DNA of 64,000 bases from Corbicula japonica (lineage: Eukaryota; Mollusca; Bivalvia; Venerida; Cyrenidae), in assembly GCA_038501625.1 (NCBI GenBank), contig JAZAYU010000081.1, positions 1,178,001-1,242,000 of the forward strand, written 5' to 3'. The notes beneath the pieces were generated by a model, which saw nothing but the letters and a program-made list of their open reading frames with translations, had not been told where the DNA came from and made no database searches. Numbering within the stretch: the first letter of the stretch is position 1; every line of letters begins with the position of its first letter. Positions 1-64,000 of this stretch are shown here, one piece after another. Position numbers and translations under genes: made by a program.

Positions 1-680
1 GATGACCCATATTCGAACTCATTTGAGAAATCATTGGGACAAACATCCTGACCAAGTTTCATGACAATCGGAGAAAAAATGTGACCGCTAGAGTGTTAAC
101 AAGAAAATTCCATTTTTAGTAACAGTGACCTAGTTTTTGGACCCAGTTGACCCATATTTGAACTCGTCCGAGAAATCATTGGGACAAACATCCTGACCCA
201 GTTTCATGACAATCGGAGCAAAAATGTGACCGCTAGAGTGTTAACAAGAAAATTCTATCTTTAGTAACAGTGACCTAGTTTTTGAATCCAGATGACCCAT
301 ATTCGAACTCGTCCGAGAAATCATTGGGACAAACATCCTGACCAAGTTTCATGACAATCGGAGCAAAAATGTGACCGCTAGAGTGTTAACAAGAAAATTC
401 TATTTTTAGTAACAATGACCTAGTTTTTGGACCCAGATGACCCATATTGAAACTCGTCCGAGAAATCATTAGGACAAACATCCTGACCAAGTTTCATGAC
501 AATCGGAGCAAAAATGTGACCGCTAGAGTGTTAACAAGAAAATTCTATTTTTAGTAACAGTGACCTAATTTTTGTACCCAGATGACCCATATTCGAACTC
601 CTACGAGAAATCTTTGGGACAAACATTCTGACCAAGTTTCATGACAATCGGAGCAAAAATGTGACCGCTAGAGTGTTAAC
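1..680. repeat. 145-bp tandem repeat array (about 4.7 units, cut by window start)
   Basis: The marker GTGACCTAGTTTTTG (or a one-base variant) recurs at 125, 270, 415 and 560, giving an exact 145-bp period. Units share GACCCATATTCGAACTCGTC, GACAATCGGAGCAAAAATG and GACCGCTAGAGTGTTAAC and differ by a few substitutions. No long ORF is present. The array runs into a short GGACGAC run and a hairpin at 737-765, so it is probably the internal array of a mobile element whose 5' end lies outside the window. Arrays of this size embedded in mobile elements are well known in bivalves; assignment to a named family would need a search. Confidence 0.93.
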
Positions 681-770
681 GAACTAAGTGTGGACGGACG
701 ACGGACGACGGACGACGGACATTTATCGATCCTAATAGCTCACCCTGAGCCAGCTCAGGTGAGCTAAAAA
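681..770 (+). repeat. tail of the 145-bp array element: GGACGAC run plus terminal hairpin
   Basis: After the last array unit comes a GGACGAC-type run (692-720), then ATTTATCGATCC, then an imperfect hairpin with AGCTCACCCTGAG at 737-749 pairing with CTCAGGTGAGCT at 754-765 (one bulged base), followed by AAAAA. A short hairpin close to a CTAA sequence resembles a Helitron 3' end, but the hairpin overlaps the CTAA and no T follows directly, so the class stays open. Confidence 0.6.
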
Positions 771-809
771 TGTCGGTAGTCGAAGACGTTACTGAGAATA
801 GAGCACCCG

Positions 810-955
810 GGTCCAAGAGCATAAAACTAAATCAGGAGACCAGTCTCAAATCTCAAGCATCTGATTGGCTTAAATGGCGAAATATCGCAAAGTCAGCCAA
901 TCAGATGCTTGAAATTTGAGACTGGTCTCCAATCTCAGTTTTATGATCTTGAACC
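810..955. mobile_element. palindromic MITE, family P1, copy A
   Basis: The two halves are inverted copies. The left arm has GGAGACCAGTCTCAAATCTC and AAGCATCTGATTGGC; the right arm has GCCAATCAGATGCTTG and GAGACTGGTCTCC. Outer ends are GGTCCAAG and CTTGAACC. Other copies are at 6685-6811, 8035-8172, 33073-33222 and 41564-41706, with a very degenerate one near 39460-39680. No ORF; non-autonomous. Confidence 0.85.
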
Positions 956-1826
956 AAGGAGTCATTTTTTGAGAATAACCACACTATTACCGTTGATTTA
1001 AAATCGCCAAAACACTAATATGATATTCGAAAAATTTCTTTACATAAGAATTTCTGCAGTAAAATATGTTTAAAAGTATTTTTGAAAGAACATAATATTC
1101 GACATTATTAATTAACTTAAATAATATTGACACAATATGTGCAATTCAGTGCACCTTATATGGCTTACACCCAATTCATATGAAATCTCAACTGGGCCAA
1201 TACGAGATAACCTGGGTTTTACTGAGCCAATATGAGGTCGCATGATTCTGATTGGATAATGAACTGGTCCAATCTGAATTGAATAACTTCCTTTTAAAAA
1301 TAAAAATGCCGCCATATTTGGAATTTCTAAGTCGTTTTTTATGGATAAAAATGATAATAGATAGTGTGACTTTGGACACGATGTGCAAAGCGGCAGAGGA
1401 TAAGACCATGTTGCCGCTTTTTGTGATTTCTTTCTGTGTAATAAAAATCTTTGAGTTTATCTAACTCGCTAGTACAACAACAACGCGGATGTCTGCAGCA
1501 AGAATTCTTGAAACTAAAAATGACAGTGAATTAATGGGATTACTCTTCATTTGAGCAAGTTTATTGAGCGTAACTTTGCAAAAAGGATCAAAACTTAGTT
1601 TGGATAGCTTACAGACATGTTAAATTCAGTAATTACATGTGGAAGTCGTGGATGGAATGTGCCAGAAAGTATTTTGGATATATCTGGATAAAAGCGTAGA
1701 TTGAAGATTGAACATTTACATAAGAGCTGACACTTCATCTCTTCAGATCGGTAAATTAGTAATTTTAAAGTCTAGAACCATGGATATTAAGTTAATTAAT
1801 AAAATTGTCATTAATCAAGTGAATTC
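956..1826. other. no recognised feature
   Basis: AT-rich sequence with only short chance frames. I see no gene, RNA or clear repeat structure here. Confidence 0.6.
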
Positions 1827-1924
1827 ATATTGGCATTGTTTTTGGGCCTCGGGCAGTCATATTAGCCCTCGGCCTACGGCCTCGGACCAATATGACTACC
1901 CTTGGCCCAATAACAACGCCATAT
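1827..1924. mobile_element. palindromic MITE-like hairpin, GC-rich centre
   Basis: The left arm ATATTGGCATTGTTTTTGGG followed by GCAGTCATATT is mirrored by AATATGACTACC and GCCCAATAACAACGCCATAT. The centre GCCCTCGGCCTACGGCCTCGG is itself palindromic. The arms are roughly 40 bp with several mismatches and one indel. Style and GC-rich core resemble the hairpin at 16694-16845, though the sequences are not the same family. Confidence 0.65.
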
Positions 1925-2400
1925 TATTTCATACAGCTCACTACCTGTAAGTAAGAACCTCCGTCAACAAAATCCACTTTTTTGATGTTCACACGAATGA
2001 CTTGATTAAAATTCGTATAAAAAGGATTAAAACATTTTCATTTAATAAATTTTCACATTTGATCTCGTCTTATTATTGCTTTACAGAGGCCGTCGTGTAT
2101 AACTATTTAGAGAAAAGATCAAGTCACATGAACATTAAACGCCCATCTTTATGCGTAAATTATTCTCATACTTTGACATTTAACAATTTCATAATGTTTT
2201 TAAATGTTGTAAAATGTAACAAATAAATAATTTTTTCCAGAGAACGCAAACACAACGACCTTAGACAATGTTTCTATAAATAGAATATGCGTTCCAGTTG
2301 CGAAGAGTTCTGCATAAGTTCGGAGATAATCGTTACATTCCGTTAACATGTCAATGTCAATTTGTTTCGAACTCTTATTAGTTTGATAACATAATATAGA
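1925..2400. other. no recognised feature
   Basis: AT-rich spacer with no supported gene or repeat. Confidence 0.5.
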
Positions 2401-2820
2401 GGATATTTGTTTTTACCAGTGTAAGATAGAAATATATTTCACCGAGTGAGCTCCGGAATTCGTATTTTCACGAGTGGCGATACATAAAATACATAATTCC
2501 GAAGATCACGAGTTAAATATATTTCTATTTTTCACTGGTAAAAACAAATTTTCTTTTTTTTATGCTTTTAGTGCAAAATTTGCGTGAATTTGACAGAAAA
2601 GTTGCAAGAAACGGCGCCAAAACCGTGTGTGTATGACGCGACGTCATGACGTCAAATATACGTTCTCTAAACGTTCTCATCTGGTATGTTATGTGCGTTT
2701 GGGTACCAACGTGAAAAAAAAAACAGTGAAAATAAAAATGATATTCCACTGTTTGAAAACAGTGAAATACCACTTTTATTTCACCGGGAAAATTCTATAA
2801 TTCACTGAAAAGCATAATAT
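2401..2820. repeat. dispersed repeat D1, uninterrupted copy
   Basis: About 420 bp beginning GATATTTGTTTTTACCAGTG and ending CACTGAAAAGCATAATA. The first ~135 bp form a palindrome (TTTTTACCAGTG near 2411 against CACTGGTAAAAAC near 2535). The second part runs from TATGCTTTTAGTG to CACTGAAAAGCATAAT, again inverted ends. The same sequence occurs at 28052-28319 plus 32809-32966, split by a 4.5-kb insertion, and truncated at the contig end 19176-19211. Non-coding; class unknown. Confidence 0.8.
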
Positions 2821-3756
2821 AAATTGTTTTATTCTAAGGTTTATTCGCAAACGAGAAACATCAAATATGCCTCACACGTGTGAACCTATGACACTCATTT
2901 CATTTTTACCCAACAATTTTAATTTGTCCAAAGTTTAACACCGCAGAACGAATACTTTAGACAACGCCACCTGAGAAACATCTATATCTGCCGTTATACA
3001 ACATATAAAAGATGTTTTTAAAGGCTAGTGCTATATTGCTTGTGATTTCTTATAAAAAAAACTGCCAACAAATGACATTTATAAAAGAAATGCTGTTTCG
3101 TGTAGACTAATTTATTGTTTAATTCATGACTTGTAGATATAATGCTATTGTTTTAGTAGCAACGAATAACTTCCTTTTTATTGGAATACGATGTTCTGTT
3201 ATTAACGCAGCTGTACCATAGAACGTTACAGCGTCGATGCTTATGTATTTATGACTTTAAAGACACATGTCAGTCTCATGATTGACGTTCCTGAAGTGTA
3301 ATTCTGTCTGGTTTCCTTTCCCACTTCATGCAATAGCACAAAATTGTGTGTCTGTCATTGCAATAAATCACCCGATAAATATACATGTATATCGATTATG
3401 ATACTGGAAATTAAATTTTTTACAGAATCATTTTAAATTACGACTTCTGCTACTTCGACTTTCTCCCAACAATTGACCTACTAAGTTGCAGAGAAATAAA
3501 GTTCAGTTTTAGACGAGCTATGCATTCAGAGAAAGTTGTGCATTAACGGCTTAATATAACAAATGGGTCTCACACAATATTATAAAACAATTACAGGTCA
3601 ATATTGAAAGATGATACACTAAGGGTCTACACAAAACATTCATCTTGCGTGACATTATATCTCCAAATAATGGGATAAACACTTACAAAATGTTGAGATA
3701 AAATATAAAATATCAGCACTTTTAGAGACATTGAGTTTTATTCAAGACTAAGTATT
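2821..3756. other. no recognised feature
   Basis: AT-rich, no supported ORF, RNA or repeat. Confidence 0.5.
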
Positions 3757-4663
3757 AGCTCGAAAAAAACAGGACATTTCTTAGAATACACCTTCGTACT
3801 GGGGCATTACTGGCTTGACAATAAATACAAAATGATTTATTAGTAAAACATGATTCAAAATGACAAACAGCTGACTTCTCACAATCATTTAGAGTACTGG
3901 CACCCTCAGAATACAAATTCACATCAGTTTATAAAGAGTATGAGCGCAAAAGCGTATGAAACAGCAATATACAGCGATCTCATTAAAGCCTATACAGTTC
4001 TGAATGACTCCTTTGGGGAAAGCCTTAGCCCACTCCTGAAGAAGTGCATTTCCAAGTTGGCGAAGATTGTGTGATTGGTCCCTCCTGTTTCGTACGCCCC
4101 TTCCAAGATAAGATAACAGATTTTCAATTGGATTTAAATCCGGAGATGTAGCGCACCATGGAAAATATTCCGACGTTGTTCACCGGAAGGAACGATGACA
4201 GGGTGCACCATTATGCATTAACTACATGCGCCTCTGTGCTTGAAGACGTGGAAGGAGAACCGGAACAAGGACTTGTCGCTGGTATTTCTCAGAATTTAAG
4301 TTCCCGTGGATTAAAGTAATGCAGTACTGCAATTCTCTTGTGCAAAGACACACTAGCCCACAACATTATAACTGATCAACCACGATGAAAAAATCCGCTT
4401 CACGAACAATTGCGCGATTAAACCGTTTACCGCTGACGGTTGTCGTACGCGTTATAAACTGATGTTGTGAATTTGTATTCTGTGGGTTTCACTGTTGGAA
4501 ATGATTGTGAGCAGTCAGCTGTTTTCATTTTGAATAATGTTTTGCTAATAAATCAGTTAATTTCTATTGCATGTTTTATTGAACGTTTTAGAGAAATAGC
4601 TCAATTATCAAGCCAGTAATGCCCAAGTACGAAGGTGTATACTTAGAAAAGTTGTTTAGTGTA
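3757..4663 (-). pseudogene. Tc1-like DNA transposon relic, copy 1 (broken transposase)
   Basis: Inverted ends TACACCTTCGTACTGGGGCA at 3787 and its mirror TGCCCAAGTACGAAGGTGTA ending at 4639 are parts of long inverted arms of roughly 170 bp. The right end continues outward through CTTAGAAAAGTTG to about 4663; the left outer end is diverged, so 3757 is approximate. Read on the minus strand, the middle encodes ATSPDLNPIENL-like residues followed by RNRRDQSHNLRQLGNALLQE, which match the C-terminal catalytic block (third acidic residue) of Tc1-family DDE transposases. Frames upstream contain stops and shifts, so no intact protein remains. A second copy lies on the opposite strand at 57592-58521. 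Confidence 0.8.
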
Positions 4664-5548
4664 TTTGTGATATAGTTCTTACTTGCCATCACGTGTTAGA
4701 AAAAATACGAAATAAATTTTGTGCTTATGCTACTTTAGCTATTGGAATAAATTTACATCATCTTTATTTCTGCTTTATTTCTACACTAGAAGACTTTTGT
4801 TCAATATATGTAGTATAAACTTTTCGGCAAAAGTTATGACACTTTATCTTCTGTAAAAAATTCGTTAGATTTATTCCCAGCTTGAATAAGCTTCTTCAAA
4901 ATAGGAAATATTTAACCATAATCGATAATTGCAAGTATTTTCATCAAATTCATTTGAAAGTGGGTTTAAGTTTAAATCTAACTGCTGGCCGACTAGCTTC
5001 TCGGAAAGCTAAAACTCGTGTATTTATTACATAAATAATGCTAGGGTGGTGCTATAGACATGATAGACCTTAAATTGTGTATATGCTAATTAATTAACAC
5101 TAACACATAGTATTACATAAATCATGGGTGTAAACTTATTGTGAAATGCTTATGGTTGTTATAATAATAGTCAATCAATCAATTAAAGATGAATTTGTAA
5201 AGTGTAAATATGCCGTTCTACAGAAATATTTTAAAATGTGTCACAGAACGGTGAATTCCAGAAAAAAAACTATTTATTTCTTTAAAAATACATGTAATAT
5301 TTTTAATTTATAACATATTTTTAATTTTTGATATCATTACACATATAAATGACTTGAACAGGTGTTAATTATAGGCAGGCATGAAAATCAGAAATTGGAG
5401 GTAAACGTAGATTTAATTATTAATTGTGTAAGAAAGTTTACGTTTTCTGTAGAATTGCTCACAGGCGAATTAACAAACTGCCAGACATACATCACAAAGA
5501 CTTGTAATAAGTGAATGTCAGGTAACTGTGATAGGTTTCAAGTTATTA
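4664..5548. other. no recognised feature
   Basis: AT-rich with poly-A/T runs; no supported gene or repeat. Confidence 0.5.
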
Positions 5549-5813
5549 AACATTACTCGAAGCAAATATAATATTTTCCGAACGATATACATTAATCTAT
5601 AAACCATGATGTTAGAACATTACTCAAAGCAAATATAAAATTTTCCGGAAGATGTACATAAATTTCTAAACAATGATGTTTGAACATGACTTAAAGCAAA
5701 TATAATATTTTCCGAGAGATGTACATTAATTTCTAAACCATGATGTTTGAACATTACTTAAAGCAAATGTAATATTTTCCGAAAGATATACATGAATTTC
5801 TAAACCATATATG
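5549..5813. repeat. 67-bp tandem repeat, about 4 units
   Basis: Starts at 5549, 5616, 5683 and 5750 (AACATTACT or AACATGACT), all 67 bp apart. Each unit carries AAGCAAATATAATATTTTCC, ACATTAATTTCTAAACCATG and GATGTTTG with few substitutions. AT-rich, no coding potential. Confidence 0.9.
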
Positions 5814-6613
5814 ATAATTTATTATAATTTGATGATGTCTTTATCAGACTGAAGTATGAGTAAATGTTAACATGGGCTAAGTTCAACACTTCATAATTTG
5901 CATATAAAATATAAACTGAATGAACACTAACTATGATGAGCATAGTATCATCCCAGCAGCAGCTTCATAATCCACGTTGCTCGCTTATTTTGTATTTATT
6001 TTAGTTTTGCAATATAATCCTTGCATACGACTAGTTTCAACAAAAAATCTTCTCTACACTATATTCATATGATATTTATATTTTATAATTATCACAACAA
6101 AATATAAATACTCTCCGCCACCACCCATAGGCATACGCAGCATATATCAAAAGCATGTGAACAAAACGTTTTTTTCTCAGGCACTACATCAATTAGATAA
6201 TGCAATATCTAATGACCTCGGCATCACAACTGACTAACGACAAGATCGATACTGGTTTAAACAGCATGCAAGTTCCATAAAATAATCTCAAGTGAGCTTT
6301 TGAAACTTATACAGACAGATGTCTCATTATAGGGAATTTAACAGATACGCGATTACTACTTCCGTTCATTCTTGAATAAATCGACCGATCAACCAACCAG
6401 TCAACATATCAGTTAAAAGCTCTTTTTGCTATAAACTCGCTCGCTCGCTCTGAGGTTAAATGAAGAATTAACAGATCTTTTAGACGACGGGACATTCCCG
6501 AACATACCTGCACAAAAACATAGGAAATAAATGAAAACGTTTTTAAATGTTTTAGCATTTAAAAATGTCTCCAATCAAAGTTAAGCAAACCAACTGGCTA
6601 AAGGCTCGACTGC
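5814..6613. other. no recognised feature
   Basis: AT-rich spacer; a short ACCAACC-rich stretch near 6385-6405. No gene seen. Confidence 0.5.
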
Positions 6614-6812
6614 TCTGATCGTGAAGAGATCAATATGTTTGTTTGGCAAAGAAACTCAAACATCGGGACCACCCATACTCAGTGCCCAAGGTTATAAAAC
6701 TGAGCATGGAAACCAGTCTCAAATCTCAAGCATCTGATTGGCTGAAACGGCGGCCAGTCGCCATTTCAGCCAATCAGATGCTTGAGATTTGAGACTGGTT
6801 TCCAATCTCAGG
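6614..6812. repeat. left arm of a 1.63-kb inverted structure, containing P1 MITE copy B (6685-6811)
   Basis: The outer part (TCTGATCGTGAAGAGATCAA, TTTGGCAAAGAAACTC, CAAACATCGGGACCA, ACTCAGTGCCCAAGG) reappears inverted at 8172-8244 with only a few mismatches. The inner part is a P1 MITE whose right end is truncated: after CAATCTCAG the expected CTTTATAACC is missing. The matching arm is at 8031-8244 and 1.2 kb separates them. Confidence 0.85.
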
Positions 6813-8030
6813 AGGGTTCATGCGAGTAAGCTGTTTCACTGAAACATATTTCTTAATAAATATATATAACGATAACTGATCTAATATCGCGGATCGATTT
6901 GATTGAGCAATTTGCGCTATACCTTTAATTGTGTCCTTGTTTCCATTAAAACTGAATATGAATATTGGAAACACATCTGTCTCGGGGTAAATGAATCAGT
7001 ATGACACTTTACAGTAAATTAGAAGTTTACGGATAGGAGTCTATTCTTTGTAAGCGCCATGTTGTCCTGCGTAAATGATAGAATTGAATTTATGTGGGTG
7101 AAATATCGGTATACAGTTATGTGCTTTAAACAGGACAACCATTCATATGTCTCCGGTTCGCTTCTTGGTCAGATACTCGTATAACCTAGTAATTCAAAAA
7201 GCGAACAAAGTAGATCCTGAGCAGATGGGGCTGATGTGCCTGCTCATCAAGGAGTAAAGGGTAGAGAGATAAACAAGTGAAAACCTGGTAATAAACCGAT
7301 AAAGAAACCATAAAACCAGCCAACGAACCAAATAAGCCAGGTATCCGACCAATCGCTTAAATTACACGTACTCAAATTTAACTTGAACATTACAAACAAC
7401 CCAATTAAACAAACGTAAAAAATGCTGAAAGCAGGTCAACCAGCTAGCCAACCAGTCCGCCATCTGGCCAAACTATCCTCTTAATTACAAACCAACCAAC
7501 AAACAAAAATTCTCAACACAAATGAAATGCAGAGAGCTAGCCTACCAATAACCTTTTCCAACTAACCAACCAATAAGCCAGCAGCCAGCTAGCTTATCTA
7601 TTAACCAACCAAGTAATAAACCGACCAATCAACCAACCAACCATCAAACAAATATCCGTCATAACACCTTAAAAATATTCCAGAGCCTGGCAAACAATTA
7701 AAAGAAAGTGATATATAATACATGACTCGGGATATTAAACAAGTGACCATCAGAAATGGTGAGCGCCTATGATTTTTCTGAACCCAGGGCCGGTTGCAAG
7801 ATTTTCAGAAAGGTGTTTCGTGTAGGGAGGTCTTATTGATGTTACAAAATAATTTCCAACTTTCTGGCTAAATCCCTACGAAAAGTAAATATTGCTAGCC
7901 AAAAAAGAAGCTCGTGTTACCCTGGATCTGCCCTTGGCACCTCAATAGGCCGGAAGTTAGCGTAACTAGTTGCAATCGTCGAAGGCAGGGCGAAATCTAA
8001 CAGCAGACATACAAGCAAAGCGTTATCTGG
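6813..8030. other. spacer between inverted arms, with AACC-rich low-complexity stretch
   Basis: No ORF of note. From about 7290 to 7650 the plus strand is enriched in degenerate AACCAACCAAT motifs (ACCAACCAATAAGCC, CAACCAACCAACCATC), a decayed minisatellite. Nothing resembling a transposase was found between the arms. Confidence 0.6.
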
Positions 8031-8244
8031 GCTGAAGGTTATAAAGCTGAGATTGGAAACCAGTCTCAAATCTCAAGCATCTGATTGGCAGAAATGTCGA
8101 CTGGTCGCCATTTCAGCCAATTAGATGCTTGAGATTTGAGACTGGTTTCCATGCTCAGTTTTATAACATTGGGCACTGAGTATGGATGGTCCCGATGTTT
8201 GAGTTTCTTTGCCAAACGAACATATTGATCTCTTCACGATCAGA
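8031..8244. repeat. right arm of the inverted structure, containing P1 MITE copy C (8035-8172)
   Basis: A complete P1 palindrome bounded by AAGGTTATAAAGCTGAG and CTCAGTTTTATAACATT, then GGGCACTGAGTATGG through GATCTCTTCACGATCAGA, the inverted counterpart of 6614-6690. Similarity stops at the same relative base on both sides (6614 and 8244). Confidence 0.85.
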
Positions 8245-10846
8245 TAAAATTCTGTTGCTGTTGATGTTTTTTCAAACGGATGCTTATTTGATGTTGATTG
8301 ACTTAAACCATTGATTTATGGAAAGTTAAAAATAAACTCCACAGAATCCATTCTTATGACGTAGCCGTTGTGCGTGAGCTTTCCAAGACATACTCCTTAC
8401 ATGGAGGCTCAAGATTTAATTACAATCTGGATATTTTTAGAATTTTATTATAAAATCAAAATTAATCTCAAGACAACACATCATAATTATGTATCTTATC
8501 GTGCAAAACATTATTATAATGGAATTTGTAGCAGAAAATGCCTTACCTTTTCAGGTTCTAACGTGTTTATAATTCCAGGTAGTAAATCGATGGTGGAAAC
8601 CGTGTCCTCATGGAAACAGAAAGTATTGTAAAAAGCTATTTCTTAACCACTATACGCGAACTGTTGTATCATGGAAGAGTCGAGAGATGCGCCCTGAAGC
8701 GCCGCCTTAGCGTAACTATGCTCTTTTAAGAATAAATGTTTTATTATCTGTTAGACCCTAGGGTAAAGCTCTATTGTTAATGTTTCTTTATTTATGTATT
8801 GTAACTCTGGTGTTACAGTGTTAACTTTTTTATCAGATTTTTGACAAAACGAGATAGCTTTCCCCTCGATTATAGTTAACGAAGCGTTTTAAAGCTGCCT
8901 GTTCGTAGATTGTTCTCTTTTTCTCGCGTACAGTTATTAACGGTTGTAAACTTGTCGTATTTTCTTCCTTACACTTTTAACGATAATGAACATTTAACTT
9001 GTAATCAATTTCACAAACTTTATATAAAGAAAATGTCGCTTTTTTCTTTTACCTCATGAACCGCAATAGAAATGATATTTTTTCGCTCTTATAGTATTTA
9101 ACGACAGTGGAGATGTTATTTTGGCCTAATAATCGTTCATGATTGCGCAAATGTACTTTTTCTTCGTTACAACTTTTTATGATAATGAAAATATAGTTCT
9201 TTGTCAATACAAGGGTGAACAATACTATATGTGACAATGGCTGCAAAAACCAGGCCAATGGCGCAAAAATCACATTTTCAGTTTATTGCATTTTCAAAAA
9301 CTACAACATGTATTTGGTATATCCTGATAATTTGATCGAACTGTATTTGCCGTTTGAGAAATGTTCATATTTTGTATGTCTATGGCATAGCAATGATTTT
9401 GTACGTCTATGGCATAGCAATGACAAAAGTAGCAACACCTTAAATCATCTTTCACGATCGATCGATCGATTAAATAACGTGTCACAAATGCACATCCGTT
9501 TTGTGAAAAAATTGTGGAAAATAGAAGAGAAAATAATTTCTGCGATGGCGATGTCAGTTCTTATGAAATCCAGAGTTTATTTCAACATCTCCTTTTAATA
9601 ATTATATTTATGATCAGCATAATTAAAAGTTAACTTATTTCAAATACATTCATGTATAATTTCTTTTTTTTGAAATTTTGCTGTATATCAATGCCCATCA
9701 ATTAAACTTCAAAGAGGTTATCGGCTCCTAAGGAGAATCAGTTTTGCCGCAAAAACGTTTGATCTACCTGATTGTGTGTACGTGCCATTTAAGCTGGGGT
9801 AAACTGTTTGGTGATGCAATAATTACTGAAATATTTTAAAGTGATGACTAGAATACAGTGTCTGTGACGTAGCGAGTCTAAATTTAGAAACACTTGTCTA
9901 TTATTCTCGGCATCGTACATACATAGTTTCTGACAAAATTCATTAACATGTGCGGATTTTAGATTAAATATATTAAACTATATTAATAAAAACTAAGCAT
10001 AAGTTTACTTTTTGATAAAAATTTAACACTTTACATGGGGCAAAGTGATTTTAGTTGAGGAAAATATTTTCAGGCGAAGACGCTGACTATCGGCGTCATT
10101 TTGTTTAAAAAATCCTGAATGTAATTCATACTTTGACCAGTATAAAATTAATTATAGTTGTGTTTCCCTTTCAACATGTATTAATAACCAAAAGTCAATA
10201 AGCTTCAAGGTGAAAATAAACAAACAAATAATTATTATATTATAATTTGTCACGCAATAGACGACGCCTCTTAATTGAATTTTATTTCCACGTCGTACGA
10301 CGAAAAAGCGCGTTTTTTTCGCATGACGTCATTTGCGCAATTGGCCTGGTTTTCGCAGCCGACGTCACATATATAAATAACTTGTTTTTGTGTAAAATTA
10401 TGTATGCAAGATATATAAGCAAATTAAAATAAATTTAGATTCCCTATTCAATTCAACTATTTTCAACATTTTATAATACGTCATTCAATGTTATCATGCG
10501 AATCAAGATGTTCATCTTGCATATAGAACAGTTCGTACTTGTCCGCTTCATAAACAAATTTATGCCAATTTATTTTGGAAAATTTCGAAAAGAAAAAAAG
10601 ATTTGCAAAAGAAAGGGCGGTATGAGTTTAAAAGTTTATATTAGAGCTTTCACTATAAAGGACAAATTGCAATTATTGTAAACAAAATTTATTCAACATG
10701 TCATAAAATATGCAACAAATATTAAGTAAGGAATAGAAGGAAAATTTCCGTTTTTAACTTGGAAGTTTAGCTCGGTATATATTTTATTGATTGGTTAAAG
10801 GGTAATGTAGATGCATTTAAGGACGTGGACAGTTTTAGATATAGAG
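8245..10846. other. 2.6 kb without a recognisable gene
   Basis: Only small unsupported frames. A 29-bp near-duplication (TCTATGGCATAGCAATGA twice, about 9378-9423) and a short GATC run at 9458-9471 are the only structures seen. Confidence 0.55.
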
Positions 10847-12158
10847 TCCGGGTGCGATAGCCTTGGTATGAACAAAGAGTCTCTAGTTCTTGAACGTGGT
10901 CGGTTAACACGGTCTGTAACCGGATAAGATAATAAGGCAAATTAAGATGATAATGGCAAGCTAAAACCCATGGATGAAGGGAACAAGTACGAACTTTTAT
11001 GGGATGTTTTTTTATTACTAGTGAGATATGCGCATACACCTAACCAATGTTCTAACCAATGTCCTAACTCCATCGATCATAGTTATCAAATTTCTCAGCG
11101 TGCATTTGGGAAATAATCTTCAAACATAATTGTATACATCATTTTTCACTTCTTTGTATGAAATTACCATTAAATCTCCCGCAGTTATTCGAATACCATT
11201 AACATTTAATCAAAGTAGGGGTAAACACAAAAGTCACAGTCGTCAGAGCCGGTATATTCTCTCTTAACGAAAATTCATGTCTCGTTATTAAATATGGATT
11301 CGTATGTAATTTGAACTATTCTATGCAATTCCGGAATAATTCAGTTACACAGAAGATGTTGCCGAAATTTGGCCCTCTTTACAAAAACTACGGTTGATTT
11401 TGTGACATTTGATTTTCTCAACATTTTAAACCGAATGTAATCACCCCAAGAATGTATACAAATATTCAACCCAAAACAGAAAAGTACCAACTTCATTAAA
11501 GTGCCACAAATCACCTTTCAAACAATGTTTTAAATTTTTTTTTATTATTTTAAAGCATCTAAATAGTCATTTTACATTTTTCAAAACAAAAACTTATTTT
11601 TATTCTCAATAGTTTCGTCAATGGTTCTTTGAAAATAAAGTAAGCCCGAATCGTCCCTTGACAAAATTGTCCGATCCGTGACAGGCTTTTCTATTTAATG
11701 TCTTCTGACTTAACACTGTGAAGCTACATGCATTTTGAAATTTCCGGACTTCGGTCGATGACCTCTAGATTGCTAATAACATGCGTACCCGATCCATTAG
11801 TTTGTCTTCGTATTAAATTATAATCTAATTTGCGCGTAATATGAATATGTTGTGTTTTTTTTTAAATAAAATGTTATATTTGGTGTTTCATAAGAGAAAT
11901 TTTAAAAATATAACCCAAAATGAGCGTGTCATATTTTGCGAAATATTAAAATACACAGGTTACCTTCATGTTAGAATTGCTTCAAAATTAATATTCATTG
12001 CATACTTGTCATTTCCAACATTTAGAAAATGCATTTAATTTCATGTTAATATATAACAGATTGTTTAAACTGGCAATATCATATTTTAGCTATTTCTCTA
12101 ATAAAGGTTGTTATACGGACTTTTGAAAAGATAGTGTCTGGTTACGGATAAGTAGACA

Positions 12159-12324
12159 GTCACGTGACACTCTGTTTATAACCAATAATAATATTAAGAC
12201 AGATGAGGACGAATAAGATATTGTTCCAGTGGCCAATGATCATTAAAATAATATGGCTATATTAATTTTAAACAGTTTGATGATGAGCCACATTCTAAAT
12301 TAATGTAATTGACTGTCACGTGAC
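12159..12324. promoter_or_regulatory. two GTCACGTGAC palindromes 156 bp apart
   Basis: Perfect 10-bp palindromes at 12159-12168 and 12315-12324. The sequence equals the consensus bound by MiT/TFE-type bHLH-zip factors (CLEAR/E-box). No gene or start site is visible next to them, so function is only a possibility. Confidence 0.2.
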
Positions 12325-12789
12325 TGCCTAGTTGCCGTTAATATACTATAAAAAACAACATTTACGTGTGAGAGCGTTGAATGGCTTACAGTTTATGTAA
12401 TGTTTTATTATGCGCATATAACGTTATGTATGTATCGATGAATTGGGTTTAAAATTCCTTGTAACATTATGTAGAAAAAGCGTGATAATTGTCCGTACTT
12501 GCCACTTCCCTGTCATACCTTGTCAGACGCGATAATCTGAAAAATATACCCTCAAGATATTTTCGTACGCTCCACAGACTGGTCGTAAATGCAGCAAGGT
12601 GGGAAAATTTTCGCATAATCACAGTTTATAATTGAAAAAGGCTGGAATTCACCAAATTTCGTAAGAAGTAAAATATTAACTAATTAAGGGCTTACTAAAA
12701 TCCTTCCCTGCATGTTCATCGATAAAAAGAAAATTATCAAAATCTCAATAACGGCAAAATGCCGTTTATTGAAACGTGTATGCATCGAA

Positions 12790-12836
12790 GTCTTGAAAAG
12801 CGAACAAGCTATGGCATATAAACCCTTAAACATACA
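12790..12836 (-). pseudogene. short fragment of Penelope-like RT (antisense)
   Basis: TCTTGAAAAGCGAACAAGCT and the following GCATATAAACCC match, with few changes, the plus-strand sequence at about 60158-60200, inside the Penelope-like RT ORF. Just upstream (12735-12770) is a CAAAATCTCAATAACGGC segment also seen at 42095 and 56325. A short relic. Confidence 0.4.
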
Positions 12837-13318
12837 AATTTTAGATTTTAAGGAAAACCATAATACAAAATTTAAAAATTTGCAATATTATAATAACAAT
12901 ATCAAATCTTGAAAATGGTACTTTTGTAAAATAGTATATTTTAGTGGTTACGAAACCGTTTTTAATAGAAATATTTAGGTCAAAAAGGTGTTTTGCTTTT
13001 ATTGAGGTCATATGTGTATATTTTATTTACCTAAGATGAAAGCTTATTATAATCTTTATTCAGCAAGTTGTCAAGTTCATCGCGAGTTGTTGCTAAAGCT
13101 ATTATTGTCCGAATACAGTAATTAAAGGAAGAACCATCAGTAATAAAAGTTTCTTTATTTATAACAAGCAAAGCAGGGTTTAGTTTCTCTTGCAAACTTT
13201 TGTCTCTGTTTCTGTGAAACGGTTGAGATCATTTCCTATTTAATATAATTCTCTTAATAATTTATAAATAAGTGTCTCCAATTAAGTTACGAAAAAATCT
13301 CTCTTATAAATTTATAAT

Positions 13319-13395
13319 TATGATGATGATGATGACGACGACGACGTTGATAATGATGATGATGATAATGATGATGATGATGGTGGTGGTGGTGG

Positions 13396-13431
<36 letters not shown>

Positions 13432-13510
13432 CGGTAATTGTGTGCTGATTATGATGATAATGATGATGGACGTTATGATGATGGTGATGGTAATGATGAT
13501 TATCAAAAAC
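13319..13510. repeat. compound (GAT)n microsatellite, copy 1
   Basis: GATGAT runs interspersed with GAC, GGT and AAT triplets. The serine-rich minus-strand and methionine-rich plus-strand frames here are products of the triplet repeat, not genes. The array is longer in the second block copy (22187-22383). Confidence 0.95.
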
Positions 13511-13767
13511 TTGGACCGCACGAATGCATCACACTTACTCTACCATATTTGTTTAATGCGTGTATCATTTTCGACCGAATAATATCACACGTGTGAGAAA
13601 TTTATTGTTCCTTATTATAGTTCGATTTTGACCCGTGAGCTGTGACCTTTTGGACATGTCCATTGTTATAATCCTAAATAGGTAAAGTATGTCAATTTAC
13701 AAAGGTACCGTTAATTTACTTAACTTATATGACATTAAAAAATGTTCAGCAGCCAAAAGTTAGTCAC

Positions 13768-13838
13768 GGCGAAATAGCTCAGTGGATAAAGATCTCGAGC
13801 TATGATTCCAAACATTGCAAGTTCGAATCCAATTAAAG
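13768..13838 (+). pseudogene. tRNA-like relic, copy 1
   Basis: GGCGAAATAGCTCAGTGG looks like a 5' acceptor strand, T8-A9 and an internal A box; GCAAGTTCGAATCC 50 bases on is a B box. The 3' side does not pair with GGCGAAA, and the D and anticodon stems are poor. A T7 run follows at about 13843. Best read as a tRNA pseudogene or the head of a tRNA-derived SINE; an intact tRNA is unlikely. Confidence 0.5.
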
Positions 13839-14276
13839 AAACTTTTTTTATTTTTGTCTTTCATTTACTTTTTTAAATATTAATTTAGTCCGCATGATAT
13901 TATTTAGTTAATTGTTAATTTATCATTATCTTTTGCAAAGCCTTTTGATTTAGTTCCTGTTCATTTTTTTTTTAAATATATTGTTGTTGAGCAGCTTGCC
14001 GTCCCCCATTCACCGCTGCCCCAAAGGGGTACTGACACTTGTGAATCCTGACTTTCTGTAAACAATTGTAGTTAATGGAACCTTCATAACATTCTCTTCT
14101 TTTCAAAACCATTTTGTACAATGTATTGGCATCGTCCGAAAACTGTATTTTGAGTAAGCTTCGATCGCGACATCTTACCAACTGACTTGATGAAAGCTTA
14201 CTCGACATTTGCACGTTTTTTTGACAATTTTGTTGGTTCTACATATTTGTAATGAAAAGAATGACATTAAAAATAA

Positions 14277-14355
14277 GATCCGCTCACAGGATTCGAACTC
14301 ACAACCCTTCTGACACATTATCAGAAATCAGAAGCGTTACTGCCACGGCTATGAA
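14277..14355 (-). pseudogene. tRNA-like relic on the minus strand, copy 1
   Basis: On the minus strand: CATAGCCGTGGCAGTAACGC (A-box like), then GAGTTCGAATCCTGTGAGCGG (B-box like). Between them TTCTGA and TCAGAA could form a 6-bp stem, but with a 14-base loop, so there is no proper anticodon arm. Likely tRNA-derived. Confidence 0.45.
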
Positions 14356-15129
14356 ACCTTTTTGTTACATGTTTTTCAATTTCAAAATTATGAGATATGA
14401 TAGGACAATCTAACTTCCCTATTTTGTGGAATATTCCAAAAATCTATAAATACAAAAGTGCATTCACGGCTCAACGCGTAAAATCGGACTATACATGTGT
14501 TACTATAAATACAAATAATGACCAAAATGCACGGGTACTTTGCGTGATAAAGGGCGGGCAGAAAACCTGATATCGCCGGCCGAAAACCATTGTTACAGGA
14601 TTTAACTTTTACATTTCAAGATGGCGACGATTGGATCGATCGAATTTAATTCATTTTTTTTAACTAGATGCAAGAGCAAGAAGTAGCTTATTTAAAAAAG
14701 AACATGCATGCTAACATGAGACATATTTTAAATGCGATAAAAATGACGAGAAACATAGAGAAATTGTACATACCTGGGGACAACCAAGAACAAAAAGCAC
14801 TGTGTTTTCAGAATCATGTGCCTTCATATTTCCGTTAGGCCTATTATTCCTTGAAACAAGTATGAATATTATGTAGATTCTATTTGTTGAATTGAAGCTC
14901 GTAGCAGCGTTATGAGTATGAAACACTCACAAATAACAGCATTTACATACCCATACCGCTGTAAAACACTTCCAGAATTCACATTTTCACAATCTCATAT
15001 CTTGCAAAATTTGATCAAATCGTTCGAAGACAAAATCATTTAAAACAAAATAAAACTAAAAAAATCAACTGACAATAACTTGCTCTGTTACAGTTTGAAA
15101 ATGTGAACAATCTTTAATTACGTCACAAA

Positions 15130-15169
15130 AAGGTGAAATATGCATATCAGGAATCGCCACATTCAGAAA
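15130..15169 (+). repeat. Penelope-associated repeat R1, 5' piece (split copy 1)
   Basis: GGTGAAATATGCATATCAGG followed by AATCGCCACATTCAG begins repeat R1, as at 59241 (plus) and 61462 (minus). It then breaks off; the continuation AAAAACAGCCTCCCCACAC is found 794 bp downstream at 15964. Confidence 0.75.
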
Positions 15170-15963
15170 CAAGAAATATCTTTAAAAAAAGATAAACGGC
15201 GTTGATGGAAAAGATTTAATATATAAGAAAGAAAGAAATAAAGAGCGTGCAAAAATTTCGTCTGATGATAATACGTCGATTAAAGAAGAATGTCTAATGT
15301 TAACTGTACATTTATTCAGTTTCAATAAAATACCTCTTGTAGAGTTAGTACTAATGACGAATAAATGTTATTAAAATACAATAAATGAAAATAATGACAA
15401 CTTGTTATAAGAGCGAAATCTACCAACTTTTACGTAAACTAACTTAAAAAAAGTGTCCCTCCCGGGTATTGAACCCGGGGCATCCGCTTGAGAGGCGAGT
15501 GTGATAACCACTACACCAAGGCGATTTGAATGTCTGGACTTGAAATTAACAATCAGTATCAAAGGAACTAGAAAGGAACCAGTAAGAACCAGAAATATCT
15601 GCACTTCTCTGTCGTTTTACACTGTGTATTGTACTCGAGTGTTTACCTGACACCCATGAATATTCCATATAAAATTGTATTTAAGCCATCAATTGACTTA
15701 ACTTGTTATTTATACCGTAAATATCTTTTTCTCCAATACAATTATCGCTTTTAAAAACGAAAATGCCCGAACATATAAGTGCCATGTAAATACTAACACA
15801 CAATATAAAAATCGTTACGGTAATCATTAACGAGACCCACTAATAACAAATCAAAATAATCTATTTGATTTTCCCGCTGCATAATAAGTTTTATTTACAA
15901 TATTTCATTGGTCGAAAAACTAGGTCAAAAGTGAGCTTAGACAGCTAACGCCGAATAACGCCG
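15170..15963. mobile_element. 794-bp insertion splitting repeat R1, copy 1
   Basis: In the minus-strand R1 copy at 61425-61440 the flanks are joined directly (rc: CACATTCAGAAAAAACAGCC). Here ~794 bp lies between CATTCAGAAA and AAAAACAGCC. The insertion carries a tRNA-Glu-like sequence on the minus strand (15454-15525). The junction lies in an A run, so a target duplication cannot be separated from the run. Class unknown. Confidence 0.6.
15454..15525 (-). pseudogene. tRNA-Glu(CTC)-like sequence, copy 1
   Basis: On the minus strand GGTGTAGTGGTTATCAC (D arm and A box), CTCGCCTCTCAAGCG (anticodon loop CTCTCAA, anticodon CTC), and CCGGGTTCAATACCCGG (perfect T arm) are in order and correctly spaced. 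A run of seven T follows, fitting a Pol III stop. The acceptor strands (ATCGCCT against GAGGGAC) pair at only some positions and the anticodon stem has a mismatch, so it is probably a decayed tRNA or tRNA-derived element. The copy at 24333 differs by one base in the anticodon stem. Confidence 0.6.
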
Positions 15964-16556
15964 AAAAACAGCCTCCCCACACAGTCAAGAAGAAGAGAGA
16001 GAGAGAGAGAGAGAGCATGGTTAATAAAATGATCAGTTTCAAAAGAGACACCACTAACAATGAACAAAAATGAGAACCCGAGGGGTTACCGCCTTGGAAC
16101 GGTCAGTGGCAAATCAAATTGCCACTGGGGGTTTAAACCAGGTTCTAGGGTGCACCAACCTCACACTTGCCCCAACAGGTTCTCATATCACAAAACAAAT
16201 ACAAGTTGTCTTGGTGAAACAACTCCAACCCACTTATTGGCTCAACAATGTTGCATGCAAACGCACACAAACATATAAAACATAAGAATCTAATAGCTTT
16301 GCAAAGCCAAAGGGCGGGTACTCAATGATCTTACCGAGACCAGAGCTCCTTGAGTAAAATCAGCAAGAACACGATGACAGGGATAAAAGAAACAAATCGA
16401 GCTTCTAGGTTCTTTTAATAAAAGATTTCCCCATAAACCTTCATAAGCTCTTAAACCCCTGCCAATGTCAGGGATAAAAGAAACAAATCGAGTTTCTAGG
16501 TTCTTTTAAGAAAAGATTTCCCCATAAAACTTCATAAACTCTTAATCCCCTGCCAC
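15964..16556 (+). repeat. Penelope-associated repeat R1, main part, copy 1
   Basis: Contains in order CAGCCTCCCCACACAG, an AG run (15988-16015), GAGAACCCGAGGGGTTACCG, GGTTCTAGGGTGCACC, CTTGCCCCAACAGGTTCTC, GGGCGGGTACTCAATGATC and the end GATTTCCCCATAAACC..CCCCTGCCA. The last 91 bp are tandemly doubled (GGGATAAAAGAAAC at 16380 and 16471). The same repeat flanks the RT at 59755-60965 on both sides, tying it to that retroelement. The two overlapping small frames here are not genes. Confidence 0.85.
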
Positions 16557-16693
16557 AAAACTCTAAATGACGTAGTAGCTAAAACATTCATCATGACGTA
16601 GTTAATTAATTAATAGACGAGTGCTCAGTAAATTTTATAAATTGACAGATCAGGAAAATGGCAGACATCGATATCAGCCCGGTACATGTAATA

Positions 16694-16845
16694 AAATGGT
16701 TATAAACCGGTGTTCAAGGGCCGGGAGGTGATATCGGCCCGGCCGAGCAACATAAACCCTCGAGCTAAAGCTCTCGGGCCAATATTGCTCTTCCGGGACG
16801 ATATCACCTCCCGGTCCTTGAACACCGGTTAATAACCTCTTAATA
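16694..16845. mobile_element. palindromic MITE with GC-rich hairpin, copy 1
   Basis: Left arm AAATGGTTATAAACCGGTGT.. GGGAGGTGATATCGGCCCGG.. is mirrored by GGGACGATATCACCTCCCGG.. and ACACCGGTTAATAACCTCTT. Arms are about 60 bp with a handful of mismatches around a centre of CTCGAGCTAAAGCTCTCGGG. No coding content. Confidence 0.8.
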
Positions 16846-16948
16846 TTCGCTCTTTAAAATAAAAGCGCTGAACTGACCTATATTCGTAAATTTGCACTAA
16901 GAATATTTAAATGTAAAACTCGTTATTCATTTTACATCAGTTTGTTAT

Positions 16949-17539
16949 TATATACTGAACAAAAATAAAAAGTATCCACTTGTTTTCCCATTACCATATT
17001 TTCATTTAATCAGGAACGCTTTGGATGGTGTTTATTTAGTTAATCTCAGTTGTTTTTGAGTTAAATTGTTCATGAATAAAAACTTCCACACCAAGACCTG
17101 AGGAACTGCCAATCAAATAACAATTAATCATGACTTACAAAACACTACATATTCAATTTCAAGGGAGGTAATTGGAAATGGTTGGAATTTCTAGCGTTGT
17201 TTATCGAGGACCAGTTGATTTATTTATGAAAATTTTGTGATTTTATTTATCCACAAGAGGTAGAGAACGTGATTTAATTCCAATAAATGTGAATATTTCA
17301 AAGAATCGCTAACATTTTACTGAAACCCATATTACAATAAAAACATTTTACTGAAACCCATATTACAATAAAGGGAAGACAACTAAGTTGTGGCTGCAGA
17401 TTTTCAAGAATACTTTATCTCTTTGCAATGATAACAGAAAAGCATATGTGTACACATATAGAATTATGAGTTTTCGTTTTCATATTTTACAAAAGTTAAT
17501 ATAGGAAAGTGGATACTTTTTATTTTTGTTGAGTATATA
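16949..17539. mobile_element. 590-bp non-autonomous Tc1/mariner-like element, copy 1
   Basis: The left end TATATACTGAACAAAAATAA then AAAGTATCCACTT is mirrored at the right by AAGTGGATACTTTTTATTTT and TGTTGAGTATATA, giving ~33-bp terminal inverted repeats flanked by TA. ACTGAACAAAAATA-type ends are widespread in animal mariner-type elements. No transposase remains. A 32-bp unit (AACATTTTACTGAAACCCAT..) is tandemly doubled inside, at about 17309-17372. Confidence 0.75.
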
Positions 17540-19175
17540 CGTTTGATTTTAGAGCCTTCTTTTATCAAAGTGGCATAAAAAGTGATCCAGAAATCTATTT
17601 GATATTAAAAAAAAAATAACCCAGTGTAATTAATAAAATGATATTATCTAAAGAAAAAAATTTCAAACAGTAATAAATGATAACATATCAACGAAAAATA
17701 TTGTCAGTATATCATGAATAAAAAACAACATTGAAAACTTGTTTTTCCAGTTTCGCTTTCGAACCATGTATATAGTTACGTTGTTATGAACATTTTATTT
17801 TAGATCGTAGAATGGAATTATGATATCTGATCAAACTATAATATAATGGCGAAATGAATATTTTAATATTTGATGAAAACTGAGATAACCTATAAATCCT
17901 TTGCATCTTCGTCACTAAATTTACCATCGTACCATCGGTCCTACGTCATCATGCATTCGACACCAGCGAATATATTAATAAAGATGCCAAAAAAATTAAA
18001 CCTGCCATACGCATCTGTATTTAAAAATACACATTTGAAAGTATTTGCCGCAAAACTTTTCTGCACTGATAAAATAAATTGTGCATGTAACAGGGTAAAC
18101 TTTTTTTGTAATATATCACTACAAAAATACTACTATGTGTCAAATCTTCAAATGTACGCATCGTGTGTAGTTGAGAAATAACGATCGTAACAAAAACAAC
18201 AACAACAAAAATCAATAAAAGCACTTAAAGCCCCAGCCCTAAACTTAAGTAAGAATATACTATTGAAAAATCATATTTGTCCACATAGACTCCAATATAT
18301 AAACTCTCTAACAGAACACAAAAGGTCCGATCGCATTCTTTCTTATAGACGTGATTTTCAATGATAATGTTAAATTATAGTTAACGAAATTTTAAGAAGC
18401 TAAATATAATGGAGCTTTATTTAGCATCTATTTTTGACGAAGCGACCACTTCATGCGCGATCTCGATTTCTGTGACGTTTCGGAAATCCTACTTTGAAAT
18501 TCGCTTTTGGTCGCGCGGACCAAATTTATTTTAGTAAATTAACATTTTATTAGCCCGAACTAATGCTGCAAATATGTGCCTATAGTTCCAAATACATGTA
18601 ATATTTTATACAAGAGCGAGTTAATTGAAGTAATGCCGCTTTAAAGAACGTTCTTAACCCTGAATAGATGCCTTGTGCGAAAACCTTTGATCCATGTCAA
18701 TAATCATTCCATGCAATGTGAATGATTAAATGGCACGTCACAGGAACAAGCTTCTTTCGTCATATTTATGACATTTTGCTTGATATTATACGAGTATTTG
18801 GGAACTACTTATAATTATCTTTTTTTCTCGTAACTAAAAAGTATAGTTTTACATATTTTGACAATATAGTGTTATTTATACAGCGAAATTCATATTTATA
18901 GTGCATTTTTTAAATAGTAAATACCTCTTTTCATAGTAAATCTTCTTTGAGGGACTGAATACATTTTTCAACAATAACGAAAGTATCCAGCCAGTCAACG
19001 AACTAGCACCATGATGGATTTTATTTCTGATTTAAAATAAATATTTCCATCACGTTTAGCATTGTTTAGTGAGACATACGACATATTGATAATGTATCAA
19101 GGGTGGAGTCGAACAGCTCATTTCGCTCTTAATGAAGCTTAAACAGGAAACTTGTCTGCTTTGTGAATGTAATAG
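17540..19175. other. no recognised feature (first copy of block)
   Basis: AT-rich; short frames near 17870 (103 codons) are present in both block copies but resemble nothing I know and are not credible as genes. Confidence 0.5.
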
Positions 19176-19211
19176 AAGATATTTGTTTTACCAGTGTAAG
19201 ATAGAAATATA
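19176..19211. repeat. dispersed repeat D1, truncated by the gap
   Basis: AGATATTTGTTTTACCAGTG then TAAGATAGAAATATA; the contig stops here. The second copy at 28052 continues into the full repeat. Confidence 0.85.
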
Positions 19212-19711
19212 NNNNNNNNNNNNNNNNNNNNNNNNNNNNNNNNNNNNNNNNNNNNNNNNNNNNNNNNNNNNNNNNNNNNNNNNNNNNNNNNNNNNNNNNN
19301 NNNNNNNNNNNNNNNNNNNNNNNNNNNNNNNNNNNNNNNNNNNNNNNNNNNNNNNNNNNNNNNNNNNNNNNNNNNNNNNNNNNNNNNNNNNNNNNNNNNN
19401 NNNNNNNNNNNNNNNNNNNNNNNNNNNNNNNNNNNNNNNNNNNNNNNNNNNNNNNNNNNNNNNNNNNNNNNNNNNNNNNNNNNNNNNNNNNNNNNNNNNN
19501 NNNNNNNNNNNNNNNNNNNNNNNNNNNNNNNNNNNNNNNNNNNNNNNNNNNNNNNNNNNNNNNNNNNNNNNNNNNNNNNNNNNNNNNNNNNNNNNNNNNN
19601 NNNNNNNNNNNNNNNNNNNNNNNNNNNNNNNNNNNNNNNNNNNNNNNNNNNNNNNNNNNNNNNNNNNNNNNNNNNNNNNNNNNNNNNNNNNNNNNNNNNN
19701 NNNNNNNNNNN
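19212..19711. other. assembly gap of exactly 500 N
   Basis: A round-number run of N, as placed by scaffolding software when the true distance is unknown. Long open frames spanning it are artefacts. Confidence 0.99.
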
Positions 19712-21656
19712 TCCGGGTGCGATAGCCTTGGTATGAACAAAGAGTCTCTAGTTCTTGAACGTGGTCGGTTAACACGGTCTGTAACCGGATAAGATAATAA
19801 GGCAAATTAAGATGATAATGGCAAGCTAAAACCCATGGATGAAGGGAACAAGTACGAACTTTTATGGGATGTTTTTTTATTACTAGTGAGATATGCGCAT
19901 ACACCTAACCAATGTTCTAACCAATGTCCTAACTCCATCGATCATAGTTATCAAATTTCTCAGCGTGCATTTGGGAAATAATCTTCAAACATAATTGTAT
20001 ACATCATTTTTCACTTCTTTGTATGAAATTACCATTAAATCTCCCGCAGTTATTCGAATACCATTAACATTTAATCAAAGTAGGGGTAAACACAAAAGTC
20101 ACAGTCGTCAGAGCCGGTATATTCTCTCTTAACGAAAATTCATGTCTCGTTATTAAATATGGATTCGTATGTAATTTGAACTATTCTATGCAATTCCGGA
20201 ATAATTCAGTTACACAGAAGATGTTGCCGAAATTTGGCCCTCTTTACAAAAACTACGGTTGATTTTGTGACATTTGATTTTCTCAACATTTTAAACCGAA
20301 TGTAATCACCCCAAGAATGTATAAAAATATTCAACCCAAAACAGAAAAGTACCAACTTCATTAAAGTGCCACAAATCACCTTTCAAACAATGTTTTAAAA
20401 TTTTTTTTACTATTTTAAAGCATCTAAATAGTCATTTTACATTTTTCAAAACAAAAACTTATTTTTATTCTCAATAGTTTCGTCAATGGTTCTTTGAAAA
20501 TAAAGTAAGCCCGAATCGTCCCTTGACAAAATTGTCCGATCCGTGACAGGCTTTTCTATTTAATGTCTTCTGACTTAACACTGTGAAGCTACATGCATTT
20601 TGAAATTTCCGGACTTCGGTCGATGACCTCTGGATTGCTAATAACATGCGTACCCGATCCATTAGTTTGTCTTCGTATTAAATTATAATCTAATTTGCGC
20701 GTAATATGAATATGTTGTGTTTTTTTTTTAAATAAAATGTTATATTTGGTGTTTCATAAGAGAAATTTTAAAAATATAACCCAAAATGAGCGTGTCATAT
20801 TTTGCGAAATATTAAAATACACAGGTTACCTTCATGTTAGAATTGCTTCAAAATTAATATTCATTGCATACTTGTCATTTCCAACATTTAGAAAATGCAT
20901 TTAATTTCATGTTAATATATAACAGATTGTTTAAACTGGCAATATCATATTTTAGCTATTTCTCTAATAAAGGTTGTTATACGGACTTTTGAAAAGATAG
21001 TGTCTGGTTACGGATAAGTAGACAGTCACGTGACACTCTGTTTATAACCAATAATAATATTAAGACAGATGAGGACGAATAAGATATTGTTCCAGTGGCC
21101 AATGATCATTAAAATAATATGGCTATATTAATTTTAAACAGTTTGATGATGAGCCACATTCTAAATTAATGTAATTGACTGTCACGTGACTGCCTAGTTT
21201 CCGTTAATATACTATAAAAAAACAACATTTACGTGTGAGAGCGTTGAATGGCTTACAGTTTATGTAATGTTTTATTATGCGCATATAACGTTATGTATGT
21301 ATCGATGAATTGGGTTTAAAATTCCTTGTAACATTATGTAGAAAAAGCGTGATAATTGTCCGTACTTGCCACTTCCCTGTCATACCTTGTCAGACGCGAT
21401 AATCTGAAAAATATACCCTCAAGATATTTTCGTACGCTCCACAGACTGGTCGTAAATGCAGCAAGGTGGGAAAATTTTCGCATAATCACAATTTATAATT
21501 GAAAAAGGCTGGAATTCACCAAATTTCGTAAGAAGTAAAATATTAACTAATTAAGGGCTTACTAAAATCCTTCCCTGCATGTTCATCGATAAAAAGAAAA
21601 TTATCAAAATCTCAATAACGGCAAAATGCCGTTTATTGAAACGTGTATGCATCGAA

Positions 21657-21703
21657 GTCTTGAAAAGCGAACAAGCTATGGCATATAAACCCTTAAACAT
21701 ACA
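21657..21703 (-). pseudogene. short Penelope-like RT fragment, block copy 2
   Basis: Same as 12790-12836. Confidence 0.4.
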
Positions 21704-22186
21704 AATTTTAGATTTTAAGGAAAACCATAATACAAAATTTAAAAATTTGCAATATTATAATAACAATATCAAATCTTGAAAATGGTACTTTTGTAAAATA
21801 GTATATTTTAGTGGTTACGAAACCGTTTTTAATAGAAATATTTAGGTCAAAAAGGTGTTTTGCTTTTATTGAGGTCATATGTGTATATTTTATTTACCTA
21901 AGATGAAAGCTTATTATAATCTTTATTCAGCAAGTTGTCAAGTTCATCGCGAGTTGTTGCTAAAGCTATTATTGTCCGAATACAGTAATTAAAGGAAGAA
22001 CCATCAGTAATAAAAGTTTCTTTATTTATAACAAGCAAAGCAGGGTTTAGTTTCTCTTGCAAACTTTTGTCTCTGTTTCTGTGAAACGGTTGAGATCATT
22101 TCCTATTTAATAAAATTCTCTTAATAATTTATAAATAAGTGTCTCCAATTAAGTTACGAAAAAATCTCTCTTATAAATTTATAATT

Positions 22187-22259
22187 ATGATGATGATGAT
22201 GACGACGACGACGTTGATAATGATGATGATGATAATGATGATGATGATGGTGGTGGTGG

Positions 22260-22310
<51 letters not shown>

Positions 22311-22383
22311 CGGTAATTGTGTGCTGATTGTGATGATAATGATGATGGACGTTATGATGATGGTGATGGTAATGATGATTATC
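22187..22383. repeat. compound (GAT)n microsatellite, copy 2
   Basis: Same array as 13319-13510 but with a longer uninterrupted GAT run and fewer GGT triplets; the main length difference between the block copies. Confidence 0.95.
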
Positions 22384-22646
22384 AAAAACTTGGACCGCAC
22401 GAATGCATCACACTTACTCTACCATATTTGTTTAATGCGTGTATCATTTTCGACCGAATAATATCACACGTGTGAGAAATTTATTGTTCCTTATTATAGT
22501 TCGATTTTGACCCGTGAGCTGTGACCTTTTGGACATGTCCATTGTTATAATCATAAATAGGTAAAGTATGTCAATTTACAAAGGTACCGTTAATTTACTT
22601 AACTTATATGACATTAAAAAATGTTCAGCAGCCAAAAGTTAGTCAC

Positions 22647-22717
22647 GGCGAAATAGCTCAGTGGATAAAGATCTCGAGCTATGATTCCAAACATTGCAAG
22701 TTCGAATCCAATTAAAG
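22647..22717 (+). pseudogene. tRNA-like relic, copy 2
   Basis: Identical to 13768-13838 within what I can compare. Confidence 0.5.
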
Positions 22718-23155
22718 AAACTTTTTTTATTTTTGTCTTTCATTTACTTTTTTAAATATTAATTTAGTCCGCATGATATTATTTAGTTAATTGTTAATTT
22801 ATCATTATCTTTTGCAAAGCCTTTTGATTTAGTTCCTGTTCATTTTTTTTTTAAATATATTGTTGTTGAGCAGCTTGCCGTCCCCCATTCACCGCTGCCC
22901 CAAAGGGGTACTGACACTTGTGAATCCTGACTTTCTGTAAACAATTGTAGTTAATGGAACCTTCATAACATTCTCTTCTTTTCAAAACCATTTTGTACAA
23001 TGTATTGGCATCGTCCGAAAACTGTATTTTGAGTAAGCTTCGATCGCGACATCTTACCAACTGACTTGATGAAAGCTTACTCGACATTTGCACGGTTTTT
23101 TGACAATTTTGTTGGTTCTACATATTTGTAATGAAAAGAATGACATTAAAAATAA

Positions 23156-23234
23156 GATCCGCTCACAGGATTCGAACTCACAACCCTTCTGACACATTAT
23201 CAGAAATCAGAAGCGTTACTGCCACGGCTATGAA
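23156..23234 (-). pseudogene. tRNA-like relic on the minus strand, copy 2
   Basis: Identical to 14277-14355 within what I can compare. Confidence 0.45.
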
Positions 23235-24008
23235 ACCTTTTTGTTACATGTTTTTCAATTTCAAAATTATGAGATATGATAGGACAATCTAACTTCCCTA
23301 TTTTGTGGAATATTCCAAAAATCTATAAATACAAAAGTGCATTCACGGCTCAACGCGTAAAATCGGACTATACATGTGTTACTATAAATACAAATAATGA
23401 CCAAAATGCACGGGTACTTTGCGTGATAAAGGGCGGGCAGAAAACCTGATATCGCCGGCCGAAAACCATTGTTACAGGATTTAACTTTTACATTTCAAGA
23501 TGGCGACGATTGGATCGATCGAATTTAATTCATTTTTTTTAACTAGATGCAAGAGCAAGAAGTAGCTTATTTAAAAAAGAACATGCATGCTAACATGAGA
23601 CATATTTTAAATGCGATAAAAATGACGAGAAACATAGAGAAATTGTACATACCTGGGGACAACCAAGAACAAAAAGCACTGTGTTTTCAGAATCATATGC
23701 CTTCATATTTCCGTTAGGCCTATTATTCCTTGAAACAAGTATGAATATTATGTAGATTCTATTTGTTGAATTGAAGCTCGTAGCAGCGTTATGAGTATGA
23801 AACACTCACAAATAACAGCATTTACATACCCACACCGCTGTAAAACACTTCCAGAATTCACATTTTCACAATCTCATATCTTGCAAAATTTGATCAAATC
23901 GTTCGAAGACAAAATCATTTAAAACAAAATAAAACTAAAAAAATCAACTGACAATAACTTGCTCTGTTACAGTTTGAAAATGTGAACAATCTTTAATTAC
24001 GTCACAAA

Positions 24009-24048
24009 AAGGTGAAATATGCATATCAGGAATCGCCACATTCAGAAA
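24009..24048 (+). repeat. repeat R1, 5' piece, copy 2
   Basis: Same as 15130-15169. Confidence 0.75.
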
Positions 24049-24842
24049 CAAGAAATATCTTTAAAAAAAGATAAACGGCGTTGATGGAAAAGATTTAATA
24101 TATAAGAAAGAAAGAAATAAAGAGCGTGCAAAAATTTCGTCTGATGATAATACGTCGATTAAAGAAGAATTTCTAATGTTAACTGTACATTTATTCAGTT
24201 TCAATAAAATACCTCTTGTAGAGTTAGTACTAATGACGAATAAATGTTATTAAAATACAATAAATGAAAATAATGACAACTTGTTATAAGAGCGAAATCT
24301 ACCAACTTTTACGTAAACTAACTTAAAAAAAGTGTCCCTCCCGGGTATTGAACCCGGGGCATCCGCTTGAGAGGCGAGAGTGATAACCACTACACCAAGG
24401 CGATTTGAATGTCTGGACTTGAAATTAACAATCAGTATCAAAGGAACTAGAAAGGAACCAGTAAGAACCAGAAATATCTGCACTTCTCTGTCGTTTTACA
24501 CTGTGTATTGTACTCGAGTGTTTACCTGACACCCATGAATATTCCATATAAAATTGTATTTAAGCCATCAATTGACTTAACTTGTTATTTATACCGTAAA
24601 TATCTTTTTCTCCAATACAATTATCGCTTTTAAAAACGAAAATGCCCGAACATATAAGTGCCATGTAAATACTAACACACAATATAAAAATCGTTACGGT
24701 AATCATTAACGAGACCCACTAATAACAAATCAAAATAATCTATTTGATTTTCCCGCTGCATAATAAGTTTTATTTACAATATTTCATTGGTCGAAAAACT
24801 AGGTCAAAAGTGAGCTTAGACAGCTAACGCCGAATAACGCCG
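24049..24842. mobile_element. insertion splitting repeat R1, copy 2
   Basis: Same as 15170-15963. Confidence 0.6.
24333..24404 (-). pseudogene. tRNA-Glu(CTC)-like sequence, copy 2
   Basis: As 15454-15525 with one changed base (plus strand GCGAGAGTGAT instead of GCGAGTGTGAT), which falls in the anticodon stem. Confidence 0.6.
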
Positions 24843-25430
24843 AAAAACAGCCTCCCCACACAGTCAAGAAGAAGAGAGAGAGAGAGAGAGCATGGTTAAT
24901 AAAATGATCAGTTTCAAAAGAGACACCACTAACAATGAACAAAAATGAGAACCCGAGGGGTTACCGCCTTGGAACGGTCAGTGGCAAATCAAATTGCCAC
25001 TGGGGGTTTAAACCAGGTTCTAGGGTGCACCAACCTCACACTTGCCCCAACAGGTTCTCATATCACAAAACAAATACAAGTTGTCTTGGTGAAACAACTC
25101 CAACCCACTTATTGGCTCAACAATGTTGCATGCAAACGCACACAAACATATAAAACATAAGAATCTAATAGCTTTGCAAAGCCAAAGGGCGGGTACTCAA
25201 TGATCTTACCGAGACCAGAGCTCCTTGAGTAAAATCAGCAAGAACACGATGACAGGGATAAAAGAAACAAATCGAGCTTCTAGGTTCTTTTAATAAAAGA
25301 TTTCCCCATAAACCTTCATAAGCTCTTAAACCCCTGCCAATGTCAGGGATAAAAGAAACAAATCGAGTTTCTAGGTTCTTTTAAGAAAAGATTTCCCCAT
25401 AAAACTTCATAAACTCTTAATCCCCTGCCA
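24843..25430 (+). repeat. repeat R1, main part, copy 2
   Basis: Same as 15964-16556 with a shorter AG run (24868-24891). Confidence 0.85.
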
Positions 25431-25568
25431 CAAAACTCTAAATGACGTAGTAGCTAAAACATTCATCATGACGTAGTTAATTAATTAATAGACGAGTGCT
25501 CAGTAAATTTTATAAATTGACAGGTTAGGAAAATGGCAGACATCGATATCAGCCCGGTACATGTAATA

Positions 25569-25720
25569 AAATGGTTATAAACCGGTGTTCAAGGGCCGGG
25601 AGGTGATATCGGCCCGGCCGAGCAACATAAGCCCTCGAGCTAAAGCTCTCGGGCCAATATTGCTCTTCCGGGACGATATCACCTCCCGGTCCTTGAACAC
25701 CGGTTAATAACCTCTTAATA
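25569..25720. mobile_element. palindromic GC-rich MITE, copy 2
   Basis: Same as 16694-16845; one visible change (CATAAGCCC for CATAAACCC). Confidence 0.8.
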
Positions 25721-25823
25721 TTCGCTCTTTAAAATAAAAGCGCTGAACTGACCTATATTCGTAAATTTGCACTAAGAATATTTAAATGTAAAACTCGTTA
25801 TTCATTTTACATCAGTTTGTTAT

Positions 25824-26414
25824 TATATACTGAACAAAAATAAAAAGTATCCACTTGTTTTCCCATTACCATATTTTCATTTAATCAGGAACGCTTTGGA
25901 TGGTGTTTATTTAGTTAATCTCAGTTGTTTTTGAGTTAAATTGTTCATGAATAAAAACTTCCACACCAAGACCTGAGGAACTGCCAATCAAATAACAATT
26001 AATCATGACTTACAAAACACTACATATTCAATTTCAAGGGAGGTAATTGGAAATGGTTGGAATTTCTAGCGTTGTTTATCGAGGACCAGTTGATTTATTT
26101 ATGAAAATTTTGTGATTTTATTTATCCACAAGAGGTAGAGAACGTGATTTAATTCGAATAAATGTGAATATTTCAAAGAATCGCTAACATTTTACTGAAA
26201 CCCATATTACAATAAAAACATTTTACTGAAACCCATATTACAATAAAGGGAAGACAACTAAGTTGTGGCTGCAGATTTTCAAGAATACTTTATCTCTTTG
26301 CAATGATAACAGAAAAGCATATGTGTACACATATAGAATTATGAGTTTTCGTTTTCATATTTTACAAAAGTTAATATAGGAAAGTGGATACTTTTTATTT
26401 TTGTTGAGTATATA
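25824..26414. mobile_element. 590-bp Tc1/mariner-like non-autonomous element, copy 2
   Basis: Same as 16949-17539. Confidence 0.75.
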
Positions 26415-28051
26415 CGTTTGATTTTAGAGCCTTCTTTTATCAAAGTGGCATAAAAAGTGATCCAGAAATCTATTTGATATTTAAAAAAAAATAACCCAGT
26501 GTAATTAATAAAATGATATTATCTAAAGAAAAAAATTTCAAACAGTAATAAATGATAACATATCAACGAAAAATATTGTCAGTATATCATGAATAAAAAA
26601 CAACATTGAAAACTTGTTTTTCCAGTTTCGCTTTCGAACCATGTATATAGTTACGTTGTTATGAACATTTTATTTTAGATCGTAGAATGGAATTATGATA
26701 TCTGATCAAACTATAATATAATGGCGAAATGAATATTTTAATATTTGATGAAAACTGAGATAACCTATAAATCCTTTGCATCTTCGTCACTAAATTTACC
26801 ATCGTACCATCGGTCCTACGTCATCATGCATTCGACACCAGCGAATATATTAATAAAGATGCCAAAAAAATTAAACCTGCCATACGCATCTGTATTTAAA
26901 AATACACATTTGAAAGTATTTGCCGCAAAACTTTTCTGCACTGATAAAATAAATTGTGCATGTAACAGGGTAAACTTTTTTTGTAATATATCACTACAAA
27001 AATACTACTATGTGTCAAATCTTCAAATGTACGCATCGTGTGTAGTTGAGAAATAACGATCGTAACAAAAACAACAACAACAAAAATCAATAAAAGCACT
27101 TAAAGCCCCAGCCCTAAACTTAAGTAAGAATATACTATTGAAAAATCATATTTGTCCACATAGACTCCAATATATAAACTCTCTAACAGAACACAAAAGG
27201 TCCGATCGAATTCTTTCTTATAGACGTGATTTTCAATGATAATGTTAAATTATAGTTAACGAAATTTTAAGAAGCTAAATATAATGGAGCTTTATTTAGC
27301 ATCTATTTTTGACGAAGCGACCACTTCATGCGCGATCTCGATTTCTGTGACGTTTCGGAAATCCTACTTTGAAATTCGCTTTTGGTCGCGCGGACCAAAT
27401 TTATTTTAGTAAATTAACATTTTATTAGCCCGAACTAATGCTGCAAATATGTGCCTATAGTTCCAAATACATGTAATATTTTATACAAGGGCGAGTTAAT
27501 TGAAGTAATGCCGCTTTAAAGAACGTTCTTAACCCTGAATAGATGCCTTGTGCGAAAACCTTTGATCCATGTCAATAATCATTCCATGCAATGTGAATGA
27601 TTAAATGGCACGTCACAGGAACAAGCTTCTTTCGTCATATTTATGACATTTTGCTTGATATTATACGAGTATTTGGGAACTACTTATAATTATCTTTTTT
27701 TCTCGTAACTAAAAAGTATAGTTTTACATATTTTGACAATATAGTGTTATTTATACAGCGAAATTCATATTTATAGTGCATTTTTTAAATATTAAATACC
27801 TCTTTTCATAGTAAATCTTCTTTGAGGGACTGAATACATTTTTCAACAATAACGAAAGTATCCAGCCAGTCAACGAACTAGCACCATGATGGATTTTATT
27901 TCTGATTTAAAATAAATATTTCCATCACGTTTAGCATTGTTTAGTGAGACATACGACATATTGATAATGTATCAAGGGTGGAGTCGAACAGCTCATTTCG
28001 CTCTTAATGAAGCTTAAACAGGAAACTTGTCTGCTTTGTGAATGTAATAGA

Positions 28052-28319
28052 AGATATTTGTTTTACCAGTGTAAGATAGAAATATATTTCCCCAAGTGAA
28101 CTACGGAATTCGCATTTTCACGAGTGGCGAGGCCACGAGTTGAAATGCATAATTCCGGAGTACACGAGTGAAATATATTTCTATCTTTCACTGGTAAAAA
28201 CAAATTTTCTTTTTATGTTATGCTTTTAGTACAATATTTGCGTGAATTTGAAAGCAAAATTACAAGGAATGGCGCCTAAACCGCTTCTTAATGACGTGAC
28301 GTCGCGACGTCAAATATAC
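28052..28319. repeat. dispersed repeat D1, left part of the interrupted copy
   Basis: Follows 2401-2678 in order: the palindromic first half, TATGCTTTTAGTACAATATT, GTGAATTTGAAAGC, GACGTGACGTCGCGACG and TCAAATATAC. It is then interrupted by the foldback element; the rest of the repeat resumes at 32809. Confidence 0.88.
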
Positions 28320-28328
28320 AAATTTGAG
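28320..28328. repeat. 9-bp target site duplication, left copy
   Basis: AAATTTGAG directly abuts the left terminal inverted repeat. The identical 9-mer abuts the right end at 32800-32808. Confidence 0.9.
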
Positions 28329-30705
28329 AGATGTGTGAAGTTAGCGGCCTGGCGGCGTGAAGTTAGCGGCCTGGCGGCCTAGCGGCCTGGCGGCGTGAAG
28401 TTAGCGGCCTGGCGGCCTAGCGGCCTGGCGGCGTGAAGTTAGCGGCGTGAAGTTAGCGGCCTGGCGGCGTGAAGTTAGCGGCCTGGCGGCCTAAACTTAA
28501 TATTTATCATAATTTATGTTTATCATTAAAACGGCTTGAAATCGATTTTTACAGCATGCAATGTACATTTCAGGGATGATTAAGTGAAATTTCAACAAAA
28601 ACTAGCTTAGATTTTTATTAAGTTTTCGAAGCCTGGCGGCCTAGCGGCCTGGCGGCCTGGCGGCCTTAACCTAAAAATTATCATAATTTATGTTTATCTT
28701 AAAAATGTCTTGAAATCGATTTTTACGGCATGCAATGTACATTTCAGGGTTGATTAAGTGAAATATCAACAAAAACTAGCTTTGTTTTTTTTTAGTTTTC
28801 GAAGCCTGGCGGCCTAGCGGCCTGGCGGCCTAAACTTAAAATTTATCATAATTTATGTTTATCTTAAAATGTTTTGAAATCGATTTTTACAGCATGCAAT
28901 GTACATTTCAGGGCTGATTAAGTGAAATATCAACAAAAACTAGCTTTGATTTTTTTAAGTTTTCGAAGCCAGGCGGCCTAGCGGCCTGGCGGCCTAAACT
29001 TAAAATTTATCATAATTTATGTTTATCTTAAAATGTTTTGAAATCGATTTTTACAGCATGCAATGTACATTTCAGGGCTGATTAAGTGAAATATCAACAA
29101 AAACTAGCTTTGATTTTTTTTAAGTTTTCGAAGCCTGGCGGCCTAGCGGCCTGGCGGCCTAGCGGCCTGGCGGCCTAGCGGCCTAGCGGCCTGGCGGCCT
29201 GGCGGCCTAAACTTAAAATTTATCATAATTTTGGTTTATCTTAAAAATGTCTTGAAATCGATTTTTACGGCATGCAATGTACATTTCAGAGATGATTAAG
29301 TGAAATATCAACAAAAACTAGCTTTGTTTTTTTTTAAGTTTTCGAAGCCTGGCGGCCTGGCGGCCTAAACTTAAAATTTAACATAATTTATGTTTATCTT
29401 AAAATTGTCTTGAAGTCGATTTTTACAGCATGCAATGTACATTTCAGGGATGATTAAGTGAAATATCAACAAAAACTAGCTTCGATTTTTTTTTAAGTTT
29501 TCGAAGCCTGGCGGCCTAGCGGCCTAGCGGCCTGGCGGCCTGGCGGCCTAAACTTAAAATTTATCATAATTTATGTTTATCTTAAAAATGTCTTGAAATC
29601 GATTTTTACCGCATGCAATGTACATTTCAGGGATGATTAAGTGAAATATCAACAAAAACTAGCTTTGTTTTTATTTAAGTTTTCGAAGCCTGGCGGCCTA
29701 GCGGCCTGGCGGTCTGGCGGCCTGGCGGCCTAAACTTAAAATTTATCATAATTTATGTTTATCTTAAAAATGTCTTGAAATCGATTTTTACAGCATGCAA
29801 TGTACATTTCAGGGATGATTAAGTGAAATATCAACAAAAACTAGCTTTGATTTTTTTCAAGTTTTCGAAGCCTGGCGGCCTAGCGGCTTGGCGGCCTAAA
29901 CTTAAAATTTATCATAATTTATGTTTATCTTAAAAATGTCTTGAAACCGATTTTTACCGCATGCAATGTACATTTCAGGGATGATTAAGTGAAATATCAA
30001 CAAAAACTAGCTTAGATTTTTTTTAAGTTTTCGAAGCCTGGCGGCCTGGCGGCCTAGCGGCCTAGCGGCCTCGCGGCCTAAACTTAAAATTTATCATAAT
30101 TTATGTTTATCTTAAAAATGTCTTCAAATTGATTTTTACAGCATGCAATGTACATTTCAGGGATGATTAAGTGAAATTTCAACAAAAACTAGCTTTGATT
30201 TTTTTTAAGTTTTCGAAGCCTGGCGGCCTGGCGGCCTAGCGGCCTAAACTTAAAATTTATCATAATTTATGTTTATCTTAAAAATGTCTTGAAATTGATT
30301 TTTACAGCATGCAATGTACATTTCAGGGATGATTAAGTGAAATTTCAACAAAAACTAGCTTTGATTTTTTTTAAGTTTTCGAAGCCTGGCGGCCTGGCGG
30401 CCTAGCGGCCTAAACTTAAAATTTATCATAATTTATATTTATCTTAAAAATGTTTTGAAATCGATGTTTACAGCATGCAATGTACATTTCAGGGATGATT
30501 AAGTGAAATATCAACAAAAACTAGCTTTGATTTTTTTTAAGTTTTCGAAGCCTGGCGGCCTAGCGGTCTAAACTTAATATTTATCACAACTGCATTCTAA
30601 CTTATGCTTATATTAAAAACGGCTTGAAATCTATTTGTACAGCATATTATGTATATTACAGGGGTGTATACAAAAAATATCAACACGAACTAGCTTTTTT
30701 TTAAC
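28329..30705 (+). repeat. left arm of foldback element: modular tandem array
   Basis: TTTTCGAAGCC marks the core ends at about 28623, 28797, 28963, 29125, 29340, 29500, 29679, 29861, 30030, 30211, 30376 and 30542, with spacing 162-215 bp set mainly by the number of GCGGCCTRG 9-mers. Cores are nearly identical, so the array has been homogenised or expanded recently. The innermost unit (30591-30705) is clearly decayed. Confidence 0.93.
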
Positions 30706-31036
30706 AACTAAGTAAATTGTCAAAGTCTTTTAGAAATTTTGGAGTCTTGGCATTAAATGAGCATGTCGATCAAAAATACAGTGAATGTTTCAAACTTTAT
30801 TTACTTCCAACACAGAATACAATCTGTTCTGTTACTGTCACTCGAAGCTCGGAGAAAAATATAACGGTATTCAAAGTTGGCCACTGTATAAAAAAGTCGC
30901 GCATGTTTTCCGCAGTCACGCAAATTTTGTGGACACATTTCTTAACGAGGAAATGAATGTTTGTAGGGATTTTTCATCATGTAAAATGACTTTTAAACGT
31001 AATAGGCATATATATTTAATGCAGGTATATTTTTAC

Positions 31037-31098
<62 letters not shown>

Positions 31099-32175
31099 TG
31101 TTATACCTTGACCTCCGATTCAAGTTAGCAGCCAATCTGTTGGAAGAAAAACCATTTTACAAAAGTTGAATACCCAAGAACAGCGGTTAGTTGGACCTCG
31201 GGGATAGACATGTAAATGAAGCATAGAAAGGCGTTGAGACGGAGTTGAAACACAGAAAAACAAACTATTTATATGGTGGTCTACACAAAAGAGAGTTAAA
31301 CTAACTGTCGGATGAGAAATACAGAGCAACAGTTTCCATTTTGAAGTTCTGATTTTGAGTTATACACATTGCATGACGCTCCTTTGGTGCTGATAAATAA
31401 GGTGTACATGTACGATATAGGTAAGAAGGTCACATTTTTTATCATACTGAGTTTGCAACAAACGATACAACAACCCGTGGAACAAACAGATTCTTTATGT
31501 GTCACTCAAACCCATTAAATGAACATATATTAACATACGCTAAAAGGTTTTGTATGTTTAACAATTGGAAGCGAACGATCTTCAGAAGTCAGTTCTTCTT
31601 CGCTTTCGTGAGCAATTCTGTTGTGAAGACATGTTATTTGTAACTTTTTTTCAATTTTAAATAATTTCGGTTTTCCAGGGATTGATTGATAAGGTTTTTG
31701 TAAGTTAAAGTTGTAATTCCATTCTTGTTCAGGACAGCATGTGCATGTCAAGTGTGTAAGAACCGTGTTTGATAATGTAGTAGGAATTTTTCATGTCGAT
31801 GTCCTGATTGTTTAAAGTAAGTTCTAGCACCAAGCTACAGATACCCCACCACCCCGTTCACACACGATCAAAGTGTGACTGAAAACGTGGTCGATCGTGA
31901 CAAATCGCAGTTATCATTTTTAAGACTTTTTGTTTACTTGTAATAACAGTAGCGCAATGAAATCTTTTTATTTCATATTACCCTACAACATATATATTCA
32001 TGTTCAATAGCATTTTTTATTTAGACATTTTTGAAAAAAGATAATAATATTAATAACCGGTTAATATAATGGGTCTTGATGATAACTTTGAAAATCACGC
32101 TACTCAACATCACATCAATCGAGCCTTACACGTTCAGGTTGCTACTGGTTACACGAGAGATCTCTATATCTCTAA
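30706..32175. other. unique loop of the foldback element
   Basis: 1.47 kb between the arms. It contains a (CT)n run at 31040-31094 and frames of at most ~108 codons, none recognisable. No transposase signature was found, so the element should depend on a transposase supplied elsewhere. An alternative is that the loop is a captured genomic segment. Confidence 0.6.
31040..31094. repeat. (CT)n microsatellite
   Basis: About 27 uninterrupted CT dinucleotides inside the foldback loop. Confidence 0.97.
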
Positions 32176-32799
32176 TCAGCCCTGAAATGTACATTGCATG
32201 CTGTAAAAATAGATTTCAAAACATTTTAAGATAAACATAAATTATGATAAATTTTAAGTTTAGGCCGCCAGGCCGCCAGGCCGCTAGGCCGCTAGGCCGC
32301 CAGGCCGCTAGGCCGCCAGGCTTCGAAAACTTAAAAAAAAAACAAAGCTAGTTTTTGTTGATATTTCACTTAATCATCCCTGAAATGTACATTGCATGCC
32401 ATAAAAATCGATTTCAAGACATTTTTAAGATAAACATAAATTATGATAAATTTTAAGTTTAGGCCGCCAGGCCGCTAGGCCGCCAGGCTTCGAAAACTTG
32501 ATAAAAATCAAAGCTAGTTTTTGTTGATATTTCACTTAATCATCCCTGAAATGTACATTGCATGCTGTAAAATAGATTTCAAGCCGTTTTAAAGATAAAC
32601 ATAAATTATGATAAATATTAAGTTTAGGCCGCTAGGCCGCCAGGCCGCTAACTTCACGCCGCCAGGCCGCCAGGCCGCTAACTTCACGCCGCCAGGCCGC
32701 ACGGCCGCTAACTTCACGCCGCCAGGCCGCTAGGCCGTCAGGCCGCTAACTTCACGCCGCCAGGCCGCTAGGCCGCCAGGCCGCTAACTCTACACATCT
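32176..32799 (-). repeat. right arm of foldback element
   Basis: Inverted counterpart of the left arm: GCCCTGAAATGTACATTGCA, then GCTAGTTTTTGTTGATATTT, CTTCGAAAACTT, runs of GGCCGCCAGGCCGCTA, and GGCCGCTAACTTCACGCC repeated four times before the end CTAACTCTACACATCT. Much shorter than the left arm (0.62 against 2.4 kb). Confidence 0.92.
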
Positions 32800-32808
32800 A
32801 AATTTGAG
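32800..32808. repeat. 9-bp target site duplication, right copy
   Basis: AAATTTGAG, identical to 28320-28328. Confidence 0.9.
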
Positions 32809-32966
32809 CCCGTTTTCTAAACTTTTACATTTGGTATGTTATGTGCGTTTTGGTACCAACGTGAACAAATCAGTGAAAATAAAAATGATATTCCTCTGTT
32901 TAAAACCTGAAATACCACTTTTATTTCACCGGGAAAATTCTAAAATTCACTGAAAAGCATAAAATA
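32809..32966. repeat. dispersed repeat D1, right part of the interrupted copy
   Basis: Resumes the repeat exactly after the target duplication (CCCGTTTTCTAAAC, then TTTGGTATGTTATGTGCGTT, ACCACTTTTATTTCACCGGG, TTCACTGAAAAGCATAA), matching 2679-2820. Confidence 0.88.
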
Positions 32967-33072
32967 ATAGGTGATCTTCATTCTGAAGCTTCATACAAGC
33001 TGACAAACAACAAACACACGTAAGATTCACAAATGGTGAAAGGTTAATTAACATAAAAGGGTCAATACAGGG

Positions 33073-33222
33073 CCCAAGCTCATTAAACTGAGATAGAGAG
33101 TATAATATCTCAAGCATCTGATTGGCTGAAATTGAGACTCCCTAATTGAAATTCCCTTATTCAACCAGTCTGATGCTTGAGATATGGGATTGGTCTCAAG
33201 TTTTAGCTTTGTGATCTTGCGA
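33073..33222. mobile_element. palindromic MITE, family P1, copy D (diverged)
   Basis: CCCAAGCTCATTAAACTGAG and TCTCAAGCATCTGATTGGCT on the left, GTCTGATGCTTGAGATATGG and GCTTTGTGATCTTGCG on the right. The centre is rearranged compared with other copies. Confidence 0.65.
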
Positions 33223-33515
33223 TCAGACTTGTGTCACGAATAACTTTCATACTTAGATGAACCGATTAAGAGGAAGCTTATGTAGCAACCTTTTGTATTA
33301 GTTCCACCGATTCAACAACATGTGTAAGATAAATATGTATTTTTATCCATCGACAATGACCTTTGACCGAGTGACCTCTAACGTAATACGGGTTTCTATT
33401 ATATGTTGATATCCATTTCGCCTTCCAAGTTTCATAATATACATATTTTATTGCCTCCAAAATATAGCAATTGGGTTAGGCCACAAGTGCTGATCACAAT
33501 AATGTCGGCTCTACC
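33223..33515. other. no recognised feature
   Basis: No supported gene or repeat. Confidence 0.5.
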
Positions 33516-33594
33516 CATACAGGGAATTTACGAATATATATTGGCATATAGACTTAGTCTATATGCCAATATATATTTGTAAATTCCCTGTATG
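33516..33594. repeat. near-perfect 38-bp inverted repeat with a 3-base loop
   Basis: CATACAGGGAATTTACGAAT continuing to GGCATATAGAC (33516-33553), loop TTA, then the mirror GTCTATATGCC.. to ..AATTCCCTGTATG (33557-33594). One mismatch in 38 pairs. No flanking element could be identified. Confidence 0.9.
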
Positions 33595-35460
33595 TAGCTA
33601 TAGGACTGACAGGGGAGTTAACTCTTCACACTGCCCTTGTCACTACAAAAAACTGGTTCCAAAATAGGGTGTTTGGATTACTCTGTTTTATACTAGGAAA
33701 ACAGTATTTTTGAACAGAAAACAATACTGAACTTGTCTAAGAAAGGTTCCAAGTACATGACCATGATTTTTCAGGTTGATTGGCTTCTTTTTTAGGGAAA
33801 AAATAATGAAAGTGATTTTTTGTTGAAATTAATAATACTTGTTTTGATGTAGATTTTCACAAAACCACTCTACACTGTTTTTGCCCTATCGGTGCAGACA
33901 TAACTTTACACCAGGATAGAAAGTCACTGCATCAAAAATTTGTTCTGTTTCATCATATTGCACTTTTATCAAGTGTCTTGTATTCTATTTAATTGCGGAT
34001 TAAATTTCCGAATGATCTTTAAAGTAGTGAAGATGAACAACTTATATTAGAGGTGCAATTGATTGTTATTATTTTTCATGATCCTATAATAAAAACATAG
34101 TTTTCAGCTTGTTTATACATTTAAATGTTATTATTTAGATTTTATGATACATACCATTTACTTAAAGTTGTATTTATAATTTTCTTGTTGTTATTTGGTT
34201 GTTTTTATTAAAATTAATATCTTTATTATCAAAACCAACAAGACCCACCTCCTCTCACCCCTTTCTTCCTGCACTCCCCCCCCCCTCCCCTATCTCCTGC
34301 AAAACTAATAAGAATATATAGTAAAGCTGCTTAACAGCGAATAAGACTGGTTAACTTATATGATTTCCACTATAATAAACAGAAACATTGTAAATATAAT
34401 CTATTTTTGACTGTGTATTGATTATTAAGTTAATTGATCAACATTTTCTGCCTTTTTGGGGAGACCTCATCTAATTATGATGTATGTAGTTTAATTTTAC
34501 TTTATTTCCTTCTCTAAAACTTGTAAAATTTAAAATTCATTTACTATCTTGTACTGTTTTTAAGCTGATCTGAAAGAACTTTTAACAGTTGAAGTGATGG
34601 GATCCAACTTTTTCAAATTTTTAAAAAGAAAGATAAAAATTAAATGCGACCCTCCCTAAGTTAAAATACTATAACTTTGTCATTTGTTGATGGAATTTGT
34701 TCATGTTTTCTTTGTTGAGTTTCGCATATTCATAGCTTCACAATGAGATCATCAGATATATGTAATTCTAACTTTTTCAAAAAGCTGTTCCTATAGCTAC
34801 TATAATATAGTATTTATACAATTACATTTTTTTTATTTTACAACCAAAATATGGGTTGACAGGTAAAAGCATAACAAAACCAGGATGGCTATACCTAGTG
34901 ACTTTTAGAATGTCGTGATAACATTTATATCGGAAAATTCAATTGATTCATTTATGGTTTTTTTTTGTTATTTTGCAGTAATTTCTGGACCGATTTTGAT
35001 CAGATAAAGAGGACCGTTGTCCTGTTAAAAAGCATTTTTATCGACATTTAACCTTAAATATCAATTGTCTGCCGTTCACTCAAACATTTATTGACAAATT
35101 TTGTTTGAAATGTCTTTGACTGTTTGAGGAAACGGCAGTTTTATAATCAGTTTTATGATCTTATAATCTTGATGCCATATGCCTTTGCCTTTGTGTACTG
35201 CTCTGATCAATAAAAGCTTTGTCTTGTATCGAGTGCATACATGAAGGCAGTCTCAGATAATAATGTCTGTCATACTTATCTATTTTCAACGTTGCAAACA
35301 GAAATTGGTTAAAACAAGCAATAGCGGTCAGGTAAGTGAACTCACAACCAGTAATAAACCACTTGCATGTAGCATAAAACAAATATAAAAATATTATATT
35401 GTTTATACAAATGACGTAATTGGCAATTATCGTCTATAAAACACCCAGTAAGTTTTCAGA
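33595..35460. other. 1.9 kb without a recognisable gene; C-rich tract at 34245-34305
   Basis: AT-rich with scattered stops in all frames. The only distinct feature is a pyrimidine/C-rich run (ACTCCCCCCCCCCTCCCC) near 34272-34289. Confidence 0.55.
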
Positions 35461-35465
35461 CAACA

Positions 35466-35682
35466 GAAGATAATGTGCCCCGGATGAGTGGTGAGCTACA
35501 GCAGCTGTTGGTTCGAGCCATTGCAATATAATGGAGATTGGAACGCAGTTTTCAATCGGCCACATGGAGCGAAATAATAAAACGTAAATTTTGTCCAGAA
35601 CATTATACGGTATCATGCGAACGTCTTACTCAATGCTCTGATACACCTTTCTATTAAACTACGAAGAATTATGTCCAGCGAG
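35466..35682 (+). repeat. local repeat, upstream part (interrupted by a hAT-like element)
   Basis: CAGCTGTTGGTTCGAGCC and CATTGCAAT near 35500-35528 recur at 36508-36534. CTTATACGGT-like through CAATGCTCTGATA and AAACTACG to CCAGCGAG (about 35603-35682) recurs at about 36266-36335. The downstream part of this ~150-bp unit continues after the insertion at 36193. Confidence 0.6.
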
Positions 35683-36192
35683 TAGTGTTGGGATATCGGT
35701 TGCAAATCACAATCGATCATCAGTTGGAATCGGTTGCCACTTCCGATGTGATTTCACCGATTATTAATCGGTTTAAAAATCATATCTGTGTTACATTAAC
35801 AAATGGTTTTTTATAAGTAGCTTTTATAATATCCCTTATTATGTGTTTGCTGCTACTTTCTACATAAAGGTTGGTGTTCCAATTACAAAAAAACTTTTTG
35901 GCATGTTTTTTTTATTAAATATGCACTGATTAGAATGAATGAACAATGCTTAACAAAGAATACACACCCCAAATTACGTTGTTGATTGCACTTAATGCCC
36001 AAAAGGCCCTACCAATTAATTTCAATCATGACTAGTACAAATATTTACCAAGATATATTTAATTGTGCAGTAGTTTACAGCCGGGGGTATACATCGGTTT
36101 AAATCGATTATGGGATAATGACATCGATTATCGGCATCGGGAGGTTCTTACTGATGATTAATCGATGTCTTTCGATCATGGGCACATCACTA
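35683..36192. mobile_element. 510-bp non-autonomous hAT-like element
   Basis: Ends TAGTGTTGGGATATCG and CGATCATGGGCACATCACTA are short inverted repeats of the TAGNG type usual for hAT elements. They are flanked by CCAGCGAG (35675-35682) and CCAGCGAC (36193-36200), an 8-bp target duplication with one change. Inside are several ATCGAT/AATCGGT motifs near both ends. No transposase reading frame. Confidence 0.72.
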
Positions 36193-36545
36193 CCAGCGAC
36201 CACTCTAATTAATGCACCATATTTTAGGCTTCAGAAGAGGCCGGAATCAAACAAATCCAAATCTTATACGGTTTGGCGTGAACTTTTTGTTCAATGCTCT
36301 GATATCTCTCAAACTACGGGCGTTTATGGCCAGGGAACACTATAATTCGTGCACTAAATTACGGTCTTAGAAATGGCTAGAATCCACGTGGGCCAGGTTC
36401 GATCAATACGCTACCTATACGTAAAACGGAGTTACGCTAGTGCTCGTACTTCCGATACAATAGCAGCGATTGTATTACACCGAGCCCTGGATGAATGGCG
36501 AGCTAAGCAGCTGTTGGTTAGAGCCATTGCAATACCGACCTTGTT
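36193..36545 (+). repeat. local repeat, downstream parts (about 1.5 further units)
   Basis: CACTCTAATTAATGCACCAT aligns with CACTATAATTCGTGCACTAA 145 bp further on, and GCTTCAGAAGAGGCCGGAAT with TCTTAGAAATGGCTAGAATC. With the hAT-like element removed, the region is a two-copy tandem repeat of ~150 bp. The GTTGGTT(C/A)GAGCC motif near its borders resembles a Pol III B box but no full tRNA fold is visible. Confidence 0.6.
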
Positions 36546-37028
36546 TTATCTTTTGTAATTTGAAAACGTCAATTCAAGTCTTTCATAACATATTTGTTCT
36601 GACATCTGTTAATAAGGCTTCTAATTAATGTAATAGACGTGTGACGAATACACTTTGTCAATATTCAAACTGAAGAGCTTGATAGAACTAATGACTATAC
36701 ACTAACTTATTCATCAGAGAGGGATATTGTTACCGCACACACTCTACAAATTTCAAAATATAAAATCGGTGCTGATCCAAAACAAGACAAAGTATAAATT
36801 CCTTAAATGCACATATTAATAAATATTTATTTCCAACTCTAGTTCTTGCACAACATTTTAATAATCCGTGATAATATTACAGCCTTTAAAAACACCTAGA
36901 GGTCGATTATAACCATTCTTAATCTCTTGTCAACAAAACATATCCTATTAGCTTCTTATGATTAATGTGTTTGTATGAAATTATCAGGGAACTTTGAAAG
37001 CCATCGAACACGACAAATATGAAAATAT
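36546..37028. other. no recognised feature
   Basis: AT-rich spacer. Confidence 0.5.
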
Positions 37029-37260
37029 TGCAGGCTCGGTTTGATTGAGCCTGTTCATGGACAGTAATGGAAATGCATATTACTGCCCACGCCGCTTAGC
37101 CCCGGGTTGAGCGCAACTCAATATTTACACTAATAAACAGTACAATTTTGACCATCCCAAACGATGGTGTGCATATGGCGGTGAACATGGAACCTTCAAT
37201 GAGGTATTTTCAGATTAATACCATTCCATGTTTAGCGACGTATGGTCCCCAGATAAAAGA
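37029..37260. repeat. dispersed repeat D2, copy 1
   Basis: GATTGAGCCTGTTCATGG, CCGCTTAGCCCCGGGTTGAG, ATGGAACCTTCAATGAGG and TATGGTCCCCAGATAAAAGA match 62996-63232 on the same strand at roughly 75-80% by eye. It lies directly next to a degenerate R1 copy. Class unknown. Confidence 0.7.
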
Positions 37261-37279
37261 ATGGGTTTGCCCTAAACGA

Positions 37280-37490
37280 GAAAAAATGGTTCACCATAGA
37301 ACCTGGCTTAAACCCCAATGACAAAATGTTTATTCAACTGACCAGTGCTATGTTGTAATCCCTCGTGTTCTATTTTAAGTTAATTGTTTGTGGTTTTGAA
37401 ACAGATTTTATCAATCAAGCCCTCTTTTACCCTCTGCTTTCTGTGTGGAAAGGTTGTGGCCATTTCCGATATGCATAGCTCACTTATTAA
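37280..37490 (-). repeat. repeat R1, degenerate minus-strand copy
   Basis: AGAACCTGGCTTAAACCCC, TAATCCCTCGTGTTCT, TTGTTTGTGGTTTTGAAAC, TTCTGTGTGGAAAGGTTGTG and GATATGCATA appear in the order expected for inverted R1. Confidence 0.6.
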
Positions 37491-38480
37491 ATTTTGAGAA
37501 AGCTGTGTTTTATACCTGGGTATATAGTGGAGACAAGGTCGACAAGAAGCCATAGTAATTGCAATAATGATTTAAATCAGTATGACAACAAGGAACGGTA
37601 TTGCATTTTTTCTGTCTGGAATAATGTTTGCCGAGGGAGGTTCGGACAGTGATAGCAAAGTATAACCCTCCCACCTGTTGTAAGAGGTTAAACTCTCCAA
37701 TAAATAAAGCTGTTAAACAGCTGAACAGTCGGGTAGAAATGTTACAAATTTAGGCGATACTTTTCCAAAGTAAGCAATTTTTACACAAACGTGATTTCAA
37801 TTTATTTCTGTTTTAGTTATTTGCCGATAATGAGCATTCATTTGCATCTTGACATTCCAGTTAGTCAAGATTAAACGATTCATTTTAAATTTAACAACCG
37901 CTGTCTGATAACAAATTTCTGCTCAGAGAATAAGAATAATGATTCGGATAACTCTGTTTTTCCCATGAGAAACACTTTCCACTTAATCGAAATTTATTTG
38001 CTGAATCTGTGGCACTTGTTTGGAGCACGAATGAAAGCTGTAGCTATTCAAGTGAAGTCTAAATATCAATGTAGAAGAACTCAAATCAGACCAAAAATTA
38101 AAGTGTGAAGGCGTTTTTAATGCATTACTTCCATACCAAAACGTTATTAAAATGTGGAAAATTTCAACTGGTATGAAGAAAATGTCTGCGGAGTGAAACT
38201 TTTGGTCTTTTAGAAGTTCTAAGATGCCAACGACGCATTCAACAGTTAATCAGTACGTTTATATCTCAACTTGGTTGCAGGTGGCAAGTGTTTCAGAATT
38301 TATAAGCCTACAGGTAAAAAGAACCGTAAGGGCTCAATCATACATTTTTCAAACCTACTAGCCCGGCTTTAATTAGTTTGAAAGAATTAAGGGAAGTTAC
38401 CACTGCGTATCGCTTAACTAAGTACTTTACGGATAAGAATATTGATAATTCTAAATTGTTTGAACAGTATTAAACACAAC
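37491..38480. other. no recognised feature
   Basis: No supported gene or repeat. Confidence 0.5.
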
Positions 38481-38485
38481 GATGA

Positions 38486-38541
38486 ATTCATCATCATCAT
38501 CACTATCTTCATCATCATCATCGTCATCATCATTATCATTT
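38486..38541. repeat. (ATC)n microsatellite, interrupted
   Basis: CATCATCATCATC runs with scattered TTC, GTC and ATT triplets; it explains the isoleucine-rich 110-codon frame over it. Confidence 0.9.
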
Positions 38542-38942
38542 ATCAAGTATACTTTAGACTAGGACAACTTAAAGCAACCTCGTTTTTTTTTTTGTTTGCT
38601 GTTGTTTTGCTTAGCCATCTCGGTTATAACAAGAGTGTTTACGTCATGAAACCGGTTGTTGGAAACGCTGTTTTAAGTAATGATAACATGTCTAATGTCA
38701 TAAGAAAAACAACTGTTCTACCTTACAACACCATATATACTCTTACATGTAGATCTTTGATCGCACAACTATGACAGGAGTTCAAAGGGTTCAAAGGATT
38801 TATAAAGTCTTGAAAAAAGCATATCAACAATAAGGGGAAGTAACCAGTGCGGTGAGTTCGACTGCGGATTTAATAGGTGCTGTTTCTTATTTTTTGTATG
38901 GTAGTGGTTATTCACAAATAGTTTTTAAATCTCCATTACATG

Positions 38943-38945
<3 letters not shown>

Positions 38946-39000
<55 letters not shown>

Positions 39001-39002
39001 TA
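38946..39002. repeat. (TAA)n microsatellite
   Basis: About 18 uninterrupted TAA triplets. Confidence 0.97.
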
Positions 39003-39459
39003 TTCGTCAATATATTGGGGTTTTAGAGTATTTTAAGCCCATGTCACGTTTACTATAATCAATCCATATTATTTTCATATGAATATTCAATTTATTATTT
39101 TTCTACACGTTGACGACAAAGCAAATGACGGCACGCACGCTTATTTGTGCCAAATCGCGGAGTCACCTTTATTTTTGTGAGCCCCACTGAAGTTAAAAGA
39201 TAAAAAAATGCACTGCGCGGCGTTTATTGTAGCCACGCCCCGGACAAAAGATTTTCCAATGCTGAGAAACTTTAGACGTTTATCATAGCGGAGTGCAAGG
39301 TCCTATAATTCAAAACTTCAGTTTGGAATTAAGCTTTATTTGATGTGCTTGTGTTTTTTTTTTCTGTGCAGCAAAGTGTTTTGTTCTCCAATGCATACAT
39401 TTTTTCATCTTTTGCAATAGGTTACTTTATTGAGGGAAATTATAAAGATACCTTCGGCC

Positions 39460-39680
39460 ACTAAAATCAAGCTAAGCTTGGAGACCAGTCTCTAATCGCA
39501 ATCATAAAAATTTCTATTTTTGTCAATCTGTGCCCAATATCATAAAAGTTTGATGAGAGACCAGTCTCAGATCTCAAGCACCTCGTTGCCAATCTCTAGT
39601 TTCAGTTTTACGAGAATGAGCATTTTAGCCGTTCGGATGCTTAAGATTTAAGACTGTTTACCATTTCAGTCTATTGACCA
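39460..39680. mobile_element. P1-family MITE remnants (very degenerate)
   Basis: GGAGACCAGTCTCTAATC, GAGAGACCAGTCTCAGATCT with CAAGCACCTCGTTGCC, and TTCGGATGCTTAAGATTTAA are P1-like pieces, not in a simple palindrome. Possibly two overlapping decayed copies. Confidence 0.4.
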
Positions 39681-40901
39681 CGCCAAAGTGTTTTCTTTCG
39701 TAAAACGTTGCGGGCAACTGTGAGGTCGGCGCGTTTAAAATTTCCGCAATAAATTAGTTTAAATTTGTAATATATTTAATTGTTTGCTTTTAAAAATAAT
39801 TTTAATTAATGATGGGTGGATTGCCTGTGTTTTCTGAAGATCGTATATTTATGTCGCAGATCGTTTATTTGTTAGCTTGTTAAGAGATGGCGGTGCTGCT
39901 GTTTAATCTTAATAATGATATATACCCAATGTTCTGTGACAATCTTTAAAACATTTTTAAAATGTTTGAAAACGAAAAAAATGCATTTTATCGTTGCTAG
40001 TATAGCTGAAACCGAGGTCCTTGAGCGCCAGGCAAAAAGTATATATTTAGACTATTAAAAAAGGATTAATACGGAAATTAAGAAATGTGTTACGCACGCA
40101 CAAATCATAGCCTCTTTAAACAGTTAAAAATGATAGAGAGGTCAGGGTGTATTAACTCGCCAAACGGAAGTACCGGTAGGTCAATATGGCCGCAAAACCG
40201 TGTCTTCGTGTATTAGACTGCACTTTTCATTCAGAAAAACACTATGTCAACAGTTTTGACCTACAATATAGTTGGACTCTAAGGAAATGAAAATGTCAGA
40301 GGAATAAAGTACAGCTTGCAAAGTAAAGTGAAAATAAAAACAAGAACAACAATCACTACGGAGAACGTTTTATATACAATCGGTGCTCTGTTGTAATGAT
40401 AGAATGGGGTAGGTTGGAGTGCGGTAGGTTTTTACATTATTTTTCTTTCATAAATGTATTTACTTTTGAGTGACACGTTTGTGTGTATGTATGAGGAATG
40501 TCGCTTGTTTACGTACGATGTTCTTACTGAGAAAATTTTGAAATAAACATATAAACTTGTGTTGGGGTTAGTATTTGTAAAAGTTGGCCTAATTGGACAG
40601 TTAATTAAGGGTAACTGCATCGCCACTTTAAAATTCAAGTTTAACGGGGCTATACAGAAATAGCACGTGTTTTGGGGGTTTTATTGGGATTTTTTTTGGG
40701 GGGGGGGCGGGCACAAAAAAAGATTTTTATTTAAAAAAATCAGGCACCAATAAACATAGGTTAGATTATTTTAAAACTGATTTTTGTTGATCGAATGCCA
40801 AATAACACATATATGCAATAAGCATACTTATCTATATCTATATTAAATTGAAAATGCGGATACCTAAGTGTTACCAAATGTATCACTGTATATGAACAAA
40901 A
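39681..40901. other. no gene; G-run at 40690-40708
   Basis: Spacer; a T8G10 run (TTTTTTTTGGGGGGGGGG) lies at about 40691-40708. No supported gene. Confidence 0.5.
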
Positions 40902-41096
40902 TGCAATATGCATATCAGGAATCGCCACACCCACAATACACAGCCTCCCAACGCAGCGAAAAAGAAGAGAAGAAAAGACAGCATGTTGTTGTATGTCAAT
41001 TCAAATAAGACACCACTAACGATTAACGAAAAAGAGAACCATTGGGGTAACCGCCTTGGAACTGTCAGTGGTAAAACCAATTGCCACTAGGGGTTA
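40902..41096 (+). repeat. repeat R1, truncated plus-strand copy
   Basis: GCAATATGCATATCAGGAAT through AGAACCATTGGGGTAACCGC to CCACTAGGGGTTAAA, i.e. the first ~200 bp of R1. Confidence 0.75.
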
Positions 41097-41563
41097 AAAA
41101 ATACATGTATTGTATTGTTAAAGAAATTATATCGAAAATGAAAAAAATGTTTCCTGTTGACCTATTAACTTTGGTTGTTCACTATTCTTACCATAAAACT
41201 GTTTTGAATTGTTCAAATTTCACCGGATAGTATGAAATAAAATATATACAGAAGTGATTAAATCTAACAAATACGCAAATTACAAATCAAATATACCCAA
41301 ACGACATGCTTCAATAAATAATGGAATCTTAGCTAAATGTATTATTTCCAGTTTTGACGCAACTTCGTAACTCCACTGCTTTTATAATTGAAAAATATTT
41401 ATTTCGAAAGAAATATATTAATCAAACACTAATTCAAGAAAAGGTTGTTAAATATTTTATAATGCGGTGGATTTTGTTTTGTGAGATATATCTTGTGGTA
41501 ATAGGTGACTAATCAGAATTCAGCGGTGAAAAACTTTGAAGAACTACTTGGTTATATCTGTGC
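41097..41563. other. no recognised feature
   Basis: AT-rich spacer. Confidence 0.5.
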
Positions 41564-41706
41564 CCAAGGTTATAAAGCTGAGCATGGAAACCAGTCTCAA
41601 ATCTCAAGCATCTGATTGGCTGAAATGGCGACTGGTCGCCATTTCAGCCAATCAGATGCTTGAGATTTGAGACTGGTTTCCAAACTCAGCTTTATAACCT
41701 TCAACC
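41564..41706. mobile_element. palindromic MITE, family P1, copy F (best preserved)
   Basis: Arms from CCAAGGTTATAAAGCTGAGC to its mirror CTCAGCTTTATAACCTTC. The internal pairs GGAAACCAGTCTCAAATCTC and GAGATTTGAGACTGGTTTCC are exact. The centre is AAATGGCGACTGGTCGCCATTT, a further perfect palindrome. The most complete reference copy in the window. Confidence 0.9.
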
Positions 41707-41774
41707 ATGAACTATGTTTGCCGGAGCGGATGTACCTTGGTAAGGTGGGGGACGAGGGCGGACACTAGATGGTG

Positions 41775-42060
41775 AAGAGTATGATTTTTCAGAAATTAAA
41801 ACGAAATATGTTAGAGATGTAGTTGGCTACATCCTGCAAAAAGGTATTTCTCAGCCAGTGTTGTATAGAAATTTATATTAATAAACTAAAAAAAAACAAT
41901 TTTAATTATTCTACGTTACTCGTACAATCCATTTGTAAATTCAAAAAGAAAAGTTACCAACAACATGATATTCTACAGCAATCTGAATGCTTAATGATGA
42001 ACCCATCTTTATTAATCGTTTTGTTTATCTCTTTGTTTGCACGAGGTTGAAGGGATTCAA
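41775..42060 (+). pseudogene. Penelope-like RT, 3' fragment of the ORF
   Basis: Plus-strand translation gives GYILQKGISQPVLYRN and, after stops and shifts, pieces like CKFKK and YLF.CT, matching the C-terminal ~90 residues of the RT at 59755-60663 (LLQQGISQPVFYGDL .. CKFKKKGYQHDILQ .. LFGCTT). Several stops; dead. It is followed by a segment (42085-42335) shared with 56312-56637. Confidence 0.75.
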
Positions 42061-42084
42061 GGTATAGATCCCTTCGTAATCGCA

Positions 42085-42335
42085 AAACAGAAAAATATCA
42101 AAATCTCTCTAACGGCAAAATGCAGCTCAATAAAACTTTGCACAAACCAATGTTATTAATATATGTTTAATTTAAATACGCTAAGAAAAGTTAGAACAGC
42201 AAAGAATAATAGTTAGACCTAAAAATAACCTAACATTATATTTGTAATTTATCACAAAAACAAAGCAACACTAAACATCAATTAAAATGTCTTAATGAGT
42301 AATGAGTTACTGACAACAATATTTAAGATTCTTTG
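42085..42335. repeat. dispersed repeat D3, copy 1
   Basis: ATATCAAAATCTCTCTAACG, AACTTTGCACAAACCA, CGCTAAGAAAAGTTAGAACA and GAGTTACTGACAACAATAT recur near 56318-56637, where the last ~100 bp are in inverted order. It directly follows a Penelope 3' fragment here, so it may belong to that element. Confidence 0.6.
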
Positions 42336-42757
42336 GTCTAACAAATGTATACAATGTGAGTTATTTGTAAAAGTGTGTTTGACCTTCAATTTCCTGATCG
42401 CGAAAATGGATGACCAAGAAAAAAAATGTTAATTTTGAAAGTTCTTTTCAAAGTTCTTAGATAATGTTGTAAGTATCGTTCGCTTATGTTGGCATTTGAA
42501 TGTTGTTTTGTGTTCCATCGTTTTTGTGAAAAATTGCAAAAAAGGAATTTTAGGGATTTTTTAGTTCTACTATTTTTCTTTACTGTTCTAACTTTTCTGA
42601 ACGTATGTAAAATAATCATACACTTACATCACTGATTTGTGCAAAGTTCGATGGAACTGTATTGTGCCGTTTGAGAGATTTTGAAAGTTTTTTGTCAAAG
42701 CAATGAAAAACGGAGGAAATTAGTTTAAGATTTTGAAATCTTGTAAAAGAACCCAGT
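42336..42757. other. no recognised feature
   Basis: AT-rich spacer, no supported gene. Confidence 0.5.
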
Positions 42758-43143
42758 GCTCGATCTGTTTCTTTTCTGTTTTTGTTTGTGGTTTTGCTTG
42801 CAACATTATCCAGTAGAATGCCGAGTTGGAGTTAATTCACAAAGACAACTTGTACTTGTCGGTTCATATGAGAGCCAGTTCGGGCAAAAGTGTGAGGCCG
42901 GTGAACCTTAGAACCTGGTTTTATACGCCCCAGTGACTAAATATTTTGCACTGTCTGTTCCAATGCGATTACCCCTCGGGTTCTTATTTACGTAAATTGT
43001 TTGTGGTGTCTGTTTTGAAATTGGTCATTTTAAATACCATGGTTCATTTTCCTCTATGCTTTTTGGCTGTGTTGGGTGGCTGTGATGGGTGGCTGTGTCT
43101 TTTGAATGTGGCCTTCCTGATATGCATATTTCATTTTTACATA
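42758..43143 (-). repeat. repeat R1, minus-strand copy with internal deletion
   Basis: GCTCGATCTGTTTCTTTT, GCTTGCAACATTATCC, GACAACTTGTACTTGTCGG, CCTTAGAACCTGGTTTTA, GATTACCCCTCGGGTTCTTA and CTTCCTGATATGCATATTTC follow the inverted R1 order of 60992-61462. Confidence 0.8.
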
Positions 43144-43158
43144 GAATGAGATTCAATA

Positions 43159-43339
43159 TACAGTGAAACCGGCCTTAGCAGCCAGCTGTGAATAGCAAAC
43201 ACCTGTCTTAAACAGCCAGTTTGAATATGACCTTAACTGACGTTTTGTTCTAATTTTTTACTGTCTTTAACAGCCACCTGTCTTTAGCAGCCTGTTTCTG
43301 TCACTACTTTAGGTGGCTGCTAAAACAGTTCTGACTGTA
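43159..43339. mobile_element. 181-bp MITE with TA-flanked inverted ends
   Basis: TACAGTGAAACCGGCCTTAGCAGCC at the left is mirrored by GGCTGCTAAAACAGTTCTGACTGTA at the right. CTGTCTTTAACAGCCACC / CTGTCTTTAGCAGCC motifs repeat inside. The ends resemble pogo/Tigger-like mariner elements (known class; assignment inferred). Confidence 0.65.
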
Positions 43340-43794
43340 TTTGTGTTTTGTATCCATTTTAAAAGTTAAATGGGAGATCTCCCTCTGAGTTTTCTTTTGG
43401 TATGGCGTATAATCTTTATTTACTTGTGCAACTCGACCTTTAACAAATGGTTATAAGGTAATCTTGCATCGTAAGAGACTATTTGTAAGCAAACACCCAT
43501 AATATCTAAAAGTAATAATAAAAGTAAATACAGGTGAGAGTAGTTATTGAACGAATTTTCCCTAACATATAATCTCAATTTTTTAATTGTTTGAAAAAAG
43601 TAATAAATATCAGCGTCTTGATATATAATTATTTTAAAATTATTTACGAAATTAGCTACTTTAATTAAAAGTCTTCAGTCATTATTGATCAGCCGATACT
43701 GAAAAAATTGTGAACTCTGTGCGACTTTTATAAACACATGGTGTTCAATGCAGTTCTACATGGTTCGCGTTTCCGGCATACCTTAACGGGCACG
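43340..43794. other. no recognised feature
   Basis: AT-rich spacer. Confidence 0.5.
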
Positions 43795-44817
43795 TACGAG
43801 GGTCGTCCCAATAAATCATAGACTATTTGAATAAAAAGAAAACTACTGATCACATGTTTATGCAAATTTCACAGTTAGTTAAGACATCATTTGTTAACTT
43901 GTAGACGAAATATCAAAGAAAAATAGATTATCATAAAGAAATTGGAAACATTTTAACAAGACGACCTATCGACCAGCGGCGCACGTCACAACGTCATTAC
44001 AATGCTCACACAGCATACCGTTACTCGTTCCTGAAGTAATCTTCAGCATGTTTGATACATTCGCGGTGTCTAATCACCAGACTATTAAATAAATTAATGA
44101 AACACTCTGTTGGAAGACTTTTGTTGAAGGCCAAGCTTTCTGATCTCGTCACAGATCTCAAATTTGCAACCTATGAGCCCGAAAGTTAACAACGTCTACC
44201 GTAGCGAGGTCTGGCGAGTACGGGGGATGACTGATTCCGAGTATTATTTCCGATTCACCGTGCAAAAACATTCTGTGACACTTTTGTATACCAACGCTCT
44301 AGATATGAGGATGCTTTTAAACTTGTTTTTGTTCTTTAAGCGTGTCTTTTGGCGTCAATTAGCTTTTATTACAATATTGGATGATTGAAATGTGCGCCGC
44401 GGCTTCTTCAAACGTCGCGATTTTCATTAGAAGTTAATATTTACTCATCAGCACGAAACAAGCACTACTCTTATACAAATTAAGGCAACATTTTGAAACT
44501 TTGCGGATTGATTTCAGAATGATCACCAATTAAGGAAACATTAACAATTTGCCACTAAAACGGCAATTTGTAATGTATTAACTGTGTTAAGTAAATCATT
44601 GAATTCCGAATCATGGCGCTTTTTGACGTGCGCCGCCGATCGCTATCACGGTTTAATAAAGTGTGAGTAATTTCTTTATTTTAGTAGATTTTTCTTTGTA
44701 ATTCAGCATACTTGTTACCAAATGATGTCTTAACTACCTGTGAAATTTGCTTAATGATATGTTTAGTAGTTTTCTTTTTATTCAAAAAGTCTACGATTTA
44801 TTGGGACAACCCTCGTA
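43795..44817 (-). pseudogene. mariner-family transposon relic
   Basis: Ends TACGAGGGTCGTCCCAATAA and the mirror TTATTGGGACAACCCTCGTA, at TA sites, with inverted similarity extending roughly 190 bp inward (TTTGAATAAAAAGAAAACTAC, CAAATTTCACAG.TAGTTAAG, GCGGCGCACGTCA). On the minus strand around 44170-44240 the frame reads HPPYSPDLATVDVVNF, the conserved mariner block that holds the last catalytic aspartate. Frames on either side are broken by stops and the length (1.02 kb) is short of a full mariner. Non-functional. Confidence 0.85.
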
Positions 44818-46059
44818 TAAACCGACACTCAGGTCATCGGTTAGACGGAACAGACGTATTTTTTGGTAATAAAGTATACATAATATTTTGCAAACTTTAA
44901 AATTTTTTATCGCTGAACATAAGCAGCTCGATAAATTATAGTCTTACAATAGCATAAAGTCATTTATGCCGGTTTTACAAATATATTTGAAAAAAGAAGG
45001 TTACCTCCATGAGCATTACATGGGTAGCTCGGTTTTCTTGTCTAAAACGGCGTAAATCATAGGAACATTTATTTTAGACATGTACAATGTATAAAGATAT
45101 TGCGATTTTAAGTTTATGTCTGCAGATGACATGATCCGAAGACCTTTATTACAAGATTGCCGGAGTTTACTATATTACCAGCCTCATTAAATTCTGGAGA
45201 AAATGCAATAAGTCTTCCGATTTCCAACTAGTTCATGATAATTTTAGCACAATTTTAGCACAATTGAAAATCAGATTTGAACTTTTGTATAAAAACTCAT
45301 AAATAATGCTGAATGTTTGTACGAATAACGTTTCATATATATATGGATAAGTTCAGTACTATCAAACACAAAAATGGTAAATGTTCTAAAACATTAAAAA
45401 TGCAAACGATAAAATAGAATTAACGAAAAAATAATGAAAATCTATAGTTCTCCTTGGCCGATTTCCAATGAGGGAATTAACTCGTACAGGACTGCAAATT
45501 AAACCCATAAAAAGTCTCCCCTTATCAACTATAGCTTGAAATCGGAGCACTGCCATCTTATAAACAGGTCATATTTTTATATCAAAATATAAATTTGCAA
45601 TCAATGTTTGCAAGCGAGTAAAAACGTGCCATTTACTTAACATGAACCTTTTCGGCCATGCTAGCTATCATATCCCTCCTTCCCACACTTACAACGTCAA
45701 TTTAGGATCCGCCCGATTGGGATATGTATTTCTGAAAGGCCTTCAAAATTGTTATTTTCACGCATTACGTTACACATTATTTTAATTTTCATAAAATGTA
45801 ATATTTGCTTAATGAATACCGATACGTCACGTCCGGATAAACAACTTTTAAACGTTAACGTTGAAAAATACGTTTTTATTATAATTATTAAAGCAGCGAC
45901 GTTAAATGTTTTTGGAATAGTGATTTTTGAAAAGATAATTCAGTTTTCGACAGAACGATGTAAAATTTATTGGAGAGAAATATATTACTGATGGCGTATA
46001 CGGATGGTTGATATCAATGAAATTGTTTATGGGATTTTTCAAATGTGTTTTTCAAAATT
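44818..46059. other. no recognised feature
   Basis: AT-rich sequence up to the LINE 5' region; no supported gene. Confidence 0.5.
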
Positions 46060-46101
46060 GAAATGAAAACTTGCAAGGTAAAATCTTTAAAGACGTAAAT
46101 T

Positions 46102-48051
46102 ATGGGTGACTCGAATAAAGATGATATTGAAAACATGAATGACATTGATTCCTGCTACGCTACGAGAGGAGAGATTATGAATTAAATTGCCGGACAGAAA
46201 AAAAGCAAGAAAGAGAAGGCTGCTGAGCGCGATGATATTCAAGTAAAAGTCACCGGTGGTGGAATTACACTTTGTCTAAATGCAGATTTATATGACAAGG
46301 TAAGAGAAGCCTTAAAGCTCTTTTATAGCAGTGAAAATCATGAACATTCGTGTACACATATTCCAGTAAGAGAAAATAGGAACAATCTCGTGGAAACCAA
46401 ATATAAAGTGATAAATGGTAGAAATCATCTGTACACTTTAAATTTATATCATACCAAATGTTCGGCACTTGTTAATGGTAAAAAAGCACAGCTGTTTATT
46501 GATACAGTCCTCCCAACGATTTTACAAACGATAGAATGTAATACTGTGAGAGACAACATCATCTTAGATGAGCATGACACATGCAGTGATGAGACGAGTG
46601 TGAAGTGTGTTTTTGCTGAAGATGAGTTGTTTATTAATAACTCGCGTTTACAAGAAAATGACATTATTTTCCCGGAGAAGACTTATCTTGGCATAACAAC
46701 TGACATAAACAATGATGATTCAATTGCTATGCGTGTTAACATGGATAATGAAAAAAGTGTTTTCATGAACCCCGGTGCAGCTGTGTTCATCAGCAATGCT
46801 GAACATTCCGACCTAGCGGATCTTAATGAAGCAGTGTTGCCTGAGTTTGACATCAAAATCCATATCCAGGAAATCCACAAACAGCTACAAGACTTGAAAT
46901 CAACTTTAACCCAGCATGTTAATAACACATCACAGCAGATTCAGTCAAATAAGGATGAAATAATAAGTGTTAAAAATCATAGCAAAATGAATGCGAACAT
47001 TACTTTACGTGTAGTGGAGTCGTTGTCAATGTTGACACAAGAAGTCGAAATGAAACTAAATAAAACAACTGAATTTTTACAGCACAGATTGCAGTCAATA
47101 TCAGACTGTATTAAAGTACAGAAAAATGAAGGCGTGAAATTAAATTCAATAACGAAAGGTCAAGAACAAAGTTTGTGTGATGCTGATCAACACACAACAT
47201 CTCGAGAAAGCAGGGAAACTGGCAGTATCACAAAGAAGAGTGCGAGTACAACATCACAGCAGACTCAAATTGATAGGCATGATAGGCATGATCAGAAGAA
47301 AACATTAATTATAGGAGACTCAATACTGAAAGGTATAAATCGTCGGGGATTGCAGGTCGGTGTAGATATCAACACAATAAAAGGCAGTGACACCACGCAA
47401 ATCCTTAAGAAATTGCATGAAACTGACCTTCACATATATAAAAACGTGATTTTATATATTGGAGGAAACGACATTGCCCGTCAAAGTCCCGAGGAGATTC
47501 TACAGAGGAATTTAGAAGACATCATTCATCTGCTTTCTGGGTGCAACTGTAAAGCCTATTTATGTACTCTATGTCCACGAGTTGATGCGGATGTTGTTGC
47601 TTTTAATGACTTTATCAGACGGCGATGTGATAATGAACTACTATCATGCATTGAAAGCTACACGTCATTTGTATATGGAAACGGCGAGCCAGTGCACTCA
47701 TTTTTCTTTTCAGACAGGATTCATCTAAACAAAAGCGGAACTCGAGCGTTATTGAGGTCACTTCACCACGCTGTCAGCATATTAAAGGGGACTCTCTCAG
47801 CTGGACCAAATGTATCTCCTTATTCCAGAAAAAACGTTACAGAAGATTATCCTAGAAAGCAGAAACAGCACGTGCGAGGACAGTCGGGTGGACGACAGAC
47901 GTCATCTTCACGTCGCGTGATTTGTTGGTCTTGTGGTATGAACAATCATACATGGCGTGATTGTAGAGTACGTCCATGGAATTTTCAGACAGACTCTCCC
48001 CTACGTATGAATGCAATAATATGTATTGTGTACTCGACAAAGTTTGTATAG
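46102..48051 (+). pseudogene. LINE ORF1: SGNH/GDSL esterase-like protein with zinc knuckle, nonsense codon 28
   Basis: The frame begins with ATG at 46102 (MGDSNKDDIENMNDID..), meets TAA at 46183 (codon 28), then stays open for 622 codons to 48051. There is no ATG in frame for the first ~180 codons after the stop, so the ancestral start is most likely 46102 and the TAA a disabling mutation. Codon numbers from 46102: a likely coiled coil at ~250-340 (FDIKIHIQEIHKQLQDLKST ..); an SGNH hydrolase domain from ~400 with GDS at 405-407, GGND at 454-457 and the catalytic DRIH at 538-541; a CCHC knuckle C608-C611-H616-C621 (CWSCGMNNHTWRDC). In CR1-type LINEs this protein is an RNA-binding chaperone with an esterase fold. 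The esterase triad looks intact. Confidence 0.88.
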
Positions 48052-51000
48052 AATGCTTGTGTTTAGATTGTATTTGTAATAATACTTCCTTTAGTTATCA
48101 AAGCAGTACTGAGATCTCTTTCAACCAGGTTAATAATTCTTTAAAAAATAATAACATGAATAAAGTGTCCACTTTTTACCAGGGTAATGCACTTGCGCTC
48201 GGAAGATCGTCAACCTATAAAGAAATAAGTTCAGAAATGATTGCAGATAGAAATACGATTAATAATGTTTTTAATAATGACCTACCCATCTTGACAAATA
48301 TTGATGCTTCTTCTTTCAGTAATAATATCAACTTGGAAACGGGTATAAATGAAAATACAGAAATTCCTTTTTGCACGTTTACATACAATAAACGTGGATT
48401 GCACATAGCAAACATAAATATTCATCATATTCTACCTAAACTTGACGAAATTAAATATCATTTAAGTCAGCCTAAATCCACTAATATTCTAGGACTATGT
48501 GAGACCTTTCTTACCTTTGATATTGATGACCAACATCTCATGATCTCGGGTTTTCATCTTGAGCGAAATGATAGATTAGGTAAATTAGGAGGTGGTATTG
48601 TTGTATACATAGCGAATAAAATACCATACACACGTCGCTACGATTTAGAATATAATGGAATTGAATCGATATGGATTGAGATCAAAAACACTAACAGTAA
48701 AGCGTTCTTATTAAATTTCTTTTACCGCCCTCGCGATTCAAATCAAGGGTGGATAGATTGTTACACTAAGCAGTTAGATAAAGCTGATTTTGAAAATTTA
48801 GAAATTCATTTGCTAGGGGATGTCAACGTAAATTATTGTACGTCATCAAACTCGCTTTCAAACTCAAAATGGGAAAGCACAGTCCTAAAATATGGTCTTA
48901 AACAGCTTGTTGACAAACCAACACGGGTCACTGATAGTAGTTCAACTATTATTGATCATATTTGTACATCACGAGCGGACGTAATTTGTGAAGTTTTTGT
49001 ACCCTATTTTTCCGTTAGTGATCACTATCCAATCTGTTTTACAAGATCAACATCGCGAAAGAATCACAAAGGTAACATACATGAAACAATAACATATCGC
49101 TCTTTTAAACGTTTTGATCAGGTTTCATTTCAGCAAGACCTTATCATGGCAAATATTGAGATTGTAGAAACTATTTCGGACCCAAATTTAGCGTTAGATA
49201 TTTTTTATGAGATTTTTCTTAACGTTTTATCTAAGCATGCACCATTAAAAGAAAAACGAATAAAACGGTCGTGTCAGCCACCCTGGTTTAATGATGAGGT
49301 AAAGACTATAATTCGCGAAAGGGATAAATGCCATAAGAACGGATATTTCAATGAGTACAAAATACTTAGAAACAAATCAATGTCTGTCATTAAAAAGTGT
49401 AAAAAGGACTTTTATAATACAGCTATTAAGGAAAATAAAAGCCATAGTTATCTCTGGAAAACAATTAAAAGCATTACCAACAATTACTCTAATAATAACA
49501 TCACCATACCTCAGACTTTGACTTACGCTGATAATATATTTACGAATCCTGTTGACATACTCAATACTTTAAATGAACATTTTGTATATATTGCAAATTT
49601 GGTAACAAAGACCACTTTTTCTGCCGAAAGTTTTTCTAACTTGAAAAATTTGCTTGACAAGAAACTAAACAAATATGTATTTGAAATTATTACTCCGTTT
49701 GAAGTTAAAAAACTAATTGACAAATTAGATGTGAATAAGGCCACTGGGATTGACAGTATTGGCCCAAAAATTTTGAAATCTTGCGGTGATAATTTATCAG
49801 TAGCAATAGCTGGTATTATAAACAACAGCATAAAATATGGGGTATTCCCTGATGTCATTAAAGAGGCTTGCATTTATCCTATTCATAAGGGTGGATGCAA
49901 ACAGGACGCAAATAATTATCGTCCGATATCTATCTTGCCTACTCTTTCTAAAATATTTGAACGCCATATTGCTTTACAATAACAATTGTTTTTCAAAAAA
50001 AACAACAAATGTACTTCATGTAAATCAGTCCGGTTTTAGAACATCTCATTCGTGTCATACAGCTCTTATCAGACTTGTTGATACTTGGTTGAAAGAAGTA
50101 GATGATGGTAATTTTGTTGGTGCTGTATATTTAGATCTAAGAAAGGCATTTGATCTAGTTGATCATGAAATATTGCTACATAAGTTATGCCTTCATCATT
50201 TTTCAGAAAAGGCTGTTAAACTCTTTAGATCTTATCTTACAAACAGAACACAAATGGTCAAAGTTGGTTCTATTAAATCTAATATCCTACCCATTTCTAC
50301 TGGTGTGCCTCAAGGATCTATTTTAGGTCCCCTTTTGTTTCTGTTATATATTAATGATATAGCATATTTATCAGAGTCAATGAATATTGATCTTTACGCC
50401 GATGATTCAACATTGTACAAAGCAGGACCCAATTTACAACATGTTGAAGCAGATCTCCAGAATAATTTAGTTTTGATTGAAAAATATTGTTCCATCAACA
50501 ATATGCTTTTACATCCTGATAAAACTAAATGTATGGTTGTTGGTACAAGACAAAAACTGAAAAAGTCAGTCCCACTTCATCTCACAGTATCGGGAAAATA
50601 TATTGAGAATGTTAAAAACCTAAAAGTATTGGGTGTTTACATAGAAAATAATATGTCTTGGAAAACTCAGACAAACAAAATGTCTTTGAAACTTAACTCT
50701 AAGATTGCTCTTTTGAGAAGAATTTCATATTATCTCACACAATACACAGAAATTATGTATCATAATGCTTACATTATGTCCTCTTTTGATTATTGTTGCA
50801 CTGTCTGGGGCAAAGGAAACCAGTCTGGGATTAGTAAAATAGTAAATATTCAGAAAAGGGCTGCTCGCATCGTTTTATGCAAATCTTACCGAACACCGTC
50901 ATCCTCTCTTTTCAAAGAACTGAAATGTATTCCTTTTCAATACAGATGTAAATATCACGCAGCGCTTCTAGTTTTCAAATCTATAAACAATCAAACACCT

Positions 51001-51234
51001 AGCTATATATCAGACCTATTGAAATTCTCTACAAATGATAAATACAATCTTCGCTCTTCGACTTGGAAAAATCTCTCACAATTGACTCCACAAACAAATT
51101 ACTTAAAAGACACGTTCAGTTACTATAGCAGAGAAGTGTGGAATAATATACCAATAACAATACGTTCAGTTAAGTCACTCAATTCCTTTAAACATCTTTT
51201 GAAACAATATCTATTTAATCTGTCGCAATCTTGA
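47976..51234 (+). pseudogene. LINE ORF2: APE endonuclease plus reverse transcriptase, one frameshift
   Basis: The start ATG at 47976 lies 12 bases after an in-frame stop and overlaps the ORF1 end by 76 bases in another frame, suggesting reinitiation. The endonuclease (codons ~140-352) shows ANINI (N146), LCETFL (E176), GDVNVN (D282, N284) and SDHYPI (D349-H350), all expected active-site residues. RT follows with YRPISILPTLSKIFER, then the frame is lost at about 49960-49980 and resumes in the +1 frame with NQSGFRTSHSC, VYLDLRKAFD, GVPQGSILGPLLF and LYADDSTLY (YADD at 50395-50406). The C-terminal region after RT (VLGVYIENNMSW .., IQKRAARIV) is typical of CR1/L2/Jockey-type ORF2. About 1086 codons in all. 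The single indel makes this copy inactive unless read by frameshifting. Confidence 0.92.
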
Positions 51235-51472
51235 TCTAATTATTTTATATAGTATTTCTCATATTTTTAATGAGTGTCTGTCTGTTGTGAATGTCAAATA
51301 TTTTGTTTTAATTAAGATGTAATGTTGTTGGTTTTATAGAATTGTTTAGTTATTGTTATTTTATTTTGTTAAGAAGGCCATATTGTAAATAAGATTGGCA
51401 TCCTTTTGTTCAAACTTAAAATGTAACCTTCTAAAAAATAAAGAATTTATTATTATTAAAAAGAATTTATTA
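51235..51472 (+). other. 3' UTR and tail of the LINE
   Basis: Non-coding, T-rich; includes AAGAAGGCCATATTGTAAAT and ends in an AATAAAG / TTATTATTATT tail. The tail has no long poly-A, in keeping with CR1-like short-repeat 3' ends. Confidence 0.65.
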
Positions 51473-51909
51473 TACCCCCTCTCTTTGTCGTTGCATCTCT
51501 CGCTATCGAACTATATACATTTTCTATGTGCTTTTTGTAAATTTTAGTTTGATCTTGTATCTCGTATATATTTTTCTAGTTCCTTATACTCTGTAGATTG
51601 TATAATTATTTGTTCGCATACTTAGTCTTCAGAAAAAGAGGAAGTAAGATGCTTATAATGGTTAAATTTCCGTCGGTTTTCCCAAATCGCAAAAATGTGC
51701 TAAAATTATTAAACCTGTGCGAAAATAAAGTGTTTTTGCCTATAAACTAATAAGCTCAGTGTTTCTTATTTATTATCATAACAGGTAGTTTTTCTCTAAA
51801 ATATAATGTTAAACTTGTCACGAGTTTTCTGTGACGTACACGATTTAAGTTGTACAAAATTGACATTCGAAGACGAAATGCGACAAAACAATCAAAGTAA
51901 TATTATTAT
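51473..51909. other. no recognised feature
   Basis: AT-rich spacer. Confidence 0.5.
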
Positions 51910-53265
51910 CGTTGGTTAAAGGCCATAAGGGCTCAACAACACTTTTGGTCAAATTTGACATTTTAATATTTTTGACATGCTTTTTATATGATCTATGTGT
52001 AATAAACTTATTGAAGATTAGTTCCTATATTTTGGTCAAAATACAGGACTTGAATATTTTTCACGATGTAGTATTTGCACATTTTTGTACTGCCAAAAGG
52101 GCTCATAAACAATTTTCTTCTGCCAGAAGGGCTCATTAGTGTTGAAGATTTTGGTCTTATTATTGTGCATTATTTTTAATATTTGTATAAAAATAGAATC
52201 AGATAAGTCCCTTTTATGTTTTCTTTATCTTAAATATAATCATACAAATGAAACTTAAACAAATTTCTTAAGTTTTTTAAATACAGAATTTAGTACATTA
52301 AGTGAGATTTGAATTCAGCTTTTGAGCCCTTATGGCTCTTTTAATAAAACTGTTTACTTTTTATTACATTTATAATATCTATAATAAATCTTTTACTTTT
52401 GTCAAAGATTTAATACCTAGATTACATACATTATTACATAAAAATGCAATTAAAGATATACAAAAGTATTCAGATTCATTTTAAATTGCTTTAAATTGCT
52501 GATGAGCCCTTTTGGCATGGATCAAAAATGAATTTGGCATAAGTATGCATGACGATCCATTATGGTTTGGGCTGATATTGTATCAGTGTTCATGATGGAA
52601 GAAGAACGATCTGATTCTGACTTCTACACAACACCAGAAACAAGTAATTAAGATTAAAGCTGCATAAATCTTCTGATGTATCTTCGAGTAAAGGCGACTG
52701 TTCTTCTCGTTTCAAAAGAAAGAAAAATGGGTATGAAAACGAATAAGACCCTTCAGGAGGGAGCATAACAAAAAAAGAATGTTGAAAGAAATCAATGAAT
52801 CCTTATCTACAAGCAATTCTGCTAAAGACCAGTTAGCAATACTCTGTGGTTGATCAGGCAAGGTCAAAATCATAGGAGATGGTTACAACTGGACTCAAGA
52901 AGACTTTCGAAACTAACATTTACCTTAACAACGGCAGTTTAATATAAACATCCTACTGTATAAATGGACTTAAAACATTTATCTACTGCTTGATTCAGAT
53001 CTGATGAGCCCTTTTGGCTTTAATGAATTTCTCTCTGAAAATATTTTTTTCAGCCAAAAGGACTCATCAACATATTTTTCCCTTTTTAGGCAATGTTTTT
53101 GTGTTTCTGTTATTACGCTTTGTGTTAATAAACACATAATAAAATACTACACTCATGTGCAAAATATTTAATCATCATCACCAAAAATGAATTTTTAAAA
53201 ACTTTAAACCTGTTGTCTCCATAATAAGAAAAATGCTGTTGAGCCCTTTTGGCGTTTAACCGACG
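51910..53265. mobile_element. 1356-bp DNA transposon with subterminal GCCAAAAGGGCTCAT repeats
   Basis: Left end CGTTGGTTAAAGGCCATAAG + GGCTCAACA and right end TGTTGAGCCCTTTTGGCG + TTTAACCGACG are inverted repeats (about 26 of 30 matches); TTAT lies outside both. The motif GCC(A/T)(A/T)AAGGGCTCAT, or its inverse ATGAGCCCTTTTGGC, recurs near 52090, 52112, 52318, 52502, 53003 and 53054 in both orientations. Arrays of transposase-binding motifs near the ends are known in hAT and some other DNA elements. Inside, ~52560-52950 has decayed coding-like sequence (MEEERSDSDFYTTPETS) with no family match I can name. Class undetermined. Confidence 0.72.
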
Positions 53266-54099
53266 TTATTTGACCTCAAATAATGCTACGCTAAAAGAAA
53301 TCATACTTGCTTAAAATAATTTGATTAGACTTGTATATGCTTGAAATATAGCTTTTGGTATTGATTCTTGTTAGAGCAGCGTTATTATGGGTAACTTCAA
53401 ACTCTCCACCCGGCAATAAGCAATCATCCTGATGCGTTACATGTATTCATTAACCTAAACGAGAATGTTAAATGAAATCTCCCACGGTTGTCATGAGGCG
53501 TGATAAATGATTCCGTGCGGTTAATTGTAATTCTAACACCTAATCGAAATGCAAGGTTAAAAACAGAAACAGTTGGAACATGCCATGGAATTTTCTTTTT
53601 CTTTATAATCAATGTCTGCGGGATTTCAGAGTTACAGTGATTAACTATTTTAATTTTCCTTGTGAATTCCAAAGCGTTAGATGCTGACGCTTTTAAATAT
53701 AGTATGTACTTATATGTATAGTGGAAACTTAATGAAAAGTACGTAACATTGTAAAACCTTGAACATTTCTTTGTAAATCGACTGTGAATTGAAAGAAAAC
53801 AGCGGATAATGCCTCAAAGGTCTTATTGTTATTTTTTTTCGTGGGCATTGAGCATTGGCTCTGGCACGACGCTGTGTTCAGTTACAGCCCAAACAGTATC
53901 CCGGTGAGGGCCGGTTAAATAGCGGAGTAATTTACGAAGAATTCACGTTCCAAATACGTCATACTACGCGAGTGAACAGTTCTTATACGTCACCGCACGA
54001 GACTCATCTTACTTGTGTGACGTTTGTGCGTGAGTGTGTTTCAGTTGACGTTTTCCAGAAGCGGTCAAAAACTCGGGAAAGCCTAACTGTTATGCAAAG
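53266..54099. other. no recognised gene
   Basis: A 135-codon plus-strand frame starting near 53855 runs into the antisense of the RT relic below and is not a credible gene. Confidence 0.5.
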
Positions 54100-54880
54100 A
54101 AAACTTATATTATTACATAGCAGATCGGGTATTTTCATTTTTTTCCCACCTGTGCTGGCAAGTAATCTCACACCCTCGTGTAAAACTAATGCAAAATCTT
54201 ATGTGCAACTTATCGATTTTCTTGAAGTCGTAAACACCATATATTTCAGAACCATACAATAAAGTCGGAAGCACCATTGTGTCAAACAAACAGAATTTAG
54301 TTTTAATATCAAAATCGATTCTGTCAAATAATACCAACAGGTAATGGTATGCTTTAAGAGCTTGTTCATATAGAGCAATAACTGCATATAAAAGATTACC
54401 TGTATAATGTATTTTAACACCCAGGTAAGTAAAACAGTCCACTCATTCTACCTTTTCATCGTTAATATAAAAATCTATATGTTCTGCGCTTTAACGTTTT
54501 TAAATATACGGAGTTTTGTTTTCTTGACATTAATTTTCAATCCCCATTTTGTTGAATAATTACATAAATTAGATAGGTTTGTCTGTAGGCTTTCAGGATC
54601 AGTAGTAAACAAAACCATATCATCTGCAAAAAGAATTAAATACATGGATAATAAATTTATATAATTTTCTGTCAAGTTACTGAAATCAATGTTTTTCGTT
54701 ACATCATATTTAAACAAGATAAATAGCAAGGGAGATAATGGGGCTCCCTGATTTACCCCTAGGGTGACATCGAAAAACTCAGATATATTTATTTTAGACC
54801 CTTACTTGATACAAGACTTAACATTGGAATAAATAAAAATTACGTCCATAGTAGAACACTTTTCAGCAGAAAGTTGTATG
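54100..54880 (-). pseudogene. non-LTR reverse transcriptase relic (second LINE family)
   Basis: Minus-strand reading, in order: VTLGVNQGAPLSPLLF (RT motif B), LILFADDMVLFTTDPESLQT (catalytic FADD), WGLKINVKKTK (motif D), CFTYLGVKI (motif E), then KTKFCLFDTMVLPTLLYGSE and IDKLHIRFC of the thumb/C-terminal region. Stops and at least one shift separate the pieces. Sequence differs clearly from the CR1-like RT at 50 kb, so it is another LINE family. The endonuclease and the N-terminal RT are missing. Confidence 0.85.
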
Positions 54881-56311
54881 ATCTACTAATCCCCTTATTG
54901 ACTAACTTATACATAGGTAAACAATAATGGTCCATGTGCTAGGTTACTCCCCCTTTTGTCAATCCTGTGGAAGATGTATTGTTATATACAGAAGAGACTA
55001 TTGTTATAAACTGAAGAGTTCTTTGTTATATTTGGAAGAGGCTATTGTTAAAAAACCCTCATGGTGGCCCAGAACTGTCTTTTTCCCTCTACTAACCATG
55101 AGCGCTGAAATACTGTTGGACTGTGGACAATGTTTTGACGGCGACGCACAGACGTTCCATACGGTTTATCGTGTTTAACTTGTTCACTTCTGTTTTTAAA
55201 GTTAAGTGAAAAGTTTTATTACATGTCGCGAAACCGATTTAAGTTTATTAATTTAGGAGAAGTTTATAATCAACAAGGTCACAGGGCCTTTAAAGGTCGA
55301 CAAGTCACAGTCCTTATCAGATCCTATTAATAGATCACCTGAATGAATCCCTCGAGTCGTTTGTACGAATAAATTCAATTTAATATGAATTTTTTTGTCG
55401 AAATCCGAACGGATTCTGATACATAATTTTTGTTTAAATTGCTCGGAAAAAAAATCAGAAAGGGCGTGTAGAGTGTCCTCTTTCATAAAATATTTAAACG
55501 CTGAATTGCAACTGAAATTGCATTTGAACAAAGGCATCATATTATTTGTCCAACAATCAGTATTAAATAAATTAAAAATTGCTTGTTTACATAGTATTTG
55601 TTTACAAAAGATGGTCTACTGTGGGTTTCATTTGACGGCTTCTCAATGACGTATTAAAAGACCCTTGACCTAGACAATAGACATTAAATAATGGGTTTTA
55701 TTTCGTTCGTCAAGTGCACTTATGTTCTTGTTCAATTATTGCGCCGTTGTTTTGTTAAGAAATTTAAATCAAATTAAAGAATAAATCCATCATTGTCGCT
55801 AAACATACTTACATGTGTCAATTTAGGAGGCTATTAAACTAAAAGCTAAACTGAAAACAAAAAGCGGGGAAATAATTTCAGCAGTGAACTTCCTATATGT
55901 TACAAATTACATGCCTTGAATTATAGTAAGTAAAGGCACCAGTTCTCAGTACAATAATTGCTAGCAAGAGATTATTTTCCTTAATTTGCTTATATTGCTT
56001 ACCTTTTCGGAACATTGTTTAATTTTGTACAAAGTATGCATTAATAAAGTCCCCAACGATAAATAATTAGTAAATTAGAACATTTGAGGAGGCAGTTTGC
56101 CCACACATTTTCCAATCAACATATCCATAAGCATCCAAAAATATCATCTAAACTAAACAAATGCTTTTACTACATCAACGATAAAATTTTAATTTCCCCC
56201 GCATGGATTTAGAGTAAACCCTTAAATTTGAAACATAATAAACGTCACCTCGTATACTTCTTTTTATGAAATTATTATTAGGCTTTGCACCTTTCGTCAT
56301 TACTATGTCAT
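54881..56311. other. 1.4 kb without a recognisable gene
   Basis: Small frames only. Near 54990-55050 a loose ~30-bp motif (TATTGTTATA..GAAGAG) repeats three times. Confidence 0.5.
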
Positions 56312-56637
56312 AGAAAAGAATACATCAAAATCTCTAAAACGGCAAAAAGCCGTTGCATCAAACTTTGCACAAATCAGTGCTATAAGTGTATTTTTATTTT
56401 ACATGCGTTGAGAAAAGTTAGACTAGTAAAGAAAAATAGTAAGACATAAAAAATCTAAAATGCTATTTGCAATAAATCAAATCACAAAAACGAAGCAAAA
56501 CAAAACAACACTTCAAATGCTAACATGCGTAAAATTATAATGAAGGAACATTGATATTGTTGTCAGTAACTCAATACTCATGAATGCATTTAAATTGATG
56601 TTTAATGTTGCTTCGTTTATTTATAAGCAGTATTTTC
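56312..56637. repeat. dispersed repeat D3, copy 2 (rearranged)
   Basis: ACATCAAAATCTCTAAAACG, AACTTTGCACAAATCA and GCGTTGAGAAAAGTTAGACT match 42090-42200 directly, while ATATTGTTGTCAGTAACTCA and ATTGATGTTTAATGTTGCTT (56553-56618) match 42250-42325 in inverse. Confidence 0.6.
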
Positions 56638-56714
56638 ATCTGTGTTGTGTTCTGTGACTTTCGCAAGAAAAACCTTTCATATACTTTAACAGATATGATA
56701 AAAAAGGAAATATT

Positions 56715-56780
56715 TATATCGCGAATGGCCGCTTACGTAAGTCACAGCCTCCCCACACAGCTACAAAAAGAGTAATTTAC
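56715..56780 (+). repeat. repeat R1, short fragment
   Basis: GAATGGCCGCTTACG .. CACAGCCTCCCCACACAGCT, as in the first 60 bp of R1. Confidence 0.5.
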
Positions 56781-57120
56781 TATAGCATTAATGCGTTGTT
56801 GTTGTTCCCCGTACAATAAAGCAATGCTGAGATCGCTTTGATTGGGAGATTTTACAGATTGTTAAGCAAAATGCTTAATAATCCGATAACATATTAATAA
56901 AATGTTCTAATATTATAATGGGTGGTCTCAGTATCTTAGCACGTATAACGTTCGAAGATTTCAATCCCATTAATGATTTACTTTGTGCATTTTTAAAATG
57001 TGTTTTTGTCTTTTGTGTTAACACATGATTTTATTCTAAGATCCTTATAAAATCATAAAATCAATAGTCCATGTGCATATGTGTTTATTTACGTTTTATT
57101 GTTTTTCTCCTTTTAAAGAA

Positions 57121-57337
57121 TCTCGCTCTTCCTTTCTCAAGGCGGGGGACAAATGCCGCTGGAAATGTATAAATTAACTCCTTGGAGGATCATCTCGCTC
57201 TTCCTTTCTCGAGGCGGGGGGACAAATGCCGCTGGAAATGTATTAATTAACTCCTTGGAGGGTCGTCTCGCTCTTCCTTTCTCGAGGCGGGGGGACAAAT
57301 GCCGCTTGAAATGTATTAATTAACTCCTTGGAGGGTC
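57121..57337. repeat. 72-73-bp tandem repeat, three units
   Basis: TCTCGCTCTTCCTTTCTC at 57121, 57193 and 57266, each followed by AGGCGGGGGACAAATGCCGC and TTAACTCCTTGGAGG. Units are ~95% identical. Confidence 0.95.
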
Positions 57338-57452
57338 TACGAACACCGTAATATTTTCGCATATTGTTGCTCAAAAGATGAGCTGTTTACTTTTTTTAAA
57401 TATTTAGTTACATTATGATACGTTGCGTTCTATTGACATTCTGTTACATTTT

Positions 57453-57481
57453 TGTGTTATGTTATGTTATGTTATGTTATG
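57453..57481. repeat. (TGTTA)n microsatellite
   Basis: Five TGTTA pentamers in a row. Confidence 0.9.
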
Positions 57482-57591
57482 GTAAATACTAATTCTTTCA
57501 GGCCGAAACATGAAATGCATTGTAAATAAACGCAATAAAATTTCTAAGGCATTCACCAACTTCATTAATTTTATTAAAGGTAGGCAAACAA

Positions 57592-58521
57592 TACACTTAA
57601 CAACTTTTCTAAGCATACACCTTCGTACTGAGGCATTACTGGCTTGATAACTGAGCTATTGCTCTAAAAATCTCAATAAAACATGCAATAAATACTAAAT
57701 AATTTATAAATAAAAAAGTCTTCATACTGACTGCTCACAACCATTTAGAATACTGACACCCACAGAATACAAATTCACAATATGAGTTAAAAACGCATAT
57801 GGCAACCTTCAGCGGTAAACGGTTAAATCGCGTAAATACTGATTGTTTTTCGTGGTGGATCTGTTATAATGCTGTGGACTGGTGTGTCAATGCACAAGAG
57901 GACTGCAGCAATTTTAATCCAAGTGCTCTTAAATTCTGAAATATATCAGCGAGAAGTCCTTGTTTCGGCTGTCCTTCCACGTCTTCAATCAGGTGCATGC
58001 AGTTAATGCATGATGGTTCACCGAGTCATCGTTCGGCGAACACCAGAGGTTTTCTTGAGGTGAACATGTCAGAATATGTCCATTGTGAGCTAGAACTCCG
58101 GATCTTAATCCAAATGGAAATCTGATCTTGAAAAAGACGTACGAAACAAGAGGGACCAAATATGCTATCTTTGCCAACTTGGAAGTGCGCTTCTTCAGGA
58201 ATCGGCTTAAGATTTCCCCCAAAGGAGACTTTCAGAACTGTTTTGGCTGATGAGATCAATCTGTCTTGCAGTTATACGCACTGTTGTTGGTCATACACTT
58301 TATTCAGAGTTTATCCTTTATGATGTAAATTTGCATTCTGTGGGTGTAAGCATTCTAAACGGCCATGAGCAGACAGTTGTCTGCCAATTTGAATTCGATT
58401 TTACTTATAAATCATTTAGTATTTTTTGATGTTTTATTGAACGTTTTAGAGCAATAGTTCAATTATCAAGCCAGTAATGCTTCAGTACGTAGGTGTATAC
58501 TTAGAAAAGTTGTAAAGTGTA
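57592..58521 (+). pseudogene. Tc1-like DNA transposon relic, copy 2
   Basis: Ends TACACTTAACAACTTTTCTA + AGCATACACCTTCGTACTG and the mirror CAGTACGTAGGTGTATACTT + AGAAAAGTTGTAAAGTGTA are inverted repeats that continue inward through GGCATTACTGGCTTGATAA and TTGCTCTAAAA. TA flanks both ends. Plus-strand pieces DVRNKRDQICYLCQLGSALLQ and FPQRRLSELF correspond to the C-terminal transposase region of copy 1 (3757-4663, minus strand). The PDLNP-like block survives as a damaged NSGS.SKWKSDL stretch. Inactive. Confidence 0.8.
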
Positions 58522-59240
58522 TCAGATGACACGGTAAATCAGGCGACTAGTGGTAATCTGATCAAAATTTGCAAAGGCGGAAGATTTATCAGCATAACGA
58601 GACATTTTCTAAATGCAGTTAATATTTTATTAATAGTTTAAAGTTTATCTGATTTGAGACTGAAGACGAACTCGAACAAACATCAAACTCGACATCTGTG
58701 TCGAATTGAAACGAGCCACTCATCCTCTGAACAAAACAATTGGTCATTCATTAAAAGTTGAAACCATTAAAACAAAATGTTAAACCATTTGTCTTTCAAC
58801 ACGAATTACGTGAATAAGACGTTTCTAATTTTTCTAGAACGTTAATATTTTGGCCATGGAGCTAACATAATATGTCTCAGGTCGGAAAGATATGTTTCAT
58901 TAACGTGGATATTTTTCAGTTCGCGCGCAGTTAGAAAAAAAAACGAAAATTAAGAGCCAAATATCTTCCTGTGGTGGAAAAGGGTTTAGAGGTCTATCTA
59001 GTCAATTGAGAGAAATAAACTGTAGACCAGTTTTGTGCATGCATGTATGTATGTTTTCCTATGTTTTCAATATATTTTTAACAGTTTAAATTGTAGAATC
59101 TTCCTTTCAAGGTTCAAGAAAAAATCGGCACATACTCATCTAAGTTATTATTAAAGTAATGTCAGTTTGATTTTTTGTTAATTTCTTGTTTCATATGCAT
59201 AAATTCTGCAATCAATATTGAAAAAGTGTTTGAAAAAAAA
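58522..59240. other. no recognised feature
   Basis: AT-rich spacer. Confidence 0.5.
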
Positions 59241-59766
59241 TGAAATATGCATATCAGGAATGGCCACATCCAGCATACACAGCCTCCCCACACAGCCAAA
59301 AAGTAGAGAGGGAAAGAGAGCATGGTATTACAATAATCAGTTTCAAAATGGACGCCACAAACAAATAACGAAAGTGAGAACCAGAGGGGTTACCGCCTTG
59401 GAACGGTCAGTGGCAAATCATTTTGCCTCTGGGGGTTTAAAACCAGGTTCTAGGGTGCACCAACCTCACACTTGCCCCAACAGGTTCTCGTATCACAAAA
59501 CAAGTACAAATTGTCTTGGTGAAATTACTCCAACCCACCCATCAGCTCAACAATGTTGCATGCAAAAGCATACAAACATATAAACATAAGAATTTAATAA
59601 CATTGCAAAGCCAATGGGCGGGTACTCAATGATCATACCGAGACCAGAGCACCTGGAGTAAAATCAGCAAGAACACGATGACAGGGATAAAAGAAACAAA
59701 TCGAGCTTCTAGGTTCTTTTAAGAAAAGATTTCCCCATAAACCTTCATAAACTCTTAAACCCCTGC
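59241..59766 (+). repeat. repeat R1, plus-strand copy bordering the Penelope RT
   Basis: Full-length R1 from GAAATATGCATATCAGGAAT to CCCCTGCCACC. It is joined directly to the 3' end of the minus-strand RT frame: the stop codon TAA of that frame is made by R1 sequence (..GGGGTTTAAG.. on the minus strand). Confidence 0.88.
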
Positions 59767-60965
59767 CACCGTCGTGCAACCAAAGAGGTAAGCATAATGA
59801 TCAACTGTAGATGGGTTAATCACCAGGCCTGCAGAGCGCTGTAAAATATCATGTTGGTAACCTTTCTTTTTAAATTTACAGATGGTTTTTACGAATAACC
59901 GGGAGAAATTAACATCGCCTTTTATCTTCTTAAGTTTATAAATTAAATCTCCATAAAAAACTGGCTGTGAAATTCCTTGTTGCAATAGTGATTTTAAACT
60001 GCACCTGTATTTATGAATTAGATCTGGATATCGGCGATAAAACTTGCAAAAGGTTTTCCTTAATTTGTGATACCGATAACCATGAAAACCTTGTTTTAAA
60101 AGTTTTTCTGTAATGCAAAGATTAAGTTCATTGAAATCATTCACATCGTTACAAGCTCTTGAAAAGCGAACAAGCTGTGAGATATAAACCCCGTAAGATG
60201 TTGCACGAGGAACATCGCCGTCTAAAAACGGAAAATTTACACTATTAAAATTAAAATCATCTCTTCCATCATAAATTCTAGTAGTGACGTAACCATTTTC
60301 AATGGACAGATTTAAATCAAGGAAGTTTGCTTGCTTTTCTGAAGTGTTCGCTTTATTAAGCTGTAGTTCTTTAGGATAAATCTTATTAACCAGTGATGGA
60401 AAATGGTTATTATCTATATTTAATAAATCATCAAGGTACCTCGAGGTGTTGTTAAAAGCTGTAATAATATCATCTTGATGTTCGGTAGAAAGAGATAACA
60501 TAAAATCTCTTTCATAACAGTATAAAAACAGATCAGCAACAAGGGGTGCACAATTAGTACCCATTGGAATGCCTATTACTTGTTTATAAATAGAGGTAAC
60601 AAATCTCAAATAAATATTATCCATAAAAATGTGAGCGCCTGGATAAGGTCTTGACAGGTCCATGAAGTATAATTATTATAAGAACCATCTGTAAAGAATG
60701 CCCTATGTTCATTACAAGCGATAAATATTTTATTTTCTCTAGCAAAAGTTTTTTTTCAATGAGACTGGTTAGCTTGTCTCTTATTAAATTATGAGGGCGA
60801 GAAGTATACAATGTAGAAAAATCATATGTAGACAAACAGAACGCCTGAAAATTATTTGATTTAAGTTTCTTCAAAACAAGTTTCAATTCAAGTTTCTTGA
60901 AGATATCGGTTATTTTTTGGTTAACGATAAACGGAATGTGGGGGAATTAGGGGAAATTTGAACCA
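59755..60965 (-). pseudogene. Penelope-like reverse transcriptase, frameshifted
   Basis: Minus-strand pieces in order: an N-terminal part with FCLSTYDFSTLYTSRPHNLI (60617-60886); a stretch in another frame reading CNEHRAFFTDGSY and YTSWTCQDL near 60650-60730; then a 302-codon frame (59755-60663) with GIPMGTNCAPLVADLFLYCY (fingers/palm), RYLDDLL (catalytic DD), FLDLNLSI, DDFNFNSVNFPF, YGVYISQLVRFSRAC and a C-terminal KGYQHDILQ..LFGCTT. These motifs belong to the widespread animal RT group of Penelope-like elements. At least two indels (near 60740 and 60630) and a stop near 60950 break it. Palm residues are intact. It ends directly at the inverted R1 repeat. Confidence 0.88.
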
Positions 60966-60991
60966 TTATAAGTACAATTGCACATGTTGAG

Positions 60992-61462
60992 AACTCGATT
61001 TGTTTCTTTTATCCCTGTCATCGTGTTCTTGCTGATTTTACTCCAGGAGCTCTGGTCTCGGTAAGATCATTGAGTACCCCTTTCGGCTTTGCAATCCTCT
61101 TAGCTTCTTATGTTTTATATGTTTGTGTGCTTTTGCATGCAACAATGTTAAGCAGATAAGTGGGTTGGAGTCTTTTCACCAAGACAACTTGTACTTGTTT
61201 TGTGATAAGAGAACCTGTTGGGGCAAGTGTGAGGTTGGTGCACCCTAGAACCTGATTTAAACCCCCAGTGGCAATTTGATTTGCCACTAACCGTTCCAAG
61301 GCGGTAACCCCTCGGGTTCTCATTTTTGTTTATTGTTAGTGGTGTCTTTTTTGAAACTGATTATTTTATTAACCATGCTCTCTCCCCCTCTCTTCTTCTT
61401 GACTGTGTGGGGAGGCTGTTTTTTCTGAATGTGGCGATTCCTGATATGCATATTTCACCTTT
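60992..61462 (-). repeat. repeat R1, minus-strand copy ahead of the Penelope RT
   Basis: Inverted R1: CTCGATTTGTTTCTTTTATC near 60993, GAACCTGTTGGGGCAAGTGT, GGTAACCCCTCGGGTTCTCA, GTGGGGAGGCTG and TCCTGATATGCATATTTCAC. It lacks the last ~60 bp of R1 seen in other copies. Shows the uninterrupted CATTCAGAAAAAACAGCC junction that is split at 15170. Confidence 0.88.
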
Positions 61463-62512
61463 TTACACACATGCGTCTCGATGTCCCCGACATAGTTTGG
61501 TGGGAAATATATATATAGCAAACTAAAAAATATTATATAATTACTGCCAATGACAATGCAGCATTATATTTTTTGGAATATTTCTGATATGTGAAGATGA
61601 AAGCAGTTTTCCAGAATCCCAAAACTAATTAAATTTCGAGTTAACACAATTAAGGTTACTATACAGTATTTATACCGTGTCAAAACGTTACGTTTTGTTT
61701 ATTGTATTAAAATAATTCAAAGGTAAGTTTTATTAATATTTGTTTAAGAAATTCTAAACCATGGTTGTGACTGCTTTTTGATTATACGAAAGCAAATAAA
61801 AACTAGAAGGGAAATATTTTGTTACATAAATTTGATTGATGAGCAAAGATAGAATTGTCTAGAAAATTATTCAAATTGGTAATTCAACTCGGAAAACTTT
61901 GATGTTATCTAATACTGTTTAGTCTGATAACGCACCCCCATTCATATATCCTGTTAACTTGATTCAAGAGTTATAATTAATGTATTGCAAGAATCAAATT
62001 CATTTTATTACAAATAGTGATGGCATGTCAGAACGTCGTTTGTTTATTCAATACAATTTATAAAATGATCTGCTCACATTCGGAACGTGGGTGAAAAGGT
62101 AAGCAATAGATATTCTGCTTGATAAAGTTTCATTGAAATCCTAGTTTTATTGTACTCAAGGGATCAGGAAACGCTGGGTAAACACAGAAGAAGATTCTTG
62201 TGTTTCCGGTTTCACGTTTCCCCGGGAGACATCGTTACACAATCCCATTATGCAACATTCAGTACTGTACCATGACGTGTAAACTGTAACTCAGAAAGTT
62301 TCGAGGCAGATTTGCTCTGTTTTTGATCATTACGTTCGAAAGATATTGTAAATAATGTCACCCAGCGCTTTTATCAAATGAGTAATTTTTCACGGATCTG
62401 TGGTAAGTGACTATCGTACCTTTTCCGATATGATTGCTTAGTCTAAAATCGATAAAATAATAAAAAGATATAAATTCTTTTTTAGAATAACATATTTACA
62501 TGACGATACTAC
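61463..62512. other. no recognised feature
   Basis: AT-rich spacer, no supported gene. Confidence 0.5.
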
Positions 62513-62604
62513 CGAAAGGTCCACTTAAAACAAGTACATGTAGTTGCAAATATTTTTATATACATATTTGCAACTACATGTACTTGTTTTTAGTGGACCT
62601 TTCG
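62513..62604. repeat. near-perfect 41-bp inverted repeat with a 10-base loop
   Basis: CGAAAGGTCCACTTAAAACA.. to ..GTAGTTGCAAATAT (62513-62553), loop TTTTATATAC, then ATATTTGCAACTACATGTAC.. to ..GTGGACCTTTCG (62564-62604). One mismatch in 41 pairs. Confidence 0.92.
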
Positions 62605-62995
62605 TATCCAGTCAAATGAGATTATTGAAGGAATCAACAATAGTTATGATGAAAAATCGATTTAAATGATTTGAGATCAATATGACAAAACAAACCAAAT
62701 GAAAACAAACTGTGGACAAAGCTATCAATTTTAACCGATTTTTTTTATTAAATTATATTTATAAGTGTGTTGGCAATGAGATACATGATGCAAATAATTT
62801 TGCATGTCTTTATGTACATATATTTATAGATGACAATTTTATTCAATATCTAAATCTTATAAGTATATTTTAAATCATATTTTTATTATGCAAATGTTCT
62901 GCATGTCTATATGTATATGTATATTTCTTACAATGATCTTCTCATAATCTTATAAGTATACTCGTATTTGTTATAGATGAAAAGGGTGAAAAGTT
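62605..62995. other. no recognised feature
   Basis: AT-rich with repeated TATATGTATAT-like stretches; no gene. Confidence 0.5.
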
Positions 62996-63232
62996 TGCAA
63001 TCTCGACTTTATTGAGCCTGTGCATGGGCAGCAATGGATATATAATATTATTGCCCAAGCCGCCTAACCCCGGATTGAGCTCAACATAACATTTATGACA
63101 GTTAACAGTACAACTTTTTATACGTCCCAAATGATGGTTTGAATATGGTGGAGAACATAGAACCTTCAATTCGGTATTTTTATATTAACACCATTCACTA
63201 TTATCGGCATATGGTCCCAGATAAAAAGAAAG
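62996..63232. repeat. dispersed repeat D2, copy 2
   Basis: TTATTGAGCCTGTGCATGGG, CCGCCTAACCCCGGATTGAG, TAGAACCTTCAATTCGG and CATATGGTCCCAGATAAAAA match 37029-37260. Confidence 0.7.
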
Positions 63233-64000
63233 TTCCGTAAATTTAAAGCAACAGCTGCAAATGATTTATAGTATAATACAGTATTAAGTTGACGAATAAT
63301 GTAGATCGGTCCAGACGAACTGGAACAATGTATAGATGTTGAGAAGTATTTCATCCATGTTACCAGAGAGCTATTACAGACAATGTATTAGACAGTTTAT
63401 TAGATTACTGTTCACTATTTTGAATTAATAGTGTAACGCTCTAGACTTTATGATAAAGTAAGTATATTTTAGCTTGCTAATTTCTGTAGGCCACAGCTGT
63501 TTGGTGTCACCGGCTACGAATATAGACTTTGAGGGTGTATTCAGGGAAAACACTTTCTTAAGTACCAACTTTAATTCAGACTAAGTTGCTTTGTGATAAT
63601 TAGTTTGAAGTATTTAATAACTTTTTTACTTTTATTCAGTATTTACGCGGTGTTTGACATTTAACGAATATCCATCATATCTATGACGTTGAAATGTTAT
63701 TTTCTACGAGTATCTGCCGTGTTTAATAATGTCAATAACATGGTTTCACGAGAACCAGGATAACTTAATAATATAAACTTATAGACTGGTATTAACTTTG
63801 GAAAATACACGCGCACTGTAATGTGTACATAATCTTTTGTGGGGGTTGTAACGCTGAACCTGGTGCTACACGTCGTTGTCAGTTATATGCTGCAGAATTA
63901 CAACTGTTGCTTAAGACAAGGCTCAAACAAATTTTGTCATATTTTTGTATCTAGTGACTAAAAAGTTCCATTTTTCATCTACCCAAAATAAATAATCTTT
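63233..64000. other. no recognised feature
   Basis: AT-rich to the window end; no supported gene or repeat. Confidence 0.5.

Follow-up and report, generated by a model that had tools for sequence, protein, structure and literature searches.

The window is the whole stretch of Corbicula japonica DNA that was analysed, 64,000 nucleotides in length. It contains an element of 4,471 bp (28329-32799), bounded on each side by AAATTTGAG, in which two inverted arms of tandem modules enclose a unique loop. The element interrupts one of the two copies of a host repeat with a hairpin of about 150 bp that are present in the window. The features of the element and of its site are as follows.

2386/2396-2822, plus strand: element-free paralogue of the host repeat, lacking 12 bp at the insertion point
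28047-28319, plus strand: left part of the host repeat, including a 150-bp hairpin at 28056-28205
28320-28328, plus strand: left copy of the target duplication, AAATTTGAG, identical to the right copy
28329-28348, plus strand: left terminal inverted repeat, 20 bp, 18/20 identical to the right one
28329-28493, plus strand: left tip array of the 14-mer GCGGCGTGAAGTTA and the 8-mer GCGGCCTR, with six copies of GTGAAGTTAGCGGC
28494-30570, plus strand: left arm array, cores L1-L12 (132-135 bp), each followed by two to nine 8-mers
30571-30720, plus strand: innermost left unit L13, a decayed core keeping some marks of the outermost core type
30721-32171, no strand assigned: unique loop of about 1.45 kb, 35% GC, with a (TC)27.5 run at 31040-31094
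32172-32624, minus strand: right arm array in inverted orientation, R1 and R2 full, R3 cut at 89 bp
32625-32799, minus strand: right tip array of 14-mers and 8-mers, with four copies of GTGAAGTTAGCGGC and one variant at the terminus
32780-32799, minus strand: right terminal inverted repeat, 20 bp, 18/20 identical to the left one
32800-32808, plus strand: right copy of the target duplication, AAATTTGAG, identical to the left copy
32811-32967, plus strand: right part of the host repeat

The first-pass annotation had proposed a 9-bp duplication of AAATTTGAG and 20-bp inverted ends matching at 18 bases, and both were borne out. The left terminus reads AGATGTGT(GA)AGTTAGCGGC and the right one AGATGTGT(AG)AGTTAGCGGC. 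With up to three mismatches allowed, the left terminus is matched three times in the window (by itself, by the right terminus and by a tip module at 28441); the mean in 100 shuffles was 0.00. Among 200,000 pairs of points drawn at random in the window, 4 showed an exact 9-bp match at the spacing of the element. When a shift of up to 2 was allowed at both points, 49 of 200,000 pairs gave such a match. The element thus shows at the outer ends of its arms a target duplication within the 8-10 bp range of foldback elements, and the length also agrees with that of Mutator-like (MULE) or Phantom-type elements (8-10 bp, mostly 9 bp). A 9-bp duplication by itself is no proof of a MULE; this length is common to some other superfamilies as well. 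Within the window, no further copy sharing these ends was found.

Comparison of the flanks with the continuous stretch at 2396-2822 gave 85% identity on the left and 90% on the right. The 12 bp missing from the uninterrupted copy correspond to the 9-bp target and three further bases, so this copy is no clean empty site. Seen in a single relative, the deficit is compatible with an unrelated deletion as well as with a scar left by excision.

Two satellite contigs joined in opposite orientation during assembly could also give an inverted structure of this kind. The assembly is indeed imperfect nearby, since the sequence at 10847-19211 is found again at 19712-28086 (99.5%) around a gap of 500 N. 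However, there is no N within the element, the 9-bp duplication stands at its ends and both flanks continue one host repeat. A duplication and a continuous host repeat in the flanks are not expected from a chance join, and this explanation is very improbable.

The 8.4-kb direct repeat to the left of the element, whose copies align over 8,379 positions with 22 mismatches and 5 gap openings, likely represents two haplotypes scaffolded in tandem on either side of the gap (19212-19711). Between the end of its second copy and the element lie 242 bp. The left copy stops at the gap, at the position equivalent to 28086; this position lies within the hairpin, 242 bp before the element. Each copy carries one weak tRNA-like Rfam match on the minus strand (15454-15525, 32.1 bits; 24333-24404, 29.9 bits). 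These two, both outside the element, were the only Rfam matches in the whole window, and ARAGORN found no tRNA in it.

The arms are modular, each unit consisting of a core of about 133 bp and a ladder of 2-9 copies of the 8-mer GCGGCCTR. The cores, given as about 135 bp in the first-pass annotation, measure 132-135 bp in 14 full copies. The accompanying 9-mer GCGGCCTRG was not confirmed, as it arose from the 8-mer being read with one base of the next. In the left arm (about 63% AT), unit starts lie 158-213 bp apart and the ladders contain two to nine 8-mers; the ladders of the right arm contain three and seven. GC-rich 8-mers and AT-rich cores thus alternate along the arms. In the tips, the 8-mers alternate instead with the 14-mer GCGGCGTGAAGTTA, which repeats part of the terminus. 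The motif GTGAAGTTAGCGGC is likewise part of the left terminus, while the right terminus bears a variant of it. Counted on both strands, GCGGCCT is found 75 times within the element and is absent from the rest of the window. Long inverted arms of tandem modules, as known from foldback elements, are therefore present.

Repeat units of a similar size have been described in oysters, where satellites of 164-166 bp form the central repeats of Helitrons (PMC8268682, PMC11136912). A Helitron or Helentron with a central satellite array, a common arrangement in those animals, was for this reason considered as the source of the structure. Helitrons make no target duplication (PMC7492417), whereas the element has one of 9 bp. 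It also has terminal inverted repeats, and its repeats stand in two inverted arms and not in one central array. The duplication and the termini contradict membership in this group; the Helitron reading was rejected and is hardly credible.

As bounded here, the left arm measures 2,392 bp and the right arm 628 bp, so that the strong inequality noticed earlier (2.4 against 0.62 kb) is real in this assembly. The left arm has 12 full cores in addition to its decayed one; in the right arm, two cores are full and a third is truncated. From its terminus inward, the right arm is colinear with the outer left arm, the two being identical at 554 of 569 aligned positions (97.4%). Gaps of at least 6 bp in this alignment measure 16, 9, 6, 8, 8 and 32 bp, and the other four 1-2 bp; the 9-bp gap adjoins a 1-bp gap on the opposite side, leaving a net 8. 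The larger gaps correspond to whole 8-mers or to a swap between a 14-mer and an 8-mer (a 6-bp difference). The difference in length between the short arm and the outer left arm is mainly one of whole 8-mers. When 592 bp of the outer left arm and the 628 bp of the right arm were linked through a short spacer, 557 of the 573 pairs in the predicted fold were formed between the arms.

The cores follow the same order from each end. The alignment of R1-R2-R3 with L1-L2-L3 scored 315.7, the highest among the 10 consecutive runs of the left arm (the next best scored 296.0). This signal is not unique: 10 of 1,320 ordered triples (counting L1-L2-L3) reach that score or exceed it, and R2 taken singly is closest to L6 by identity or to L7 by score, not to L2. 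Since the arms align colinearly and the core order matches, a colinear ancestry of the outer arms is likely in spite of the non-unique triple scores; later exchange or parallel change may have contributed. The arms diverge inside the third unit, and the left one continues with nine more full cores. The innermost left core L13 is 67-71% identical to the three cores of the right arm. L10 and L11 differ at one aligned position and have the same ladder, which favours some recent gain on the left.

The right arm may be a shortened version, or the left arm an extended version, of one ancestral mirrored pair, and the inequality may have arisen before or after insertion. Arm length would then shift in steps, as entire 8-mers and entire units of about 166 bp were gained or lost by slippage, unequal exchange or gap-repair copying. 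Change by whole modules is suggested by the gap sizes and the likeness of the units. The numbers of 8-mers and the types of core in the arms could be read as a record of unit gain and loss in such arrays. A more elaborate and improbable proposal regards the element as a two-tier maker of satellites. Its own transposase site would have been copied into the tip arrays as the 14-mer, with whole 8-mers being added or dropped as a ruler, and the units of about 166 bp would have grown in one hairpin arm during gap repair after excision. The same proposal takes the related site at 2661, with its 12 missing bases, for a scar left by excision of a family member. If it were true, both satellite arrays and scars in the bivalve genome would stem from the element.

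A unique loop between the arms, as proposed earlier, was found at 30721-32171. None of its open frames exceeds 108 aa, and its six-frame translation gave no Pfam match above the cut-off. Of seven matches below the cut-off, six (DUF3915, Atrophin-1) fall on the (TC)n run, and RHG20_PH does not. The loop is without a credible coding match. There are 61 open reading frames of at least 80 aa in the window, comprising 6 runs of N, 3 frames in the loop and 52 others, which were scanned against Pfam. Reverse transcriptase was above the cut-off in two of these 52, the rest having no match or one below it. Neither the loop nor the 52 frames contained a MULE transposase with a FLYWCH domain. Exact patterns of the core and of the core-ladder junction gave no match in viral, bacterial and archaeal contigs, and exact patterns of the tip and of the host repeat gave none in viral contigs. 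These zeros say little on other copies because the sequence searched is viral, bacterial and archaeal.

Other mobile sequences are present in the window. A LINE-type retrotransposon with three overlapping frames lies at 46186-51234; its reverse transcriptase is above the Pfam cut-off, and GDSL-like and endonuclease-like matches are below it. The middle frame has 110 relatives, of which the seven named by organism (three bivalves and four Candidatus Thiodiazotropha) are all far from the best match. Candidatus Thiodiazotropha are clam symbionts. On the minus strand at 59755-60672 there is an open frame of 305 aa with no Pfam match and at least 7,997 relatives, the top one being 92% identical over 95%. 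By its motif, it may be a reverse transcriptase piece of a Penelope-like element. The stretches 3819-4665 and 57590-58428 form an inverted repeat pair, 75% alike. The former holds an 86-aa frame with a DDE_3 match below the cut-off (18.8 of 28.6 bits, 3919-4179), 24 kb from the element. DDE_3 is presumably a mariner-type domain, and the frame is perhaps a relic of a mariner-type element. The window starts with a 145-bp tandem repeat of 4.7 copies (1-680).

The anatomy of the arms, the 9-bp duplication, the related host repeat without the element and the loop without a credible coding match make the element a well-supported FB-like, non-autonomous DNA transposon of the TIR type, in agreement with the first-pass reading. 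Taken as a whole, a non-autonomous foldback transposon is the likely identity of the element, and a MULE transposase supplied elsewhere in the genome probably cut and pasted it; a probability of about three in four can be given to this reading. A transposase made elsewhere would bind the tip motif GTGAAGTTAGCGGC, a putative binding site, cut at the ends of the element and insert it with a 9-bp stagger, giving rise to the duplication. The assignment to MULE is probable on the basis of the duplication length and of published precedents. Reasons for preferring it are that the Mutator-like group is said to include most foldback elements (PMC4079207) and that the families Tm1 and Tetris make duplications of such lengths.

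The foldback transposon might instead have been mobilized by a TIR superfamily other than MULE, for example P/Galileo-like, Merlin or hAT, but this is unlikely. Target duplications are 7 bp long in Galileo, 8 bp in P and in hAT, and 8-9 bp in Merlin. The 9 bp found here differ from the first three, and Merlin fits by length. Galileo is described as having foldback-like arms with tandem repeats, yet a P-type transposase (PMC3573991). For this reason, the arm anatomy does not fix the superfamily. On the other side, duplications are most commonly 9 bp in Tm1 (PMC3169594), which its authors place in Mutator, and 8-10 bp in Tetris (PMC4079207), for which Mutator is suggested.

Such a build is already known. 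In FB elements of Drosophila melanogaster, the inverted arms consist of short tandem modules, and the target duplication is 9 bp long. As compared by this general description, their modules differ from those of the element in length and sequence. The family itself was not found described in the open-licence papers searched, six of its sequence words gave no paper, and no molluscan foldback family was among the titles and abstract openings listed in searches for molluscan foldback or Mutator elements. In the oyster satellite papers PMC11136912 and PMC8268682, the word foldback was found only in the title of the Tetris reference; PMC7492417 also cites Tetris in its introduction. In a large survey of bivalve transposons, the automatically built libraries were purged of tandem repeats (PMC10294476), and elements of this build may therefore have been missed there.

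Tm1, a Mutator/foldback family of Meloidogyne, resembles the element in its composite inverted arms with a variable number of motifs (about 14 bp), unequal between the two ends, in its most common duplication length and in the use of a paralogous locus without the element as evidence (PMC3169594). In M. incognita, 30 of 39 copies are small and MITE-like (PMC3169594). By description, Tm1 is set apart by its 1-9 consecutive motifs of about 14 bp and asymmetric 7-bp outer motifs (PMC3169594), whereas the element has cores of about 133 bp with 8-mer ladders and matching ends. Galileo has long variable arms whose inner tandem repeats differ between the ends, and additional transposase sites have been proposed in its arm repeats (PMC3573991). 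Unlike the element, it encodes a P-type transposase, and its tandem repeats in D. mojavensis vary in one subfamily, in two or three copies (PMC3573991).

In oysters, the elements chiefly connected with satellite DNA are Helitrons (PMC8268682). The same source labels the 182-bp oyster satellite CgiSat28 as DNA/MuDR, which gives a precedent for a satellite-size repeat with a MuDR label in a bivalve; by description, it differs from the left arm of the element in its AT content (44%). Tetris of Drosophila virilis is similar to the element in its long arms, which contain satellite-sized tandem repeats (about 220 bp in Tetris), its non-coding middle, of variable make-up in Tetris, and its duplication length (PMC4079207). 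The number of its repeats differs between two allelic copies (PMC4079207). An outer flanking domain of up to 866 bp precedes the repeats in Tetris (PMC4079207); in the element, compared by description, the repeats start from the very terminus and the unit is a core with an 8-mer ladder. The element is likely of the kind predicted to seed new satellite DNA, and a foldback transposon with satellite-size arm arrays would give bivalves a second source of satellites, as Tetris does in Drosophila.
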